Positions 1 through 64,000 of a DNA stretch of 64,000 nt are shown here, in pieces. The DNA comes from Bacteroidia bacterium (GTDB taxonomy: Bacteria; Bacteroidota; Bacteroidia; 2-12-FULL-35-15), in contig JAURXZ010000001.1 in NCBI GenBank assembly GCA_030654175.1, forward strand, positions 124,001 through 188,000, in the 5' to 3' direction. The notes under the pieces are model-generated. The model did no database searches, was not told the origin of the DNA, and saw only the letters and a program-made list of their open reading frames with translations. Positions within the stretch are counted from its first letter, which is position 1. Each line of letters opens with the position of its first letter. The translations under genes and the position numbers were made by a program.

Positions 1-129
1 TGATGGATTGTTTTTTTGAACAACCGGTTGTGCAAGTGGACTGTCGTTTTCCTCCGGTATTTCCTCGAAAGCAATATCCTGTGGATCCTTCTTTAAAACT
101 TTTTCTATTAATTCTTTATTTTCTGACAT
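1..129 (-). CDS. Hypothetical protein, N-terminal fragment (runs off the window)
   Basis: An ATG on the minus strand at 129 opens a frame that stays open to the window edge (43 codons seen). The visible N-terminus is acidic (starts MSENKELIEKVL, then a Glu/Asp/Pro-rich stretch) with no recognisable domain. It begins 7 nt after the stop of the DnaA-IV-like gene, so it is the next gene of the same leftward operon. Function unknown. Confidence 0.55.
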   Translation of the reverse strand, partial: MSENKELIEKVLKKDPQDIAFEEIPEENDSPLAQPVVQKNNPS

Positions 130-136
130 GGCTGGC

Positions 137-595
137 TTAATTAATTTTTCCGATAAAATCTATGAGCTTTGATTCGAGCAGTGTGTAATTGGAAACAAAC
201 CTTGTATTGCCTTTGGGCATGGATAATCGTTCGTCCGATATGGAATATCCATACATTACAATTCGCTCACTGCATTGAAAAGAGAGACCTATTTTTGAAA
301 AAGTGTCATCGGTGTATTTGCGAAGCAGGTGGTAACAGCACATACGGGCATCACGATAACTTCGCACATTACTGATGTAAAAAAGTTCTGCATCCAATTC
401 AAATACCCGGATAGCAAGATTCACCAGGTATTGAGTAATCATTTTGATTTTCTCCTGTTCGTTTTGTGTTACAGTTGTATTGCATATAAAGCTGTCTAAA
501 AGACAAATCGTTCTGTGAAGGCCGATTTTACCTATAACCTTATCTATACTGGTTTGCAAATGGCCATAATCACTGGCTGTATTGGTTTCGCTCAC
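137..595 (-). CDS. Small protein with DnaA domain IV-like DNA-binding region
   Basis: A 152-aa protein. Residues about 67-125 read like the C-terminal TrpR-like domain IV of DnaA: a basic helix (RSYRDARMCCYHLLRKY) followed by a helix-turn-helix with the IG.SF spacing (FSKIGLSFQCSERIVMYG), in the place where DnaA has the DHSTVIHA signature. The exact signature residues are not conserved, so oriC DnaA-box recognition should not be assumed. The N-terminal 65 residues are predicted helical and unrelated to the AAA+ part of DnaA, which is absent. Such stand-alone domains occur in Bacteroidota mobile elements and probably bind DNA for replication or regulation (inference). It lies in the leftward operon with the giant helicase. 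Confidence 0.7.
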   Translation of the reverse strand: MSETNTASDYGHLQTSIDKVIGKIGLHRTICLLDSFICNTTVTQNEQEKIKMITQYLVNLAIRVFELDAELFYISNVRSYRDARMCCYHLLRKYTDDTFSKIGLSFQCSERIVMYGYSISDERLSMPKGNTRFVSNYTLLESKLIDFIGKIN

Positions 596-676
596 TTTCT
601 TTTAAATTTGTGGGTTAAATTGAAGTTGCTAAATTGGTAATATAATACCAATTTGGCAACCAATCGAATAAATAAA

Positions 677-1462
677 TTATTTACTTTTGAGTATAATTTT
701 ATAACAGGTATCGTACTTTCCTTTGTGTAGGCAAAACTTACCTACCAAAAGCCTTTTACCATTGAGGTCTGTTTTAAAACCTTTTTTCTTCAGTTCAGCG
801 GGCAATACGGTATGTTTCTTTTCAGCCAAAAGTTCTTCAAGTATTTCTTCATCGGTAGGCTCCTTTACCGGTTCCGGTTGAACTTCCGGTTCTTCCTCAG
901 ATTTTGGTGTTTCAGCTGGTTCTTCGGTCGTTGTTTCAACTTCGGGTTGTATTTCAGCTTCCGGCATAGTTTCCTGAATTTCCTGCTCAGGTTCCGGCAA
1001 TGTTTCTTCTTCCTGTGGTTCAGGAGCAGGTTCTTCAAAAGGCTCCGGGGGTGGCTCGGGTTGAACTTCTTCTTCCCTTATTTCAGGTTCCTGTTCTTGG
1101 ATTTCCGGCTCAGGTTCCAAAACTGGTTCTTCTATAACTTCCTGGATAGGTTCGAGAATTGGTTCTTCCAAAGTTTCTTGGATTTCAAATCCCTGCTCCT
1201 GTAATACTACTTCCGGTTGTTCGTCTTCTTCCCGGTCGTTATTCTCCAAGTGATCCTCAAAATGTTCTTCCAAGTCTTCATCCAATTCGTGAGAGAGCAT
1301 TTCAAGTTTATTCAATAACTTTTCCTTGTCTTCATCGGTAGTATGCTGTAAATCTTCTTCCAACTCGTCAAAGCCTTTGATACGTTTTTGCAGCATTTTT
1401 GGAAGTGTTTGGATATCCACCTGGTTATCCTCAATAAACTGTTGGTGCGGAAATTTTTTCAT
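677..1462 (-). CDS. Glu/Pro-rich low-complexity protein with conserved ends
   Basis: 261 aa in three parts. Residues 1-78 are charged and probably helical (starts MKKFPHQQFIEDNQVD). About 79-205 is an extended Glu/Pro/Gln segment built from degenerate P-E-x-x-E units (LEPEPEIQEQEPEIREEE), likely disordered or a rigid spacer. About 205-261 is a compact, non-repetitive basic C-terminus (LLVGKFCLHKGKYDTCY). The design, a long acidic linker with a folded end, suits a tether or a nucleic-acid-mimic protein, but nothing identifies the function. It sits between a small membrane protein gene and the DnaA-IV-like gene on the same strand. Confidence 0.75.
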   Translation of the reverse strand: MKKFPHQQFIEDNQVDIQTLPKMLQKRIKGFDELEEDLQHTTDEDKEKLLNKLEMLSHELDEDLEEHFEDHLENNDREEDEQPEVVLQEQGFEIQETLEEPILEPIQEVIEEPVLEPEPEIQEQEPEIREEEVQPEPPPEPFEEPAPEPQEEETLPEPEQEIQETMPEAEIQPEVETTTEEPAETPKSEEEPEVQPEPVKEPTDEEILEELLAEKKHTVLPAELKKKGFKTDLNGKRLLVGKFCLHKGKYDTCYKIILKSK

Positions 1463-1482
1463 ATTATTATTTGTTAATTGGT

Positions 1483-1716
1483 TTATACAGTTTGTTTTTC
1501 TTCATCGTTAAAACGGGATTCAATCATTCCCGAAATACCCGCAGTCAGTATTGAGGTAACTAATACTACTCCAACGGTTTTTAAAAACTCTTTTGTAGGT
1601 GGAATGTTGTAGGTGAACTTTCCACCCGCATTTTTTCCAAGGTTGTAATAGAGTAATGCTTCAGCTGTTCCTATTACAAGTCCAACAGTTGTTATTATTA
1701 TGGTATTTTTAGTCAT
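1483..1716 (-). CDS. Small two-helix membrane protein
   Basis: 77 aa with two hydrophobic segments, residues about 4-24 (IIITTVGLVIGTAEALLYY) and 46-65 (TVGVVLVTSILTAGISGM), joined by a polar loop. No signal peptidase site. Not recognised. It is 20 nt upstream of the Glu/Pro-rich gene and 24 nt downstream of the coiled-coil gene, so it belongs to the same operon. Small holin-like or membrane-anchor roles are possible but unsupported. Confidence 0.65.
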   Translation of the reverse strand: MTKNTIIITTVGLVIGTAEALLYYNLGKNAGGKFTYNIPPTKEFLKTVGVVLVTSILTAGISGMIESRFNDEEKQTV

Positions 1717-1740
1717 GGCTTTGCAATATTTGTAACGTGA

Positions 1741-2355
1741 TTATTCTTTTTCTGATGCTAATTCCAACTTTTTGAATTTTTCTTTTATCTCATCCTGAAT
1801 TGGTTTTATTTTATTTAGTCCCCAAATGGATTTCAGTTCATTCAAAAAATTAAGCACAGCTTTCTGCGTTCGCTGAATCACTGTACTATCCTCTTTCAGG
1901 TTTTTAGGAATGAGTGTAGCCGTTTTCACCAATTCCTGACGGAGCTTTGTTGCAAGCGTTTTTTTCTTAGGCGGTTGGATTTCTCCGCTTTCAACTTTTC
2001 GCTGCCTGTCTTCTCTTAACCTTTGACGGCAAAGAGTTAAATCATCCAATACTTTTTCAACTTTTTCAATCACTTTTTTAGATTGAATTTTGCGTGTTTC
2101 CTTTTTAGAATTTTCTTCTATTTCATCGTGCGTTTCTTCATTGATGCGCTCAATATCCTCTTTCACCAGCTCAATGGTTTCCTTACCGATTTCTTCAGCT
2201 TCTTTTTTTAATTTTTTATCAGTCGGAAATTGTTCAAGATCAGCAAGGGTTTCATCAAATATGGAAAGTCCTTTTAACACTCTATCGCTAAGGAGCTTCT
2301 TGGAAATTTTTTCTTTTTCCAATAGGTCGTATGGATTGTTTTTTAAAGTGGCCAT
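1741..2355 (-). CDS. Lys/Glu-rich predicted coiled-coil protein
   Basis: 204 aa, highly charged, with long runs suited to helical coiled coil (for example residues 45-105, KKEAEEIGKETIELVKEDIE). No transmembrane segment and no enzymatic motif. It starts 17 nt after the stop of the 107-aa gene on the same strand. Function unknown; its place within the helicase/methylase operon suggests an accessory or structural partner, but that is guilt by association only. Confidence 0.7.
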   Translation of the reverse strand: MATLKNNPYDLLEKEKISKKLLSDRVLKGLSIFDETLADLEQFPTDKKLKKEAEEIGKETIELVKEDIERINEETHDEIEENSKKETRKIQSKKVIEKVEKVLDDLTLCRQRLREDRQRKVESGEIQPPKKKTLATKLRQELVKTATLIPKNLKEDSTVIQRTQKAVLNFLNELKSIWGLNKIKPIQDEIKEKFKKLELASEKE

Positions 2356-2372
2356 GTGTTTTTGTTTTTTAG

Positions 2373-2696
2373 TTAGTGATTGTATTCGCCCTCAATGCCG
2401 AGATTTTTTAATAAGCTATCATGATCAGAAAGTGAAACACGAATGATAAACGTATCGCCTTCGATTTTTGTAATCATGCGGTCGGTCGCTTCCTTTTTTT
2501 CAATCTCTGTTTCAAATTCCATTGTATTGTAGAACCGGGTATCAATAAGATACTCCTCTATTTTAAGAGACGGATGCCTTTGTTCTTTTTCTATCTCCTT
2601 CCAATCTTCATAGAGTTGAAGTTTCACTTTACTGCATCCGCTTTCTTTTGCTTTATTCAGCAGGTTTATTACGTTGTCAATAGTTGTCTTTACCAT
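2373..2696 (-). CDS. Hypothetical protein (107 aa)
   Basis: A small soluble mixed alpha/beta protein (starts MVKTTIDNVINLLNKAKESG) with no recognised motif. Its start lies 15 nt after the helicase stop codon, so translation is probably linked to that gene. The stretch around residues 45-60 (EEYLIDTRFYNTMEF) and the C-terminal IIRVSLSDHDSLLKNLGI look strand-rich. No assignment offered. Confidence 0.7.
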   Translation of the reverse strand: MVKTTIDNVINLLNKAKESGCSKVKLQLYEDWKEIEKEQRHPSLKIEEYLIDTRFYNTMEFETEIEKKEATDRMITKIEGDTFIIRVSLSDHDSLLKNLGIEGEYNH

Positions 2697-2711
2697 TTTA
2701 CTTTTGTTTTT

Positions 2712-5700
2712 TTATGCTGCTTTTCTTAATTCTTTAATTTGTTCCAAACGGTTTTTCATTCGCTTGAACGATTCCCTGAGTTGGATGATTTTAGTTAAGC
2801 GGTCGGCTGTTCCTTCCAGTGCTTCTCCTTTTCTTTTTTGTTCGGATTGTTTTGCTTTTGCTTCGTCCGAACCATCGTAAATCATCAGCTCACTTAATAA
2901 TTTCGGATTAAGTCTGGTAAATTCTTTTACCCGTTCTGCTACTGTTTTTGGTTTATAGCCTTTCTTAATTCGATCTTTGATAATGGCTTGCCCTTTCTCC
3001 TGAACGGCTTTGTCCCCGGTCTTTTCCTCCATGTACTTTTGCTTGCGTTCAATCTCCTTATCCATTTGTCCGGTTACTTTTTTCAAATCGAAACCAATGT
3101 CCAAGCCTCGTGGAGCCAGTATTTGTTCAATGCCTCTTTTAATCGCTGCATTGGCTTTGCGCACCTTGTCATATACTACCTGATCCTTATAGGTGTATTC
3201 AGTATTTTCATCATCGAGGTAATCTTTGTAGATTTTGAAAATGGTTTCAATGCTGCGGGCTTTGCCTTCTTCCTTCACAGGTTTGTATCGGTTTACAATA
3301 TCTTTTACATACCCGATGTTTTTATTAAAGATCTCCCGTTGCTCTACAATTTCTTCCAATACGCCTTTCTGATTGCTAAGTCCTGTGATCTCATCCTGCA
3401 AGCGTTCCCGTTCTTCCATCAGGATTAACTCTGCTAATGCCATAGGATCTGTTATTAAACCCATTTTTAATTCGGATGGATTAAATTCTTCCAGGTTGAG
3501 TGCGTTAGTTTTGCCTGCACGATACCATATTTCGTTGATACGATTTGTTTTTTCTTCCAGTTTTTGAAAGATAAATGTATCAATACTGTCTTCCATCATT
3601 GGATTGACAATACGGATATTCGCGTAGATATTTCCGAAGCGCCATATACGTCCTTCGAGCTGCTTCACATCAGTAGGGTTCCAGTCCAGCCAGCAATTGT
3701 AAAGTACAGTTGAACGGTTTTGTAAATTAATTCCTTCTTTAATTGTTGCGCTGCCGATAATTATTTTCACGCTGCCGGCAAGGAAGCGTTCTTTGATGCC
3801 TTCTTTTTTGGCTGCACTTAAACCGCTTTTAATAATACCAACTTCATCATCTTTGTAACCGATTTTTTGCACTAGGTATTCTTTTATCAACGGAAAAAAA
3901 TGTACGCCTGCATTCATGTAGATCACCTGCCCAGATACTTCCTGCTCATGTTCTTCGTGGTAACGTTTCACCGAACGTATGCACTCCATTATGTACATGA
4001 GCTTGGGTGAAGATTCAATGTATTGCGTGTAGGTAGGATGTTTGTCAGGATTACACGCATAGAGGTAAGGACTAAGTGCAAGCTGCCGTGCAAATGACAT
4101 TCCCCGCAAAATTCTCGTTCCTTCTTCTTCATCACTCGACAAATGTTTTTCATCCAATGCTTCACCTGCACTTTCATCTTCTGCTCCTTCTTCACTATCT
4201 TCAAGACCTTTTGTATTCACACAGAAATTAGTAAGACTGGTTTTCCCGGTTACGTACAGCTCCACATCATCCATGTATTCCTTTTGCCTTTGTGTCATAG
4301 GAAGGTTTGTGGATATTTGTTCTTCCGTTGGCAAGGGAATTATTTGGTTGTCTTCTTTTTTGTTAAGTAATGGCAAAACAATCTTGTTAGGCCGTTGTAT
4401 TTTCGCATCCTCTCCGGTTTTGTAAGTAATGAACTTAAAGATGAGCTGTTGCAGGGCTATGAGGTTATTGAAGCCCATCACAATTTCTTTTCGTTCAGGT
4501 TTCAGCTTGGCGTTAATTACCAACTCCATACTGGTTTTGATGAACGTATCAAAAAACTCTTTGATGTTTTTAATACCCCATTTTTCTAATTGCTGATAAC
4601 CAATGAGTGCCAATATAGAATAGATTTCAAGCGGGCTATTGGTGAATGGTGTTGCCGTAAGCAACAATACATTCCGCATTTGATTGTTGCGTAAAATATA
4701 CTGGCTTACCATAAAGCCACGTAAGGCTGTCATGGAAGGAGATCCTGAACGAATTTCGTATGATGCTTTTTCTCTTACCCCCGTTTCTCCTTTTACCTGC
4801 CCCTTTACCTGTGTGAAGGATTTTTTCATAGCATGAGCTTCATCTACCACCATGTAATCAAATCCTAAATCCTCTATGTTCACCGATCCACCCTTGATAC
4901 CTTTACCCATCATCTCGTTGATTTTCTCCTGGAGCTTTACCATGTCTCGTTTTTCTTCTGTGCCCTGGTTGAGTATATCGAACATTTCACTTCCAATAGT
5001 ATCCCATGTTTCATCATTGAATCCAAGCCGATTAAATCCTTCGTAGGTGAGAACGGAAATGCTAAACTCCGGTGCAGGTTTAATATTTCCTTTTTCATCC
5101 CGCAACTGGTCAATAAACTCTGTTCCTAAGTTATACAGGTCTATCACCTGGTACTGTGGTAACAATCCTGAAAGCAATACTTTTCCCTTATCAACTACTC
5201 CACGTAATTCACTTAACCAATTTTTATATGTTTGGTTTGGAACTACAATGAAAGGACGTTTGCATTGTCCGCTTTCTAATGCCTGTGCAAGGGAAAGGAT
5301 AGCGGTCATTGTTTTACCGAGGCCCACATCGTAGGCAACGCATCCTGAACCGTGTACGCTGATAAAGCCAATGCCTTCCCGTTGTGCAGGGCGAATGAAT
5401 AAAGGCTTATTTTTAAAGGTGCTGGAGCAGGTAAAAGCAACGGGCACTTTGAAATAATTTATTTCTACATAACCGTTGTATTTAGAGTTCCATTGCTGTT
5501 CAATGCGTACCTGGTCTTCACGGGTTAAGGCTTCAGCAAGAAAGCGTACAAAAAATTTATCGCCTTCCACTTTTGCGTTTTGTTTCAAACGCAATTTTTC
5601 TTCTTTGTCGTAATGGCGTGAAGGTGTTCCTCCATCGAGGTAAAACTGGATAATGTTCCAGTCGGTTGATTTTTTAAAATCGTCTTTTGGCAATTCCCTT

Positions 5701-7463
5701 AGCCATGTTTTAAAGGCTTCTACCAGTGAATTGCTTCCTTCAGCGTAACTTCCTGTTTTACTTACATACTCTTTAAAGCTGGTTCCATCTGCAAGCTGGC
5801 TGATGCGAATTTCTTTGGCGAAAGCTGAATCGGGTTTGATGAATAAGCGATTGGCCGTGTTTGGATCATTTAATGTGAGCTTGGGAGGTTTTACATTATC
5901 AAGTCCAGTCCATTGATTGTCGTACTGCTGTTTTCCGAACTCTTTTATGATTGCTTCTTTGTCTTTTAAGAGCATACTTTGACGTTCATAAATATTCTCG
6001 GCATAATATAGTACGCTTGGAATAAAACTGCCATTATGTGAGCAAATAACTCCGGCTTTTAACCAGCTCTTTAAATGCTCGGAAGCTGCTCCCAGCGGAA
6101 CAACATATTTTGACCAACCGTTTTTAGAATCAAGAATTGTTTTCTCATAATTGAATCCTCCGGTAGTACGCTTGTACCATATCCATGCTTTTATTTCTTC
6201 ATCGGTGATGCCTTTGTTGTATTCCTTCATCACTTCATCAAAACAAAAATATTCTTCCGGGCAGCCATCTTCATACTTGTCCTTTTCTCCGTTGAGCTTT
6301 CGGAGTGCTTTGTCTGCATGAGCTTTTTTTGTTTCGTTGATAACACGCTCGATATTTTCCTTTTTCATGGGATCATTTAATATTTGCTGCAAGGGTTCTT
6401 TAATTTCGGTTTGCAGGGCTTCTGTGGCTATTTCAGGAACATCTACCGAAGGCACATCAATACCCTGAATGATGTTGTCTGCCGTTCCCTTTACTTTGGT
6501 AACAGGCTTTCCGAAACGGTCAGTTGTTTGAAATTGCTCTCCCAAGATTTTCTCCGGGTGTTGTTTGAACCATTCGTCTCCGGTTAATAAACTAAGTGTG
6601 CTTGTAGCTTTTTCGCTTGTAATATTTTGTTTTTGCTCTTTTAACCAGGGATAATCTTCAAACACTTCTTTTGGTATTGGCTTGCCTTGCTTTAATGCCC
6701 ATTCTACAATCTTTTCGTGTTCGTCTCCATCCTTAGCATCCAATACGTTTGGCCTTCCGGTTTTTTGAATTGCTTTTATTTGCTGGTATTCCAGTTGGCG
6801 CATTTCCCATGCGTGTTCGGCATCGATAATGTCATTCTCTCCCACGTATTCTTTTTCTTCCATACTTTCCTGTCCGCTACCTGCAATCTTCACTACCGAT
6901 ACATTGTGAAGTTTATTAAGCTCTGATAAGGACTTTTCTGTAAGTGGCTGATCCAGCTTTAACAGGCGATACACTTTCTCCTTGATTTCTTCGGGGTGAT
7001 TCAGGTCGCCTTCCCGGAAATAATTATTGCTACCACCACTGTAATCCTTCATGTGTTTTATGCTGCGATAAAGAATACCGGATTGCATACCATCCTTGTT
7101 CATAGAAATATAAATTCCATTGTCAGGAGTAAACATTCCCATTAGGGTTAAATCTCCGCTTACTGCTGGACCACCCGGATTGAAGTTTACATCGTATTGC
7201 TTTAAGCCGAGGTATTCAGCCAGCTCTTTAAATGCTTTTTTTCCAAGTGATTTAAAATCTTGTTTAGCTGCTCCATTGGCAATTTCACTATCTCCATTAT
7301 CTCCCATGTAGCCGTCAATGTGGTCGTGTCTTGAAAGAAACGAAGCGAACTTTTTAAGGTGATCTGTACTTGTTTTCATGTTGTCTAAGTTTTGGTTCCG
7401 ATCACGCAAGTTCCTGTTGGCCTCCTGTGCTATTTTGCGGAACATTTTATACCCTTGTGCCAT
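2712..7463 (-). CDS. Giant SNF2-family (SF2) DNA helicase of a mobile-element polyvalent system
   Basis: About 1583 aa. Walker A AYDVGLGKTMTA is near residue 714, the DEAH box (MVVDEAHAMKKSF) near 874, motif III LLLTATPFTNSP follows, and C-terminal helicase motifs are near 1255-1280 (GSATIKEGINLQNRS, QLEGRIWRFGN). This order defines an SF2/SNF2-type translocase. The first ~700 residues are non-helicase and contain no methylase. The remaining C-terminus is helical. I place the start at 7463 (MAQGYKMFRK), 1 nt after the stop of the 100-aa gene; an upstream ATG at 7535 would force a 71-nt overlap. Large methylase-helicase proteins are known from phages and ICEs (for example P1 DarB), where they act in anti-restriction or DNA processing. 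Here the two halves are separate genes. Confidence 0.9.
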   Translation of the reverse strand: MAQGYKMFRKIAQEANRNLRDRNQNLDNMKTSTDHLKKFASFLSRHDHIDGYMGDNGDSEIANGAAKQDFKSLGKKAFKELAEYLGLKQYDVNFNPGGPAVSGDLTLMGMFTPDNGIYISMNKDGMQSGILYRSIKHMKDYSGGSNNYFREGDLNHPEEIKEKVYRLLKLDQPLTEKSLSELNKLHNVSVVKIAGSGQESMEEKEYVGENDIIDAEHAWEMRQLEYQQIKAIQKTGRPNVLDAKDGDEHEKIVEWALKQGKPIPKEVFEDYPWLKEQKQNITSEKATSTLSLLTGDEWFKQHPEKILGEQFQTTDRFGKPVTKVKGTADNIIQGIDVPSVDVPEIATEALQTEIKEPLQQILNDPMKKENIERVINETKKAHADKALRKLNGEKDKYEDGCPEEYFCFDEVMKEYNKGITDEEIKAWIWYKRTTGGFNYEKTILDSKNGWSKYVVPLGAASEHLKSWLKAGVICSHNGSFIPSVLYYAENIYERQSMLLKDKEAIIKEFGKQQYDNQWTGLDNVKPPKLTLNDPNTANRLFIKPDSAFAKEIRISQLADGTSFKEYVSKTGSYAEGSNSLVEAFKTWLRELPKDDFKKSTDWNIIQFYLDGGTPSRHYDKEEKLRLKQNAKVEGDKFFVRFLAEALTREDQVRIEQQWNSKYNGYVEINYFKVPVAFTCSSTFKNKPLFIRPAQREGIGFISVHGSGCVAYDVGLGKTMTAILSLAQALESGQCKRPFIVVPNQTYKNWLSELRGVVDKGKVLLSGLLPQYQVIDLYNLGTEFIDQLRDEKGNIKPAPEFSISVLTYEGFNRLGFNDETWDTIGSEMFDILNQGTEEKRDMVKLQEKINEMMGKGIKGGSVNIEDLGFDYMVVDEAHAMKKSFTQVKGQVKGETGVREKASYEIRSGSPSMTALRGFMVSQYILRNNQMRNVLLLTATPFTNSPLEIYSILALIGYQQLEKWGIKNIKEFFDTFIKTSMELVINAKLKPERKEIVMGFNNLIALQQLIFKFITYKTGEDAKIQRPNKIVLPLLNKKEDNQIIPLPTEEQISTNLPMTQRQKEYMDDVELYVTGKTSLTNFCVNTKGLEDSEEGAEDESAGEALDEKHLSSDEEEGTRILRGMSFARQLALSPYLYACNPDKHPTYTQYIESSPKLMYIMECIRSVKRYHEEHEQEVSGQVIYMNAGVHFFPLIKEYLVQKIGYKDDEVGIIKSGLSAAKKEGIKERFLAGSVKIIIGSATIKEGINLQNRSTVLYNCWLDWNPTDVKQLEGRIWRFGNIYANIRIVNPMMEDSIDTFIFQKLEEKTNRINEIWYRAGKTNALNLEEFNPSELKMGLITDPMALAELILMEERERLQDEITGLSNQKGVLEEIVEQREIFNKNIGYVKDIVNRYKPVKEEGKARSIETIFKIYKDYLDDENTEYTYKDQVVYDKVRKANAAIKRGIEQILAPRGLDIGFDLKKVTGQMDKEIERKQKYMEEKTGDKAVQEKGQAIIKDRIKKGYKPKTVAERVKEFTRLNPKLLSELMIYDGSDEAKAKQSEQKRKGEALEGTADRLTKIIQLRESFKRMKNRLEQIKELRKAA

Positions 7464-7464
7464 T

Positions 7465-7767
7465 TTAAAGAATGTGCGAAAGCTCCTGTTCAATAAGGGC
7501 AATGGCAGAACCAATCTGCATTCCTTCTTCGGCAACGTACCGGATTATCATGTCTTCCAGCTTTGCCATGCCCTTGTCTGTACTTTGCATTTCACACACC
7601 TTCGGCCATAAGAAGCGGTTGCACTCTTTCATCTCACCATGAATGAGTTGTTTTAATTCTTCAATCTGGTTATTATCATTTGCCATTGCTCGCAGGTTTA
7701 ATGTATTGATGTCTGTTTTGTTTTTGTTGTAAAGGATGCCCGATCCCACCAGGTAATTTGAAATCAT
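7465..7767 (-). CDS. Small protein between methylase and helicase genes
   Basis: 100 aa, predicted all-helical, no known domain. It starts 22 nt after the methylase stop and ends 1 nt before the preferred helicase start, so all three are very likely co-translated. An internal Met at 7686 (MANDNNQIEELKQ) is an alternative start; I kept 7767 because it closes the gap and is preceded by a purine-rich GAGAGA. Its position exactly at the joint of what is a single polypeptide in related systems suggests a linker or bridging subunit. That is an inference. Confidence 0.75.
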   Translation of the reverse strand: MISNYLVGSGILYNKNKTDINTLNLRAMANDNNQIEELKQLIHGEMKECNRFLWPKVCEMQSTDKGMAKLEDMIIRYVAEEGMQIGSAIALIEQELSHIL

Positions 7768-7789
7768 ATTTGTCTCTCTTTTTTATCAT

Positions 7790-10700
7790 TTATTTTTTTC
7801 TTAATAACAGTATGTCGGTTCCTATATCCGTTGTGTCAAAGGTTCTGATGGGTAAACGGTACGCATCCATTAAATCCACTTTGGAGGCAATCTTTTCTTT
7901 GACCTTCGCTGATTTTACATTGTAAGACAAGAAACTGCTCGGAACAACAAATACCAGTAGTCCGCCTTTCTTTAGTAAATCCAGTCCACGCAGGATAAAA
8001 TACTGGTCATACTCGGTTGCTCCAGTCCATTTTTTTTCTCCCATTCCTGCATACTTGCCTGTAAAGTCTCCGTAAGGAGGGTTGCCTATGACCAGGCTGT
8101 AAAGTGGATGGTCGAAATCATCTTTCAGATGAATGTTGCCTGCAAAGAATAAACTCTCAAATGATTTTTCGTGAATGTGTGCGTTGGGATAAAGTATTTG
8201 TGCTATTCGTGCTGAAAAATGGTTGGTCTCAAAGCCGAATACGATTGCATCTTTGGGTGCGTATTTTAAAAAGTTACCTGTACCAACGGACGGCTCCAAA
8301 ACCGAACCTCCGTCATATCCATACTTGAATGCCATTCCCCACATTTTTTGCACCACTACATCGGGTGTATAGTATTCATACAATACACCACGTCCCGCAG
8401 CGCCTTCTTTGATTAAACCACCGGAGCCGGTATATTGCCGGATATAATTTTTTTCTTCTTCGTTGAATGAGCTGCCTTCTTTGTCTTTCTTTTCAATGAA
8501 GGCTTCTATCTCCTTATTGAGTTCATGCTGACTTTGTTTTTTCATTTTTGATGGACCTTGCTTTTCAATATGCTGCGGTAGATCCACGAACTTTTGTGAA
8601 TCAGCGAACAGTAAGTCAACCATAAAAGTCATTACCGGATAATCGTCCTTATCGGTCAGATCGTTGTCCACAATCATGTTGTCCACGTAAATAGCAATCA
8701 AAGTGGCTTTTCTTTTATCCCCGGTTTTACCAATGGTTACATACCCTTTTTCGTAAGTATCGAACGCCCTTCTTTCTCCAAATTTTTTGGAAAGCTCATC
8801 TGCAATATTTTGAAGGGTGTCTAATGGTAATTTTTCCAGCTTGTCCTCAATGGCTTTGCGTAAGCGTGATTGGTTAAATTCCATTCTATTGACAAAGGCT
8901 TTATTCTGCGGATATTTATTATCTTCTTTTGTCCAGTAAGCTGCTTCCAACCCTTTGATGATACCCGTTTCTTTTCCTTGCTTTTTTAAATACGCAGCGC
9001 TGGTTTTATAAACCTTTTCATAGTAGCTCTTGGCATTGCTTATCATTTCAGGAAGTTCAAGGATTGCATGAGTTGAGCCTTTTACAATTGTCCAAGCTGC
9101 ATCCTTGTAATAAAATAAATCGGTCTTTGAATTTTGCAGGAGCTTACTAATTTGTTTGTAGGTTTCTGCGGAAATTCGGTTTCTTTCTCCGGCTGTTGAT
9201 AGATGTCCAAAATCAACATCTACTCCGGGAACTGGTACAATTTCATCAAGCTCTACTGTAATTTCTTTACTACTGCTTTTCTTGTCAGAGAACGAATAAC
9301 CTTCGACTATCTTCGCTGCATTGCTTATGTCAGTATCCTTTAGGTGATAACCCTTCAAAGGTTTCATTTGACTAATCGTAAGGTTATACTGGTAAACAAA
9401 ATCACTCAGGGGATTCGGTTTCTTTTCATAGAGCTGTGCATTGAGTTGATCCAGCTTTCGTTCAAATGTTTCTCCGTCTTTCCATACTACTTTGAAATAA
9501 ACAGTATCATTATTCCACTTTTTGTTTTTGATAAAATCATTGGCTTCCTGCCAGGTGTTTACAACAAGTGCTTTGGAATAATTTTCTTTTTCTGATAAAT
9601 GAATTTCTTTAAGTGATATTTCTTCACCAGGTACTTTGGGCTTATCCAGTACAACATCATTTTCTTTCGCAAAATCTCTCACAGCTTCCAGCGCAACAGT
9701 TAGATTTTTTATCTTTTTTTCTTCATTGCCGAACGAACTATCTTTTGCAATTAATAAAAGCTCCAGCTTTAGTTCATGTTCCTTCAATGCACCTTTTAGG
9801 GCTGCCTCTCTTGAAGCATAAGGCTGGCCATCTTCGCTTGGGCCATACATCATTCCATTGTAATCCCCGAACTTTTTAGAAGCATCGATCCCTATTTTAT
9901 AATCGTTGTCGCTTGTCTTTACAATTTTAATTACTGCTTCGTACTGTCCTGCTTTCGGCATAGGAATTTCAATCCTTTCATAATTCTTTCCGGCAGTTTT
10001 TTCAGTGTACACACCGCTGTCATTTGTCAAAGGATCCTTTGATTTCTTTTCAACTTTTTTGGAATGACTGGCTTCAAGAGGGTTATCAATGTAATGCTGA
10101 ATAACTTCTTTGCTGTCTTCCAAATTCTCAACGGTATGGTCAATATCCTGTGCCAATTGTTTGTATTCCAGTTTTGGTTTATTGGTTTTAGGATTGATAA
10201 GTCCTTTCTTCTCGTTTTTTTGTTTTTGGATTTGATGCTGGATTATTTCAAGCGCTTTTTTTGCATCTGCAATCGGACGGCAATGTTCCGCAACTGCCCA
10301 CCATTCATTTCCTTCTTTGTTGTTATCGGATAGAATTTCTCCAAGTGGTTCAATGCTTTCATAGCCGAGATAAAGGTTTATATAGGGGTAAATATTATCC
10401 GTAGGAAAACCAAGTTCTTCAAACAGTTCCCTTCCACGTTTTTCCCATTCTTCAAGCATTTTCATTCGACTAACATCAATTCCGTAGTCTGTTGGATGCG
10501 CCATTTGAACAAGCTCAAACATTTCCAATGCGGATGCTTTGGAAAGATTCTTTTCATTGATCTTTAGAAGGTGAGGGAAATTTGTTTTAAGAACGGACTT
10601 CATATCGAACAATTGAAAATTATGCGATAGGAAAGGCTCTGTTGTTCCTACTGGAACCAATACATTCGGCAGAAATGTATCTCCCGTTTTGAGGTCTTCC

Positions 10701-12673
10701 GCAATAGCCGTTGCTGGTGGTTTACTGGATTTCATGTCAGGAGTAGTTTTTTCTTCTTTTGAATTGAAGTATTCATCAATGAGTTCATTTACCACTATCT
10801 GAACTGAATCTTTATGATAGTTTTCTATGGCACGATTATCAAGAATATTGGTAACAACATAATCCCGGAATCTGCTGATGTTATCTTCTATCTCTCCGGC
10901 ATACCCTCTTTGTTTACCCTTTTGCAGAATAATGGCAAAGAGGTCATCCTGAAAGATCAAGCTCTCGTCCTGAACCAATTTTTCAGCAAAAGTCATCTCT
11001 GCTTCCAGCTGCTCGATTTGTTCTTTGAGTGAGTTTTTCTGATCGTTCACACCTTTTTCACCTTTCAGGTTTTTTAATTCCTCTCGCAGCTCTTGTACTT
11101 TTTTCTTGCGTGGGTTTTCAATGTGATCCCTGAAATACTCCATTGATTCTACATAGCGGAAAGCAAGATCAATAACCGGAAGGTTTTTATCAAAGGCTTC
11201 CTGTGCGCTGAATGGCCTTTTAAAACCTTGTGCTAAAAACTGCTCAATGATTTCTTTTTCTTCTTCGGGCGTGTGTAAGCGTTCAAATTCCAGTTTTGGA
11301 TTTTCCTTTGCTTTGGAAGTGGTGAAGGATTTATCTTCTAATGAATCAGTAGAGTTCTCATCGTCCTCTATTTCGCTTTCTTCTTGCGTTAAATCAATCT
11401 TATGGCCTTGTTTGATGATATTGGTCAGCCATTGGCTTAAAAACTGGTTCAGCTCCTTTTTACGCCTTAAATCCACATACTCTTTTCCGTCTCCCTGGTC
11501 GGGATATACCACTTGGTATCCGTACTGATCCTGAAAGGTCATTGCTTCTGCCATTTCCATTTCAGGAATAATGCGAATTTGCATATCAGGATCAGGAACC
11601 AAGTCGCCATTCTGCTCGAATAAATGCGAAAGCGCAATGAGGTAGTTTCCCTTTTTATCCTTGCCCAGGTAATCGAAATTCAAATCCATCAATCCTCCTT
11701 TGGGATCCTTCACAGATTTACCGCTATCCTTTCCTGCTTCGATGTGTTTTATCAAATCAGGGATAATCTGCATTAGCTTTTTATAAATGGCGCTGTAAGG
11801 CTGTGCAAGGGGTTTACCTGTCGAACGCTTTTCATACCGTTTAAAAGATTTGATGATCCGTTCATGGCTTCGCCACATATTTTCAATGGAACTACTGCCT
11901 AATTCGGGATAATTTTCTTTTAACCAGTTATCAAAAAGCTCTCGGCTTATGCTATCCGTTTTACCTGCGAACTCCGGTTTTCCAGCTGCCCATTTGTAGA
12001 ACTTTTGCAGGGCAAGGTTTTCTAACTCACGTTTTTTGTCGCCTTCCGTTTCGTAAATTTCTTCAGAGATTTCTGACGATTTTGGATTTAAACCTTTAAT
12101 AATGCTTGCTTTGTGAGTAGGCACTTTTTGTCCTTCGGGATAAATAATTTTCCCTTCATCAAACAGGGTGCGAGCCTCTTTGATATGAGTTTTTGGCAAA
12201 GCAGCAAGTGAGAGAAAGCGATCCCCAAACTCCTGACGTGCAAAATTGGTAGCAATAACTTCCGCTTTAGGTTTTGATGCTTCAAAGATGATGTAGTTTT
12301 TAATTTGCCCATCAGTGAGCGTAATCATTACAAAGCTGAACTCCCTGTTCTCAATATTGGTTCGTACAGCTTCAACAGAAGGGGACAGAAAAAGGTCGGG
12401 GCCATCGGTTGAAGTGGGAAGTGCTGCTTTCACCTTTTCTGCAAATTCCAATGCTTCCGGTGTACTATCTCCGTACCACATGGTTTTCATTTTACTATGC
12501 CTGAAACTCATTGCCCTTAGCTTGGGCTGAAGTTGTGGGGATGGCTCGGCATTAAACCGGATCTCAATCCCTCTTTGTTTTGGGTTTTCTGTAATAGCAA
12601 TAACTTCATCTGCCCATCGGTGGATAGATGCACTTTCACCCTTACCCGAAGTTTCCTGTTTTTTCCTGGTCAT
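7790..12673 (-). CDS. Giant N6-adenine DNA methyltransferase, polyvalent-protein type
   Basis: 1627 aa. The catalytic domain is at the far C-terminus: AdoMet motif I (LEPSVGTGNFLKYAP) near residue 1461, the catalytic NPPY (VIGNPPYGDF) near 1530, then GLLVFVVPSSFLS, typical of gamma-class N6-adenine methylases. Residues about 20-85 form a small module (GIEIRF...MSFRHSK...MWYG) resembling the FRWS/WYA module found at the N-termini of mobile-element polyvalent proteins. The middle ~1300 residues are helical and charged and carry no assigned catalytic motif. It is the first gene of the operon downstream of the 26-nt repeat array. Probable role: modification or protection of element DNA during transfer, together with the helicase (inference). 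Confidence 0.9.
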   Translation of the reverse strand: MTRKKQETSGKGESASIHRWADEVIAITENPKQRGIEIRFNAEPSPQLQPKLRAMSFRHSKMKTMWYGDSTPEALEFAEKVKAALPTSTDGPDLFLSPSVEAVRTNIENREFSFVMITLTDGQIKNYIIFEASKPKAEVIATNFARQEFGDRFLSLAALPKTHIKEARTLFDEGKIIYPEGQKVPTHKASIIKGLNPKSSEISEEIYETEGDKKRELENLALQKFYKWAAGKPEFAGKTDSISRELFDNWLKENYPELGSSSIENMWRSHERIIKSFKRYEKRSTGKPLAQPYSAIYKKLMQIIPDLIKHIEAGKDSGKSVKDPKGGLMDLNFDYLGKDKKGNYLIALSHLFEQNGDLVPDPDMQIRIIPEMEMAEAMTFQDQYGYQVVYPDQGDGKEYVDLRRKKELNQFLSQWLTNIIKQGHKIDLTQEESEIEDDENSTDSLEDKSFTTSKAKENPKLEFERLHTPEEEKEIIEQFLAQGFKRPFSAQEAFDKNLPVIDLAFRYVESMEYFRDHIENPRKKKVQELREELKNLKGEKGVNDQKNSLKEQIEQLEAEMTFAEKLVQDESLIFQDDLFAIILQKGKQRGYAGEIEDNISRFRDYVVTNILDNRAIENYHKDSVQIVVNELIDEYFNSKEEKTTPDMKSSKPPATAIAEDLKTGDTFLPNVLVPVGTTEPFLSHNFQLFDMKSVLKTNFPHLLKINEKNLSKASALEMFELVQMAHPTDYGIDVSRMKMLEEWEKRGRELFEELGFPTDNIYPYINLYLGYESIEPLGEILSDNNKEGNEWWAVAEHCRPIADAKKALEIIQHQIQKQKNEKKGLINPKTNKPKLEYKQLAQDIDHTVENLEDSKEVIQHYIDNPLEASHSKKVEKKSKDPLTNDSGVYTEKTAGKNYERIEIPMPKAGQYEAVIKIVKTSDNDYKIGIDASKKFGDYNGMMYGPSEDGQPYASREAALKGALKEHELKLELLLIAKDSSFGNEEKKIKNLTVALEAVRDFAKENDVVLDKPKVPGEEISLKEIHLSEKENYSKALVVNTWQEANDFIKNKKWNNDTVYFKVVWKDGETFERKLDQLNAQLYEKKPNPLSDFVYQYNLTISQMKPLKGYHLKDTDISNAAKIVEGYSFSDKKSSSKEITVELDEIVPVPGVDVDFGHLSTAGERNRISAETYKQISKLLQNSKTDLFYYKDAAWTIVKGSTHAILELPEMISNAKSYYEKVYKTSAAYLKKQGKETGIIKGLEAAYWTKEDNKYPQNKAFVNRMEFNQSRLRKAIEDKLEKLPLDTLQNIADELSKKFGERRAFDTYEKGYVTIGKTGDKRKATLIAIYVDNMIVDNDLTDKDDYPVMTFMVDLLFADSQKFVDLPQHIEKQGPSKMKKQSQHELNKEIEAFIEKKDKEGSSFNEEEKNYIRQYTGSGGLIKEGAAGRGVLYEYYTPDVVVQKMWGMAFKYGYDGGSVLEPSVGTGNFLKYAPKDAIVFGFETNHFSARIAQILYPNAHIHEKSFESLFFAGNIHLKDDFDHPLYSLVIGNPPYGDFTGKYAGMGEKKWTGATEYDQYFILRGLDLLKKGGLLVFVVPSSFLSYNVKSAKVKEKIASKVDLMDAYRLPIRTFDTTDIGTDILLLRKK

Positions 12674-12700
12674 TAACTCACATTGTAAAAATTGTCAATC

Positions 12701-13114
12701 GAACTTTTTTGCAAATTCCCAAAGAATTTTTTCTGCGGTTCTTAAGGGCTTGAAAAAAAATTCTCTTTAAAGAAATTCTAAATTCAGCTCCTTATAGGAC
12801 TTTAATTTTCCCCGGTCGTATAAGACCTCTTGAAAACACTGGTTCTTTAAAGGCTTTTGTTTTCTATGGCTCTTAAGGGCTTGAAAAAAACTCTCTTTAA
12901 AGAAGTTTATAAATTCAGCTCCTTATAGGGCTTTAGTTTTCTCAGGTCGTATAGGACTTTTAAAAACTCGGCTTCTTAAGAACTTTACTTTTCTCAGGTC
13001 GTATAGGAACTTTAAAAATTCAGCTCCTTAAGGACTTTAGTTTTTTCAGGTCTTATAGTAGCTGAGAAAATTCGGCTTGTTAAGGACTTTCGTTTTCTCC
13101 GGTTCTAAATGACT
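12701..13114. repeat. Noncoding array of ~26-nt imperfect tandem repeats
   Basis: About 15 degenerate copies of a ~26-nt unit, approximate consensus CTCAGGTCNTATAGGACTTT plus a T- or A-rich tail. Two alternating variants (CAGCTCCTTATAGGACTTTA and CAGGTCGTATAGGACTTTTA) give an apparent 51-53 nt higher-order period, with clear units at 12831-12881, 12959-13011, 13012-13063 and 13064-13114. The 12751-12830 and 12882-12958 blocks are three sub-units long. No credible ORF crosses it. It lies directly upstream of the methylase gene. Candidate functions are iterons or origin, oriT, or a structured leader; the sequence alone does not decide. Confidence 0.85.
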
Positions 13115-13390
13115 TTTGCGAGGTAAAATTATTGGGAGATAATGCTGTATTTTTAGTGGTAATTTGTCGGTAGAAACAAGTTTTACAAAACTGAGAAAGT
13201 GTCTATTGCCGTAGATATGGAAAATCAAGTAGTTCCATTGGTTTTGTTAAAAAAGAGTCTTTTGAAAAAGGCGACAAGTTTATTTTTTGATGGTAAGTGC
13301 CATGCCCACTTAAAAAATGGATCGTCATTGGCTTCCTGGAAGGTCGGGGTACATTATATAATTGCAAAATCGTTTTTGCTTCCGCTACTG
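13115..13390. other. Spacer between repeat array and small membrane-protein gene
   Basis: AT-rich stretch with only short opposing frames: a 63-codon minus frame at 13203-13394 that begins with TTG, and a 72-codon plus frame at 13199-13417. Neither resembles anything I know. I see no tRNA, terminator or palindrome of note. It may hold a promoter for the methylase operon, whose 5' leader would then include the repeat array. Confidence 0.4.
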
Positions 13391-13600
13391 TCAATGCTGT
13401 TTATTTTGACTTCCTAAATTAACTACAAACAACATTAACTGAAAACTCAGTTTCACCCGACCGATAATGTCGTTTGGTTTTTTTATCAGTATTTCTATGA
13501 TAATCAATGGTAGTAGGATAATAAAAACTACCGTCATTATCGTTTTATGGATTGTTCTATTTTTCATTTGTTTTGGATTTCTATAAAGTTTATGTGTCAT
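13391..13600 (-). CDS. Small single-span membrane protein, paralogue of the gene at 18,971-19,135
   Basis: 69 aa (alternative start MKNRTIHK at 13,567). One hydrophobic helix (TVVFIILLPLIIIEILI) is followed by DIIGRVKLSFQLMLFVVN. The second half matches the 54-aa protein encoded at 18,971-19,135 (FIIIEELFRWLIALIGKIKLNYQFMMF): same IIIE, IG[RK][VI]KL[SN][FY]Q and M[LM]F spacing. Conservation between two distant copies in the same element is the main evidence that this short gene is real. Function unknown. Confidence 0.6.
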   Translation of the reverse strand: MTHKLYRNPKQMKNRTIHKTIMTVVFIILLPLIIIEILIKKPNDIIGRVKLSFQLMLFVVNLGSQNKQH

Positions 13601-13616
13601 GCTGGAGTGGTATCTC

Positions 13617-13949
13617 TTACCTCTTTTTTAATTTTCGTAACTTCTGTTCTCTTTTTAATTTTCTATAAATTTCATCTCGCAAGTCATTCAATGGCTCACA
13701 ACGATCTTCTCCTAAAAAATCAATGCTCATTACTTTCTCCGACCAATTCAAAAATTCTTCAAACAGCTTTTCTTCTTTTTCACTATCACCAAACCCCATT
13801 AACTTAAATATAGTTTCACCCATATATAGGTCGAAGTTGAGAGAATCCAAACCTGCCTTTAAAAGTCCCTGGATAAGGCGGTAGCTTACCAAATGATCCC
13901 TCAAAAGGGACATAATCAAGTCTTTTTCTGAAAGTGGGATTGTCTTCAT
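13617..13949 (-). CDS. Hypothetical small helical protein
   Basis: 110 aa, soluble, mostly helical, with a strongly basic C-terminal tail (EIYRKLKREQKLRKLKKR) that could bind nucleic acid. No domain recognised. It is read leftward from the AT-rich divergent region shared with the XRE-type regulator gene at 14,139, so it may be controlled by that regulator. The start at 13,949 is the only Met at the head of the frame. Confidence 0.65.
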   Translation of the reverse strand: MKTIPLSEKDLIMSLLRDHLVSYRLIQGLLKAGLDSLNFDLYMGETIFKLMGFGDSEKEEKLFEEFLNWSEKVMSIDFLGEDRCEPLNDLRDEIYRKLKREQKLRKLKKR

Positions 13950-14030
13950 AAGTAAATTATTTTACTTTATTAACAAATAAATTATTCTATAATGCAATTT
14001 GCAGCAAAGATAAATAAATTTACTTTATAA
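13950..14030. promoter_or_regulatory. Divergent regulatory region with repeated TTTACTTTAT motif
   Basis: AAGTAAA (13950-13956) and TTTACTT (13961-13967) form a 7-bp inverted repeat around a 4-nt spacer directly in front of the leftward gene. TTACTTTAT recurs near 14020-14028, and AAATAAATT occurs twice nearby. Paired symmetric motifs between a small gene and a divergent HTH regulator gene are what an operator would look like. No binding data; inferred. Confidence 0.35.
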
Positions 14031-14138
14031 CATAGTATTGATACTTGAAAACTATATATATTATGTTATTATGCAATACATCATGTTTTTTGTATCCAAT
14101 ATATTTGTGGGCTTATCACTATAATTTGATAACCCATT

Positions 14139-14357
14139 ATGAAAAAAAGAAACTTCAATAGAATTAAACTTGCATTAGTTGAAAAGGAAAAAAGTAACAA
14201 ATGGTTAGCCTCTAAACTGAATGTAAACGAGGCCACTGTTTCAAAATGGTGTACAAATACAGTTCAACCTTCTGTTGAATCATTTTATAAAATTGCTGAA
14301 ATACTTGATGTTGAAGTCAGGAAACTATTTGTTCCGACTAAAGAGAAGGATGAATAG
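14139..14357 (+). CDS. XRE/Cro-type helix-turn-helix regulator
   Basis: 72 aa, essentially one HTH domain: WLASKLNVNEATVSKWCTN (residues about 22-40) carries the Q/W-LA...V....VSKW pattern of Cro/C1 proteins, followed by the helix SVESFYKIAEILDVEVRKLF typical of this family. It is short and lacks a sensor domain, so autoregulation or control of the divergent leftward genes is likely. It is the only rightward gene inside this part of the element and overlaps nothing. Its stop lies 4 nt from the end of the convergent gene at 14,362. Confidence 0.85.
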   Translation: MKKRNFNRIKLALVEKEKSNKWLASKLNVNEATVSKWCTNTVQPSVESFYKIAEILDVEVRKLFVPTKEKDE

Positions 14358-14361
14358 TAAT

Positions 14362-14787
14362 TCAATTCAGCTGTAATTCCAACTTTAATCCTTCAATAAT
14401 TTTCTTCGTAATGGCTTTGGTGTTAGAGGTTTTGGCGGACACCTTATCTAAAATGCGGCTCACCCAAAGGTTATTTTTAACGAGTTCCACCATTTTCTTG
14501 TGACCTTCTCCTGCTTCTTTCCAGATGCGATACCTGTCCAATGACTGATTTAACTCTCCGTTAAAAATCATGCTCTCGAATAATACTGGTTTACCTTTGG
14601 GAGAATGGTTATGGTCAAGCACAAGGAATACGGTGGAGACTGTAATGGTGATCGCATAATCTTCTACAATAATATCATCTAATGCAACACGCCTATCCGT
14701 GTCTGTTAACAAGCGGTTCGCTTGATACATATCTTTTGCCGGAACGGGATTTTTGTCTTTATCAAGTATGTACCACATTGGTCTCAT
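14362..14787 (-). CDS. Conserved phage/ICE protein of unknown function
   Basis: 141 aa. It starts MRPMWYILDKDKNPVP and has the sequence of features TDTDRRVA, ITVSTVFLVLDHNHSPKGKP, VLFESMIFNGELNQSLDRY and EAGEGHKKMV. From memory, this combination (MWYILD..., STVFLGLDH..., LFETM[VI]FGG..., W.EAE.GH) marks a family very common in prophages and integrative elements and never functionally assigned. It lies 11 nt after the PDDEXK nuclease gene on the same strand. The family link supports the mobile nature of the region. Confidence 0.75.
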   Translation of the reverse strand: MRPMWYILDKDKNPVPAKDMYQANRLLTDTDRRVALDDIIVEDYAITITVSTVFLVLDHNHSPKGKPVLFESMIFNGELNQSLDRYRIWKEAGEGHKKMVELVKNNLWVSRILDKVSAKTSNTKAITKKIIEGLKLELQLN

Positions 14788-14798
14788 CGGAAGTGAGC

Positions 14799-15701
14799 TT
14801 ACTTATTATTTTCTATTTGTTTTTTTGAAATTTCTACCACTTGATGCAATTTTTGCTGCAATAATTTTTTGCTCGGTAGCTCGGTAAGATATTCTGCTAT
14901 TTTAATACCTGACTTGTGTAGCTGCAATAATTCTATTTGTTCTTTATTTCCCTCTGCACAAAGTAATAAACCTATTGGTGTTTTCTCTCCTGCCTGCATT
15001 TCGTTTTTCTCCAACCACCGCAGGTATAACTCCATTTGTGATTTGTAACCTGCTTTAAACTCGCCTAATTTCAGGTCTATGGCAATAAGACGTTTTAGCT
15101 TTCGGTGATAAAATAATAAATCCAATCTGAAATCTTTGCCATCTATTATCATTCGTTTTTGGCGTTCTACAAATGAGAAGCCTTGCCCAAGCTCCAGTAT
15201 AAAACCCTCTAACTCTCTTAAAATAGCATCCTCAAGGTTTTTTTCGCTGAATGTATTTTTCAAACCCAGGAAATCGAGAAAATAAGGATCTCTGAAAACC
15301 AAATCGGGAGTAAGTTTATCTTTATCTCTCAACTGTTTTATTTCTTGCTTTATCAGTTGACCGGGCTTTTTACTAATGGCGGTTCGCTCGTAAAGCATCC
15401 CATCTATTTTTTCACGAAGGGTTTTTACATTCCATTTTTCTATTCGACACATTTCGGCATAAAATTCACGTTGCAAGGGATGCTTTAATGGTATGAGAGC
15501 TACAAAATGTGTCCAACTCAATTGTCGTATTGCCGACACGACAATTTGTTCATCAGGAAAAACATTGTAAAACTGAATCATCCTACGGAGATTTTTTTCC
15601 TCAAAATTATTTCCATATTGGCTAACCAATTGTCGTGCCAACGAAACGACAATCTGTTTACCATATTCGGCACGTTTATTATGTAACAAATCAATACTCA
15701 T
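14799..15701 (-). CDS. PDDEXK-family nuclease (DUF1016/YhcG type), N-terminally shortened
   Basis: 300 aa from the first ATG. The N-terminal DUF1016 region starts at KRAEYGKQIVVSLARQL and contains LRRMIQFYNVFP and LSWTHFVALI. The C-terminal PDDEXK nuclease-like core includes DGKDFRLDLLFYHRKL and LIAIDLKLGEFK, then YLRWLEKNE. The family normally starts ~30-40 residues earlier. The same frame stays open upstream to about 15,787 and encodes matching residues (RLIEESKQYVAQTVNSTL, then LYWKIGKR) but contains no ATG, GTG or TTG before the stop. Either a non-canonical start is used or the N-terminus has been lost. Such genes are often horizontally transferred; a role in defence or DNA repair is suspected only. 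Confidence 0.85.
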   Translation of the reverse strand: MSIDLLHNKRAEYGKQIVVSLARQLVSQYGNNFEEKNLRRMIQFYNVFPDEQIVVSAIRQLSWTHFVALIPLKHPLQREFYAEMCRIEKWNVKTLREKIDGMLYERTAISKKPGQLIKQEIKQLRDKDKLTPDLVFRDPYFLDFLGLKNTFSEKNLEDAILRELEGFILELGQGFSFVERQKRMIIDGKDFRLDLLFYHRKLKRLIAIDLKLGEFKAGYKSQMELYLRWLEKNEMQAGEKTPIGLLLCAEGNKEQIELLQLHKSGIKIAEYLTELPSKKLLQQKLHQVVEISKKQIENNK

Positions 15702-15830
15702 TCGTTTGCCTATTTTCCAATATAATAAGGTAAGAGTAGAGTTTACAGTTTGAGCAACGTATTGTTTACTTTCTTCAATAAGCCTTGCAAAAATCGTAAA
15801 GGACTTATTTTAAGGGATAAAAATAAGCAA

Positions 15831-17000
15831 TTAAATAAATATGCTCTTTAGCCTTTGCATAGCTTTGGGTGTATAGCTGAAGCTCTCCCAACCTATTTTA
15901 AAAGCATTATTACCTACGTCTTTGCGAAGCTGAGCATTAGTTATGAGTTGGTCAGTTTTGTTAATCCAGTCTTCGTCCGAGGCTGCGATAAAGCCATTTT
16001 CAGCCTCTTTAACTATGTTGGTGAATGGAAAGATGTTTGGAACAATAGATGGGATCATGTTAGCGGAAAAATCAAGGTAACGATTCAATGATCTGCCGGA
16101 AGTATTATAAGTATTATCGGCAAGCGGAAGTAAGCCTATGTCAAAGGCAAGGCCGTTTAAACGTTGATGATATTCATGGAAGGGGACAGGCTTTTCATAG
16201 GTTATGCGAAGTTCATTGAATAACCCATACTGTTCAGCAATCTTTTTGGACCAGCCGAAAATTATTATTTCAATCTTGTCCATATGCTTATCCAGTAATG
16301 CAGCAATGGCTTTTTCAATTGTTTTAAGATCGTTTCCCTGGCTGGCATCCAGTATAATTCCAATTCTTACTTTATCGGTTGAGTTACGTTGTATTTGAGT
16401 AATTTCTTCAAAAGTGAAATTGGATAACAGGTTAGGAAAGCGCTCAAAATAAAGTAAAAATTCTTCATCATGTTTTTGCACCAGTTCATTATAATAATTC
16501 AGGATTTGGTTATTAGCAGCTGAAAGGATATCTACTTTTAATAAATTACTTACTAAAGTGTTTTTTAATTCAGGTTTCAATTTTTTAAAGTCCGGGTGAT
16601 ACTGAGGCAGCTCATGGTAATTCATTTCCATGTCCATCACAAACTCTATATCGTCATTAATCTCTCTCATACTTTTAATGATATACGCAGCATCCGTAAA
16701 CATTACCGGAAGCACTATATAATCTGCCCACTCCACCAAGCGAAAATCAACAGGGGTGTCGTAATCATCAAACAACTTATTAAAGTCCCATTTGTGGATA
16801 TGTCCGATAATTGCGGAATGCGTGTTTGTCCTGTTCAGCTCCAGAGCAGGTAAAATCATACGATAGTAACCTGTCTCATTCATACAAGGTGAAAGAAACA
16901 AAACGTGAATTTTATTATCATCCATATTAAATTGAGGATATTTTTCTTTGAAATTTTTTACCGTGTTTAAACGGGAATACAGTTCTTTTAAGGTTTTCAT
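15831..17000 (-). CDS. GT-B fold glycosyltransferase (group 1-like)
   Basis: About 389 aa. The N-terminal half starts a Rossmann-like unit at KIHVLFLSPCMNETGYYRMI. The C-terminal half has VRIGIILDASQGNDL, IEIIIFGWSKKIAEQYG, FDIGLLPLADNTYNTSGRSL and a terminal helix with ENGFIAASDEDWINKTDQLI, the order of a GT-B nucleotide-sugar binding domain. I chose the start at 17,000 (MKTLKELYSR), 4 nt after the upstream gene's stop; the longer frame to 17,096 would overlap that gene by 92 nt. No membrane segment. Acceptor unknown. Glycosyltransferases on mobile elements may modify DNA bases, surface glycans or proteins. Confidence 0.75.
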   Translation of the reverse strand: MKTLKELYSRLNTVKNFKEKYPQFNMDDNKIHVLFLSPCMNETGYYRMILPALELNRTNTHSAIIGHIHKWDFNKLFDDYDTPVDFRLVEWADYIVLPVMFTDAAYIIKSMREINDDIEFVMDMEMNYHELPQYHPDFKKLKPELKNTLVSNLLKVDILSAANNQILNYYNELVQKHDEEFLLYFERFPNLLSNFTFEEITQIQRNSTDKVRIGIILDASQGNDLKTIEKAIAALLDKHMDKIEIIIFGWSKKIAEQYGLFNELRITYEKPVPFHEYHQRLNGLAFDIGLLPLADNTYNTSGRSLNRYLDFSANMIPSIVPNIFPFTNIVKEAENGFIAASDEDWINKTDQLITNAQLRKDVGNNAFKIGWESFSYTPKAMQRLKSIFI

Positions 17001-17004
17001 AGTT

Positions 17005-17256
17005 TTAGTCGTTTTGTTTAATTCCATCGTAATAGCGTTCCAATTCCTCTCCACTATCTTTGATATAAATGATTGCTGTTTTTGCTTTAATTCCATAATA
17101 ATTGATACGGTTTCGTAACCGGTTCAGCCCTAATTGAGGATCCTTGTTTTTAGAAAATTGGTGTGTCCAATCAATTGAAAATAGAGTACGTGTATTGCCG
17201 TCAGCGAAATACACAACGCACTTGTAGTGCGAATCTTTAATAAGTTTCCAAGCCAT
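17005..17256 (-). CDS. Hypothetical protein (83 aa)
   Basis: Small, probably beta-rich (MAWKLIKDSHYKCVVYFADG; KAKTAIIYIKDSGEELERY). The ending with a strand, Lys-Thr-Ala and a tyrosine pair resembles small element proteins that form a beta sheet, but I cannot name a family. Its first base overlaps the last base of the 135-aa gene, and the glycosyltransferase starts 4 nt after its stop, so the three are one transcriptional unit. Confidence 0.65.
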   Translation of the reverse strand: MAWKLIKDSHYKCVVYFADGNTRTLFSIDWTHQFSKNKDPQLGLNRLRNRINYYGIKAKTAIIYIKDSGEELERYYDGIKQND

Positions 17257-17663
17257 TATTTAGTTATATAAAATTGGGTTAATAAATCGAGCGTTGGGAT
17301 TCGTTTTTTGTATTTAGTTTCATCGTAAAGATGTGCGCCCAGCTCGCTTTTGGTTTCGCATATTACTACGTTGAGTTTAGAAAGTTCTATCTGATGGTCT
17401 TTCGAGAGTTGCACTAAATAATCATAAACAGCAATTGTTTTACTTTCATCATAATCCTTTCCGAAAAACTCTACGATAGATTTCAAACTAAGAGTTTTAA
17501 TGTACTTGTGTTGCTCATAGAGATGAACAGAAACTTTTCCGATAATGATATTGATGACCAGTTTTGCTTTTACCGGATCAATATTTTCTTCAGTTGATGT
17601 ATGAAGCAGAAACCGTTGAACTCGTTTGTTCGCCTGCTTTTCAATGTTAAAAATGTTTAGCAT
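17256..17663 (-). CDS. Hypothetical protein (135 aa)
   Basis: Soluble alpha/beta protein with no recognised motif (starts MLNIFNIEKQANKRVQRFLL). It is between the winged-helix initiator-like gene (12 nt upstream) and the 83-aa gene (1-nt overlap), consistent with tight operonic packing. The KTIAVYDYLVQLSKDHQIEL segment hints at a Rossmann-like or PIN-like beta-alpha unit, but the acidic residues expected of PIN nucleases are not evident. Confidence 0.65.
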   Translation of the reverse strand: MLNIFNIEKQANKRVQRFLLHTSTEENIDPVKAKLVINIIIGKVSVHLYEQHKYIKTLSLKSIVEFFGKDYDESKTIAVYDYLVQLSKDHQIELSKLNVVICETKSELGAHLYDETKYKKRIPTLDLLTQFYITK

Positions 17664-17675
17664 GATTTATTTTTT

Positions 17676-18953
17676 TTAATTGGTGTATGAAATTTGTTTG
17701 TAGGTTTCGTGATGCAATACCGCAGAATGAAAACGTTGGGTTAATGAAGCATCATTAAATTTCCCAATAGTATTTTCGCACTCACGAAATAGTTGAAGTG
17801 ATGATACTTTTTTTACAGTATCTTTTTTTTCATTGTTCTGATACTTGCGTATTAAGCGGCTTACTATCAGTTCACGTTCGACTTCTTTTTTTCTTTTCTG
17901 GTCATCCTGATGCCATTTTTTTGTCCCGACAAAACCTTTCGGATTGTTGGTGTCGAAGTAGAGATAGGGCAATGTGACGAAACGTTTTTCGGGATTTTTT
18001 TTAATGTATTTTGCAACAAGCGAAATTCGTTCAACATAGTGTTGATGGGTATTTGAAAGGTTTTCAGTTAAAACAGGTTCATATAATTTTTGAATTAATT
18101 TTTTCGCAATTAAAACCTGTCGCTCAGTTAAATCAACGTTTTTGTAGAGCAGGTTCCTGGCCATCATCCAAAATAAACTCACGCAAAGACTTAGGGAATT
18201 GTCACGAGCAGGATCGGGCGCAAAATTTTTGTAACCTGATTGATCTGCCCGTGAAGCAATTTCCCCTGTATTTTTAATATTTTTTTCTTCAATTTTTTCT
18301 TGTTTTTCGGAAAAAACCTGGGCAATTTCCCCTGTGTTTCCAGTCCTGTTGCCAGTTCCGTAGCCTGAATTATTTTCATCTGTGAGCGGGAGCGAACTCC
18401 GCTTATCGTTGCCAGAGTTATCAACAGCTATTATTATATTATTTATTTTGTTACTTGTGTTACAAGAATATGTATCAGGACAATTTGTCTTTTGAATTTC
18501 TGAAAGGCTTGATTTTAGGTCGTTTTGCTTGGCCTGCTCCAGTGCCTCCTGGAACTGTTTTTTCACGTTATCAACATTTAATTTTTGCTTTACTAACAAT
18601 ATTTGCGGGTTTATCAACAGCTCATAGTTGGAGTTTGAGCCATGAAATATTTTATGAGTGATGATGCCGGCAGCCTGGAGTTTGAGGATATGTCGCTGGA
18701 TGGTCCGGGAGCTGCATTTAACAAGTTTGCAAAGCTGCTTGTTATTGGTTTGAAGGGAGGGGAGTTTCTCTTTATCTACTTCCTGATATCCATTTGCCTT
18801 CAGCAGGGATATACCATAAATGCGTATGATCTCTTTAGCGGTCATCACGGCTCCGGTTCTTAATCGGTGAGTGCTTTTCTCCGCTTTTTCATTAAAGAGG
18901 TCTATAAAGCAATCTAAGGCTTTATAGGCCGTTGGATAATGTATTACAATCAT
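17676..18953 (-). CDS. Winged-helix DNA-binding protein, replication-initiator-like
   Basis: About 425 aa. Residues roughly 60-120 form a winged helix-turn-helix: LPSLQTNNKQLCKLVKCSSR, TIQRHILKLQAAGIITHKI, then a wing ending NSNYELLINP. The following ~150 residues are polar, Asn/Ser-rich and probably disordered. The C-terminus is basic and helical (KKWHQDDQKRKKEVERELIV). I start at 18,953 (MIVIHYPTAY) because the extra upstream frame overlaps a separate 54-aa gene. Comparable wHTH proteins in Bacteroidota plasmids and ICEs act in replication initiation or control, which fits the nearby repeat array, but this is inferred. Confidence 0.7.
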   Translation of the reverse strand: MIVIHYPTAYKALDCFIDLFNEKAEKSTHRLRTGAVMTAKEIIRIYGISLLKANGYQEVDKEKLPSLQTNNKQLCKLVKCSSRTIQRHILKLQAAGIITHKIFHGSNSNYELLINPQILLVKQKLNVDNVKKQFQEALEQAKQNDLKSSLSEIQKTNCPDTYSCNTSNKINNIIIAVDNSGNDKRSSLPLTDENNSGYGTGNRTGNTGEIAQVFSEKQEKIEEKNIKNTGEIASRADQSGYKNFAPDPARDNSLSLCVSLFWMMARNLLYKNVDLTERQVLIAKKLIQKLYEPVLTENLSNTHQHYVERISLVAKYIKKNPEKRFVTLPYLYFDTNNPKGFVGTKKWHQDDQKRKKEVERELIVSRLIRKYQNNEKKDTVKKVSSLQLFRECENTIGKFNDASLTQRFHSAVLHHETYKQISYTN

Positions 18954-18970
18954 GTGAAATATTTTTTTTG

Positions 18971-19135
18971 CTACCTGGTGAATTGATAAATGAACATCAT
19001 AAACTGATAATTGAGTTTGATTTTTCCGATCAGTGCAATGAGCCATCTGAATAATTCTTCGATAATGATGAAAGGAATTGCTACTGCTATTATTACAATA
19101 AGCAGCAACCATTTGAAAAGGTGAAATCGTTTCAT
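18971..19135 (-). CDS. Small single-span membrane protein (54 aa), paralogue of the gene at 13,391-13,600
   Basis: Translated by hand: it starts MKRFHLFKWLLLIVIIAVAI, continues PFIIIEELFRWLIALIGKI, and ends KLNYQFMMFIYQFTR. It has one hydrophobic helix (residues about 8-25) and a second amphipathic or hydrophobic segment. It matches the 13,391-13,600 product through the IIIE, IG-K-KL-YQ and MMF positions. ATG at 19,133-19,135, stop TAG at 18,971. It sits 17 nt before the wHTH gene and 11 nt after the 102-aa gene's stop, fitting the gene train exactly. Function unknown. Confidence 0.7.
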   Translation of the reverse strand: MKRFHLFKWLLLIVIIAVAIPFIIIEELFRWLIALIGKIKLNYQFMMFIYQFTR

Positions 19136-19146
19136 GTTATGTGTTT

Positions 19147-19455
19147 TTATTTTTTAGTGAATAGTTGAACTCGTCTTTTGTAGGTGATTGCCATGTGTTC
19201 TTCCAGTTGTTTTATTTCTTCAGCCATGAACTGAAACAAGTCCTTTCGCATAGCGGAATGTGAAGGATAAGGCTGACCATTGCTTTCACTTAATTGCGGG
19301 TATTTGAGAGTGATTGCCTCAATGAAACGTGTCGCTTTCTGCGGCTCTACAAAACAGCAAAGTGTTTTGTATCCTTTGGCAACATCCATCTGATCCGCTG
19401 CATGTGCCTGGTTAAATTTGCCTTCCGTGTCGGAGTATTCTAATCGTATATTCAT
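19147..19455 (-). CDS. Hypothetical protein (102 aa)
   Basis: Soluble protein starting MNIRLEYSDTEGKFNQAHAA with a helical basic C-terminus (EEIKQLEEHMAITYKRRVQL). No recognised domain. It lies 12 nt after the PP-loop enzyme gene on the same strand. The N-terminal part (GYKTLCCFVEPQKATRFIEA) looks like a beta-alpha unit. Confidence 0.65.
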   Translation of the reverse strand: MNIRLEYSDTEGKFNQAHAADQMDVAKGYKTLCCFVEPQKATRFIEAITLKYPQLSESNGQPYPSHSAMRKDLFQFMAEEIKQLEEHMAITYKRRVQLFTKK

Positions 19456-19467
19456 TTTTATATTGTT

Positions 19468-20400
19468 TTATATTCCACAAACACCGCTGCATTCAGAGGT
19501 GAACATATCGAGTTGGTTTTCCTGTAAGTCTACTTCTTTGAGAGGCTGAGCGCTTCGATGGAGATAGATAGGTTTCTCTATCCCTTTTTGAGTACTGTTT
19601 CTAATTTTTTCATCCAACCTGATTAATTTTTTCCATTCCTTCGGATGGTTAAGTTTCATATCCCGCCACCGGTGGTCGGATTGAAAGGGACAAAAGATGC
19701 AGGCGCTTTTAGGAGGGATGGGGAAATTGTTTACCCTCAACCATTCAACACAATCGGATCTGCGGAAAAGCGCAGTGTAAGGAACTTTGTCATGACCACT
19801 TTTTTTTGATTTTACATTCAGGAAAGGATACACGAATGTTAACCACCTGGTACGTGGATATTTCATCCGTTCAATTTCTTCAAGCGTGATACCGAGCCAC
19901 ATTTCAGTATCCGGTGTATGCTGTTTAAATTTTAATCCATAAATTTTTCTAAGGGCTTTGTAGATTTCTTGCGTTTTATATTCTTCTGTGCATTGTCGTT
20001 TAAGTATTCCTACATTCCCGTGCTCGTCTTTCGTGAAAGCGGGTATGGAAGCAAAGCGATTGCCTGATTTGTTTGTACCGTGAATTAAGTCGCTGTACAG
20101 AGATTTCTTTCCCGTTTGAATGATAGGTATGCCATCGTTTTCTTTTTGCCAGTTTTTTAGCCATTTTAAATGTTCATAGGTTGCTTTACTTTCGGAGCCT
20201 GTATCGGAGAATATGGCAAAGTCTGCCCGTTCAACAAACCCGATACTGCTCATTAGATAAAGTGCTGTGGACTGTTGTCCTAAGCCCAACGAAATCACTT
20301 TATAGTTTTTCTTATCAGGTATGTTATAGCTTTTTCGCATCCTAACCAGGTAAAATGTTTTATTCATTGCTGATACTATTGTTCTGAAAATATTTTTCAT
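19468..20400 (-). CDS. PAPS-reductase-like PP-loop enzyme
   Basis: 310 aa. The PP-loop variant SLGLGQQSTALYL (residues 37-49) replaces the usual SGGxDS. It is followed by FAIFSDTGSESKATYEH, RQCTEEYK near residue 134, and a Cys cluster (SACIFCPFQSDHRW near 230-243; CSGVCGI at the C-terminus). This layout is that of the phosphoadenosine-phosphosulfate reductase superfamily proteins common in phages and ICEs, which are thought to make ATP-activated thio- or other modifications of nucleic acids rather than to reduce sulfate. The start overlaps the upstream gene's stop in an ATGA junction. Substrate unknown. Confidence 0.85.
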   Translation of the reverse strand: MKNIFRTIVSAMNKTFYLVRMRKSYNIPDKKNYKVISLGLGQQSTALYLMSSIGFVERADFAIFSDTGSESKATYEHLKWLKNWQKENDGIPIIQTGKKSLYSDLIHGTNKSGNRFASIPAFTKDEHGNVGILKRQCTEEYKTQEIYKALRKIYGLKFKQHTPDTEMWLGITLEEIERMKYPRTRWLTFVYPFLNVKSKKSGHDKVPYTALFRRSDCVEWLRVNNFPIPPKSACIFCPFQSDHRWRDMKLNHPKEWKKLIRLDEKIRNSTQKGIEKPIYLHRSAQPLKEVDLQENQLDMFTSECSGVCGI

Positions 20401-20642
20401 TGGAACATCATTCCGATTGCATAACTATTCAGTAAATCCTGGGCTTTCTTTTTTGTGTCCTCCAGCCCGATGCAGGTTTCATTGGGAATTCCGTTGGTAT
20501 CTGTTCGTATGAAATATTCCTCCGGATCCCGGCCAGTAAGTGTTATAAAAAACTGGATATGGCTAAACAGTCCATCCATCTTGCCAGTCCAGAGGCAATG
20601 CTCTTTTCCGATATAGGTCCATGTAAGTGATTTTATTTGCAT
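20397..20642 (-). CDS. Hypothetical protein (81 aa)
   Basis: Compact, aromatic-rich protein (MQIKSLTWTYIGKEHCLWTG; FITLTGRDPEEYFIRTDTNG) with a short C-terminal helix. Not recognised. It ends with an ATGA overlap onto the PP-loop enzyme gene, which implies translational coupling and perhaps a shared function. It begins 14 nt after the stop of the 112-aa gene. Confidence 0.65.
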   Translation of the reverse strand: MQIKSLTWTYIGKEHCLWTGKMDGLFSHIQFFITLTGRDPEEYFIRTDTNGIPNETCIGLEDTKKKAQDLLNSYAIGMMFQ

Positions 20643-20656
20643 ACTAAATTTGATTA

Positions 20657-20995
20657 TTAAATAATTTGTCGGAAGGCCCGGTAAATACCAAAACGTTTGA
20701 GATCGAGGTTGGTCGCTTCTCTGACTAATCGAACTTTTCTAACCCAAATAATTCCCGGCAGTTCAATAATTGGTTCTTCAGCATCTAATTCAACAACAAA
20801 AACCCTGTTGGTCTTCTGCATAAATTCTTTTGGATTTAAAACCAGCCAGGTTCCAATTCTGCAACCGGAAGTAAACCATTCTCCCTTTTTAACACCTTCA
20901 GGGAGAAACCATTTTTTCATTTCATTATCTAAATCCCGTCCTTCCGGTGTGAGGATTTTGAACCATGTTTGGCTGCGATTTTCCAAGTGTTTCAT
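20657..20995 (-). CDS. Hypothetical protein (112 aa)
   Basis: Soluble mixed alpha/beta protein (MKHLENRSQTWFKILTPEGR; a strand-rich middle with NRVFVVELDAEEPIIELPG). No family recognised. Its ATG overlaps the last base of the preceding HTH gene's stop codon (20,995), so the two are translationally coupled. It belongs to the element's early leftward operon. Confidence 0.65.
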   Translation of the reverse strand: MKHLENRSQTWFKILTPEGRDLDNEMKKWFLPEGVKKGEWFTSGCRIGTWLVLNPKEFMQKTNRVFVVELDAEEPIIELPGIIWVRKVRLVREATNLDLKRFGIYRAFRQII

Positions 20996-21288
20996 TAAAC
21001 GTATTTTTTTTCAGTGTTGCTTTCAAGGAACTCAAACAGACTTGGTTTGTAATACAGGATTTTCCTTCCATGCTTACTTACCTTGATTTTTTCATCCTCC
21101 CGCAATTGCCGGAGTTTATCACCTTTACACTTTAAGATGAATTGCGCTTCTTTTCCATCTATCCACTGTTCATCATCGGTCTTTTTTTTAGATTCTGTTT
21201 TAATTTCTTTAACAGCATCCTTTACAGTTCGCTTCATCTCTGCAAGCATCCTGTAATAAGTTTCTTTTTCAAATACAATTATTTCCAT
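20995..21288 (-). CDS. MerR/excisionase-like helix-turn-helix protein
   Basis: 97 aa. It starts MEIIVFEKETYYRMLAEMKR, a leader seen on many Bacteroidota HTH_17 proteins, followed by a basic linker. Residues about 40-92 form the HTH: WIDGKEAQFILKCKGDKLRQ, LREDEKIKVSKHGRKILYYK, PSLFEFLE. The ending (arm plus PSLFEFLES) matches the excisionase-type fold in which the wing contacts DNA. Likely roles are excision control or regulation of the element. No integrase neighbour is in view. Confidence 0.8.
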   Translation of the reverse strand: MEIIVFEKETYYRMLAEMKRTVKDAVKEIKTESKKKTDDEQWIDGKEAQFILKCKGDKLRQLREDEKIKVSKHGRKILYYKPSLFEFLESNTEKKYV

Positions 21289-21318
21289 AGCGGATATTTT
21301 TAATAATTCAATAAATGA

Positions 21319-21570
21319 CTAATCGGCATCAAAATTTTCGCTCAGAATCCTTGATCGCTGTTGTTTTATCCTTTGCGTTTTGATTTTATCACGCTCAATT
21401 ATTTTCAATGCAGCCACATAAATGCGTTCCTGAAACCTGGAGCGGATTTTATTGCCTTTTAGGAACCTATAAATGGTAGGGCGGGAAATTCCTGTTTTCT
21501 TTGAAATTTCGATTACAGCGCTTGATGGCAGCTCGTTTGCAATGATATTAACATCCTCTTGTGTAAACAT
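21319..21570 (-). CDS. Small helix-turn-helix DNA-binding protein
   Basis: 83 aa, first gene of the leftward operon. AVIEISKKTGISRPTIYRFL (residues about 18-37) is a clear helix-turn-helix, with the recognition helix SRPTIYRFLKGNK; the rest is basic and helical. It is divergent from the repressor at 21,725, sharing the 154-bp region with repeated AAATAATATTT motifs, which suggests a two-gene regulatory switch. No ligand or dimerisation domain is visible. Confidence 0.8.
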   Translation of the reverse strand: MFTQEDVNIIANELPSSAVIEISKKTGISRPTIYRFLKGNKIRSRFQERIYVAALKIIERDKIKTQRIKQQRSRILSENFDAD

Positions 21571-21724
21571 TTTTCTCAGTTTGGTAAAATATTATTTCTT
21601 TTTTTCTAAGTTTGTTGTATATTTGGCAACATTTTGTTACTTAAAAGGAAGCAAATGTATTGTATAAAAAGCAATATTTCCAAATAATATTTCCGAAAAA
21701 GAAATGTTTTAAACATAACTAACT
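21571..21724. promoter_or_regulatory. Divergent control region with operator-like repeats
   Basis: The 154-bp spacer separates the leftward HTH operon from the rightward repressor gene. AAATATTATTTC (21,587-21,598) and its inverse AAATAATATTTCC (21,682-21,694) lie near the two gene starts, and AATATTTCC also occurs at 21,673-21,681. Matching motifs in opposite orientation at both promoters are what a lysis/lysogeny-like or ICE on/off switch would show. Binding is inferred, not demonstrated. Confidence 0.45.
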
Positions 21725-22339
21725 ATGAAACAATCCGTTAGAAGTAAAAAAAATAATTCTGAGGTATCCATCAAAAGGGTTGTTTCAGATAGATTTTTTA
21801 AAATGGTAGCTGAAGCAATAGAAAAAGATGTTGTCAGGAATCAACGAGAATTCGCAATGAGGATAGATGAAGACCAGGCAGAATTTTCTAAGATTAAAAA
21901 TCCTTCTGAAAACAGGTATGTGGACATTGAAATGCTTTGGAAAGCTGTAAACCTGCTTGGCATAAATGCCAATCATATCCTGGTGGAAGATGGTTTAAAG
22001 ACAGAAAAACTTCAGCGTGAAGAAACTACCATTAACGGTGGAACTATTAATGGGGGACAAAATAATGTTCTTCTAACTGGCCAGGCAGTAGCCAACAATG
22101 GAGATGTGTATTACAAGGTAGAAAAAATAACTCAGGGAGTGCCTGCAAAGGAAAGAAAGGAAATATTGAAAAATATTGATGATATTCAAAAGCGAAATAC
22201 GCAAATGGCAAATGAGATCATGGATTTAAAAAAAACGGCTGACCGTTACGAAAGGGAAATAGCTAAGGATAAAAAAATAATTGAGATGCAGGAAAAGCTG
22301 ATTAAATTCATGGAATCAGACAAAAATCAAAAAAAATAA
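21725..22339 (+). CDS. Repressor-like protein with N-terminal HTH and C-terminal coiled coil
   Basis: 204 aa. Residues about 22-88 have the layout of a Cro/C1 HTH domain (DRFFKMVAEAIEKDVVRNQR; FAMRIDEDQAEFSKIKNP; MLWKAVNLLGINANHILV), matching Bacteroidota regulators that end in 'N..ILV'. Residues 98-125 are an Asn/Gly-rich linker (TINGGTINGGQNNVLL). From about 135 a charged coiled coil (EIMDLKKTADRYEREIAK) suggests oligomerisation. Divergent from the HTH operon, it is the best candidate for the element's master repressor. Confidence 0.75.
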   Translation: MKQSVRSKKNNSEVSIKRVVSDRFFKMVAEAIEKDVVRNQREFAMRIDEDQAEFSKIKNPSENRYVDIEMLWKAVNLLGINANHILVEDGLKTEKLQREETTINGGTINGGQNNVLLTGQAVANNGDVYYKVEKITQGVPAKERKEILKNIDDIQKRNTQMANEIMDLKKTADRYEREIAKDKKIIEMQEKLIKFMESDKNQKK

Positions 22340-22427
22340 TCAAACAGAATATACGTTGGCCATAAAGCCTTATAATGGCATTATATTAAGAGATAAAAAT
22401 TTAATTTGCTGCTAAAATTTACACAAG

Positions 22428-22715
22428 ATGGCAAAAGACAATAAAAAAAAGTCTAAAAAATTTACCGGGGACTTTAAAGAGAAAAATATTGTGAGCCATA
22501 AGTTTATTGAGGCTTATAATAAGCTAAAGCAGAAAGGGGTTTTCAATACCTACGATGATTTTGCTGTGCAGTATGGCTATGGGAAAGAGGTAATGACTAA
22601 AATAGCAACCGGTGTTCAGGAAGTCCCTATGATATTATTATGGGCTATGATTATAGATTATGGTGTTAATCCGGGATTTTTCTTTGACATCGAAAAAGAG
22701 CTGCTCCGCAAATAA
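22428..22715 (+). CDS. Small regulator-like protein (atypical XRE fold)
   Basis: 95 aa. After a Lys-rich N-terminus, residues 25-90 (FIEAYNKLKQKGVFNTYDDF; AVQYGYGKEVMTKIATGVQE; DYGVNPGFFF) follow the helical order of XRE-type regulators, with the closing 'vNpgff' typical of Bacteroidota members. It is 88 nt downstream of the repressor gene on the same strand and is the last element gene before the tRNA. Whether it binds DNA is uncertain. Confidence 0.65.
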   Translation: MAKDNKKKSKKFTGDFKEKNIVSHKFIEAYNKLKQKGVFNTYDDFAVQYGYGKEVMTKIATGVQEVPMILLWAMIIDYGVNPGFFFDIEKELLRK

Positions 22716-22735
22716 TAAATATTTTTTTCAAAAAA

Positions 22736-22768
22736 GAAAGCCCGATCAAATAGAATGATCGGGCTTTT
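22736..22768. terminator. Bidirectional rho-independent terminator
   Basis: A 9-bp stem GCCCGATCA (22,740-22,748) / TGATCGGGC (22,756-22,764) with a 7-nt loop, extended by A-T pairs and flanked by A-rich and T-rich tracts on both sides. It lies between the convergent regulator gene and tRNA-Met, so it can stop transcription from either side. Confidence 0.85.
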
Positions 22769-22775
22769 CTTTTAG

Positions 22776-22849
22776 TAGCGAGAGAGAGACTTGAACTCTC
22801 GACCTCAGCGTTATGAATGCTGCGCTCTAACCACCTGAGCTACCTCGCC
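22776..22849 (-). tRNA. tRNA-Met (anticodon CAT)
   Basis: 74-nt cloverleaf on the minus strand: acceptor GGCGAGG pairs with TCTCGCT (two G-T pairs), D-stem GCTC/GAGC, anticodon loop TTCATAA (CAT), T-stem GAGAG/CTCTC around TTCAAGT, discriminator A, no encoded CCA. The anticodon stem CAGCA/CGCTG has one A-C mismatch next to the loop. It looks like an elongator tRNA-Met. Its 3' end faces the mobile element, consistent with use as an attachment site; a second 5' half lies 235 bp away. Confidence 0.93.
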
Positions 22850-23264
22850 ATATATTTTTTTGCAAATATAAGAGTGTGGCCTCTTATTTTTCTCTTTAAA
22901 TGAACTTTTTATTCTGTATTCTCAATTTTCTAAACTAAAACTCTCAAATCCTTTGTCCCTCTATGGTCGCATGGTTACCCACCCGACTTATTTTCTTTCA
23001 AAAGTGTGGAAACCATGTGGAAACCGCATCTTTTTAAAACCTCTCAATCACCTGTAAAATAAGTATTTTTAATAACTTATTAACAGGGTTATGAATCCTG
23101 CGCTCTAACCATCTGAGCTACCTCGCCATATTTTTTTGAGGGCGCAAATATAACATTTCTTAATTCATAAAAAACAGCTTTTGTATATTTTTAACAAATT
23201 GCATTCATTGACCAATGGAATTTTTTTATATATTGCGTCAATTTGTAAGAAACATACAATCAAT
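22850..23264. other. 415-bp spacer holding a tRNA half-copy; otherwise no gene
   Basis: Between tRNA-Met and the histone-tail/START gene I find no coding region. The stretch includes GTGGAAACCATGTGGAAACC near 23,010, an imperfect inverted repeat AATAAGTATT...AATAACTTATT around 23,060-23,083, and the 44-nt tRNA half-copy described separately. It may be a remnant of a second integration. Confidence 0.6.
23084..23127 (-). pseudogene. 5' half of a tRNA-Met(CAT): att-like remnant
   Basis: Positions 1-43 of a tRNA-Met: GGCGAGG acceptor strand, D-arm GCTCAGATGGTTAGAGC, and anticodon arm CAGGATTCATAACCCTG. The match stops after the anticodon stem, and no variable loop or T-arm follows. It differs from the intact copy by one D-loop base and by compensated changes in the anticodon stem, so it is not a simple recent duplication. 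Confidence 0.85.
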
Positions 23265-24371
23265 ATGGCAAAGAAACAAAGTACAATCAAAAAGGTGAAA
23301 AAAGCTGTTAAACCTGCTAAAGTAGCGAAAGCCATCAAAAAGGAGAAATCGAATAAAGTGGGTAAAAATATAAAATCATCTTCTAAGCCATCGCCAAAAG
23401 AGGCTAAGAAAAAAATTGTTGCAAAAAAAGAGGCTAAGCCTGTTAAGAAAGCGAATAAAGTTGCGGCTGCTAAACCAGCTGCTTCTAAAGGCGGAAAAGC
23501 AGCTAAACCTGTTAAAAAGGTTGTAGAAAGTAAAAAAACACAAAAACCGGTTGTTAAAGCCGGAAAAAAAGTTGTTCCCGCAAAAGCTGCTAAAGCGGAA
23601 AAGGAAATTGTTAAAAAAACAACCGTTTTAGTAATACCTGCTAAAACTAAACCGGCAAAACCTGCAAAACCGGCAAAAAAAGAAAAACCTGCAAAAGCTG
23701 AAAAATCCAAGAAAGAGTTTTTAGATGAAGATGAGGATGAGGAAGCTTATAAAAAACCGGCCAAAAAATCAAAAGGCGGCAGAAAGCCAAAAAATAAAAA
23801 TGATGATGATGATGAGCCTATCGTTGAAAACGATATTTTGATAGAGCAGCTTATCAATAGCACCAAACGTTTAAAAAAACCTTCTAAAATACCTAAACAA
23901 CTAAGAACATTCACCAATCCTATGGCTTCACTTACAGTAGCGAAACTGGTGGATTCAAATAAAAAAGGAACTTTTGTTCCTAAAAAAGAACCTAAAGGGA
24001 AGTTTGAGTTAGAGTATGTTTTACATACTTCAGCCGGAATACTTTATGAATTCCTTACTTCACCAAGTGGTTTAGCTGAATGGTTTGCAGATGATGTAAA
24101 TATTCATGATGGTGTGTTTACTTTTTTCTGGGAAGGAAGTGAGCAAAAAGCAAAATTACTGGGCTTTAAAGACGAAAAATTTGTTCGCCTTCAATGGCTG
24201 GATAAACCCGAAGGTACTTATTTTGAGTTCCGTATCGAACGCGATGAACTTACAGGTGATATTTCATTGATCATCACTGATTTCGCAGATGAAGCAGCTG
24301 ATCAGAAAACGTCTAAGTTGTTGTGGGACAGCCAGATAAATCAGTTGTTGCACGTGATTGGTTCATACTAA
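23265..24371 (+). CDS. Histone H1-like Lys/Ala/Pro-rich tail fused to a START-like domain
   Basis: About 368 aa. Residues 1-150 are a low-complexity basic tail of AKKA/KPAK units (KKVKKAVKPAKVAKAIKKEK) like histone H1 or Hc1 nucleoid proteins. About 150-180 is acidic (EFLDEDEDEEAYKK) and then KKSKGGRKPKNKN. Residues about 246-368 are a START/AHSA1-like domain (ELEYVLHTSAGILYEFL, PSGLAEWFADDVNIHDG, FRIERDELTGDISLIITDF, WDSQINQLLHVIGS), a family abundant in Bacteroidota as a ~130-aa stand-alone protein. I start at 23,265 (MAKKQSTIKK). The tail probably binds nucleic acid; the ligand of the START-like part is unknown. Confidence 0.9.
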   Translation: MAKKQSTIKKVKKAVKPAKVAKAIKKEKSNKVGKNIKSSSKPSPKEAKKKIVAKKEAKPVKKANKVAAAKPAASKGGKAAKPVKKVVESKKTQKPVVKAGKKVVPAKAAKAEKEIVKKTTVLVIPAKTKPAKPAKPAKKEKPAKAEKSKKEFLDEDEDEEAYKKPAKKSKGGRKPKNKNDDDDEPIVENDILIEQLINSTKRLKKPSKIPKQLRTFTNPMASLTVAKLVDSNKKGTFVPKKEPKGKFELEYVLHTSAGILYEFLTSPSGLAEWFADDVNIHDGVFTFFWEGSEQKAKLLGFKDEKFVRLQWLDKPEGTYFEFRIERDELTGDISLIITDFADEAADQKTSKLLWDSQINQLLHVIGSY

Positions 24372-24377
24372 TTTATT

Positions 24378-24433
24378 AATTTGCTAATTTGATAATTTGA
24401 CATTTAATTTTCAAATTATCAAATTAGCAAATT
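24378..24433. repeat. 23-bp perfect inverted repeat (spacer hairpin)
   Basis: Left arm 24,378-24,400 and right arm 24,411-24,433 are exact complements (AATTTGCTAATTTGATAATT and continuation), loop 10 nt. It lies between the START gene and the PAP2 gene and may act as a terminator. The right arm recurs at 61,818-61,840 with a single base change. Confidence 0.8.
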
Positions 24434-24452
24434 TTCAAATTAATTTATTGAT

Positions 24453-25103
24453 GTGAAAGCTATTTTCAAAACCAATGTTTCCTTTTTACTCCCCTATATC
24501 CTGTTTATTGTATCGGGCGCTTTTTTGCTGGTAATAAATACAAAAACAGAAAGGCATTTAGGCTTCAATACATTTCATTCTTCCTTTTTCGATACCTTTT
24601 TTTACTACACCACCTATTTAGGAGATGGCCTGATGGTACTATTGACCGTTATTATTTTAATGGCTGTGAAATACAGATATGCTGTTATTGTAGGACTATC
24701 CAATATTATAGCTTCAATAATTACTCAAGCGCTCAAACAAACCGTTTTTAATGATGTGGTAAGGCCTAAGAAATTTTTTGAAGGCATACAGGAGCTGTAT
24801 TTTGTACCCGGTGTAGAGAATCATTTATACTTTAGCTTTCCTTCCGGACACGCCACTTGTGCCTTTTCATTATACTTTGCGCTCGCATTACTTGTGAAAA
24901 ATAAAGCACTGGAATTAAGCCTCTTTTTTGTTGCCCTGTTGGTAGGGTATTCCCGTATCTATTTGTCGCAGCATTTTTTTGAGGATGTTTATGCCGGCTC
25001 TTTGATAGGTATAAGCACTACATTCATTGTGTATTATCTTATTCAAAAAAGCAATCGAAATTGGATGAATGGATCGCTTATTACATCATTTAAAAAACAA
25101 TGA
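24453..25103 (+). CDS. PAP2-superfamily membrane phosphatase
   Basis: 216 aa, probably starting with GTG at 24,453 (the overlapping ATG is followed at once by TGA). Five to six membrane helices. The three acid phosphatase motifs are present: KQTVFNDVVRPKKF, PSGHATCAF and SRIYLSQHFFEDV. They form the catalytic His/Arg/Asp site at the outer face of the membrane. Bacterial members dephosphorylate undecaprenyl pyrophosphate or phosphatidylglycerol phosphate, or act on lipid A. The adjacent glycosyltransferases suggest a cell-envelope role, but the substrate is not determined. Confidence 0.9.
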   Translation: MKAIFKTNVSFLLPYILFIVSGAFLLVINTKTERHLGFNTFHSSFFDTFFYYTTYLGDGLMVLLTVIILMAVKYRYAVIVGLSNIIASIITQALKQTVFNDVVRPKKFFEGIQELYFVPGVENHLYFSFPSGHATCAFSLYFALALLVKNKALELSLFFVALLVGYSRIYLSQHFFEDVYAGSLIGISTTFIVYYLIQKSNRNWMNGSLITSFKKQ

Positions 25104-25153
25104 AACAGCTAAAATGAATTCAAAAGTTAAATCGTTATTGTAATCAGCCGCAC

Positions 25154-25209
25154 TTTCTCGACAAGCTCGAAATGACTGCGCACGTGGTCATTTCGAGCTT
25201 GTCGAGAAA
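25154..25209. repeat. 23-bp perfect palindrome of a dispersed repeat type
   Basis: TTTCTCGACAAGCTCGAAAT(GAC) at 25,154-25,176 is exactly complementary to 25,187-25,209 around a 10-nt loop. The core TTTCGAGCTTGTCGAGAAA is, to my recollection, a frequent intergenic repeat in Bacteroidota genomes. It could form a strong hairpin between the PAP2 and GT39 genes. Confidence 0.85.
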
Positions 25210-25282
25210 ATTGTGTGTAGGCATTTTAACCATCAATTTCGTTGTAAACATCAAAATGTATTTTAAAATTATATAATGTCTA

Positions 25283-27031
25283 ATGAATTCAAAAGCTTTA
25301 CGATATAACCTCTTAATTGCCGGTGCAGCTTTGTTACTGTTCGTTCCTTTTTTAGGAGCGGTACATTTATTTGACTGGGATGAAATAAATTTTGCGGAGT
25401 GTGCCCGCGAAATGCTTGTTACAGGCGATTATTTTTCGGTGAAAATTAATTTTCAGCCCTTTTGGGAAAAGCCTCCACTTTTTATCTGGATGCAGGCATT
25501 ATCAATGAATATTTTTGGAATAAATGAATTTGCAGCCCGTTTACCCAACGCAATTGCAGGTTGTTTAACCTTGCTGGTATTCTTTAATATTGGCAGGAAG
25601 CTGGTTGATGAAAAATTCGGGTTGATATGGGCATTGGTCTATGCAGGTTCATTTTTACCGCATTTCTATTTTAAATCCGGTATCATTGATCCCTGGTTCA
25701 ATCTTTTTATTTTTAGCGGGATTTATTATTTTATTCTTTTCAGTAATAATAATGCACAATCCCAAACAAATAGTAAAAGCACTAAACTATTGCTGTTTTC
25801 AGCGCTATTCATTGGCCTGGGAGTATTAACCAAAGGCCCTGTTGCTGTGTTGGTTTTTGGTTTATGCATTGGTGTTTATTGGATTATAAAGCGCTTTCAG
25901 CCTGTTATAAGCATAAAACAGATGTTTATTTTTGCAGGAACAGTTGCTTTTGTTGGTGGATTATGGTTTTTAATGTTGGCTTTAACAGGCAATGCAGCCA
26001 TTATAAAGGAGTTTTTTGTTTACCAGGTGCGATTGTTTAATACCCGGGATGCGGGTCATGGAGGGCCGTTTTTTTACCATTGGATCGTTTTATTGATCGG
26101 TTGTTTTCCTTTATCAGTATTCGCATTGAGAGCTTTTAACCTAGTACAAAGAACCGAGAATGGAGAGCGGAGAAAAACCTCCATCTTCCAACTCCTGACC
26201 CCAAAATCCAAACTCTCAACTCCCGACTCCCAACTCATTTCAGATACTCCTTTTCAAAAACATTTTAAACTCTGGATGATGATCTTGTTTTGGGTGGTAT
26301 TGATCTTATTCAGTATCGTGAAAACAAAAATTGTACACTACTCGTCCTTATGCTATTTCCCTTTAAGTTTCCTTGCTGCTTATGCTGTTCATAAATTAAT
26401 GATCGCTGAGCTGGTTTGGAAAAAATACACAGGCATTCTATTAATGGTGATCGCAAGCCTTATTGGCATTGCTATTTCAGCATTGCCTTTTCTGGATAAG
26501 TATAAACAACAAATTATCAGTGCCGATATTATCAAAGATAAATTTGCAGTGGAGAATTTAAAGGCCAATGTAAATTGGACAGGTTACGAATGGTTGATAG
26601 GATTGGCATTGATTGTTGGGGTAGGAGGGATGCTTGTTTTAATTAACAGGAACAAGGTAAAGGAAGGCATGATCGGAATTTTTATCATCAGTCTGCTTGC
26701 CGTGAATATGGCCTCTTTAGTAGTTGCCCCCCGCATTGAAAAATACTCTCAGGGAGCAGCTATTGAATTTTATGAATACCTGCAAAATAAAGAGTGTTAT
26801 GTAGAAACCCTTGGTTTTAAAAGTTATGCCCACTTATTTTATTCGCATAAAAAAGAACAGGCTAATAAAAACAGTTATACCTTGGATTGGCTGCTAACAG
26901 GTGAAATTGATAAGCCTACCTATTTTGTGAGTAAAATTACCTCTGCCGAAGAAGTAATAAAAGGTTATCCTGATCTAAAAGAAATTTACCGCAAAAATGG
27001 ATTTGTGTTTTTTGTGAGGAAGGTGAAGTAG
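25283..27031 (+). CDS. GT39/ArnT-type polyprenyl-phosphate-dependent glycosyltransferase
   Basis: 582 aa with about 11 membrane helices. The first extracytoplasmic loop carries the catalytic acidic pair (VHLFDWDEINFAECAREM) and FQPFWEKPPLFIW, as in ArnT/PMT family enzymes that use polyprenyl-phosphate sugars. KSGIIDPWFNLFIF and TKGPVAVLVFGL are also typical. Residues about 286-320 (VQRTENGERRKTSIFQ...) are an unusual polar insert whose DNA looks like an intergenic repeat. The C-terminus is a short soluble domain. Likely acts on lipid A, a glycan or a protein at the membrane; acceptor unknown. Confidence 0.88.
   Translation: MNSKALRYNLLIAGAALLLFVPFLGAVHLFDWDEINFAECAREMLVTGDYFSVKINFQPFWEKPPLFIWMQALSMNIFGINEFAARLPNAIAGCLTLLVFFNIGRKLVDEKFGLIWALVYAGSFLPHFYFKSGIIDPWFNLFIFSGIYYFILFSNNNAQSQTNSKSTKLLLFSALFIGLGVLTKGPVAVLVFGLCIGVYWIIKRFQPVISIKQMFIFAGTVAFVGGLWFLMLALTGNAAIIKEFFVYQVRLFNTRDAGHGGPFFYHWIVLLIGCFPLSVFALRAFNLVQRTENGERRKTSIFQLLTPKSKLSTPDSQLISDTPFQKHFKLWMMILFWVVLILFSIVKTKIVHYSSLCYFPLSFLAAYAVHKLMIAELVWKKYTGILLMVIASLIGIAISALPFLDKYKQQIISADIIKDKFAVENLKANVNWTGYEWLIGLALIVGVGGMLVLINRNKVKEGMIGIFIISLLAVNMASLVVAPRIEKYSQGAAIEFYEYLQNKECYVETLGFKSYAHLFYSHKKEQANKNSYTLDWLLTGEIDKPTYFVSKITSAEEVIKGYPDLKEIYRKNGFVFFVRKVK
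26142..26244 (+). repeat. Repeat-like segment inserted in frame within the GT39 gene
   Basis: This ~103-bp piece has a self-complementary, low-complexity character (GAGAATGGAGAGCGGAG near one side; CTCCATCTTCC then AACTCTCAACTCCCGACTCC) unlike the rest of the gene. Similar strings are seen in intergenic repeats of this window, for example AAACTCTCAACTCTGAACC at 55,777-55,795. It encodes about 34 polar residues between two membrane segments. Confidence 0.55.
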
Positions 27032-27069
27032 CAATACTTAGTTCAACAATAAATGGATGCTATTTTTTT

Positions 27070-27215
27070 TACCGCATAGAAACATAGTGAAATTTTAAAA
27101 AAGGTAAGTAAGAAGAAAAAGATAGATTTTTCTTCGCTTATGCGAGGAAAAACTATGCGAAGCTATCGTATTAACTCCACAAGTTTGATTTCTATGTCTC
27201 TATGTGGTTAATATT
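27070..27215. repeat. Imperfect inverted repeat between convergent glycosyltransferase genes
   Basis: CATAGAAACATAG near 27,075 pairs with CTATGTCTCTATG near 27,193, and the inner part contains CGCTTATGCGAGG-type palindromes. With the convergent gene ends it probably functions as a shared transcription stop. Confidence 0.5.
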
Positions 27216-27246
27216 GATGGATATACCACTAGTAAATTAGATAACA

Positions 27247-27996
27247 CTACTTTTTCTTCCGATATATCTTCGATTTATTCAATCCCATTTTATAGAAAAA
27301 ATGGGTGAAAGAAACACGCAATACTCCTAAACCATACTCCATACTACGTTTGAAATTGATAGAAGATGCATCAGGGAAATATTTGGTAGGACAAGTAATT
27401 TCGGCAATTTCGAAGTCCGCCATAAAAATTTGGGAGATCATTTCGTTATCAAAAACAAAATCGTCACTGTTGGCTTCATAGTCCACCGTTTCCAGTACTT
27501 CACGTGAAAATGCACGGTAACCGGTATGGTATTCAGAAAGTTTTTGATTGAGCAGTATATTTTGAGATAATGTTAAACAACGGTTAAAGATGTATTTATA
27601 CATTGGCATTCCGCCCTTTAAAGCGCCTTTACCTAATATACGTGAACCAAAAACCACAGGGTACAGATCATTGGCAATTATGTTCGCCATAGAATGGATT
27701 AAAAGCGGAGTGTATTGATAATCAGGGTGAAGCATCACAACAATATCAGCATTCAACTCAAGTGCTTTATCATAACATGATTTTTGATTGCCACCGTACC
27801 CCCTGTTTTTTTTATGTTGAATAACATGTTTAATACCAATACGGCCAGCTACTTCCACAGTATTGTCTTTACTCATATCATCTACAAGCACTACCTCATC
27901 CACAATATCAAAAGGGATCTCATTGTAGGTTTTTTCGAGTGTTAAAGCGGCATTATAGGCCGGTAATACAATTACTACTTTTTTATTTTTTATCAT
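27247..27996 (-). CDS. GT2 family glycosyltransferase (dolichyl-phosphate mannosyltransferase-like)
   Basis: 249 aa, GT-A fold. N-terminal VVIVLPAYNAALTLEKTY and EVVLVDDMSKDNTVEVA carry the nucleotide-binding Asp residues. IVVMLHPDYQYTP replaces the usual DADLQ metal site, and SEYHTGYRAFSREVLE matches the acceptor/ED region. No membrane segment. Such enzymes make polyprenyl-phosphate sugars, and the neighbouring GT39-type proteins are the expected users of those donors. It runs opposite to the 25,283 gene and downstream of the second membrane enzyme on the same strand. Confidence 0.9.
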   Translation of the reverse strand: MIKNKKVVIVLPAYNAALTLEKTYNEIPFDIVDEVVLVDDMSKDNTVEVAGRIGIKHVIQHKKNRGYGGNQKSCYDKALELNADIVVMLHPDYQYTPLLIHSMANIIANDLYPVVFGSRILGKGALKGGMPMYKYIFNRCLTLSQNILLNQKLSEYHTGYRAFSREVLETVDYEANSDDFVFDNEMISQIFMADFEIAEITCPTKYFPDASSINFKRSMEYGLGVLRVSFTHFFYKMGLNKSKIYRKKK

Positions 27997-28069
27997 ATGG
28001 TGTTAGCTTAAAGGCAAAAATAACAATAATATTTTTATATGGGCTATTTATAAAATAAGCTGTTAAAAC

Positions 28070-29521
28070 TTACCTGGCAAGTTTATACAAATCAATTTCT
28101 TTTGTTTCTAATGGATATAACAGGTAACTTTTGGGTACCAAATTATTGGACAAATTTTTTCTGATAATAAAGTATTCATATTGCGTGTTGCCATCATCTG
28201 AACTAATATAAAAATTTCGAATAAGATATTCTCTTAAGCTATTGTCCTGGCCCATTTCAGGAGGTATGCCAACAATGTTTCCGTGAGGAATTATTTTTCC
28301 AATATTATAAATATCAGATAATAATTTTTTATCCCGTTTGGTCTCACCAATTTTTGAGATCGTAAATGTTAAAGAAAACAAGAAAAGTATAATGGTTATC
28401 CATTTAGCATATTTATAAAAATTGCCAGCTAAATTTATTTTTTCTACAAGAACTCCCATTCTATTAGCCAGGAAGGCGGCACCTGCCATTGTAAAAAATG
28501 GTAAGGTGGTAAGCAAATAAAAACCCCGCTGTTCAAGTGTGATCATTAAAGGCATAGAGCCCGAAAATCCAATTAAAAGCAGCCATGTGATCTTTGTAAA
28601 ATGTGCATTTTTATTTAAGGTTACCACCTTGTGTTTTTTGCTAAACAAATAGATAAAAAGCATTAAAATAAACATCGGGATCAACTCAGTAAACAAACGA
28701 AACATTATTTCAAACCTGTTGTCGGTTGTAAATCGAGTTTTATTGTTAAATGTCATACCCAAGCGGTTTTCGAAGTAAAGTTTAAATACATCGTAAATAT
28801 GATTATTAAAAAAAATAAGTATAGAATATATTAGTACAGGCGTTCCAACAAGAATAAGGGAATAGAGAATGTTCTTTTTGAAGGAAATATCTTTATTACT
28901 TACCATCCAGTATGAAAACACGGCTGTTATGGGGAAAAGTCCCTGAATTCCTTTGGTTAAACTGGATAGAAAAACGCATACTCCGGCAAGTATTAAATAG
29001 AAAATGACATTTTCTTTTTTGAAAAGAACTTTACTTAAATAATAAACCGACATGGTTGTAAATAAGGTCATTACCGTTTCCTCAACATGATTGGAATAGG
29101 ACCAAAAAGAAATAGGAATTGAAATAAAAAAGAGAATAGGCAACCAACTGTTTTTATTTATTTGTTCATCATCAGAAAACAATGTTTTCCAGATTCGATG
29201 AATGTAAATAAGGGTGAATGTAAAACATACGAAACAGAACAACCGTTCTACATACATACTTGTTCCGAAAATTTTGTAAAATGCTGCCAACAGACCAAAG
29301 TAGAGTGGGGGCTGCTCCCGGAAAACAGTATAATAGGTTAAGCTATAATGGGGTTCCCAAAAAGTACCTAAGCCATCAGCTAAGTTCTTGCTAACGCTGA
29401 TATACAGCATTCCATCCATGAACACCCCATCTTGTATGAGTTGTGAAATGGTTAATACTAAGATGGCGGATATTGTAAACAACCAAAAAGGCAGTGTTTT
29501 CGATACAAAAAACTGTTTCAT
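28070..29521 (-). CDS. GT39-like membrane glycosyltransferase
   Basis: 483 aa with about ten membrane helices. The first loop is MDGMLYISVSKNLADG, where PMT/ArnT enzymes have an acidic catalytic residue (here D-G-M-L-Y), then HYSLTYYTVFREQPPLYFG with the conserved Gln-Pro-Pro-Leu. The C-terminal ~70 residues are soluble. The alignment to the family is weaker than that of the 25,283 gene, so acceptor and activity are uncertain. Its end lies 73 bp upstream of the GT2 gene, and it starts 20 nt after the desaturase stop, suggesting a leftward unit. Confidence 0.75.
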   Translation of the reverse strand: MKQFFVSKTLPFWLFTISAILVLTISQLIQDGVFMDGMLYISVSKNLADGLGTFWEPHYSLTYYTVFREQPPLYFGLLAAFYKIFGTSMYVERLFCFVCFTFTLIYIHRIWKTLFSDDEQINKNSWLPILFFISIPISFWSYSNHVEETVMTLFTTMSVYYLSKVLFKKENVIFYLILAGVCVFLSSLTKGIQGLFPITAVFSYWMVSNKDISFKKNILYSLILVGTPVLIYSILIFFNNHIYDVFKLYFENRLGMTFNNKTRFTTDNRFEIMFRLFTELIPMFILMLFIYLFSKKHKVVTLNKNAHFTKITWLLLIGFSGSMPLMITLEQRGFYLLTTLPFFTMAGAAFLANRMGVLVEKINLAGNFYKYAKWITIILFLFSLTFTISKIGETKRDKKLLSDIYNIGKIIPHGNIVGIPPEMGQDNSLREYLIRNFYISSDDGNTQYEYFIIRKNLSNNLVPKSYLLYPLETKEIDLYKLAR

Positions 29522-29541
29522 TTTTTATCGGGTAAACCTGT

Positions 29542-30519
29542 TCAGGCCATTTTGGAAAGAGGTACCATTTTATTCAGATCGGGATCCCATAATTTAAGGC
29601 GCAGGCATGCTGCAATGTCCCACGGTTTAAGCGTAGTGACTTTAGGGTTTTGCAGCTCAGGGATTTTTGCCATTGCTTCGGGCAGTCGGTAAAATGGAAT
29701 TCGTGAATTTAGATGGTGAATGTGATGATAACCGATATTAGCAGTAACCCACTCAAAAAATGGATTCATTGCCATATAACTGGACGATTCCAGTGCAGCA
29801 TTAGCATAGGTCCAGTCTGTGTTACTTCTGAAAACAGCTTCAGGGAAGTTATGTTGAGCATAAAACAGATAAGAGCCCAGCATGTGAGAAAGAAAGAAAG
29901 GTAAAAAGAAGGCAAGGAACCAGGTTAACCATCCAAAGTGAACAAAAAGAAAAATTGCAATGCTGAAATGGATTATAAGTACTACAAGCGAATCCCAATG
30001 TCTGCGCGGACTGCTTAAAAAAGACTGAATACACATACCATACATAAATGTAGTAAAATAAGCAAAAAACATGTTTATAGGATGGCGTATCGATAGATAT
30101 ACCATGCGTTCTGTTTTTGAAGCTTCCATAAATTTTTGCTTGGTCATAATAGGAAAGGAACCTATGTTGGCACTAAAAAGCTTAGCATTATGGTTGTGAT
30201 GGTGATCATGTGAACGCTTCCAGATGTTTGGAGGAGTTAACATGTATATTCCAAAAGCAGTAAAGAGAACGTTGGCTAAAGGTGATTTGTGGAGAATGGT
30301 GTGGTGTTGATAATCGTGGAAAATAATAAAACATCGGGCAAGGAGCATAGCGCTGAAAATGCTGCAAAGTATTCTGGCCCAGATATTTGGAATATAAATT
30401 GTTCCTATAATAAATCCACTCAGCAATAAAAGTGATGAAATTGTATGAAACCAACTTTTCCACCGGATCTCACTCGCGAATGGTTTTGTTGCAATAATTA
30501 GTTGTTTACCTTCAAGCAT
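29542..30519 (-). CDS. Fatty acid desaturase
   Basis: 325 aa membrane protein with the three His boxes of the non-haem di-iron desaturases: FHDYQHHTILH, RSHDHHHNHN and YHHIHHLNSRIP. Two pairs of membrane helices flank the boxes as usual. It inserts a double bond into acyl chains with O2 and an electron donor, altering membrane fluidity. It is the first gene of a leftward group with the two glycosyltransferases, and its start at 30,519 is the first Met in the frame. Confidence 0.9.
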   Translation of the reverse strand: MLEGKQLIIATKPFASEIRWKSWFHTISSLLLLSGFIIGTIYIPNIWARILCSIFSAMLLARCFIIFHDYQHHTILHKSPLANVLFTAFGIYMLTPPNIWKRSHDHHHNHNAKLFSANIGSFPIMTKQKFMEASKTERMVYLSIRHPINMFFAYFTTFMYGMCIQSFLSSPRRHWDSLVVLIIHFSIAIFLFVHFGWLTWFLAFFLPFFLSHMLGSYLFYAQHNFPEAVFRSNTDWTYANAALESSSYMAMNPFFEWVTANIGYHHIHHLNSRIPFYRLPEAMAKIPELQNPKVTTLKPWDIAACLRLKLWDPDLNKMVPLSKMA

Positions 30520-30531
30520 TGTATTTTAAAA

Positions 30532-30630
30532 TTTCAAGTTTCAAGTTTCAGATTTGTGTTGTTAATTAAAAATTTATGGTTAAAAAAACCTTAAATTACT
30601 CGTTGCAATACACAAACTTGAAACTTGAAA
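30532..30630. repeat. Inverted repeat TTTCAAGTTTCAAGTTT ... AAACTTGAAACTTGAAA
   Basis: Arms at 30,532-30,548 and 30,613-30,630 are complementary, separated by an AT-rich loop. It occupies the spacer between the msrA stop and the desaturase start. Confidence 0.7.
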
Positions 30631-30664
30631 AGCGTAGTATGTCAACTAAAAGCCAGAAACCAGT

Positions 30665-31327
30665 TTAGTGTTTCAATTGCTCCTTAAATACTTTTTTGAA
30701 TTTTTCTACTTTGGGCTGAATCACGAACTGACAATAGGATTCATTCCCATTTTGATTAAAATAATTTTGGTGATAATCTTCAGCCGGGTAAAATACTGTT
30801 AAAGGACTAATTTCAGTAACAATTGGTTTATCCCAGGCACCGGAAGCATTTAATTCTTTTTTATATTTTTCTGCCAGTTCTTTTTGTGTTTCGTTAACAT
30901 AAAAAATCACAGATCGGTATTGAGTTCCCAAGTCATTCCCCTGCCCGTTAACCTGCGTAGGATCGTGGGTTTTCCAGAATACGGACAATAATTCGGCATA
31001 GCTGATCTTAGCCGGATCAAAAACAATTTGGCACACTTCGGCATGTCCCGTAGTTCCGGTACAAACTTCCTTGTAGGATGGATTTTTAACTGTACCACCT
31101 GAAAAACCTGATTTAACAGATTGTACACCCTCTAACAGTTGAAATTGGGCTTCTACGCACCAATAACATCCTGCTCCAAAAATTGCAGTCTCCATAGTAT
31201 TTATTTTAGTTGATAATGGTTCTTCTGATTTAGATTTTTTAGAATCATGATTGGCAGATTCCTGAACACATGACGAAAAAATGGTATTGCTGGATATGAA
31301 TGCTAACAGTAAAAAAATATTATTCAT
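30665..31327 (-). CDS. msrA: Peptide-methionine (S)-S-oxide reductase, predicted lipoprotein
   Basis: 220 aa. A lipoprotein signal (MNNIFLLLAFISSNTIFSSC, Cys20) is followed by a linker and the MsrA domain. The active-site GCYWC has catalytic Cys54 in the place of the family's GCFWC. EVCTGTTGHAEVCQIVFDP, SVFWKTHDPTQVNGQGND and QYRSVIFY are hallmark segments. Reduces methionine-S-sulfoxide in proteins; the lipobox places it in the envelope, where it would repair oxidised periplasmic or surface proteins. The C-terminal half contains the resolving region (YHQNYFNQNGNE). Confidence 0.93.
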   Translation of the reverse strand: MNNIFLLLAFISSNTIFSSCVQESANHDSKKSKSEEPLSTKINTMETAIFGAGCYWCVEAQFQLLEGVQSVKSGFSGGTVKNPSYKEVCTGTTGHAEVCQIVFDPAKISYAELLSVFWKTHDPTQVNGQGNDLGTQYRSVIFYVNETQKELAEKYKKELNASGAWDKPIVTEISPLTVFYPAEDYHQNYFNQNGNESYCQFVIQPKVEKFKKVFKEQLKH

Positions 31328-31510
31328 TTCAGCTTTCTTCTTTAAAAAATTATTAATAATAATTGGTACAAATTTACGAATAAATATTCATTGCCCTGCA
31401 TAAAGGAGGTTAGCTTAATTTGCTGGTTAACAGGTAGCTAATCATTTATCAATTTAACGAAACAGTAAGATTACCTTATTTTGTATGCTGCAATATTGTT
31501 TTATCGTTTA

Positions 31511-32746
31511 CTACTTTGTTCTCAGATCTTTTGAAATTTCTCTGAAATAAGTAGAAATGAACTGAGGATCTTTTGCATTTAATAAAGCAAGACTACCGCT
31601 TCCAAGGATCCATTTATATTCAACCTTTGAAGAGCCCGTTTGAGTTCCTGTTTTATCAAACCTGGTTTTAAAGGTGATAAAATTTTGAGTTCGTTCCGAA
31701 ATATTATCATCAGTAAGTTTGGTTATCCATATAGCCGGGTCATCAAGCTTGATCCATAGAACAACGCGTTTTACGGTACCATTGTCTAATAACTTCTGTA
31801 AAGCCTGTCCGTTCAAAAGTGATTTTTCTCCTCCAATAATATTTAATTCTTTTACCTCTATGAGTGAATCATTTAAAAGGCACTCCACCACTGTAGCTCC
31901 ATTGCTGTGAGCGATCAAACGACTAAATTTTTTATCTTTAAGTTTATTAAGTTCTACTTTAGCATTTGGGCCGGCTAAAGAAAATACTTCTGCCGGAACA
32001 TGTTCATCTCCTCTGCTTGCTGCTTCCAAAGGGTCGTTCTGTTGTTTGGGCATAACAAACGAAACAATTACAACTCCCGAATCAGTCATGTTTTTTTGCC
32101 TGTTAGCAATCATTTCTTTGTATGTTACACCGGTAAATGGGCTTTTTAGGCTGTCTCCTAATGTGCCGGCTTCCTGTTCAGCATACATGCTTAATACAAC
32201 CCCCTCATTATATGATGTTTTTGTTTTTTGTTTTTTAGTGTTTATTTTAGTTAACTCCTGGCGTATTTTAACTTTATCCTGTTTAAGTTTCGTTTTTTCA
32301 ATGGTGATATTTTTTTGGAATTCATCCCATAATTTTTGATCGTTCTTAAGTGTATAATAAGTGATTGTAGAAAGTTTGTCCAAAGAAGGATCATTATATA
32401 CAACTCCTTCAATTTCAGCATTAAACAGGTTTATTTTTGCAGTAAGTTCATTCTCTTTGGTTGTAAGTAAACCCAATTCAGATTTAGTTTGATCGGTCGG
32501 TGACTCCTTAAGTTTTTTATCCAACAACTTTTTCTCTTCTGCCAATTTCGCACTTTCAAGTTTTAATTTTTGACTTTTATCAGAATAAAGTTGAAAACTA
32601 CTTTTAGCAAGTCCGGTTGGTACAAGGTTAATAGAAGGAAGTGTAGCTGTTTCAGTTTGTTGTGCTGAGCAGGTGATAGAATAAATGACCATAAAGATCA
32701 GGAACATCGGTAATCTATAAATTGCATTATTTTTAGTTGTTCTCAT
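31511..32746 (-). CDS. Secreted coiled-coil protein of unknown function
   Basis: 411 aa. Signal peptide (LPMFLIFMVIYSITCSAQQ), then a charged coiled coil of about residues 55-190 (KLAEEKKLLDKKLKESPTDQ; KKQKTKTSYNEGVVLS), and a C-terminal domain of ~220 residues with beta-rich segments such as GVVIVSFVMPKQQNDPLE and RVVLWIKLDDPAIW. No known family. It is flanked by a 183-bp spacer towards msrA and by a 321-bp promoter-bearing spacer upstream. Probably periplasmic or outer-membrane associated. Confidence 0.75.
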   Translation of the reverse strand: MRTTKNNAIYRLPMFLIFMVIYSITCSAQQTETATLPSINLVPTGLAKSSFQLYSDKSQKLKLESAKLAEEKKLLDKKLKESPTDQTKSELGLLTTKENELTAKINLFNAEIEGVVYNDPSLDKLSTITYYTLKNDQKLWDEFQKNITIEKTKLKQDKVKIRQELTKINTKKQKTKTSYNEGVVLSMYAEQEAGTLGDSLKSPFTGVTYKEMIANRQKNMTDSGVVIVSFVMPKQQNDPLEAASRGDEHVPAEVFSLAGPNAKVELNKLKDKKFSRLIAHSNGATVVECLLNDSLIEVKELNIIGGEKSLLNGQALQKLLDNGTVKRVVLWIKLDDPAIWITKLTDDNISERTQNFITFKTRFDKTGTQTGSSKVEYKWILGSGSLALLNAKDPQFISTYFREISKDLRTK

Positions 32747-33067
32747 GCTTTTTTATTAATAATATTTATTTAATTTAAGGATGCAATTATTGGCGTTTCC
32801 ATTATTCCGCAAAAATACAGTAATTGTATTTAAGTAATAAAAAATCATATCAACATTTAATGAAAAATCCCGTGATGTTTTTACCTTTTTGGGATGGTAA
32901 TTTTCATTCCAAAACTTAAAAAACGGTTTAAGTTTAAAAAAATGAGAGTAATTATTTAATTGAAACGGCTGATAATCAGCTTTTATTATTTTTTGTGAAA
33001 AATATTTGGTCAGAACAGAATTTTGTATTTACTTTGCAGCACAAAGTACTTTTAATTCATCGAAATT
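32747..33067. other. 321-bp divergent spacer with candidate promoters
   Basis: AT-rich and without any ORF of note. It holds the candidate promoter described at 33,005-33,036 for the rightward operon. The other side presumably contains the promoter of the secreted coiled-coil gene. Short imperfect palindromes are present (AACGGTTT, GATAATCAGC) but nothing stronger. Confidence 0.5.
33005..33036 (+). promoter_or_regulatory. Candidate Bacteroidota-type promoter
   Basis: TTTG (33,005-33,008) and TACTTTG (33,030-33,036) resemble the -33 TTG and -7 TAnnTTTG boxes, with 21 nt between the TTG and the TA. The ATG of the downstream gene lies 32 nt after the -7 box. Inference from consensus only. Confidence 0.4.
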
Positions 33068-33688
33068 ATGACAGATTCAAAAGAGCATTTACAAACCATA
33101 ACGGACATACGTTCAATGATGGAACGTTCGTCCCGTTTTATTTCTTTAAGCGGATTATCAGGTGTTTTTGCAGGTATTTTTGCCCTTTGTGGTGCATACG
33201 CAGCTTATATAAAATTAAATTCACTCAACGGAATATATAGATTATTGAATGATAGCGCTTTTATGGATGTTGTCGTTTTTTTATTAGTTGATGCTTTTGT
33301 AGTATTACTCGCTTCTGTGGCTGTTGGAATTATGCTAACCATCCGCAGCTCAAAAAAGAAAGGCATTAAAATCTGGGATGCTACTGCAAAACGTTTATTG
33401 ATTAATTTACTGATTCCATTAATAACCGGTGGCTTGTTTTGTTTGGTTTTGTTATCGCATGGTTTGGTTGGATTAGTGGCACCTTCATCCTTATTATTTT
33501 ATGGCCTTGCATTAATTAATGCAAGTAAATATACATTGAATGATATTCGTTATTTAGGGATTTGTGAGATCGTATTGGGTTTGATAGCTTCATTGTATAT
33601 TGGTTATGGATTACTCTTTTGGGCAGCAGGATTTGGAGTACTTCATATCGTGTATGGTGCTGTGATGTATTATAAGTATGAGAGGTAG
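33068..33688 (+). CDS. Membrane protein, first gene of a regulator/membrane cluster
   Basis: 206 aa. A soluble helical N-terminus (SKEHLQTITDIRSMMERSSR) precedes five to six hydrophobic segments (GLSGVFAGIFALCGAYAAY; LLVDAFVVLLASVAVGIML; ...LGLIASLYIGYGLLFWAAG). Bacteroidota carry this protein next to a winged-helix regulator, as here, so a sensing or partner role is plausible. Enzymatic motif absent. The alternative frame that starts at 32,995 is a shadow. Confidence 0.75.
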   Translation: MTDSKEHLQTITDIRSMMERSSRFISLSGLSGVFAGIFALCGAYAAYIKLNSLNGIYRLLNDSAFMDVVVFLLVDAFVVLLASVAVGIMLTIRSSKKKGIKIWDATAKRLLINLLIPLITGGLFCLVLLSHGLVGLVAPSSLLFYGLALINASKYTLNDIRYLGICEIVLGLIASLYIGYGLLFWAAGFGVLHIVYGAVMYYKYER

Positions 33689-33805
33689 GTAGATTTTAGA
33701 TATTAGATTTTGGATTTAAAGTACAAATAGATGTTAGATATTTGATGTTGGATTTTAAGCATAGATCAAACATATAAAATCCAATATCCAGCAATAATAA
33801 AAAGG
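33689..33805. repeat. AT-rich self-complementary spacer repeat
   Basis: Degenerate TAGATTTTAGATATTAG-type units and a GATGTTGGATTTTA / TAAAATCCAATATC inverted pair lie between two genes of the cluster. No coding potential. Confidence 0.55.
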
Positions 33806-33811
33806 ATAATC

Positions 33812-34111
33812 GTGAAAAATTATATTCAACATTTAAATAAAGCTTTTGAAAACCGGATACGTTTGGGCATCATGTCTATATTGATGGTAAACGATTGGGT
33901 GGAATTTAGCTCCTTGAAAGAAATGCTGGATATTACTGATGGTAACTTAGCTTCTCATATTTCAGCATTGGAAAAAATTGAATACCTGGAAGTGAAAAAA
34001 CAATTTGTTGGCAAAAAGCCAAATACAACTTATTCGGTTACTAAATTGGGAAAGAAAGCATTCAATGAGCATTTGGATGCATTGGAACAATTAATAAAAA
34101 ACAGGGATTGA
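33812..34111 (+). CDS. Winged-helix transcriptional regulator
   Basis: 99 aa, GTG start at 33,812. It is a single wHTH domain: NRIRLGIMSILMVNDWVEFS, LKEMLDITDGNLASHISALE, KIEYLEVKKQFVGKKPNTTY, SVTKLGKKAFNEHLDALEQL. The recognition helix DGNLASHISAL and the wing with KKPNTTYSVT match the ArsR/PadR-like transcriptional regulator type widespread in Bacteroidota beside small membrane proteins. It likely controls its own operon. Confidence 0.85.
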   Translation: MKNYIQHLNKAFENRIRLGIMSILMVNDWVEFSSLKEMLDITDGNLASHISALEKIEYLEVKKQFVGKKPNTTYSVTKLGKKAFNEHLDALEQLIKNRD

Positions 34112-34163
34112 TATTTTTTTGCACCAACACTTTGAAACTCAAAGTACTTTTAATAAAAATATT

Positions 34164-34661
34164 ATGAAAAAATTAACAGAACAGCAATTAAGAAAAAGAA
34201 TTAAAAGTTGGATAATCTTATTCATCGTTTTTCTAATTATAAGCGGAATTACGGCATTCCCGATTGAAACGGAGCTTTCTATATTCATGGCTCATTCATC
34301 TTCCTTTCCTCCCTTTGTACAAAATTGGCTCAGCATAATTTACAATGCTGTAAAAGAAACGAACGCTGCATATCCTTATTTATCTTATGGAACAGATTGG
34401 TTAGCATTTGCACATATTGTTATTGCAACAGTATTCATTGGGCCTCTAAAAGATCCTGTTCGTAATATTTGGGTAATACAATTTGGAATGATCGCTTGTG
34501 TAATGATTTTTCCGCTGGCACTTATTGCCGGGCCAATAAGACATATCCCTTTTTATTGGCAACTGATCGATTGTTCATTTGGAGTACTTGGTATTATTCC
34601 ACTTTACATTACTTACAAGCTTATAAAACAATTAGAAAATACTCAAATCATAATTAAATAA
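34164..34661 (+). CDS. Small four-helix membrane protein
   Basis: 165 aa from ATG 34,164. Hydrophobic segments at about residues 14-32 (SWIILFIVFLIISGITAF), 75-95, 103-122 (FGMIACVMIFPLALIAGP) and 130-155, with the conserved-looking GPLKDPVRNIWVIQFG and GPIRHIPFYWQLIDCSFG. I recognise this as a Bacteroidota conserved membrane family without function. It is embedded in the wHTH/DUF4173-like cluster, starting 52 nt after the regulator and ending 7 nt before the next gene. Confidence 0.75.
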   Translation: MKKLTEQQLRKRIKSWIILFIVFLIISGITAFPIETELSIFMAHSSSFPPFVQNWLSIIYNAVKETNAAYPYLSYGTDWLAFAHIVIATVFIGPLKDPVRNIWVIQFGMIACVMIFPLALIAGPIRHIPFYWQLIDCSFGVLGIIPLYITYKLIKQLENTQIIIK

Positions 34662-34668
34662 AACGAAC

Positions 34669-37197
34669 ATGAAAAAGAACGACTGGATTTTAATCGCATC
34701 GGTGGCTGGATACAGTTACCTGTTTTACCAACAAAATTTAGGAATTAATTTTTTGGTATTTACAATTTCTCTTATTGTTTTACTTTTTTTTCGAAATGTA
34801 AAAGTGTATCAGAGTAAAAGCTGGATCGTTGCTGCAATAGGAAGTTTATTGAGCGCTTTTTGCATCGCCTATTATGGAAACGGTTTATCATTTATAGCAA
34901 ATATAATTTCGTTATGTGTGCTCTCCGCATTCAGTATTGATCCTAAAACATCAATTCTTACTTCTTTCTTTTTCTCTTTGTATTCGATTGGCGCCTCGTA
35001 TATTTTTATGATATTGGATACAATTGAGCGCGGGCAGAAGAAAAAAATAACAACTGAAAGTAAACCGATCTCCGTAAAGCTCATGCTTTATATAGTGCCA
35101 CTTTTAATAGCCATCATATTCTTTTTCATGTATAAGGCATCCAACCCTTTATTTGATAATCTAACAAAAAAAATAAATCTTGATTTCATTTCTGCCGGTT
35201 GGATATTTTTCACTCTTGGTGGTTTTTGTTTAATGTATGGTTTCTTTTACCATAAAAGCATTCAAGTAATTGCCAATAAAGACCAACAGGCTTCTAATAT
35301 GCTTTCTATTGAAAGCACTGGAGGAAATAGCTTTTTTAGCAATTTTTTAAGTTTGGACAATGAAAAATTATCAGGTATAATTTTATTGCTGTTGCTCAAT
35401 ATCTTGCTGCTCACTGTAAATATTCTGGATGTGAATTTTTTATGGTTTGATGGTACATTGCCTAAAGATCTGAGCTATTCAGCATTCGTTCACCAGGGAA
35501 CAGGAGCGCTGATCACCTCCATCATTATTGCCATTCTTATCATCCTTTATTATTTCCGTGGTGGCTTGAATTTTTACAAAGGAAATAGATCACTGAAACT
35601 TTTGGCCGGTTTATGGATCATACAAAATGCCTTTATGATCATTTCAACGGCTTACCGAAATAATCTATACATCAATGAATACAGCTTAACGTATAAACGG
35701 ATCGGTGTATACATATGGTTATTGCTTGTCCTGATCGGGTTGATGACCACCTTTATGAAAATTTTAAAAGCAAAAAGTAATTGGTATTTGTTCCGTACAA
35801 ATGGCTGGCTGTTTTATTGTGTATTACTTTTTAGTTGTTTTATTAATTGGGACGTGATCGTTACAAATTTTAATATTAACAGGGCCGAACAAAAACATAA
35901 ACCATTGGACGCATCTTATTTAGTTTCCCTTTCGGAAAGAAATATTCCGCAATTACTGGCCCTAAATGATTCAATAAAAAATCAGGTAAGTAATGATGAT
36001 GTGTACGATACACGAAGCGATTCCTATAATTATAATTATGTAGAAATAAATTACAAACCTGCATTGAATTATAAGCTATACCGCTTCCTTGACAAAATGG
36101 ATAAAATGGAATGGCAGTCGATCTGTTTTGAAAAAAAACGTTTATACCGTGAATTGTCCTTAATGAAACAAAATATTAAAGAAATGGACTTGCAGAATTA
36201 TTACCTGCAAACATTAAAACCCCTTGCAATGCTTACTGATCTTCAATCGCTTTATTTTTCAAATAATAATTTGAATGATCTGCGTGAATTAAAAATGTTT
36301 TCGAATTTGGAAAATTTGTATTTGAATTCAAACCGATTTGATTCTATCGATTATTTCCCTAAAATGAATAGTCTTAAAATTCTCTCCTTATCATCCAATA
36401 ATATCAAAAGTATTTCTCCACTAAAGAATGCACCAAATCTTTCTTCACTTGATTTGTCGGATAATAAACAGCTTGATTTTACAACACTTCCAGCTTTGAA
36501 AAAAGTTGAATCACTTAGTTTGAATTATAACACTATCAATGATTATTCGCCTCTTCTGAGATTACCAAATTTGATTGAATTAAATCTTTCCGGATCATTG
36601 GTATCAAAACAATTTAAATTGCCTGCGCTTCCGAAATTAGTGAGGTTAAATCTTCAATATAATCAAATATCTATAGGTGATACTTCTTTATTTGAGGACT
36701 TGAGTTCTTTTGTTAACCTTGAGTTTATTGACCTTTCAGATAATCAATTAGAGAATATATATCCAATAACAACGTATTTTAGTTTCAAAAACAGGACCGC
36801 TGAAGAAAAGAAAAATGGTCCGGTATTTAAAGCGTTAAAGTCATTGAATATTTCACGAAATCGTCTCCAAACGCTTTATCCCCTTATGGTTTATAACGAT
36901 CTGGAGGAACTATATGTTAGTGATAATCAGCTGAAAGAAACAAGTACATTGGCTTCGCTTGTCAACCTCAAAACGCTTTCAATAGATAATTGTGGTTTAA
37001 ATAATATTGATTTTATAAAAAAGCTTGTAAGCCTACAGGCCTTATATATATCAAACAATAACATCACAGATTACACTCCCTTGTATGAATTAAAGGGTTT
37101 AAAACAATTATCTGTTGGAACGGTCAGTAAAAAGGTTCTTGAAAAATTGAAAAAAGAATTACCGAATACCAGTATCAGTGCAACAGTCATTAAATAA
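34669..37197 (+). CDS. DUF4153/DUF4173-like membrane protein with a C-terminal leucine-rich-repeat domain
   Basis: 842 aa. Residues 1-395 contain about twelve membrane helices. The segments YSLTYKRIGVYIWLLLVLIG and SYSAFVHQGTGALI are typical of DUF4153/DUF4173 proteins. Residues about 400-510 are a soluble linker (NFNINRAEQKHKPLDASYL). From ~513 to the C-terminus are about twelve 21-24-residue leucine-rich repeats (LQSLYFSNNNLNDLRELKMF; LSSLDLSDNKQLDFTTLP; LKSLNISRNRLQTLYPLM). LRR arrays usually bind proteins, so the protein may sense or tether a partner. It is the fourth gene of the regulator cluster. Confidence 0.88.
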   Translation: MKKNDWILIASVAGYSYLFYQQNLGINFLVFTISLIVLLFFRNVKVYQSKSWIVAAIGSLLSAFCIAYYGNGLSFIANIISLCVLSAFSIDPKTSILTSFFFSLYSIGASYIFMILDTIERGQKKKITTESKPISVKLMLYIVPLLIAIIFFFMYKASNPLFDNLTKKINLDFISAGWIFFTLGGFCLMYGFFYHKSIQVIANKDQQASNMLSIESTGGNSFFSNFLSLDNEKLSGIILLLLLNILLLTVNILDVNFLWFDGTLPKDLSYSAFVHQGTGALITSIIIAILIILYYFRGGLNFYKGNRSLKLLAGLWIIQNAFMIISTAYRNNLYINEYSLTYKRIGVYIWLLLVLIGLMTTFMKILKAKSNWYLFRTNGWLFYCVLLFSCFINWDVIVTNFNINRAEQKHKPLDASYLVSLSERNIPQLLALNDSIKNQVSNDDVYDTRSDSYNYNYVEINYKPALNYKLYRFLDKMDKMEWQSICFEKKRLYRELSLMKQNIKEMDLQNYYLQTLKPLAMLTDLQSLYFSNNNLNDLRELKMFSNLENLYLNSNRFDSIDYFPKMNSLKILSLSSNNIKSISPLKNAPNLSSLDLSDNKQLDFTTLPALKKVESLSLNYNTINDYSPLLRLPNLIELNLSGSLVSKQFKLPALPKLVRLNLQYNQISIGDTSLFEDLSSFVNLEFIDLSDNQLENIYPITTYFSFKNRTAEEKKNGPVFKALKSLNISRNRLQTLYPLMVYNDLEELYVSDNQLKETSTLASLVNLKTLSIDNCGLNNIDFIKKLVSLQALYISNNNITDYTPLYELKGLKQLSVGTVSKKVLEKLKKELPNTSISATVIK

Positions 37198-37207
37198 TTT
37201 TCACAAA

Positions 37208-37238
37208 GACCTGTCAGGTTTTTAAAACCTGACAGGTC
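37208..37238. terminator. Palindromic terminator-like repeat
   Basis: Two 15-nt arms, GACCTGTCAGGTTTT (37,208-37,222) and AAAACCTGACAGGTC (37,224-37,238), 10 nt after the LRR gene's stop. This exact kind of palindrome is familiar as a dispersed repeat in Bacteroidota. A likely transcription stop for the cluster. Confidence 0.75.
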
Positions 37239-37286
37239 TAAAGCCACTACAAACGATAGGAGTGGAGGCTCTGAAAAATTTTAAAT

Positions 37287-38018
37287 ATGAAACCAATCAC
37301 CAAAACAATTTTATACCTGACCATATTCAGCATAGCGATGGGCTATTTGGAATCATCAGTGGTTGTTTATTTAAGAAAGATCTATTATCCCGATGGATTT
37401 AAATTTCCACTAATACCTGTTTCGCCTGATATTGCTATTACTGAGTTTTTGAGGGAAGTAGCAACTATCATTATGCTTATTGGTGCTGGAATAATGGCCG
37501 GAAAAAATACTGTACAACGATTTGCGTTTTTTATATACAGTTTCGCCATTTGGGATATTTTTTATTATGTTTTTTTAAAGATACTTCTCAATTGGCCTGA
37601 ATCATTATTTACATGGGATATATTATTTCTAATTCCTTTCCCTTGGGTTGGGCCTGTAATTGCGCCATGTATTGTTTCACTCACCATGATTTTTCTTACC
37701 CTGATCATTGTTTACCACCAGGAAAAAGACAAACATGTTCACATCAGTTTTATAAACTGGATGTTCCTGATTTTAGGAAGCATTACTGTGATCTCTTCTT
37801 TTGTGTGGGATTATATTATGTATTTATCTGTGAATGGAACCGGTAAAGTCGTTTGGACACTATCAAGCAATACCAATCTGTTTGAAGAAGTTAGCAATTA
37901 TATTCCGCAACAGTTTAACTGGTGGCTATTCGGAATAGGCGAAGGATTTATTTTGATCGCGATCCTTCTAATTTTAAAACGGTTAAAGAACCGTCAAAAA
38001 CCCAAAACTATCAACTAA
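37287..38018 (+). CDS. Conserved Bacteroidota membrane protein
   Basis: 243 aa with about six membrane helices. It starts with LYLTIFSIAMGYLESSVVVY and continues LRKIYYPDGFKFPLI, a motif combination I know from unassigned Bacteroidota membrane proteins. No enzymatic residues evident. Its 3' end (..KTIN stop) merges with the heptanucleotide array that follows. It lies in the same direction as the DUF1361 gene 101 bp downstream. Confidence 0.75.
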   Translation: MKPITKTILYLTIFSIAMGYLESSVVVYLRKIYYPDGFKFPLIPVSPDIAITEFLREVATIIMLIGAGIMAGKNTVQRFAFFIYSFAIWDIFYYVFLKILLNWPESLFTWDILFLIPFPWVGPVIAPCIVSLTMIFLTLIIVYHQEKDKHVHISFINWMFLILGSITVISSFVWDYIMYLSVNGTGKVVWTLSSNTNLFEEVSNYIPQQFNWWLFGIGEGFILIAILLILKRLKNRQKPKTIN

Positions 38019-38111
38019 TAACTAATAACTAATAACTAATAACTAATAACTAATAACTAATAACTATCAACTATCAACTATCAACTATCAACCGTCAACT
38101 ATCAACTAATA
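38007..38111. repeat. Heptanucleotide tandem array (15 units)
   Basis: Fifteen consecutive 7-nt units: eight ACTAATA, six ACTATCA and one ACCGTCA, arranged as ACTATCA, seven ACTAATA, four ACTATCA, ACCGTCA, ACTATCA, ACTAATA. It overlaps the last four codons of the preceding gene and ends 8 nt before the ATG of the next. Seven is not a multiple of three, so copy-number change would alter gene spacing but not a frame. Slippage-prone. Confidence 0.95.
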
Positions 38112-38119
38112 AAAAACAA

Positions 38120-38773
38120 ATGAACAATAAACTAATTAAAATAATGGCAGTATCTTCTGCAATGAGTTTAATACTTTTATACTCCAGAATGGCATGGACA
38201 GGGAACTTCTATTATGCCTCGCTGATCTGGAATCTATTTCTTGCCTGGATTCCTTTTATATGTGCTTTAATTCTGACAGAAATCAGCAAACAATCTAATT
38301 CACGAATGCAGCTAAATTGTTGGTTTTGTTTATGGTTACTTTTCTTTCCTAATTCGCCTTATATTATTACAGACCTCTTTCATCTGCGATGGCGGGAAGG
38401 TATCCCACTTTGGTTTGATCTGATTTTAATACTTTCATTTGCATGGAATGGTTTACTATTAGGTTTCGCGTCACTGTTTGAAATTCAACGGTTTTTAAAA
38501 AAACGTTTTTCCCTTAATTATGTAAATGCCTTTATAACCGGGTTAATGATCTTATGCAGTTTTGGAATATATTTGGGCAGATACCCGCGCTGGAACAGTT
38601 GGGATATTATTACCAATCCGATCAATTTGTTTTCTGATATTTTAAATCTGTTGATACATCCTTTGAACAATCCAAGAATGATAGGTGTTACATTAATTTT
38701 TTCTATATTTTTGTTAGTGAGTTATTGGACATTATTTTCATTGATAAATCATAATAAACATGAGCAACAATAA
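38120..38773 (+). CDS. DUF1361 family membrane protein
   Basis: 217 aa, six to seven membrane helices. Signature [55 protein letters not shown] and a C-terminal pair of hydrophobic segments identify DUF1361. Function unknown. The family is widespread in Bacteroidota and Firmicutes. The last 14 nt overlap the start of the diacylglycerol kinase gene, so translation is probably coupled. Confidence 0.85.
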
Positions 38774-39131
38774 ATCGTTTTCAATTTCCAACAGAATAAA
38801 AAGTTTTGGTTTTGCAATTGAGGGCATTATCACATTTTTTAAAACTCAACACAATGCCTGGATCCATGCTTTTGCAACTGTTATTGTTGTTGTTTTAGGA
38901 TTTGCTTTAAACGTAAATAATACGGAATGGTGTTTTTTGATTACTGCAATTGCATTGGTATTCATTTCTGAAATGTTGAATACGGCCATTGAATTTTTAA
39001 CAGATATTGTTTCTCCTCATTATGATCCAAAGGCAAAAAAAGTGAAGGATGTAGCTGCTGGAGCTGTTCTGATTTCCGCAATTGCAGCGGTTGTGATAGG
39101 CGTAATTATTTTTTTGCCTAAGATTTTGTAA
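38760..39131 (+). CDS. dgkA: Diacylglycerol/undecaprenol kinase, DgkA family
   Basis: 123 aa with three membrane helices. [34 protein letters not shown] and the N-terminal [20 protein letters not shown] fit the DgkA fold, including the Glu-Asn-Thr-Ala-Ile-Glu catalytic site and the K-D-x-A-A-G-A-V helix. It phosphorylates diacylglycerol or undecaprenol with ATP at the inner membrane, recycling lipid carriers. The start overlaps the DUF1361 stop by 14 nt. Confidence 0.92.
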
Positions 39132-39215
39132 AAGAGAAGTAACGCTTATATTTATTTGGTGAATAAAAAATTACCGAACCATTATGTTAAGTTAAATTAT
39201 TCTAATTTAGAGCGC

Positions 39216-39243
39216 GTCATTCCGACCGAAGTGGAGGAATCTT
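39216..39243. repeat. Short palindromic spacer repeat (ATTCC...GGAAT)
   Basis: ATTCCGACCGAAGTGGAGGAAT lies within GCGTCATTCC...GAATCTTTTT. Similar CATTCCGA...GGAATC strings are a dispersed class in Bacteroidota. It is in the 178-bp spacer after dgkA, with nothing else of note there. Confidence 0.4.
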
Positions 39244-39309
39244 TTTCATCATACAAAAAGATGTCTATGCAAACTGGGACATAATTTTGCCTTATTTACT
39301 AACCTGATT

Positions 39310-40341
39310 CTAATTTTTATCGATCAGTAGATCTAAACTTACCCGCATAATTTCACCCATATTTTTACATTTTAAAAATTGTGGATGGGCGTAATGTTTT
39401 GCCAATTCTTTTTTAAGATTATCTTCTTTTACAGGTATAGAGAGTGTGTCATTGCTCATTGCATCCAGCAACAGGTTGGTCCTGTTTCTGGAGCGTTTAA
39501 TGCGCTTAGCAATAAGGGTTCTTTCTTCCTGTTGATATTGCTGCATCGTTTCTTCATTTAGCTGCTTTATGCAAAGATCAACAAAATGTTTATTTTCCTT
39601 AAAGTACTGAGGTAAATACACTGTTTTTTTGCCCTCGTAACATTGCTGATCAAAATCAATTGCTCGAAAACGATATTGAACATCATCAAAATCAGCTGTT
39701 ACATCAATAACAAAATTATAGGCCCTCATATCACCCAATAAACGTACAAAGCAGCGCTCGTTAAACTTGACAAATTCCTTTGCCATCCTTACTTCATTTA
39801 CTTCTATCCATTTGTATTCCGGTTTCATGAACATATCTCCCGGTATACCTACAATATGTTCCTCAACAAGCGTATCCTGATCAACCAAAAAATTAATGCG
39901 GTTTGGTGATAAAAGATCTTCGAACTCCAAACCATATACGCGTGAAGCGTCAGCGATCTTTACATAATAATAATCATGATTATCGTTATATTGATTTACA
40001 ATGCAAATACGAAAAGGTTTAGAATTTCCAAATGCACAAAAATCAACCCTGTCAACCAAAAGGTGTTCCATCAATGATTCGTTACCATCAAATTTCATCA
40101 TGGCATACATTTTCACTAATCGATGGTGAATATCCTCCATTTCGGAAGGTTGAAACATTACAGTTTGCCAAAGAGTATCCTTACCATGTTTATCTTTTTG
40201 TGGTATGCTAAAAAAATAACGTAATAATTCACTATAAGTAAATGGAATTTTTACCAGGCGGCTATAGTTAAATAAGTATTCCTTCAAAGATTCATTAATC
40301 GGGTAAAATGGTTTCTTTTTAGAAATGATATTCATATCCAT
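39310..40341 (-). CDS. Conserved Bacteroidota protein of unknown function
   Basis: About 343 aa (start 40,341, MDMNIISKKKPFYPINES; the longer frame to 40,425 encodes a non-conserved-looking hydrophobic leader). Soluble, mixed alpha/beta, with segments such as VDFCAFGNSKPFRICIVNQ, VRLLGDMRAYNFVIDV and FRAIDFDQQCYEGKK that resemble a kinase-like or nucleotide-handling fold; no family assigned. It is isolated between the DgkA operon and the transposase unit. Confidence 0.75.
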   Translation of the reverse strand: MDMNIISKKKPFYPINESLKEYLFNYSRLVKIPFTYSELLRYFFSIPQKDKHGKDTLWQTVMFQPSEMEDIHHRLVKMYAMMKFDGNESLMEHLLVDRVDFCAFGNSKPFRICIVNQYNDNHDYYYVKIADASRVYGLEFEDLLSPNRINFLVDQDTLVEEHIVGIPGDMFMKPEYKWIEVNEVRMAKEFVKFNERCFVRLLGDMRAYNFVIDVTADFDDVQYRFRAIDFDQQCYEGKKTVYLPQYFKENKHFVDLCIKQLNEETMQQYQQEERTLIAKRIKRSRNRTNLLLDAMSNDTLSIPVKEDNLKKELAKHYAHPQFLKCKNMGEIMRVSLDLLIDKN

Positions 40342-40399
40342 GACTAATAATTTAATTGCAAAGGTTATAATATAATTGAATTTGAAGATCCAGAAGTAA

Positions 40400-40956
40400 C
40401 TCCGCCATTTATGGCGGAGAACCACCTAATCAAGAAATTAGACAGGCTTTAGCCATGATTTTTAAAATTATACTTACTAATGAACTCTTCATATTCCTGC
40501 GTAAATGTCACTTTTTTATGATGCTCTTCTTGCCCATCAATGTAAGCTCTAACCTTATCTACTATTGACTCGCTAACAGATACTGCAAAATACTCATCAG
40601 CCCATTCAAATTTTGATGCAGTCAATTGTTGCTTATTAATCCAGAAAGCAGATTCTCCTTTTAAGAGTTGAAGTGTTTTAGCGATACTCGTGTCTGCATT
40701 TAAACCGAACAGGCAATGTAAATGTTCAGTATGTCCATCAAGCCTGTCAATATAAATTTGTTTTGTTTTTGCGTTTTCTTTTATGTGGGATATTAACTTT
40801 TCCCTGACCTCTTTTGTTAGAAAAGGATATCGGTTCTTAGTCCCCCAGACTGCATGAATCATTACTTTTACAAAAGACATTTTACTGTATTTTTTTTCAG
40901 GGCTAAAGCCTAATATCGTTTGAGTCCTGTTATTCTCTCCGCCTTAAAAGGCGGAG
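40400..40956 (-). mobile_element. IS200-like/RAYT transposase unit bounded by REP-like hairpins
   Basis: The transposase gene is flanked by mirror-image ends. On each side a GC-rich hairpin CTCCGCC...GGCGGAG (40,400-40,419 and 40,937-40,956) is followed, inwards and about 25 nt away, by the palindrome GGCTTTAGCC (40,445-40,454) or GGCTAAAGCC (40,901-40,910). The left one overlaps the gene's stop codon. Hairpin-bounded ends are expected for Y1 HUH transposases, which recognise single-stranded hairpins. The unit sits between a conserved protein gene and parC. Confidence 0.8.
40449..40880 (-). CDS. IS200-like (RAYT-type) HUH transposase
   Basis: 143 aa, one Y1-transposase domain. The HUH motif is H53-L54-H55 (DGHTEHLHCLFGL) and the catalytic tyrosine is Y113 (KVRAYIDGQEEHHKKV). 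The segments MIHAVWGTKNRYPFL and FEWADEYFAVSVSES are characteristic of the IS200/RAYT type in Bacteroidota. It cleaves and rejoins ssDNA at hairpins. Intact, so potentially active; single copy in view. Confidence 0.9.
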   Translation of the reverse strand: MSFVKVMIHAVWGTKNRYPFLTKEVREKLISHIKENAKTKQIYIDRLDGHTEHLHCLFGLNADTSIAKTLQLLKGESAFWINKQQLTASKFEWADEYFAVSVSESIVDKVRAYIDGQEEHHKKVTFTQEYEEFISKYNFKNHG

Positions 40957-40972
40957 TTAATGATGGCTATAG

Positions 40973-43693
40973 CTACAAATCAAGCGTCCCCTGTGCTTCC
41001 TCATCATCCTCATCCGTTTTTTTCTTTTTCTTTTTTTCTTCGGATGGTAATTTTAAATCAGCGTTTATCATCTGGTCAATTGAAATAATATTTTTCTCTT
41101 TTGGTTTTTCCGGAGTCGTTGATTTTTTTAAGGCTTCTAGTGGCGACATTCCACTTTCTTCAAACTCCTCCAAAACATCTTCATCTATTGGTACTTCAAC
41201 AGGTGCTAATAAGTTTATCTCTTTTACTTTTGAATAAGAGAGTTTATTTCCTTTTGCTTTATAGCCTTTAACACCAATGAAATCAACTAAATTGATTTTT
41301 TCATCCGGCAGTTCTTTATCTTTTACCTTACTGAATTTTAATTCCAGAACCGGAATAGCGTCCGTAGTAGCAATCTCCAATTTAGAACCTTCACTTTCAC
41401 TAATGAACAAAACTTTTTTATCCATTGGTTCTACAAGGAAACGTTTAACAAAATAGGTTTTACTTTCTCCATCAAGATAAACAGCGGAAACAGGTTTGGT
41501 AGGATTGAATTTTTCGATCAGCACCATATCTTCATCAAAATGTGTTGCCAGATCAAAGCCGGTAACTTTATAATTACCGCTTTGCATGATGGTTAATATT
41601 TTATCATCAGGTCCAAAGCTACCCAGGAACGTTCCGCGTTTATCGGTGTTCAAACGTTGTACGGTATCATCAAACCAGATATCAAGTGCGCCAAGTGTTG
41701 ACACACCTTTTTGTTTTAAAATAATTTTTTTGATAGCGTATTTTGTAACCACATTACCCATGGAGTTACGGCCTTTCACTGCCAGATCAGCAAAATTAAT
41801 ATCCCACTGTACTTTACGTAATCCCGGCATTGGTTTCAACAATACTTCTACAATTTCTGATTCTCCATTCGGATTGGCAGTGAAATACAATACTTCCGAA
41901 CCAGCAGTTCCTTTTGTTAATTCATATTGTTTATCACGCGTTACGCCTGTTACCGGGAAACGTTTCATAAACACAGCACCATTTTTTCCATCACGATAGA
42001 TCATGTTATAGATAGTGCGCTCATCATTTTTCTTGTAAACTGCAATATGTATCAAGTCCTTACCTACAAAGGCTTTGTCTTGAACTTTGGTAACCATCAT
42101 TGTTCCATCCTTACGGAAAACAACAATATCATCAATATCCGAACAATCAGAAATGAATTCGTCTTTTTTTAATCCGAAGCCAGCAAAGCCTTCTTCACGG
42201 TTTACATATAATTTTTCATTAGCAAGCACAACACTGGTAGCTACAATGTTTTCGAACGATTTGATTTCCGTTTTACGTTCTCTGCCAACACCATATTTCT
42301 TTTTTAAATTTTTGAAATACTCAATGGCATATTCTATCAGGTTTGCTAAATGATGGTCTATCTCAAGGATACGGGCATCTAAGGCACGCATTTTTTCATC
42401 CGCTTTAGCAGAATCAAAACGAGTGATACGTATCATTGGTATTTGTGTCAGCTTCTCAAAATCGTCATTGGTAATTTCGCGAATGAATTGTTTTTTATAT
42501 TTAGCAAATCGACCATCTAAATAAGTAAACAAAGCCGGTTTGTCAGAATAATTTTTGAAATCAATATACATTTCATCCTTAATGAAGATCTTCTCAAGTG
42601 AAGCAAACATAAAGGCTTCCTGCAGTTCTGCTTTTTCAATCTCCAATTCTTTTCTTAATAATTCAAGCGTATTGTGCGTTGAAATTTTAAGCATCTCATT
42701 TACTCCAACAAAGCGTGGCTTGTCAGCTTCAATGATACAAGCATTTGGAGAGATGGAAAGTTCACAATCAGTAAATGCATAAAGAGCATCAATGGTTTTA
42801 TCAGGCGAAATTCCGGGAACTAAATGAATAACGATCTCTACATTCTCGGCAGTATTATCTTCTACTTTACGTATCTTGATTTTGCCTTTGTCGTTCGCTG
42901 ATACAATGGTATCGATCAAAGAGCCGGTAGTGGTTCCAAATGGAATCTCATTGATCACTAATGTTTTTTTATCAAGCTGCGAAATTTTTGCACGAACACG
43001 AATTTTCCCACCACGCAAACCATCATTATAATTAGAGAAATCGGCCATACCTGCTGTAGCAAAATCCGGCATGATATCCGTTTTTTTACCACGCAAAACG
43101 GCTACAGAGGCATCACATAATTCATTAAAATTATGAGGCAGCATTTTGCAGGCTAAGCCAACAGCAATACCTTCAACACCCTGAGCCAATAGCAATGGGA
43201 ATTTTACAGGTAGTGTTTCAGGTTCTTTATTACGGCCGTCATAACTTGTTAGCCAAACAGTAGTTTTTGGATTAAAAACCACTTCCTGAGCAAATTTAGA
43301 AAGACGGGCTTCAATATAACGCGGAGCAGCTGCTCTGTCACCTGTCAGCACATTCCCCCAGTTACCTTGTGTATCAATTAATAGATCTTTTTGTCCCAGG
43401 GCCACCAAAGCATCACCAATAGACATATCCCCGTGAGGGTGGTATTTCATGGTGTGCCCGATAATATTCGCCACTTTATTATAACGCCCATCATCCAGGT
43501 CATTCATTGAATGTAAGATCCTGCGTTGTACAGGCTTTAAACCATCTTCTACATAAGGTACCGCACGTTCAAGGATTACATACGATGCGTAATCCAAAAA
43601 CCAATTTTGATACATTCCTGAAACGTGAATTACATTGTGTAAGTCATTTCCATCACCCGTTAACTCTTCGTTTATGTTTTCTTCGTTGCTCAT
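40973..43693 (-). CDS. parC: DNA topoisomerase IV subunit A
   Basis: 906 aa. Breakage-reunion domain with RAVPYVEDGLKPVQRRIL, the catalytic Tyr126 in AAAPRYIEARLS and NWGNVLTGD. The QRDR is HPHGDMSIGDAL with Met90 in the position of the Ser of E. coli GyrA Ser83/ParC Ser80. The C-terminal beta-pinwheel domain is followed by a Lys/Glu-rich tail (PSEEKKKKKKTDEDDEEAQ). Works with ParE to decatenate chromosomes. It lies downstream of parE on the same strand with a 131-bp spacer. Confidence 0.95.
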   Translation of the reverse strand: MSNEENINEELTGDGNDLHNVIHVSGMYQNWFLDYASYVILERAVPYVEDGLKPVQRRILHSMNDLDDGRYNKVANIIGHTMKYHPHGDMSIGDALVALGQKDLLIDTQGNWGNVLTGDRAAAPRYIEARLSKFAQEVVFNPKTTVWLTSYDGRNKEPETLPVKFPLLLAQGVEGIAVGLACKMLPHNFNELCDASVAVLRGKKTDIMPDFATAGMADFSNYNDGLRGGKIRVRAKISQLDKKTLVINEIPFGTTTGSLIDTIVSANDKGKIKIRKVEDNTAENVEIVIHLVPGISPDKTIDALYAFTDCELSISPNACIIEADKPRFVGVNEMLKISTHNTLELLRKELEIEKAELQEAFMFASLEKIFIKDEMYIDFKNYSDKPALFTYLDGRFAKYKKQFIREITNDDFEKLTQIPMIRITRFDSAKADEKMRALDARILEIDHHLANLIEYAIEYFKNLKKKYGVGRERKTEIKSFENIVATSVVLANEKLYVNREEGFAGFGLKKDEFISDCSDIDDIVVFRKDGTMMVTKVQDKAFVGKDLIHIAVYKKNDERTIYNMIYRDGKNGAVFMKRFPVTGVTRDKQYELTKGTAGSEVLYFTANPNGESEIVEVLLKPMPGLRKVQWDINFADLAVKGRNSMGNVVTKYAIKKIILKQKGVSTLGALDIWFDDTVQRLNTDKRGTFLGSFGPDDKILTIMQSGNYKVTGFDLATHFDEDMVLIEKFNPTKPVSAVYLDGESKTYFVKRFLVEPMDKKVLFISESEGSKLEIATTDAIPVLELKFSKVKDKELPDEKINLVDFIGVKGYKAKGNKLSYSKVKEINLLAPVEVPIDEDVLEEFEESGMSPLEALKKSTTPEKPKEKNIISIDQMINADLKLPSEEKKKKKKTDEDDEEAQGTLDL

Positions 43694-43824
43694 TATATTT
43701 TTTTAGACTTATATTTCTTTGGGCTGATTTAATTCAATAATAAATCATTTTTTATCATCAGCTTTGAAACAATCATTTTTTATCTTAACTATCATAAAAA
43801 TCTGCGTACCATCAAACACAGGTA

Positions 43825-45678
43825 TTAATTCTGCTCCACCAAATCCTTCTCCACCACCAAATTCTCAATAATAAAATCCTGGCGTTCTTGTGTATTTTTA
43901 CCCATATAATAGCTCAACATATCCAGGATGGTTCTGTCTTTTCCAATAATAACAGGGTCTTTACGGATATCTTTGCCAATAAATAATTTAAATTCATCGG
44001 GTGAAATTTCACCTAAACCTTTAAATCGGGTGATCTCCGGCTTTGATCCCAATTTTGTAATTGCTGCTCTGCGTTCTAATTCGCTGTAGCAATAAATAGT
44101 TTCCTTTTTATTACGAACCCTAAAAAGTGGCGTTTGCAAAATATATACGTGTCCATTTTTTACCAGATCGGGGAAAAATTGAAGGAAAAATGTCATTAAC
44201 AATAACCGTATGTGCATACCATCCACATCGGCATCGGTTGCAACCACAATATTGTTATAGCGTAAATTTTCTATTCCATCCTCAATATTTAATGCAGCTT
44301 GTAAAAGATTAAATTCTTCATTTTCATAAACAATTTTCTTTGTAAGACCAAAAGCATTTAATGGTTTCCCTTTCAGACTAAATACCGCTTGTGTATTCAC
44401 ATCACGCGTTTTAGTGATTGAACCACTTGCCGAATCTCCCTCACAAATAAATAAAGTAGTATCTAATTTACGTTCATCATTAGATGTTTTATGAATACGG
44501 CAATCACGCAATTTTTTATTGTGAAGGTTTGATTTTTTTGCCCTGTCGCGCGCCAGTTTTTGAATGCCTTGCAGATCCTTACGTTCACGCTCATTCTGAA
44601 TGATCTTTCCAAGAATAGCTTGTGCCGTTTCGGTATTTTTATGAAGAAAATTATTTAACTCTGTTTTTAAAAAATCTCCAACAAAAGCCTTTACAGATGG
44701 GCCTTTCGGACTAATTTCCTGAGAACCTAATTTGGTTTTTGTTTGAGATTCAAAAATTGGTTCCTGTACCTTAATGCTTATAGCTGCAATAATGGATGTT
44801 CTCACATCAACTGCTTCAAAATCTTTCTTGAAAAATTCACGAATAGTTTTTACCACTGCCTCACGAAATGCACCTTGATGTGTTCCGCCCTGGGTTGTAT
44901 GTTGCCCGTTTACAAATGAATAATATTCTTCGCCATATTGCTGATTGCTGTGTGTTAAGGCCACTTCAATATCATACCCATTCAAATGAATGATTGGATA
45001 TAAGATAGAACCTGAAATATTTTGTTGCAAAAGATCCAACAAACCATTTTCGGAATGAAACTTTTGTCCGTTGTAATTGATTGTTAAGCCTCTGTTGAGA
45101 TAAGCATAGTTCCATAGCATTTTCTCCACATACTCGTTGATGAAATGGTAGTTTCCAAATATTTTTTCATCAGGAATAAATGTTACCATTGTCCCTTTAC
45201 GCGCATCAGAAGCAACAATTTTTTCTTCTTTTGTCAGATTTCCACCTGAAAATACCGCTTCTTTTGTTTGCTCCTCACGATAGGATTGAACCTTAAAATA
45301 GCTGGACAATGCATTTACAGCCTTTGTACCAACACCATTTAATCCCACCGATTTTTTAAATGCTTCCGAATCGTACTTGGCGCCTGTGTTTATTTTAGAA
45401 ACCACGTCAACCACTTTACCCAATGGGATACCACGCCCGTAATCTCTTACACGTACCGTTTTATCTTTAACGGTAATGTCGATATTCCTTCCATTACCCA
45501 TTACAAATTCATCAATACAGTTATCGATGGTTTCTTTGAGCAGGATATAAATACCGTCATCAGGGGAGGAGCCATCGCCCAACTTACCAATATACATACC
45601 CGGGCGCAAACGGATATGCTCATTCCATTCCAACGTACGGATACTGTCTTCGTTATATTTTACTTCTTTTTCTGCCAT
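43825..45678 (-). CDS. parE: DNA topoisomerase IV subunit B
   Basis: 617 aa. GHKL ATPase domain ([67 protein letters not shown]) and the TOPRIM domain with [17 protein letters not shown] and [16 protein letters not shown]. Length near the ParE norm; no GyrB-type insertion. Provides the ATP-driven clamp for ParC. Start is [13 protein letters not shown]. Confidence 0.95.
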
Positions 45679-45854
45679 TTTTATTATTTCTTCCCGGTAA
45701 TAATCGGGTTTAGGTATTAGATATTGGATTTAGATTTGTCAATTTACAAAGATATATTTTAAAATAGACTTTTTATTAGTTAAATATACAGTACTGAATA
45801 TAAAGGTTATGCTGATATAATAACGTAAAAATAGCTTCAAAGGGGCTTTTATTT

Positions 45855-45950
45855 GGGCGTTCCCCTTTCTGAAAAGAAAGGGGCGGGCTTTCCGCTTCAA
45901 TCTTTTTGTGAAGAACAAAAAGGATTTACGCTGCAATCCCTAACGCGGCA
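45855..45950 (+). repeat. Dispersed nested-hairpin repeat, copy 1
   Basis: Starts GGGCGTTCCCC; hairpin 1 CCCCTTTCT / AGAAAGGGG; then GCGGGCTTTCCGCTTCAATC; hairpin 2 CTTTTTGT / ACAAAAAG; then GGATTTACGCTGCAATCCC and TAACGCGGCA. It shares layout with the copies at 48,597-48,672 and 63,115-63,212. Confidence 0.85.
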
Positions 45951-45970
45951 TACAATTGGAAATTTGGAGC

Positions 45971-46116
45971 ATCATTTTAATCATAAAAATCTGCCGGATC
46001 TGCGTTCCCTTCATACTCGAGCATTAATATCACACAACAAAAAATCATTTTAATCATAAAAATCTGCCGGATCCGAGTTCCATCATACATCGCGCATTAA
46101 TATCATACAGCGTCCG
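45971..46116. repeat. 73-nt direct tandem duplication
   Basis: Two adjacent 73-nt copies, 45,971-46,043 and 46,044-46,116, both beginning ATCATTTTAATCATAAAAAT and CTGCCGGATC, diverging slightly (TGCGTTCCCTTCATACTCG against CGAGTTCCATCATACATCG). A shorter related string, ATCATAAAAATCTGCG, occurs at ~43,790 after parE, so the unit is dispersed as well as duplicated. Confidence 0.85.
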
Positions 46117-46127
46117 GTAGGCCCATT

Positions 46128-46541
46128 CTACAAAAAACTCTCAATCGCCAACCGATACGAATCCAAGCCAAAGCCGGTAATAGAACCCTTACATTTAGGA
46201 GCAATCAATGAGGTATGCCGGAAATCTTCACGCGCATAAACATTTGATATATGCACTTCAATAACCGGAGTTTTTATAGCTGCAATCGCATCGCGCAAAG
46301 CCACTGAAGTATGAGTATAGCCACCGGCATTTAAAATAATTCCATCATAGGTAAAACCAAATTCATGCAATTTATTGATCAGTTCACCTTCTATATTACT
46401 TTGGTAATAGGCCAATTCAATATTTTTGAATTTGTTTTCCAATGTTTTATAATACTCCTCAAAAGTTTGATCACCATAAACAGATGTTTCTCGTGTACCT
46501 AATAAATTAAGGTTGGGGCCGTTTATAATTAGTAGTTTCAT
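46128..46541 (-). CDS. aroQ: 3-dehydroquinate dehydratase, type II
   Basis: 137 aa from ATG 46,541. GPNLNLLGTRETSVYGDQTF at residues 8-27 contains the catalytic Tyr22 region; NAGGYTHTSVALRDAI, EVHISNVYAREDFRHTS and the Arg of GLDSYRLAIE complete the active site. A Thr replaces the usual Pro in the LG-R-E-P motif. Type II enzyme of the shikimate pathway, converting 3-dehydroquinate to 3-dehydroshikimate. Stands alone, opposite to xerD. Confidence 0.94.
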   Translation of the reverse strand: MKLLIINGPNLNLLGTRETSVYGDQTFEEYYKTLENKFKNIELAYYQSNIEGELINKLHEFGFTYDGIILNAGGYTHTSVALRDAIAAIKTPVIEVHISNVYAREDFRHTSLIAPKCKGSITGFGLDSYRLAIESFL

Positions 46542-46687
46542 ATATGTTTTTGACTGAAAATGCACTGAATTCAATAAAAGACAATTGTCTTATTGTTTTT
46601 TATTATTTAAGTAACATTTGTTTGTTAGCTAATTTTTGCAAATGTAAAGATAACCCAAAATATGTATTTGTAAATTCGTAATAGAAA

Positions 46688-47587
46688 ATGAACTGGAAAA
46701 TATACATACATGGGTTTAAATCGTTTTTGGCTTTGGAGAAATCATTGTCGAAAAACTCCATTGAAGCCTACTTGCATGATGTGGACAAACTGATCCAGTT
46801 CCTTGAATTTAAAAAATATGACATTAGCCCTAAAGACATAGAACTAAAGCATTTACAGGAGTTTTTGAAATGGATAAATGAATTAGGAATGAGTGCCGGA
46901 ACACAGGCACGGGTGATAAGCGGAATAAAAGGCTTTTATAAATATTTATTATTGGAAAATGTGTTGAGCAATGATCCCACAGCATTGCTCGAAGCTCCCA
47001 AACTTGGCCGTAAATTGCCCGACACATTGAGTTTTGATGACATTAACAAAATTATCGAGACCATAGATTTGAGTAAACCGGAAGGACAGCGGAATAAAGC
47101 AATGCTTGAAACACTTTACAGTTGTGGATTACGCGTTAGTGAACTGGTGGATCTGAAAATTTCTAACTTGTATTTTAATGATGGTTTCTTGAAAGTAACC
47201 GGTAAAGGTGATAAGGAACGACTTGTTCCTATTGGGACTGAAGCCGTAAAACAAATTACTATTTATAAAAATGAAGTTCGTTGTCATTATGTTCCAAAAA
47301 AAGATAATGAAGATTTTTTATTTTTAAACAGGCGAGGAGCGAAGCTTTCGCGGGTAATGGTATTTATAATCATTAAAGAGCTTGCGTTTAAAATAGGATT
47401 GAAAAAGCATATTAGTCCGCATACCTTCAGGCATTCATTTGCAACACATCTAATTGAGGGAGGAGCTGATCTTCGGGCTGTTCAAGAGATGCTTGGTCAT
47501 GAATCCATTACTACTACGGAGATATATACCCATCTTGATAGGGATTACCTGCGCCAGGCGATCATTCAGTTTCATCCCAGATCGTAG
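46688..47587 (+). CDS. xerD: Site-specific tyrosine recombinase XerD
   Basis: 299 aa. N-terminal SAM-like domain (FKSFLALEKSLSKNSIEAYL), then the catalytic domain with Arg near residue 149 (SCGLRVSELVDL), Lys near 173 (GKGDKERLVPIG), HTFRHSFATHL at ~245, LGHESITTTEIYTH with the nucleophilic Tyr near 278, ending YLRQAIIQFHPRS. Length and motifs are those of XerC/XerD, which resolves chromosome dimers at dif. This is the host enzyme, not the integrase of the element. Confidence 0.93.
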   Translation: MNWKIYIHGFKSFLALEKSLSKNSIEAYLHDVDKLIQFLEFKKYDISPKDIELKHLQEFLKWINELGMSAGTQARVISGIKGFYKYLLLENVLSNDPTALLEAPKLGRKLPDTLSFDDINKIIETIDLSKPEGQRNKAMLETLYSCGLRVSELVDLKISNLYFNDGFLKVTGKGDKERLVPIGTEAVKQITIYKNEVRCHYVPKKDNEDFLFLNRRGAKLSRVMVFIIIKELAFKIGLKKHISPHTFRHSFATHLIEGGADLRAVQEMLGHESITTTEIYTHLDRDYLRQAIIQFHPRS

Positions 47588-47598
47588 TTGTTTTGATT

Positions 47599-48504
47599 CT
47601 ACTCCTGAATGGAATTTATATACATTAAAATTTCTTTGGCCTGATTGGGTTCAAACCATTTTATTTCTTCATCTCTATGAAACCATGTCAATTGGCGCTT
47701 TGCGAACCTTCTGGAGTTTTGTTTTATTAATTCTATGGCAGAATTTAAATCTAATTTATTTTCCAAATGGTCGAACAGCTCCTTGTAACCTACTGTTTGC
47801 AAAGCATTTAGATGTTTGAAGTCTTGTAATGATTTTACTTCATTCAGTAAACCATCCTTCATCATTTCATCTACCCTTTTATTTATTCGATCATAAAGCA
47901 GTTCACGTGAAGTGTTGATCCCCACTTTAATAATATTGAAATTTCGTTTTTTTATTTTCCCTTTACGGAGTTCCGAATAAGGCTTTCCTGTTGTTAAACA
48001 TACTTCAAGTGCCCGGCTTAATCGTTGTGGATTTTGTAGATCAACTTTATTATAATAGTTGATGTCGAGTTCCTTTAAAAGTGTTTGCAAACCTTCTATC
48101 CCATCTGTTTTTAACAGTAAATTTATTTTATTTCTTATTTCCTCATCCGCTTCCGGCAATTCATCAAATCCTTTGCAAACCGCATCAATATATAATCCCG
48201 AACCTCCAACTAAAATTACTTTTTCATTGGTTTGAAATAATTTTTCTAATAAAGCAATGGCTTCAGTTTCATATTTTCCAACATTAAAATCATCGGTAAT
48301 GCTGTGTGAATTAATGAAATAATGGGTGACTCCTTCAATTTCAGTTTCCGTAGGTTTTGCAGTACCGATGTTCATTTCTTTAAAAAACTGGCGTGAATCA
48401 GCTGAAACAACAGGACAATCAAATGCCTTCGCAATAGCAATACTCATAGCAGTTTTACCAACTGCTGTTGGGCCTACAATTACTATTAAGTTTTTGGATG
48501 ACAT
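47599..48504 (-). CDS. miaA: tRNA dimethylallyltransferase
   Basis: 301 aa. P-loop GPTAVGKTAMSIAIA (residues 11-25), VVSADSRQFFKEMNIGTAKP, HYFINSHSI and the prenyltransferase core RALEVCLTTGKPYSELR and TVGYKELFDHL. Transfers a dimethylallyl group to A37 of tRNAs reading U-starting codons. It converges with xerD, with stops 11 bp apart. Confidence 0.95.
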   Translation of the reverse strand: MSSKNLIVIVGPTAVGKTAMSIAIAKAFDCPVVSADSRQFFKEMNIGTAKPTETEIEGVTHYFINSHSITDDFNVGKYETEAIALLEKLFQTNEKVILVGGSGLYIDAVCKGFDELPEADEEIRNKINLLLKTDGIEGLQTLLKELDINYYNKVDLQNPQRLSRALEVCLTTGKPYSELRKGKIKKRNFNIIKVGINTSRELLYDRINKRVDEMMKDGLLNEVKSLQDFKHLNALQTVGYKELFDHLENKLDLNSAIELIKQNSRRFAKRQLTWFHRDEEIKWFEPNQAKEILMYINSIQE

Positions 48505-48596
48505 ATTAATTTGGAAATGTGGTAATTTGCAAAATGCTCAGTTAATGCCCTATTTAAGACACAAAACTTTTGGTTGAAGATTGTTTTGCGTGAGGG

Positions 48597-48672
48597 ATTG
48601 TAGCGGAAATCCTTTTCCGATTTTCATCGGAAAAGATTGAAGCGGAAAGCCCGACCCGAAGGGGCACGTCCT
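48597..48672 (-). repeat. Dispersed nested-hairpin repeat, copy 2
   Basis: Read on the minus strand: a short CCC-TTC-GGG hairpin, GGGCTTTCCGCTTCAATC, then hairpin 2 CTTTTCCGAT-GAAA-ATCGGAAAAG, then GGATTTCCGCTACAATCCC and TCACGCA. Same layout as copies 1 and 3 but with both stems replaced by different paired sequences. Confidence 0.8.
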
Positions 48673-48698
48673 AATGATCCAAACTGTAAATAAAATTA

Positions 48699-49364
48699 TC
48701 AATCTTCATCGTGAAGCCCTTCAGTCTGATCCTCATGATCGCCACCAAATTCATCATCTTCATCAGCATTCTCTTCTTCAGTTTCTCCTGCCAATTCATC
48801 TTCTCCTTCTTCACCTTCTAATACCGCTACTTCATCATCACTGTGGGCATTCACATAAGCTTCATCATCACCATGAGGTTCATCGTCATCATCAAATTCA
48901 TCCTCATCTGAAATAACCGGTGCGATATTAGATGTTTTGTATTGTTTTGGAGCTTCACCCACTGTTTTAGCACAAATTGGGTAAGTTATTTTGATGTCAT
49001 CCGGTACTATTTTTAACAATTCTACTAAAAAGGTCCAGCTAGCTTTAGGATCATATACATAAACAAATTTTTGGTGAGGATCCTCTATTAAGGAGGCCAT
49101 TTTGCATTTGTTCATCAGCCGTGTTGCAACTTCAGTGTTGCGATGTTTACTGCTATCATTATTTGCAGGCTTTAAGGTGATCTCATCTCCTTTGCGCCAC
49201 AAATAATCACTGCTAAAAAAGGAGGCATCGTGTACATTATCAAAGTTAATTGATTGCACAATGGTATTATGAAAATCCTCAAAAGTCTGAGCAGATTTTA
49301 TTTCTATTTCCCGATAAATATCTTCGTTGTCTTCAAACGATACCCGAAAACGATAAACAGCCAT
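48699..49364 (-). CDS. PRiA4-ORF3-like protein with a highly acidic tail
   Basis: 221 aa. Residues 1-150 have the plasmid pRiA4b ORF-3-like fold: VYRFRVSFEDNEDIYREIEI, FEDFHNTIVQSINFDN, DASFFSSDYLWRKGDEITL. The C-terminal ~70 residues are nearly all Asp/Glu with Ala/Gly (VISDEDEFDDDDEPHGDDEA). Related domains occur in IS1096 passenger proteins and stand-alone Bacteroidota proteins; function unknown. The acidic tail could mimic DNA or bind basic proteins. Single gene between miaA and the nucleotidyltransferase. Confidence 0.85.
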   Translation of the reverse strand: MAVYRFRVSFEDNEDIYREIEIKSAQTFEDFHNTIVQSINFDNVHDASFFSSDYLWRKGDEITLKPANNDSSKHRNTEVATRLMNKCKMASLIEDPHQKFVYVYDPKASWTFLVELLKIVPDDIKITYPICAKTVGEAPKQYKTSNIAPVISDEDEFDDDDEPHGDDEAYVNAHSDDEVAVLEGEEGEDELAGETEEENADEDDEFGGDHEDQTEGLHDED

Positions 49365-49443
49365 ATTTTTATATATTTTTTAAATTATAAAAGCAAAAAT
49401 AATAAATATCAATTGATAATGGAAAAATAATAATTGATAATTA

Positions 49444-50850
49444 TCAATTACTTTTCAGTCCTAATTTTTCACCTTCCTGTATCATAAACTGAAGAGCTTC
49501 GGTAGGATTATTTTGAATAATACCATCCAAAATGGCTTCACGTATTGCATTTTTGATGATACCCACTTCTCTGCCGGCACGGATATTAAAAGCTTTCATG
49601 ATATCTTCTCCGCTCACGGGTGGTTGCCAATTGCGAACATTATCTTTCTCCTCGATCTCTTTCAGCTTATGGCGGACTACTTCAAAATTCTTTAAATACT
49701 TTTGAACTTTATAAGCATTTTTAGAAGTAATATCCGCCTCACAAAGTTTCATCAAATCATCAATATCATCTCCTGCTTCAAATAATAACCTGCGTACCGC
49801 ACTATCAGTAACTTCAGTCTTTGCAAGCACAATGGGCCGCAAATGAAGCAACACAAGTTTTTGTACATATTTCATTTTTTCGTTGAGCGGAAGTTTTAGC
49901 TCAGCGAAAATGATTGGGACCATTCGGGAACCTTTGTCTTCATGCCCATGAAATGTCCAGCCATGGCCGGGTTCAAAGCGTTTGGTTTGTGGTTTGGCAA
50001 TGTCGTGCAAAATAGCTGCCCAGCGCAGCCACAGGTCATCTGTAGTTTTACAAATATTATCAAGCACTTCTAAAGTATGGTAAAAATTATCTTTATGTGA
50101 TTGTCCATTCCTGTTGTCTACACCATACAGCAATACCATTTGCGGGAAAATATGATGTAACAAACCGGTATCAAATAATATTTTAAAACCAATGGATGGA
50201 ACAGGGGCAAGGATGATCTTATTTAATTCATCGGTGATACGTTCTTTCGAAATGATCTTTATCCGATCCTTATTTTTTGCAATGCTTTCCAGTGATTTCG
50301 GCTCAATCGTATAATTAAGTTGTGTTGCGAAACGGATAGCTCGCATCATCCGGAGCGGATCATCTGAGAATGTAATATCAGGGTCTAATGGAGTGCGGAT
50401 GATGCCGGTTTTCATATCATCTATTCCTTTAAATGGATCGAGTAATTCACCATAACTACTTTCACTTAATGAAATTGCAAGCGCATTGATCGTAAAATCT
50501 CTTCGGTTCTGATCATCCTCCAATGTTCCGTTTTCCACAATAGGTTTGCGGCTTTCGGAGCGATAAGATTCTTTTCTTGCACCAACAAACTCAATGTCAT
50601 AATCTTCATAAACAATTTGGGCAGTGCCAAAATTTTTATAAACATTCACATGATATTTATTACCTAGTTTTTTTGCAACCCGCTGTGCCAGATCAATGCC
50701 GCTCCCAATGGCAACAATATCAATGTCCTTGGATGGTCTATTCAGCAAAAGGTCGCGTACCCATCCGCCTATAACATAAGCAGGGATATTCATTTCGCTG
50801 GCGCATTCCGAAATTATTTTGAAAATTGGATGAGTTAATTTTGTTTTCAC
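49444..50850 (-). CDS. CCA tRNA nucleotidyltransferase / poly(A) polymerase family
   Basis: 468 aa. Nucleotidyltransferase site GGWVRDLLLNRPSKDIDI at residues 28-45 with the catalytic Asp pair, then RRDFTINALAISLSES and RMMRAIRFATQLNY. A C-terminal HD domain includes LRWAAILHDIAKPQTK near residue 282. HD-containing members repair the tRNA 3' CCA end; poly(A) polymerase activity cannot be excluded from sequence. Start MKTKLTHPIFKII. Confidence 0.9.
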   Translation of the reverse strand: MKTKLTHPIFKIISECASEMNIPAYVIGGWVRDLLLNRPSKDIDIVAIGSGIDLAQRVAKKLGNKYHVNVYKNFGTAQIVYEDYDIEFVGARKESYRSESRKPIVENGTLEDDQNRRDFTINALAISLSESSYGELLDPFKGIDDMKTGIIRTPLDPDITFSDDPLRMMRAIRFATQLNYTIEPKSLESIAKNKDRIKIISKERITDELNKIILAPVPSIGFKILFDTGLLHHIFPQMVLLYGVDNRNGQSHKDNFYHTLEVLDNICKTTDDLWLRWAAILHDIAKPQTKRFEPGHGWTFHGHEDKGSRMVPIIFAELKLPLNEKMKYVQKLVLLHLRPIVLAKTEVTDSAVRRLLFEAGDDIDDLMKLCEADITSKNAYKVQKYLKNFEVVRHKLKEIEEKDNVRNWQPPVSGEDIMKAFNIRAGREVGIIKNAIREAILDGIIQNNPTEALQFMIQEGEKLGLKSN

Positions 50851-50980
50851 AATGATGGTAAAGATAACGAATCTATGGTAATATATTTGGTTAGATATAA
50901 ACGTATTGATATGAATTTACAAAACAGAATAGAAAAAAAACGTTTGGTAATTTCGTTTTACTATTCGTTATCCGTAACCC

Positions 50981-51544
50981 CTATTTTCTTATAATTTTAA
51001 TTTCTCCATTCAACGCCACCTTAATAATGGAAGAAGGTTTTGTATTATTAGTTTCTTCCTGACGGAAATTTACGATGTAATCCACTTTGTTTAGAATATC
51101 GAGTTTGATATCACTAAATGATGTTGGAGTTGCTTCTCCGCTTATGTTTGCAGACGTAGAAACAAGAGGTTTTCCGAATTTATGGATCAAGGTATTGCAA
51201 AAATCATCTTTTACTAAACGGATACCAATACTGCCATCGGCCGCAATAAGTTTTTCTGCAAGCATTCTACCATCAGGGTAAATAACAGTTAGGGGCTCTT
51301 CTGCCGATTCTAATAATTCCCAGGTAACTTCCGGCACTTCTTTAACATGGCGGTTGATCATGGTTTCGTTACACACCAATATCACCATGCTTTTATATTC
51401 AGCACGTTCTTTTATTTTAAAAACTTTTGCAACAGCATCTTTATTACGCGCATCGCATCCAATGCCCCATACAGTATCAGTAGGGTAAAGTATTACCCCT
51501 CCTTTACGAAGTACTTCTATTGCATTTTTGATTTCTTCTTCCAT
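50981..51544 (-). CDS. tsaC: Threonylcarbamoyl-AMP synthase
   Basis: 187 aa, YrdC/Sua5 family. GGVILYPTDTVWGIGCDARN near the N-terminus, KSMVILVCNE, RLVKDDFCNTLIHKFGKPLV and TSANISGEATPT are the ATP/threonine-binding segments. Catalyses the first step of t6A37 tRNA modification. Short form without the C-terminal Sua5 domain. The next gene upstream (51,642) is unrelated. Confidence 0.92.
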   Translation of the reverse strand: MEEEIKNAIEVLRKGGVILYPTDTVWGIGCDARNKDAVAKVFKIKERAEYKSMVILVCNETMINRHVKEVPEVTWELLESAEEPLTVIYPDGRMLAEKLIAADGSIGIRLVKDDFCNTLIHKFGKPLVSTSANISGEATPTSFSDIKLDILNKVDYIVNFRQEETNNTKPSSIIKVALNGEIKIIRK

Positions 51545-51641
51545 AGTTTTACTACGAATTACACCCGCCAGACTGAATTTTCCAATTAGTTCAGGCAGGA
51601 ATTTTCACGAATATACGAATTGTAAAATTAAGGTATTAATT

Positions 51642-52445
51642 TTATTCAGGTTTTTCATCCACTTCAATGCCTTTAAGCATGTGCGACAAAATTGGCTCAC
51701 ATTTTTCGCGGCAGGCAGGGTAAAAATGGCCATGTTTCCAAAAATCCGATTTTGGCGATAAGCCCCACCAGAATTCCGCAATAGCCAATGGTTTCATGTT
51801 TTGTTGAAAAGCATATTGCAGTAATTTTGGAGCAGCACATTCACCGGCTCCGCTGGGCGGATTAGTGTTGTTGTAGTTTTGGAAGATCTCACGTAAACTT
51901 TTTTCTTCACCGGCCTGATTCAAAAAATGATACTGATCAAACAGTTTTTCCTGAAGGGCAGTAGAGTTTTTTTTACGCAATTTTTGAAGTTCATCAATTT
52001 TCGCTATGCTTTCAGCTGTTTTTGTTTCTTCTAATGCCTTGATTTTCTGATTAATACTGGTAAGTTCTGTCATTCCCTTATTCAGAAAACTACCCTCTGT
52101 AAGCATATCAAAAACAGGTGGAACAAATTTAGAATGATGGTTGCCACCTGCTAATTTACCTGAAAATGCTGCAAGGTAACCTATCTTATTTTGTTCCGTT
52201 TTAACTACTAAAACACCGAACATCTTTCCAATAATAACCCTTTCTTTTACATCAACTAAGCCAAAGTTGTGTTCCCATTCTTTCTGTTGGTTGAGATAAA
52301 GTTGGAGTTCTGCGGATGCGAGCAGGCAGAGGGGATGAGGCTCATAATCAAATGGATAGGGGAACCGTTCAGGCAAGGGGAAAGCCTCTATTGATTGATC
52401 AAAAGGGATGAAAAATTTGTCTGTTGGAGGTATTACTTGTGTCAA
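51642..52445 (-). CDS. RluA-type pseudouridine synthase, N-terminal extension only (truncated)
   Basis: 267 aa, identical in character to the N-terminal part of the ~550-aa RluA-family proteins of Bacteroidota: IIGKMFGVLVVKTEQN, YLAAFSGKLAGGNH, FVPPVFDMLTEGSF, QYHFLNQAGEEKSLREIF, NPPSGAGECAAPKLLQYAF, IAEFWWGLSPKSD, HGHFYPACREKCEPILSHML. In those proteins a catalytic domain with the HRLD motif follows, but here the frame stops right after DEKPE and the downstream 97 bp encode nothing similar. Either a stand-alone variant or a truncation. Catalysis cannot be expected from this fragment. Confidence 0.85.
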   Translation of the reverse strand: MTQVIPPTDKFFIPFDQSIEAFPLPERFPYPFDYEPHPLCLLASAELQLYLNQQKEWEHNFGLVDVKERVIIGKMFGVLVVKTEQNKIGYLAAFSGKLAGGNHHSKFVPPVFDMLTEGSFLNKGMTELTSINQKIKALEETKTAESIAKIDELQKLRKKNSTALQEKLFDQYHFLNQAGEEKSLREIFQNYNNTNPPSGAGECAAPKLLQYAFQQNMKPLAIAEFWWGLSPKSDFWKHGHFYPACREKCEPILSHMLKGIEVDEKPE

Positions 52446-52570
52446 TTATTAAATTTTATCTTTCGTTCCACTTTCTTTACTTGTAGCCTGGGATTAAATT
52501 TTTGTAGTTCCATAACTAGCCACCAGCTTGTATGAATGAGCATATATTCTAGAATTTTAATCCATTGTTA

Positions 52571-53278
52571 TCATCCAAGCTTAACTCCAAATATATATCC
52601 TACAAATGCAGTTAATCCCATAGCAGCTGTTCCCCAAAACGTAATCCTTAATATCGCTTTACTTACACTTGAACCACCTGTTTTGGCGGCTAATGTGCCA
52701 AGAATAATCAGGAAAATGATAGCGAAAACATAAAGAGAATATTCAATATTCTGTAATGGCAAAAAAAGAGTTACTAAAAGAGGAAGAACTCCTCCTACTG
52801 TAAAAGATGCACCGGATGCTAAAGCTGCCTGAATTGGATTGGCCTGAGATATGTCAGTAATGCCCAATTCATCTCTAATATGGGCACCTAACGCATCATG
52901 TTCGGTTAATTCTTTTGCAACTGTCAAGGCAGTTTCCTTTTTTAAGCCTCTTTTTTCGTAAATTTCAGCCAATCGCTCCAATTCAAGCTCAGGCATTTCT
53001 TCCAATTCTTGTTTTTCGCGTTTGATATCCGCCTTTTCCACATCTGTTTGGGAGCTGACAGAAACATACTCTCCGGCAGCCATTGATAAAGCCCCGGCAA
53101 CTAATCCTGCAACAGTAGCTAATACTAAAGGTTCTCTAAGTTCACTTGCTGCTGCAATACCTATGGCAAGACTGGCTGTTGATAAAATACCATCATTTGC
53201 ACCAAGGACAGCTGCTCTAAGCCAATTACTGCGTTGTACGTAGTGTGGGGCTAAATAATCATCCGTTTTGTTCACCAT
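52571..53278 (-). CDS. VIT-family (CCC1-like) iron/manganese transporter
   Basis: 235 aa, five membrane helices with the conserved first segment (RAAVLGANDGILSTASLAIG), LVLATVAGLVAGALSMAAGE, and the cytoplasmic metal-binding loop YVSVSSQTDVEKADIKREKQ. The helices after about residue 160 (ALASGASFTVGGVLPLLVTL; FWGTAAMGLTAFVGYIFGV) complete the fold. Exports or stores Fe2+/Mn2+. No regulator adjacent. Start at 53,278 (MVNKTDDYLAPHYVQ). Confidence 0.93.
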   Translation of the reverse strand: MVNKTDDYLAPHYVQRSNWLRAAVLGANDGILSTASLAIGIAAASELREPLVLATVAGLVAGALSMAAGEYVSVSSQTDVEKADIKREKQELEEMPELELERLAEIYEKRGLKKETALTVAKELTEHDALGAHIRDELGITDISQANPIQAALASGASFTVGGVLPLLVTLFLPLQNIEYSLYVFAIIFLIILGTLAAKTGGSSVSKAILRITFWGTAAMGLTAFVGYIFGVKLG

Positions 53279-53376
53279 ATTTAATCGTTTCCTTTAATTA
53301 AAACTTATTTGGTCAAACATTTACTTATCCCTATTTGAATAACTTTCAATATTATCTTTTACAATAGTGATGAAAA

Positions 53377-55224
53377 TTAAATAAACGACTGCAATTCATG
53401 CAACTTGCGATAAGCGCCATTTTTAGCAATAAGATCGGTATGCGTACCACGTTCAATAATTTCACCTTTTTGCATAACAATAATTTCATCAGCATGCTGA
53501 ATGGTGGATAAACGGTGAGCAATAACCAAAGAGGTGCGGTTTTTCATTAGTTTGTTTAAGGCATCCTGCACCAGGCGTTCACTTTCAGTATCTAATGCGG
53601 ATGTAGCTTCATCTAATATCAATATAGGAGGGTTTTTTAAAACAGCTCTTGCAATACTCACTCTTTGGCGCTGTCCACCAGATAATTTGCTGCCTCTGTC
53701 ACCAATATTAGTCTGATATCCTAACGACATTTCTGAAATAAATTCATGCGCATTTGCAATTTTTGCGGCTTCTATTACTTGGTCTTCAGTAACGTTTTCA
53801 ATACCAAAGGCAATGTTATTAAATATAGTATCATTAAATAAAATGGATTCCTGTGTTACAATGCCCATTAATGCCCGAACATCGGTAAGTTTAGCATCTT
53901 TTATCGAAACTCCGTCAATTAAAATTTCACCTTGTGTTGGGTCATAAAAACGAGGCAGCATATCCGCCATTGTAGTTTTTCCGGAACCCGATTGCCCAAC
54001 CAAGGCAATGGTTTTACCCTTTTCAATTTTAAAATTGATATTATTTAGTACCCAACCCGCTTCATTTTCGCGATACGCAAATGATACATTTTTATATTCA
54101 ATTTCTTTTTCGAAACTATTCAGTTTTTTGGGATTAACAGGGTCTTTAATGGTTACATCGGCATTCAATATTTTATTTACCCTTTCGGCAGAAGCCAATC
54201 CTTTTTGAATATTATAATAAGCGGTAGTAAAAGATTTTGCAGGGGCAATTAATTGCGAAAACAAGGCAAGGTAAGTGATAAAAACAGCTCCACTCATGGT
54301 AGGATGCTCGCCAAGCACCATCTGTCCTCCAACATATAAAATGGTAACAAATACAGTTATTCCCATAAATTCACTTAAAGGGGACGAAAGATCCACTCTC
54401 CGGTAAACCTTTACCATCAGGTTGGTATAGGCACTATTCACTTTTACAAATTTTTGCTTTACATTATTTTCCGCATTAAATGCTTTAATAATACGTAAGC
54501 CTCCTAAAGTCTCATCCATTATAGACATTAGCGTACCCGTTTTTTCTTTTTCTTCCGTAGAAGTGCGTCTAAGTGATTTCCCGATCCGTCCTATCACAAT
54601 ACCGGCAATAGGTAGCAATATGAGGGCCATTGCCGTTAACTCCCAACTCATCAAAAACATAAATACCAAAGAAATAACAATAGTAACCGGTTCACGAAAG
54701 ATCATCTCCAACGAGCTCATTATGCTCCATTCGATCTCCCGAACATCGGCCGTCATGCGCGACATGATGTCTCCTTTGCGCTCATCGGAATAATAGCTTA
54801 GAGGTAAAACCAGTATTTTTTGAAACAGGTTATTACGCATGTCTTTTACTACACCATTTCGTATAGGTGCGATAAAGAACATACCAAGATAACGGAATAA
54901 ATTTTTAAAGAAAATGGTGATGATAATAAATATACAAATGCCCACCAGGGCGTGCATTTGGCTATGTGCCTCAATATCCTTGGCTAATATATAATTTATA
55001 TTATCAATTATGGAGGAAGAAGAAAGATGAAATTCGGGCTTTCCCATTTTCTGAAGTTCTTCCATTTTTTTGCTGTCGTCAGAAAACAAGACCTGCAAAA
55101 AGGGGAACAACATAGCAATAGAAAACAAAGAAAAACCGGCCGAAAGAATATTGAATGTAATATTAAAAAAGGCATAGCGCCAGTACCCCTTTATATATTG
55201 GAGTACACCAAAAATATTTTTCAT
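53377..55224 (-). CDS. ABC-type exporter, MsbA/lipid-exporter-like (fused TMD-NBD)
   Basis: 615 aa. Six-helix membrane domain in the N-terminal 330 residues, with a long first periplasmic loop, followed by the nucleotide-binding domain: Walker A GQSGSGKTTMADML near 413, signature LSGGQRQRVSIARAV near 511, Walker B ILILDEATSAL near 538 and the H-loop in SLVIAHRLSTIQHAD. Resembles MsbA-type lipid flippases, but substrate assignment is uncertain. It is divergent from rbfA. Confidence 0.9.
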   Translation of the reverse strand: MKNIFGVLQYIKGYWRYAFFNITFNILSAGFSLFSIAMLFPFLQVLFSDDSKKMEELQKMGKPEFHLSSSSIIDNINYILAKDIEAHSQMHALVGICIFIIITIFFKNLFRYLGMFFIAPIRNGVVKDMRNNLFQKILVLPLSYYSDERKGDIMSRMTADVREIEWSIMSSLEMIFREPVTIVISLVFMFLMSWELTAMALILLPIAGIVIGRIGKSLRRTSTEEKEKTGTLMSIMDETLGGLRIIKAFNAENNVKQKFVKVNSAYTNLMVKVYRRVDLSSPLSEFMGITVFVTILYVGGQMVLGEHPTMSGAVFITYLALFSQLIAPAKSFTTAYYNIQKGLASAERVNKILNADVTIKDPVNPKKLNSFEKEIEYKNVSFAYRENEAGWVLNNINFKIEKGKTIALVGQSGSGKTTMADMLPRFYDPTQGEILIDGVSIKDAKLTDVRALMGIVTQESILFNDTIFNNIAFGIENVTEDQVIEAAKIANAHEFISEMSLGYQTNIGDRGSKLSGGQRQRVSIARAVLKNPPILILDEATSALDTESERLVQDALNKLMKNRTSLVIAHRLSTIQHADEIIVMQKGEIIERGTHTDLIAKNGAYRKLHELQSFI

Positions 55225-55289
55225 GCCGCAAATATAAGCTTTGTCGCTGTTAATTGTTAATTTTGGGTTTTAAAATTATATTTCCAAAA

Positions 55290-55628
55290 ATGGATTCAAC
55301 ACGTCAGTTAAAAGTATCGCGATTAATACAAAAAGAACTTGGTGAAATTTTTCAGCGAGAAACACGCCTTTTGTTTGGTAATGCATTGATCACCGTTACG
55401 CAGGTAAGGGTGAGCCCCGATCTTGGGATCGCAAAAGTTTACGTTAGTTTATTTAATGTTCCGGATACCAAAGAATTACTTAAATTAATTCAGGTGCATA
55501 CTAAGGATATTAGAATAAAACTATCCGGCAGGATCAAAAAACAAGTCCGTATCATACCTAATCTCGTGTTTTTCCTTGACGATTCATTGGATTATGCAAT
55601 GCGTATTGATGAACTTTTGAAAAAGTAA
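55290..55628 (+). CDS. rbfA: 30S ribosome-binding factor RbfA
   Basis: 112 aa from ATG 55,290 (upstream in-frame ATG at 55,254 gives an unlikely hydrophobic leader). STRQLKVSRLIQKELGEIFQ, ALITVTQVRVSPDLGIAKVY and IKKQVRIIPNLVFFLDDSLD fit the KH-like RbfA fold. Cold-shock ribosome maturation factor acting on the 16S 5' end. It precedes the LolC/E-type permease gene by 159 bp, an order I recognise from other Bacteroidota. Confidence 0.93.
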   Translation: MDSTRQLKVSRLIQKELGEIFQRETRLLFGNALITVTQVRVSPDLGIAKVYVSLFNVPDTKELLKLIQVHTKDIRIKLSGRIKKQVRIIPNLVFFLDDSLDYAMRIDELLKK

Positions 55629-55633
55629 ATTAG

Positions 55634-55779
55634 TTTAAAGTTCAAAGTTTGAAAGTTAGAAAGTGCAAGACTTAATTTAAAACGTGTGAAAATAATTTTT
55701 GAATCCAAAACTTTAAAGCAAAATTCAACACTATTAATAAAACTTTGAACTTAGAATTTTGAACTTTCAAACTTTAAAC
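55634..55779. repeat. AT-rich palindromic spacer repeat next to the LolC/E-type start
   Basis: GTTTAAAGTTCAAAGTTTGA at ~55,634 and AACTTTCAAACTTTAAAC at ~55,763 are complementary, with an extra AACTTTGAACTTAGAATTTTG between. It lies between rbfA and the permease and runs directly into the region of the permease start codon. Confidence 0.7.
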
Positions 55780-55787
55780 TCTCAACT

Positions 55788-56993
55788 CTGAACCTCCCTT
55801 TTTTCATAGCAAAACGTTACCTGATCTCTAAAAAATCACACAATGCCATAAATATCATTTCAGGCATTTCTGTGGCAGGGATCTGTATTGGAACAATGGC
55901 GCTCATAATAGTGCTTTCGGCATTCAATGGTTTATCTGACCTGGTCCAATCGCTCTATAATTCATTTGATGCGGATATTGAAATTACTCTGAAACACGGC
56001 AAAACGTTTAGTCCTGATCCTACCGAATTTCAATCATTAAAAAAAATAGAAGGCATTGCTTATTATACCGAGGTAATGGAAGGCAATGCCTTATTAAAGT
56101 TAAATGATAAACAATGTATTGCCACAATAAAAGGGGTTAGCACTGATTTTGAAAGGATGACCAATTTCGATTCTCTTGTAAGTGATGGGGAGTTCAATTT
56201 GGAAAAAAACAATATTGTTATTGGTAAAGGCATTAGTTATATATTACAAAACGGACCAAATGATTTGTTCACTCCAATTTCTGTTTATGCCCCCAAACGT
56301 GGTACTGTAAGCACTTTTGATGCTGAAGGTGGATTAAACGAATTAAAAGCATATCCGGCAGGAGCTTTTTCAATTAATGATGAATTTGATTACAAATATG
56401 TGATCATGAATATTCATAAGGCCAGGGAGCTGTTCGATTATACTACCGAAGTCAGTTCTATTGAATTGGGCTTTAAAGAGGGAGCCGACAAAGAAAAAAT
56501 AGAACAACAAATTCATTCACTGCTTGGCGATAAATATGAAATAAAAAATCGTCAGCAGCAAAATGCCTTGCTATACAAAACATTAAAATCTGAAAAACTA
56601 TGGACATTTATTATCCTTCTATTTATCTTGATAATAGCGACTTTCAATGTAATTGGTTCATTAACGATGCTGATAATTGAAAAGAAAAAAGATATTACCA
56701 TTTTGCATAATATGGGAGCCGATATTCAATTGATACGAAGGATATTTTTAATGGAAGGCTTACTAATAACTATTATTGGTGCGGCATTAGGTCTCATACT
56801 TGGAACTTTTGTTTGCTGGTTGCAGATAAAATTTTCCTTAATTAGATTCACAGAAGGCTATGTAGTGGATGCTTACCCAATCAAGCTGGAACTAACTGAT
56901 TTTGTGATGATAACAGGAGCAGTATTGTTAATTGGTTTTTTTGCTGCCTGGTATCCCGTAAGGATATTCACGAAGAGGCACTTAGCGTTTTAA
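55788..56993 (+). CDS. LolC/LolE-type ABC permease, apparently with a CTG start
   Basis: 401 aa in the interpretation preferred here. The frame encodes the family-typical N-terminus NLPFFIAKRYLISKKSHNAI, NIISGISVAGICIGTMALI, then a large periplasmic MacB-like domain (about residues 60-260) and three further helices with GSLTMLIIEKKKDITILHNM, GLLITIIGAALGLILGTFVC and LTDFVMITGAVLLIGFFAAW. In that order this is a LolC/E (FtsX-like) lipoprotein-exporter permease. The first ATG/GTG codon is GTG at 55,872, which would delete the first membrane helix start; CTG at 55,788 is the only plausible initiator, as no in-frame ATG exists back to the stop at 55,752. Confidence 0.85.
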   Translation: MNLPFFIAKRYLISKKSHNAINIISGISVAGICIGTMALIIVLSAFNGLSDLVQSLYNSFDADIEITLKHGKTFSPDPTEFQSLKKIEGIAYYTEVMEGNALLKLNDKQCIATIKGVSTDFERMTNFDSLVSDGEFNLEKNNIVIGKGISYILQNGPNDLFTPISVYAPKRGTVSTFDAEGGLNELKAYPAGAFSINDEFDYKYVIMNIHKARELFDYTTEVSSIELGFKEGADKEKIEQQIHSLLGDKYEIKNRQQQNALLYKTLKSEKLWTFIILLFILIIATFNVIGSLTMLIIEKKKDITILHNMGADIQLIRRIFLMEGLLITIIGAALGLILGTFVCWLQIKFSLIRFTEGYVVDAYPIKLELTDFVMITGAVLLIGFFAAWYPVRIFTKRHLAF

Positions 56994-57000
56994 TACAATT

Positions 57001-57102
57001 TTTTAACACAGAGGACACAGGGCAAAAAAAAGAGTTTCACAGAGTTTGACATAACTTTTCTCTGTGAAACCTCTAAAAAACTCTGTGAACTCTGTGTTAA
57101 AG
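57001..57102. repeat. Nested inverted repeat between convergent genes
   Basis: TTTAACACAGAG at the left pairs with CTCTGTGTTAAA at the right, and an inner pair TTTCACAGAG / CTCTGTGAAA lies within. It occupies the entire spacer between the permease and dusB, where it would stop transcription from both sides. Confidence 0.75.
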
Positions 57103-57105
57103 GTA

Positions 57106-58098
57106 CTAAACAGTCTCCATCTCCGTATACTTCTTCTCCACTTCATCTAAAATACCGATGATCTCGTCATACGAATAAGTAGTAACCAAATTAGTACGAT
57201 ACTCTTTAAAATTCGGCAATCCTTTGAAGTAATTGGTATAATGCCTGCGCATCTCAACAATTCCGGCATGTTTACTTTTCCATCTGATAGAAAAATCCAA
57301 ATGTTCCTTGCAGACATTGACGCGGTCAGTAATAGTTGGCGGAGCAAGGTGTTCCCCTGTTTTGAAAAAATGTTTTATCTCATTAAAGATCCATGGATAG
57401 CCAATACTAGCCCTTCCGATCATAATTCCATCCACACCATAACGATCTCTCATTATTTTGGCTTTTTCAGGTGAATCAATATCACCATTTCCAAAAATTG
57501 GGATTTTAATACGGGAATTATTTTTGATCTCGCCAATTAAGGTCCAGTCGGCATCGCCTTTATAAAGTTGAGCGCGTGTTCGTCCGTGAATGGTAAGTGC
57601 TGAAATGCCTATATCTTGGAGTCGTTCCGCTACTTCAACCACATTTTTTGTAGTATCATCCCACCCCAAACGTGTTTTTACTGTAACGGGGCGATGCGCT
57701 ATTTTCACGATCTCCGATGTCATCATCACCATTTTAGGGATATCCTGTAAAAGGGCAGCACCAGCGCCTCTGCAAGCAACTTGCTTTACAGGGCAGCCAT
57801 AATTAATATCTATAAGGTCTGGATGCGCGTTATCAGCAATTATGCCTGCTTCACGCATGGAGTTAATATCAGATCCAAATAGCTGAATACCAATTGGACG
57901 TTCATATTCAAAAATATCAAGTTTCTGAACACTTTTTGCTGCATCCCGAATCAGGCCTTCCGAAGAAATAAATTCGGTATACATAAGATCAGCCCCATTT
58001 TTTTTGCATACCGCGCGAAAAGGCGGATCGCTCACATCTTCCATGGGAGCCAGCAATAAAGGGAAATCGCCTAATTCTATGTTACCTATTTTTACCAT
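57106..58098 (-). CDS. dusB: tRNA-dihydrouridine synthase B
   Basis: 330 aa. FMN-binding TIM barrel with LLAPMEDVSDPPFRAVCKKN, INYGCPVKQVACRGAGAALL containing the catalytic Cys, KTRLGWDDTTKNVVEVAERL and IPIFGNGDIDSPEKAKIM. Reduces uridine in the tRNA D-loop with NADPH. A C-terminal helical domain matches Dus length. Divergent from the CPBP gene; the 107-bp spacer has a candidate promoter. Confidence 0.95.
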   Translation of the reverse strand: MVKIGNIELGDFPLLLAPMEDVSDPPFRAVCKKNGADLMYTEFISSEGLIRDAAKSVQKLDIFEYERPIGIQLFGSDINSMREAGIIADNAHPDLIDINYGCPVKQVACRGAGAALLQDIPKMVMMTSEIVKIAHRPVTVKTRLGWDDTTKNVVEVAERLQDIGISALTIHGRTRAQLYKGDADWTLIGEIKNNSRIKIPIFGNGDIDSPEKAKIMRDRYGVDGIMIGRASIGYPWIFNEIKHFFKTGEHLAPPTITDRVNVCKEHLDFSIRWKSKHAGIVEMRRHYTNYFKGLPNFKEYRTNLVTTYSYDEIIGILDEVEKKYTEMETV

Positions 58099-58143
58099 TT
58101 TTTCGATTATCTACTTCAATTGCAAGAATTGCCTACTGCAAAA

Positions 58144-58177
58144 TTGTAAAATTGTACAATTGCTTTTTGTAGATTTG
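58144..58177 (+). promoter_or_regulatory. Candidate promoter for the CPBP protease gene
   Basis: TTG (58,144-58,146) and TAGATTTG (58,170-58,177) match the Bacteroidota boxes TTG and TAnnTTTG with 23 nt between. The ATG lies 29 nt beyond the -7 box. Inferred from consensus. Confidence 0.45.
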
Positions 58178-58205
58178 TTGCAAAATTACCCAAATAAACA
58201 CATTA

Positions 58206-59135
58206 ATGCAAAACATTGAACCAGAACGCCAATCATGGCTTAAGTTAAGCTTCCTTTTAGTATACATTTTCGCATTGGGTTTACTCACTGTTTTGGGTGG
58301 TGACGATGATATTGTAATGAACCTGGATAACCCCAATACCATTGCAACCTTGAAAATAATCCAGGGTTTAAGCGTACTTGTTGTTTTTGTTTTCCCTGCT
58401 ATTCTGTTTGCTGTTTTCTGGACAAAACCACGTATTCATTATTTAGGTGTTACCACCAAGCCGGCAATTACCACTTTAATGATTGCCGGAATAGGGATGT
58501 TACTTGCCATGCCAATGATAAACTGGTTATCTGATGCTAATCAGCACTTAAAATTACCTGAAGCGCTTAGTGGAATAGAAACATGGATGCAGCAAAGCGA
58601 AGAAAAAGCAAAAATACTTACCGAAGCCTTTACTAAAGGTACTTCTGTTGGTGTACTGATCTTAAATTTAATCGTGATAGCATTAATGGCAGCGCTTAGT
58701 GAAGAACTTTTTTTTCGTGGTGTCCTGCAAAAAGTATTGATAGACTGCACTCGTAATAAGCATGTAGGAGTGTGGATCGGGGCGATTTTATTTAGCGCCT
58801 TCCACATGCAGTTTTTTGGATTTTTACCGCGTATGTTGATGGGGGCTTACTTAGGTTACCTGTTTTTATGGAGCGGCTCCTTGTGGCCCGGTATAGTGGC
58901 ACATTTCATTAATAATGGAATGGCGGTAGTTTTGATCTGGCTGGCAAATAGAGGTGCTATTCCTGATAATGCTGATAAAGTGGGAATAGAAGAAGGTGAA
59001 TGGTTGTACGTTGCTACCAGCTTTGCAACGGTTGCGATAAGTTTGTTTTTGGTTTACAGAATTGAGAGAAAGCGTAAAGAAGTTTTATTGCTTAACCGGG
59101 ACCAACCTTCAGAAATCGGAGAAATAAACGACTAG
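58206..59135 (+). CDS. CPBP-family intramembrane metalloprotease
   Basis: 309 aa with about eight membrane helices. Motif 1 SEELFFRGVLQKVL, motif 2 SAFHMQFFGFLPRMLMGA and motif 3 VAHFINNGMAVVLI carry the Glu/Arg, His and His/Asn residues of the CAAX-prenyl protease/bacteriocin-immunity family. Catalytic residues are complete. Function in bacteria is mostly unassigned; peptide maturation and stress response are possibilities. The C-terminus is a soluble basic tail. Confidence 0.9.
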   Translation: MQNIEPERQSWLKLSFLLVYIFALGLLTVLGGDDDIVMNLDNPNTIATLKIIQGLSVLVVFVFPAILFAVFWTKPRIHYLGVTTKPAITTLMIAGIGMLLAMPMINWLSDANQHLKLPEALSGIETWMQQSEEKAKILTEAFTKGTSVGVLILNLIVIALMAALSEELFFRGVLQKVLIDCTRNKHVGVWIGAILFSAFHMQFFGFLPRMLMGAYLGYLFLWSGSLWPGIVAHFINNGMAVVLIWLANRGAIPDNADKVGIEEGEWLYVATSFATVAISLFLVYRIERKRKEVLLLNRDQPSEIGEIND

Positions 59136-59206
59136 CAATACTTGATAATTTAAAATAGTTAAGCAAATCTCGGAGTTTACTGTCCCTATGGGTAGGAGAG
59201 GTTTAA

Positions 59207-59557
59207 TTATTCTTTCCGTTTCACTAAAAAATAATAATCGTTTTCTATCGGCAGGTAGCCATATTCGTAGCAAAAATAATAGGTTGTACCTTTTTTAGTA
59301 GTATAGGCATTGGTATAATATTGGAAATTAAATCCATTTTGAACCAATTTGGCTTTGGTTGTTTTTGCTGTTTCTGCAGGAATAAGTTCTCCGAGGATCC
59401 TTCTGTTTTTTCGTAAAATATTATTTACATTCCTTACATAATTGGTAGTGTCGCTATTCAATTTATTGTTGAATGCATTCCGGCAAAGATCCGAACAGAA
59501 TTTTTTATCTGCCCTACCTTTTATTTGCTCACCACATTCAGGACATTCTTTTTCCAT
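59207..59557 (-). CDS. Zinc-ribbon protein conserved in Bacteroidota
   Basis: 116 aa. Residues 5-25 form a Cys4 ribbon (CPECGEQIKGRADKKFC, then SDLC). The rest is a helical/beta domain (RNVNNILRKNRRILGELIPA; TTYYFCYEYGYLPIENDYYF). I know this combination only as an unassigned Bacteroidota protein. It lies alone between the CPBP gene and the BatA-type gene, on the minus strand. Confidence 0.75.
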   Translation of the reverse strand: MEKECPECGEQIKGRADKKFCSDLCRNAFNNKLNSDTTNYVRNVNNILRKNRRILGELIPAETAKTTKAKLVQNGFNFQYYTNAYTTKKGTTYYFCYEYGYLPIENDYYFLVKRKE

Positions 59558-59720
59558 AATAAATTTCTAAACCATACAAATGTAATTTTTTCGTTGAAGA
59601 AAGGCAAATCAATTAAAAATTGACAAAATTTGCAAAATGAGCTATAAACGTATCAAAAAATGGCATCAAACTATAAAAAGAGTGCAACATTTTGCAAAAA
59701 AGTATTAACTTTGTCTTTTG

Positions 59721-61790
59721 ATGAGCTTCACCTATCCAGCATTTTTATTTGCACTCTCGGCAATCGCCATTCCCATTATTATTCATTTATTTAATTTCCG
59801 GAAGTTCAAGACCGTTTATTTCAGCAATATTCGCTTTTTAAAAGAAGTTAAAGAGGAAACCCAGGCTAAATCCAAACTCAAACATTTATTAGTTTTAGCT
59901 GCACGTATCCTGGCTATTAGCTTTTTGGTCTTCGCTTTTGCTCAACCTTTTATTCCTGTTGAAAACAAAAAAGTAGTGGTTGGCGATAAGGTTGTAAGCA
60001 TCTTTGTTGATAATTCCTTTAGCATGGATGCGATCAATGTAAATGGAACACTGTTGGACGATGCAAAAAAACGTGCTTCAGAAATTGTTTCCGCATATAA
60101 ACCTACCGACCGTTTTCAATTGCTTACCAATGATTTTGAAGGTAAACATCAACGTTTAGTCAATAAAGAAGAATTTATTGAACTTTTGGATGAAGTAAAA
60201 ATAAGTCCTGCCAGCCATAGTCTCTCCGAAATTGTAACCCGTCAAATGGATGTATTACAAAATAAAGGAAATGAAATTAAGGTGTCCTTTATCGTTTCCG
60301 ACTTTCAAAAAAGCATTGTAAATATTGACAAAATTAAAAATGATACTGCTATCAGCTTTAATTTTGTTCCTTTAATTGCCGTGCAAAAAGACAATGTTTA
60401 TATTGATACCTGCTGGTTTGAAACTCCCGTGCGTCAATTTAATCAAATAGAGAAATTGCATGTTCGCATTAAAAATGTGTCGGATAAAGTTTTAGAAAAC
60501 AATTCTATTAAATTATTCATCAATGAAATTCAAAAAACGCCTGCAAGTTTTAACATTGATAAAGAATCAGAAACAGAGATAATTCTTTCTTTTTCCTCTA
60601 AAGAAACAGGTTTACAGCATTGCCGCATTGAATTGAACGATTACCCGGTTACCTTTGATGATACGTTTTATTTTAGCTTTGAAGTGGCTAAAAATATCCC
60701 TGTGTTATGTATAAATTCTTCAACTACAGATATCGCAAGATCTGAAAGCCCTTATCTGAATAAGCTTTTCGGATCCGACTCATTATTTGTATTGAAAAAT
60801 TCTCCTGAAAATAAACTCGATTATTCTTCACTTTCCAGTAATAAACTGATCGTATTAAATGAATTAAAAACGATCACATCAGGCTTGGCACAAGAGCTGA
60901 AACGCTTTATGAGTAATGGTGGAAGTGTATTGGTTTTCCCAAATCCGCAAAGCGATTTGAATTCTTACAGAGAATTTTTATTGGCCGCAAATGCTAATTA
61001 TTACGAAGCTTTGGATACCCTAAATACTAAGGTAGATAAAGTGAATCTGGAACATGATATTTATAAAGATGTATTTGATAAAAAAACATTTAGCGCCACC
61101 AACCTTAATTTACCTATTGTAAGTAAGCATTATAGGATCTCAAAAACGACAAAAAGTAACGAAGAGTATTTACTCAGATTACAAAATGATGATGTTTTTT
61201 TAAGTAAGTATGATGTGGATAAAGGTAAGTTATACCTCTCATCCGTGTCGTTACAACCGGATTTCAGCAACTTTGGTAAACATTCTATTTTTGTTCCTAC
61301 TCTATATAAAATCGGGATCTATAGCCAGAGTACTCAACCATTGTTTTATACAATTGGAACTGATGAAGTTATTGAATCTGCAAATGTTTTAACGGGCGAA
61401 AATGTATTTCACATTCGTAATTTAAAATCTGATTTTGATATCATTCCCGAGCATAAAGTAATGGATGCAAAAACCGAAATATTGGTGCACAATCAAATTA
61501 CCAATGCCGGTAATTATAACTTATTTGCCGGTAAAGATTTGATTTCAGGACTTTCCTTCAACTTTAACCGTAAGGAATCTGACTTAAATTGTTTTACCTC
61601 TGATGAACTAAAAGAACAATTGGTAAATAAAAATTTCAATAATTTCAATATCCTGGAAACAGGCACACAAGACCTAAAACAATCCTTAATGGAGATAGAA
61701 CAGGGTAAAAAACTTTGGAAACTCTGTATTATTTTGGCTTTGTTATTTTTAGCTGTGGAAGGTTTGTTATTACGTTTTATGAAGGGGTGA
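59721..61790 (+). CDS. BatA-type membrane protein with von Willebrand factor A-like domain
   Basis: 689 aa. The N-terminus (SFTYPAFLFALSAIAIPIII and HLFNFRKFKTVYFSNIRFLK, EE) is the double-membrane-helix BatA domain, followed by a VWA domain with the MIDAS-like DNSFSMD (residues about 94-100). The central part is periplasmic beta-rich, and the C-terminus ends in a membrane anchor (CIILALLFLAVEGLLL). Bacteroidota aerotolerance-type clusters contain such proteins, but here the gene is not among bat operon partners. The start at ATG 59,721 lies only 8 nt after a TAACTTTG box (59,706-59,713), so a very short leader is possible. Confidence 0.85.
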   Translation: MSFTYPAFLFALSAIAIPIIIHLFNFRKFKTVYFSNIRFLKEVKEETQAKSKLKHLLVLAARILAISFLVFAFAQPFIPVENKKVVVGDKVVSIFVDNSFSMDAINVNGTLLDDAKKRASEIVSAYKPTDRFQLLTNDFEGKHQRLVNKEEFIELLDEVKISPASHSLSEIVTRQMDVLQNKGNEIKVSFIVSDFQKSIVNIDKIKNDTAISFNFVPLIAVQKDNVYIDTCWFETPVRQFNQIEKLHVRIKNVSDKVLENNSIKLFINEIQKTPASFNIDKESETEIILSFSSKETGLQHCRIELNDYPVTFDDTFYFSFEVAKNIPVLCINSSTTDIARSESPYLNKLFGSDSLFVLKNSPENKLDYSSLSSNKLIVLNELKTITSGLAQELKRFMSNGGSVLVFPNPQSDLNSYREFLLAANANYYEALDTLNTKVDKVNLEHDIYKDVFDKKTFSATNLNLPIVSKHYRISKTTKSNEEYLLRLQNDDVFLSKYDVDKGKLYLSSVSLQPDFSNFGKHSIFVPTLYKIGIYSQSTQPLFYTIGTDEVIESANVLTGENVFHIRNLKSDFDIIPEHKVMDAKTEILVHNQITNAGNYNLFAGKDLISGLSFNFNRKESDLNCFTSDELKEQLVNKNFNNFNILETGTQDLKQSLMEIEQGKKLWKLCIILALLFLAVEGLLLRFMKG

Positions 61791-61817
61791 AAAATTGATT
61801 TGAAAAATATCAAATCA

Positions 61818-61840
61818 TCAAATTATCAAATTACCAAATT
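61818..61840. repeat. AT-rich repeat matching the arm at 24,411-24,433
   Basis: This 23-nt stretch, TCAAATTATCAAATTACCAA(ATT), differs at one base from the right arm of the palindrome at 24,411-24,433. It ends at the base before the ATG of the dihydroorotase-like gene, so it could influence its translation start. Confidence 0.7.
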
Positions 61841-63106
61841 ATGAATATACTCATCAAATCGGCTCACATTATCGACTCTAAGTCACCATACAATGGTAAA
61901 GTCGTGGATGTGTTAATTGAAAATGGAATGATCAGTTCCATTAAATCAAAGATAGTTCCTCAAAAAAATGTTAAGGTAATTGAAGCTAAAAATCTTCATT
62001 TGTCGGCCGGTTGGTTGGATATGCAGGTAAGTTTCTGTGATCCCGGATTTGAACATAAAGAGGATCTAAACAGCGGTATTAGCGCTGCCATTGCAGGTGG
62101 ATACACAGGGGTGGCAGTTGTATCATCAACAAATCCTCCAATTCATTCCAAAGGCGATGTTCAGTATATCAAAAATAAAACGGTCAATTCTATTGTAGAT
62201 GTCCATCCAATTGGTACTGTATCATACCGTCAGGAAGGAAAAGACATCTCCGAAATGTATGATATGCAGCAGGCAGGAGCTGTAGCATTTTCTGATGATA
62301 AAAAACCGATCACGGATGCAGGATTGCTAATGCGCGCCTTATTGTATTCACAAAATTTTGGAAGCTTAATTATCACCCATTGCGATGAAAAATCCATTTC
62401 CCAGGATGGTAAAATGAATGAAGGTGCCACTTCTACAATACTTGGTTTAAAGGGGATACCAGCACTAGCTGAAGAATTAATGGTTGGCCGAAATATCTTT
62501 TTAGCAGAATACACCAACGCACCTATTCATATTTCAAATATTTCTACTCAAAAATCAGTAAGCCTGATAAAACAAGCCAAAGCAAGCGGACTGAAAATTA
62601 CCGCATCTATAAATGCATACAACATTGCACTGGATGATACAGCTTTGCTGGGCTTTGATAGCAATTATAAACTGAACCCTCCCTTACGTATTAAATCGGA
62701 TATGGAAGCCCTGCGCAAAGGACTTGCTGATGGAACAATTGATGCGATCACCAGCGACCACCGGCCCCAGGATATAGAAACAAAAGATATAGAATTTGAT
62801 TACGCTTCTAACGGAATGATTGGCCTGGAAAGTGCTTTCGGTCTGATCAATACGAACAAGGGGAAAATAAAATTGGAAACAATCATTGATGCGCTTACAA
62901 TAAACCCTCGTACCATATTAAAGCTCGAACAACCTAAAATTGCTGAAGGACAGCAGGCAAATATCACTTTATTCGATCCTGAAGCTGAATGGATCTTTGA
63001 GAAAAAGAGTATTCGATCCAAATCGACTAACACACCCTTCATTGGAACAAAATTCAAAGGGAAAGTAATTGGGATCATCAATAAAAAACAATCACATTTT
63101 AATTAA
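61841..63106 (+). CDS. Dihydroorotase-like protein lacking the metal-binding HxH motif
   Basis: 421 aa of the amidohydrolase/DHOase family. The metal-binding DMHVHxRxPG segment reads DMQVSFCDPGFEHKED here (Gln62 and Ser64 replace the two His). SGISAAIAGGYTGVAVVSST, TVSYRQEGKDIS, LIITHCDEKSI and DAITSDHRPQDIE follow the barrel order, with SDHRP in the place of TDHAPH. Such variants are known in Bacteroidota and Pseudomonas as non-catalytic partners (PyrC-prime/PyrX) of aspartate transcarbamoylase. A role in pyrimidine synthesis is plausible, catalysis unlikely. Confidence 0.85.
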   Translation: MNILIKSAHIIDSKSPYNGKVVDVLIENGMISSIKSKIVPQKNVKVIEAKNLHLSAGWLDMQVSFCDPGFEHKEDLNSGISAAIAGGYTGVAVVSSTNPPIHSKGDVQYIKNKTVNSIVDVHPIGTVSYRQEGKDISEMYDMQQAGAVAFSDDKKPITDAGLLMRALLYSQNFGSLIITHCDEKSISQDGKMNEGATSTILGLKGIPALAEELMVGRNIFLAEYTNAPIHISNISTQKSVSLIKQAKASGLKITASINAYNIALDDTALLGFDSNYKLNPPLRIKSDMEALRKGLADGTIDAITSDHRPQDIETKDIEFDYASNGMIGLESAFGLINTNKGKIKLETIIDALTINPRTILKLEQPKIAEGQQANITLFDPEAEWIFEKKSIRSKSTNTPFIGTKFKGKVIGIINKKQSHFN

Positions 63107-63114
63107 TATGCTTT

Positions 63115-63212
63115 GGGCGTTCCACTTTCTGAAAAAGAAAGTGGCGGGCTTTTCACTTCAATCTTTTTGTGAAGAACAAAAAGGATTTTCGTTGCAATCC
63201 CTAACGCAGGCA
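63115..63212 (+). repeat. Dispersed nested-hairpin repeat, copy 3
   Basis: GGGCGTTCC, hairpin 1 CCACTTTCT / AGAAAGTGG, GCGGGCTTTTCACTTCAATC, hairpin 2 CTTTTTGT / ACAAAAAG, GGATTTTCGTTGCAATCCC, TAACGCAGGCA. It begins 8 nt after the dihydroorotase-like stop and shares copy 1's hairpin 2 while its hairpin 1 has compensating changes. Confidence 0.85.
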
Positions 63213-63271
63213 TTGCAATCGAAAATCTTATATTCACGAGAACTTAGAAGAAGATACAGCTCATCAATTAT

Positions 63272-64000
63272 TTAACTCAAGCTCATTAACTGCTCCTCGA
63301 TCGCTTTTATCTTTGCTTCGGCATCAGCTTGTTTTTTCTTTTCGTTGGCAATCATCTCCGGCTTTGCATTTGCAACAAATTTCTCGTTGCTTAGCTTTAT
63401 TTCTACCGATTTTAAAAACCCCTTGTTGTATTCAAGATCTTTTGCTAAACGTTCTTTTTCAACTTCTATATCAATGTTTTGTGAAATTGGAACGTAAAAT
63501 TCAGCATGCTTCAAAACAAATGACAGCGCACCATCCACCTTTTGATTTACATATTCAAAACTACTTAAATTACATAGTTTGATTATAATGCCATCATACG
63601 ATTTTATGATCTCGCCCTGATTTACCTTTTCAAATACTTTTAATTTCTCTTTTGGTGAAATGTTTTTTTGTTTACGGATAGTTCTGATATTCGAAATTAC
63701 TTCCATTACCACTTCAAAATCCTTTAAAATGGCTGTGTTTTCCTTCACTGCTATCGGCCATTCCGCAACAATGATGCAATCTTTCTCTTTACGTTCAGCA
63801 ATCAAATGCCAGATCTCTTCCGTAATAAAAGGCATAAAAGGATGCAATACTTTCAATATTTTTTCAAAGAAAATAATTGTAGCATCATACGTTGCTTTAT
63901 CAATTGGTAATGATTTACCATCAACAAACTCCGGTTTGATCATTTCTAAATACCAGGCACAGAAATCGTCCCAAACTAATTTGTAGGTGGTCATCAATGC
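63272..64000 (-). CDS. valS: Valyl-tRNA synthetase, C-terminal part (runs off the window)
   Basis: The last ~242 residues and stop are present: TYKLVWDDFCAWYLEMIKPE, FFEKILKVLHPFMPFITEEI, WHLIAERKEKDCIIVAEWPI, then a helical anticodon-binding and coiled-coil C-terminus (DIEVEKERLAKDLEYNKGFL, KPEMIANEKKKQADAEAK). The order matches the anticodon-binding domain and C-terminal coiled-coil arm of ValRS. The catalytic domain lies beyond the window edge. Confidence 0.95.
   Translation of the reverse strand, partial: ALMTTYKLVWDDFCAWYLEMIKPEFVDGKSLPIDKATYDATIIFFEKILKVLHPFMPFITEEIWHLIAERKEKDCIIVAEWPIAVKENTAILKDFEVVMEVISNIRTIRKQKNISPKEKLKVFEKVNQGEIIKSYDGIIIKLCNLSSFEYVNQKVDGALSFVLKHAEFYVPISQNIDIEVEKERLAKDLEYNKGFLKSVEIKLSNEKFVANAKPEMIANEKKKQADAEAKIKAIEEQLMSLS

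Follow-up and report, generated by a model that had tools for sequence, protein, structure and literature searches.

A methylase and a helicase of DarB-like type encoded in separate genes, with a conserved small protein at their joint, in a virus-like element of Bacteroidota

DarB of phage P1 is part of the phage head and protects DNA in cis against EcoKI-type restriction; in the dyad family the methylase is thought to depend on a translocating ATPase, to which it is coupled in the same polypeptide or through gene neighbourhood, and a domain called LPD36, with a GXGU motif, lies N-terminal of the methylase (PMC5512222). The locus described here lies in a 64,000-nt stretch of a Bacteroidia bacterium contig (the window) and resembles DarB and the DarB-like dyads in the order of an EcoKI/TaqI-type N6-adenine methylase and then an SNF2-type ATPase: the methylase carries NPP(Y/F) and the ATPase is encoded by the neighbouring gene on its C-terminal side. 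It is unlike them in having at least two chains instead of one, a small protein at the joint, an added N-terminal region on the helicase, and a virus-like element with a Zot-like ATPase as its setting. What is usually a single, very large DNA-marking and DNA-tracking chain in phages and plasmids is thus found here in separate genes.

Frame calling in the window showed the methylase (MT), the small protein (SM) and the helicase (HE) as separate minus-strand open frames, transcribed in this order and spaced by 22 nt (MT-SM) and 1 nt (SM-HE), which bears out an earlier, sequence-only reading that had seen a 100-aa gene at this spacing between separate methylase and helicase genes. The features referred to below are:

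7790..12673, minus strand: MT, 1627 aa, polyvalent-type protein with C-terminal N6-adenine methylase
7793..8548, minus strand: methylase module (MT 1376-1627), including a GSGG stretch N-terminal to the methylase, from a 13-sequence alignment
7465..7767, minus strand: SM, the 100-aa gene at the joint
7465..7686, minus strand: conserved core of SM, about 73 aa, from Met28
2712..7463, minus strand: HE, 1583 aa from ATG, SNF2-type SF2 helicase/translocase
6834..7463, minus strand: N-terminal extension of HE, residues 1-210 of about 280
6537..6572, minus strand: WFKQHPEKILGE motif (HPEK-type; HE 298-309)
2373..2696, minus strand: 107-aa downstream gene
1741..2355, minus strand: 204-aa downstream gene, conserved
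1483..1716 (contig 125483-125716), minus strand: 77-aa downstream gene, conserved
677..1462, minus strand: 261-aa Glu/Pro-rich protein, ends conserved, middle variable
137..595, minus strand: 152-aa protein, weak similarity to the DnaA C-terminal domain
15831..17096, minus strand: 421-aa protein of the same element, with a homologue in IMG/VR record G752 (E 1.7e-72)

HE has an alternative start, an in-frame TTG that would give 1607 aa and overlap SM. It is followed by the 107-, 204-, 77-, 261- and 152-aa genes at gaps of 15, 17, 24, 20 and 81 nt, respectively; the last of these had been called DnaA-IV-like, and the similarity is there, but it is weak (E 0.0045, under the Pfam cut-off). The MT-SM-HE order was found again in other genomes and in IMG/VR contigs, including seven further loci (L036, L037/G659, L038/G019, L039, L040, L045/G140, where MT is truncated at the contig end, and L046/G040). 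The downstream genes accompany the three genes in most of these seven (L039 ends in the 204-aa gene), and two short contigs, L044 and L047 from genomes G015 and G129, hold HE with downstream genes. In L040 and L045 no 107-aa gene was found, and the 261-aa gene varies between relatives.

Pfam places N6_Mtase at MT 1433-1626 (E 4.6e-12) and DUF6908 at MT 319-424, and the PDB profile matches of MT include EcoKI M and TaqI. The methylase domain is C-terminal, as had been proposed from the sequence; the NPPY motif, placed by the same proposal at the very end of the protein, lies at about MT 1531-1534, some 95 residues short of it, and all 13 aligned relatives share it unchanged. The alignment also shows a G-S-G-G stretch that lies N-terminal of the methylase and may mark the position of LPD36. 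On the helicase side, Pfam recognises SNF2-rel_dom at HE 705-886 (E 1e-12) and Helicase_C at HE 1173-1277, with helicase motifs I, II, III and VI present and kept in the split clade wherever the sequence is readable. Moreover, MT and HE match the same one-chain PHROG families, phrog_1685, phrog_11801 and phrog_10089, the last annotated as DarB-like antirestriction; phrog_1685 spans 2278 positions, with the methylase at 41-280 and the best helicase stretch at 956-1223.

Fused homologues, whose existence had been expected, are represented by these families and by one-chain proteins of Leptospira phage LE1 (ORF LE1-0015) and of plasmids from L. kirschneri, Treponema and Chryseobacterium. These proteins are 35-45% identical to the methylase and 27-32% identical to the helicase over the aligned parts and have the same order, with an HPEK-type motif after the methylase, but they are single frames of 1764-2274 aa without SM. 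In the four named records, the end of the methylase is only about 0-21 residues from the counterpart of HE 278-298, and the counterpart of WFKQHPEKILGE reads WFKQHPDKVLGE in Treponema and YFEENPEHVFGD in LE1. This motif, which stands close behind the methylase in the fused relatives, lies on a small separate gene between SM and HE in six split genome loci. Compared with the fused chain, the window joint therefore carries two extras, the SM gene and the first ~280 residues of HE, so that more has happened at the break than the cutting of a fused chain; a split by simple frameshift is rejected for the same reason, since neither SM nor HE 1-280 is present at the joint of the fused relatives. The sequence-only reading was right to place a small gene at the domain boundary and is corrected by these two extras, and in the loci read the two genes were never far apart without the small gene. 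The ~280 N-terminal residues of HE are variable within the split clade: G140 retains little of them, and the G570 and G036 helicases align only from about HE 290 on. An AlphaFold model of this region was poor (pLDDT 46) and was left unused.

SM is a real, conserved and apparently undescribed family. Residues 1-27, which precede the ~73-aa core, are limited to some members of the close clade. In all five relatives that differ in both parts of the protein, nonsynonymous change is lower than synonymous change in both parts, with a weaker contrast for residues 1-27. Distant split loci have a stand-alone methylase of 236-262 aa in place of the long MT and a small gene at the same place (69 aa in G036, 75 in G144, 63 in G218 and 79 in G111), with identity falling to ~20-30% among retained members. 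Run against 3466 frames, a profile made from ten close SM sequences recovered 8/8 of the distant ones, at E 1.5e-8 to 1.3e-4, and the frame ranked after them reached only E 0.29. A chance frame is rejected on the nonsynonymous/synonymous pattern, this recovery of distant members, and a fusion to RadC (see below). An identification of SM with LPD36 is rejected as well, as LPD36 is N-terminal of the methylase (PMC5512222) and SM comes after it. Comparisons with known proteins yielded little: SM has no Pfam match above the cut-off, its best match among PDB sequence profiles is at E 0.075, and tblastn of the core gave no plasmid or phage match at E <= 1. AlphaFold gave a middling model for the whole protein (mean pLDDT 75), with helices at 15-30, 32-46, 55-61, 64-81 and 85-98; Foldseek returned no match with E under 1, and the best VIA Z in fold comparison, 4.0, is too low to be meaningful for a helical protein. 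Among the papers that literature searches brought up, the titles and opening parts of abstracts name no small gene at such a joint.

The presence of SM follows the chain break. Every split genome locus whose joint could be read has it (18/18; L036 and the window are near-copies among them). In 17 of these the helicase shares the contig, and in the remaining one, G111, it lies on a different contig. SM was found at 0/11 fused loci, namely seven fused genomes and the four named phage and plasmid records. The methylase profile matches 52 of 395 class-level genomes, among which we examined the 15 best-scoring and nine that looked fused or were unclear. SM is present in 14/15 of the former, the other one, G561, ending at its methylase at a contig end. 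Seven of the nine proved to be fused. In the other two, G745 (1685 aa) and G581, blastp detected no helicase; G745 was counted as fused by its length in the smaller tree only (see below). Searching the same 395 genomes with the SM profile gave 15 matches, 14 of them strong and all at a split joint, and a sole weak one (E 6e-4) within a 595-aa frame of G064; because the 14 strong matches are in the profile or are near-copies, this survey speaks for the specificity of SM and not for discovery. A phylum-wide survey of 395 genomes yielded only the known members G000 and G218 and one marginal match with internal stops.

For an assessment on virus records, IMG/VR was searched with the methylase alone, and 80 of 235 relatives were kept. 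By frame structure, 72 were fused, seven split and one (L235) fitted neither class; L202 was rejected as a split locus because frame changes interrupt what is a fused gene; it was reassigned to the fused class, which left six split. SM was sought in + strand frames of at least 45 aa within the fetched stretches, with a detection profile made from genome loci only, and was found in 5/6 split loci (L157, L159, L161, L166 and L176) as genes of 72-78 aa that begin 3-12 nt past the end of the methylase gene, with E between 1e-20 and 1.8e-7. The sixth, L189, has a 63-aa frame whose similarity is borderline: E 0.0039 in a tiny set and, once the profile had been retrained, 0.071 in the full one. SM was found in none of the 72 fused loci, several of which are near-copies; the best value that the retrained profile gave in a fused locus was E 0.17.

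In an unrooted tree of 52 methylase domains, of which 31 are IMG/VR rows (25 fused, six split), a single branch parts 23 split from 29 fused sequences with support of 100/99 and 100% of bootstraps. Left out of this tree were the other IMG/VR loci, near-copies, G561, G581 and eight long-branched fused-type genome rows, including G745; in the smaller methylase tree the corresponding branch has 80/98 and 92% of bootstraps. One change between the two states suggests a single origin that was retained for a long time over a deep clade, and repeated independent splits are rejected, one change being enough on the tree. At the same time, a single origin means that the correlation between SM and the split is one phylogenetic event, so that Fisher values, which assume independent events, overstate it.

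A linker would be expected to follow the chain break in just this way, and because SM is confined to loci with a broken chain, we infer that methylase and motor meet through it. Our preferred reading, to which we give about even chances, is that MT, SM and HE form a split, non-covalent DarB-like methylase-helicase dyad with SM as its adaptor, which protects a virus-like element from restriction. MT would modify adenines and HE would travel along double-stranded DNA with ATP, while SM, as a small helical adaptor, would hold MT to the HPEK linker and translocase in place of the peptide link of the one-chain proteins; the assembled enzyme would protect the element's own DNA from host restriction around the time of entry. 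The domains and their conserved motifs, the gene order, the close tracking of SM with the chain break, the RadC fusion and the virus-like setting are seen in the sequences, while the bridging by SM, the modification of element DNA, the anti-restriction effect and its timing are inferred. SM is not the sole link everywhere, because an HPEK gene stands between SM and HE in the six loci mentioned above and a 719-aa gene does so in the IMG/VR locus L159; and because the HPEK linker is a separate small gene in those six, the machine there would have at least four chains. With a natural split and an additional small subunit, each part could be expressed, mixed or omitted, and the way in which methylase and translocase are physically linked becomes open to direct testing.

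The association of SM with the break could also reflect regulation, with SM keeping the methylase/translocase inactive, or licensing it, until packing or DNA entry, and with SM having been acquired together with the split. The small size of SM, its predicted helical structure, its position directly behind the methylase gene in those SM-bearing loci that were read and its absence from fused loci would all suit a regulator; yet its sequence bears no inhibitor mark, a regulator need not track a chain break, and in four genomes SM is part of a RadC-type protein, and we consider this possibility unlikely.

Another possibility considered is that the methylase-translocase serves for modification or defence, acting against other elements or in epigenetic control, instead of an anti-restriction device. 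PADLOC gave moderate matches of HE to DISARM DrmD and BREX BrxHI/BrxHII, with E down to 2.7e-14, and helicases of the DrmD/BrxH type are coupled to methylases in defence; however, the similarity is in the helicase C-terminal domain, the best stretches falling at about HE 1190-1311, whereas both halves together are matched by one-chain proteins of phages and plasmids, and the genes are common to IMG/VR virus records. Among the nine window proteins submitted to PADLOC, HE and MT gave helicase and generic methylase matches, and no other DISARM or BREX component was seen. Type I/III restriction-modification enzymes are similar in that their methylase and SF2 motor are separate subunits working together, and MT resembles EcoKI M, but here no specificity subunit was recognised, a Pfam scan of seven operon proteins brought up no nuclease, and the relatives are of phage or plasmid type. 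On balance we hold a modification or defence role to be rather improbable.

The RadC connection bears on what SM does. In G045, G610, G733 and G584, SM forms the C-terminal domain of a 251-252-aa protein; Pfam RadC covers residues 53-172 of the two that were scanned, from G045 and G610 (E 7e-38 and 1.9e-35), the G584 protein has tblastn matches to plasmid JAB/RadC proteins, and the G733 protein was assigned by similarity. Conversely, a profile from these four RadC-linked SMs finds the close sequences, although one is found only weakly (E 0.014). The fusion fits a docking domain, and SM may therefore be able to carry another enzyme. Read the other way round, SM would serve to recruit a RadC-like DNA- or nucleotide-processing activity and would now be a remnant docking domain, the RadC part having been mostly lost; but the RadC-SM form is restricted to one subclade of the methylase tree and stand-alone SM is commoner, and we think this improbable. 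That SM is a translational coupler or a neutral frame hitch-hiking at the joint, as the 22- and 1-nt spacing and the alternative HE start inside SM might suggest, was already disfavoured and is hardly credible given its low nonsynonymous relative to synonymous change, its retention down to ~20-30% identity and its fusion to RadC.

Returning to the split dyad, the operon sits in what looks like an unnamed virus group of Bacteroidota. The element is ~49 kb long; its conservation with G019 and G040 runs from 97.6 to 146.7 kb of the contig, about -26 to 22.7 kb in window coordinates. At or left of the window edge it encodes a 298-aa protein, the Zot-like ATPase (Pfam Zot, E 2e-4; phrog_2666, named terminase large subunit in PHROGs, E 1.9e-6), a cargo block that we assume to hold TIR and GAP1/GTPase cargo, a 284-aa capsid candidate (contig 111762-112616) and a 265-aa protein with an invariant HExxH, which we take to be a zincin. 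Also present are a beta-propeller protein, fibre-like repeats, an amidase, a GH108 protein and an M23 peptidase and, judged by eye, many short proteins with one membrane helix. Set against a tailed phage (Caudoviricetes: HK97 capsid, portal, terminase, tape measure), the window element shows the fibre-like repeats, an endolysin and the ATPase, which is a terminase large subunit by its PHROG label and Zot by Pfam. Among the element proteins scanned or read by eye, virus-like genes were recognised and no relaxase, mating-pair/coupling or other conjugation genes, and a conjugative element is disfavoured on the lack of recognised transfer genes in the proteins scanned. No integrase was found in the window element (the contig's Phage_integrase match is ~24 kb to the right), and the two ends tested share no repeat of 14 or more bases.

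The element resembles tailless viruses with FtsK-HerA type packaging ATPases (PMC5894146) in its packaging-type ATPase, its lysins and its many short membrane-helix proteins (by eye), and in having no recognised tail genes except fibre- and spike-like ones, and it differs in size (~49-70 kb here against 7-18 kb) and in its Zot-like ATPase. A further difference is that the capsid protein here is only a candidate, without known relatives. The capsid fold expected of a tailless, membrane-containing virus is the jelly-roll. Neither the capsid candidate nor the 265-aa protein matched anything at E <= 1 among PDB sequence profiles, and the ATPase profile gave only chance-looking matches there.

The Zot-like ATPase is present in six genome loci and six IMG/VR records. 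The latter are all the split ones (6/6, 48-70 kb, E <= 1.3e-34), and the ATPase was found in 0/25 fused control records, which were picked from the 72 fused loci and several of which are fragments. The split records also share the 265-aa protein (6/6), the 177-aa protein (6/6) and the capsid candidate (4/6, with G756 covered to 40 kb only). G752, which has three copies of the capsid candidate, carries a 228-nt terminal repeat (227 identical) and an integrase, and is for these reasons probably a complete temperate virus genome; its four unassigned frames, among seven over 350 aa, had no Pfam match under 0.005. Ten long frames chosen from G751, G753 and G754 gave one spike/virion-structural match as well as SbcC, RecT and an exonuclease, and no portal, terminase or tape measure, and the remaining six of the ten gave no match or a single match at E 0.005-0.01.

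In two genome surveys SM was a specific marker, and it points to a virus group without a match in 50,697 phage records, as judged from tblastn of two ATPases and one 265-aa protein; the group is without a name in the collections searched here. Scans of viral contigs with HE, the capsid candidate and the ATPase also found nothing, a result that weighs little, since six such records were later reached through the methylase. As a more speculative proposal, which we hold only tentatively, the broken DarB-type enzyme with an obligate ~72-aa adaptor could be the hallmark of a so far undescribed lineage of Bacteroidota viruses, temperate, without a tail, membrane-containing and ~50-70 kb in size, defined by the Zot-like packaging ATPase, the 265-aa zincin, the 177-aa protein and multiplying capsid-like proteins, with the adaptor as a portable docking module, fused also to RadC, for assembling giant anti-restriction machines from separately packaged parts. 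When the ATPase profile was broadened and applied to ten genomes, the ATPase was present in G570 and G738 and was not recognised in eight distant split genomes, which may hold another kind of element or a diverged ATPase; in the five of these eight that were examined, the locus lies among fibre, lysin or membrane-protein genes all the same.

The element spans both sides of the window's left edge in the source genome, and its Zot-like ATPase, 265-aa HExxH protein and 177-aa protein are common to it and to six IMG/VR records with the split operon (G751-G756), four of which also carry the 284-aa capsid candidate. The Bacteroidota elements with these common proteins form a virus-like group. The 70.5-kb record G752 has a terminal repeat of 228 nt and an integrase, together with three capsid-candidate paralogues adjacent to each other.

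G000:C51 97.6-146.7 kb (window about -26 kb to 22.7 kb): element in the source genome
L253:6307-8612, minus strand: three capsid-candidate paralogues of G752
L041:3825-4622, minus strand: 265-aa HExxH protein, in an alignment of nine sequences

The HExxH motif is invariant in all nine aligned sequences, which also conserve a Glu and an Asp farther along; the 265-aa protein is thus the group's probable zinc peptidase.

At its right end the element reaches a tRNA-Met gene. Short pieces of the 5' part of this gene (up to about 19 nt) are repeated ~280 nt onward, at window about 23098-23131, and are perhaps a trace of integration; comparison of the two element ends found no repeat of this kind connecting them.

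window 22775-22849: tRNA-Met, right end of the element

Between the capsid candidate and the ATPase lies a cargo block for which no homologues were found in the compared elements, and whose genes we take, by reading, to be ATPase, TIR-like, GTPase and GAP1-like conflict genes. PADLOC assigned a 300-aa protein to candidate defence family PDC-S02 (E 2.9e-112), carried among the compared loci only by the close relative L036, and found a weak resemblance to SspD (E 5.3e-8) in a 310-aa protein that is kept in genome G040 (77%).

L041:9721-17886, plus strand: cargo block
window 14799-15701, minus strand: 300-aa PDC-S02-type protein
window 19468-20400, minus strand: 310-aa protein weakly similar to SspD

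The helicase gene of G040 is itself broken by a TAG stop into frames of 951 and 500 aa. In six split loci the HPEK linker motif is found on a separate gene of 80-218 aa, in the interval between the small joint protein and the helicase. Immediately 3' of the helicase, four distant split loci carry a long gene, one copy of which, tested against PHROG, matched the phrog_6891 ATPase (E 4e-23).

L046:8206-12612, plus strand: interrupted G040 helicase gene
L108:8205-8588: separate HPEK-motif gene (counterparts in L109, L111, L113, L050 and L052)
L108:12260-13849, plus strand: long post-helicase gene (counterparts in L111, L113 and L052)
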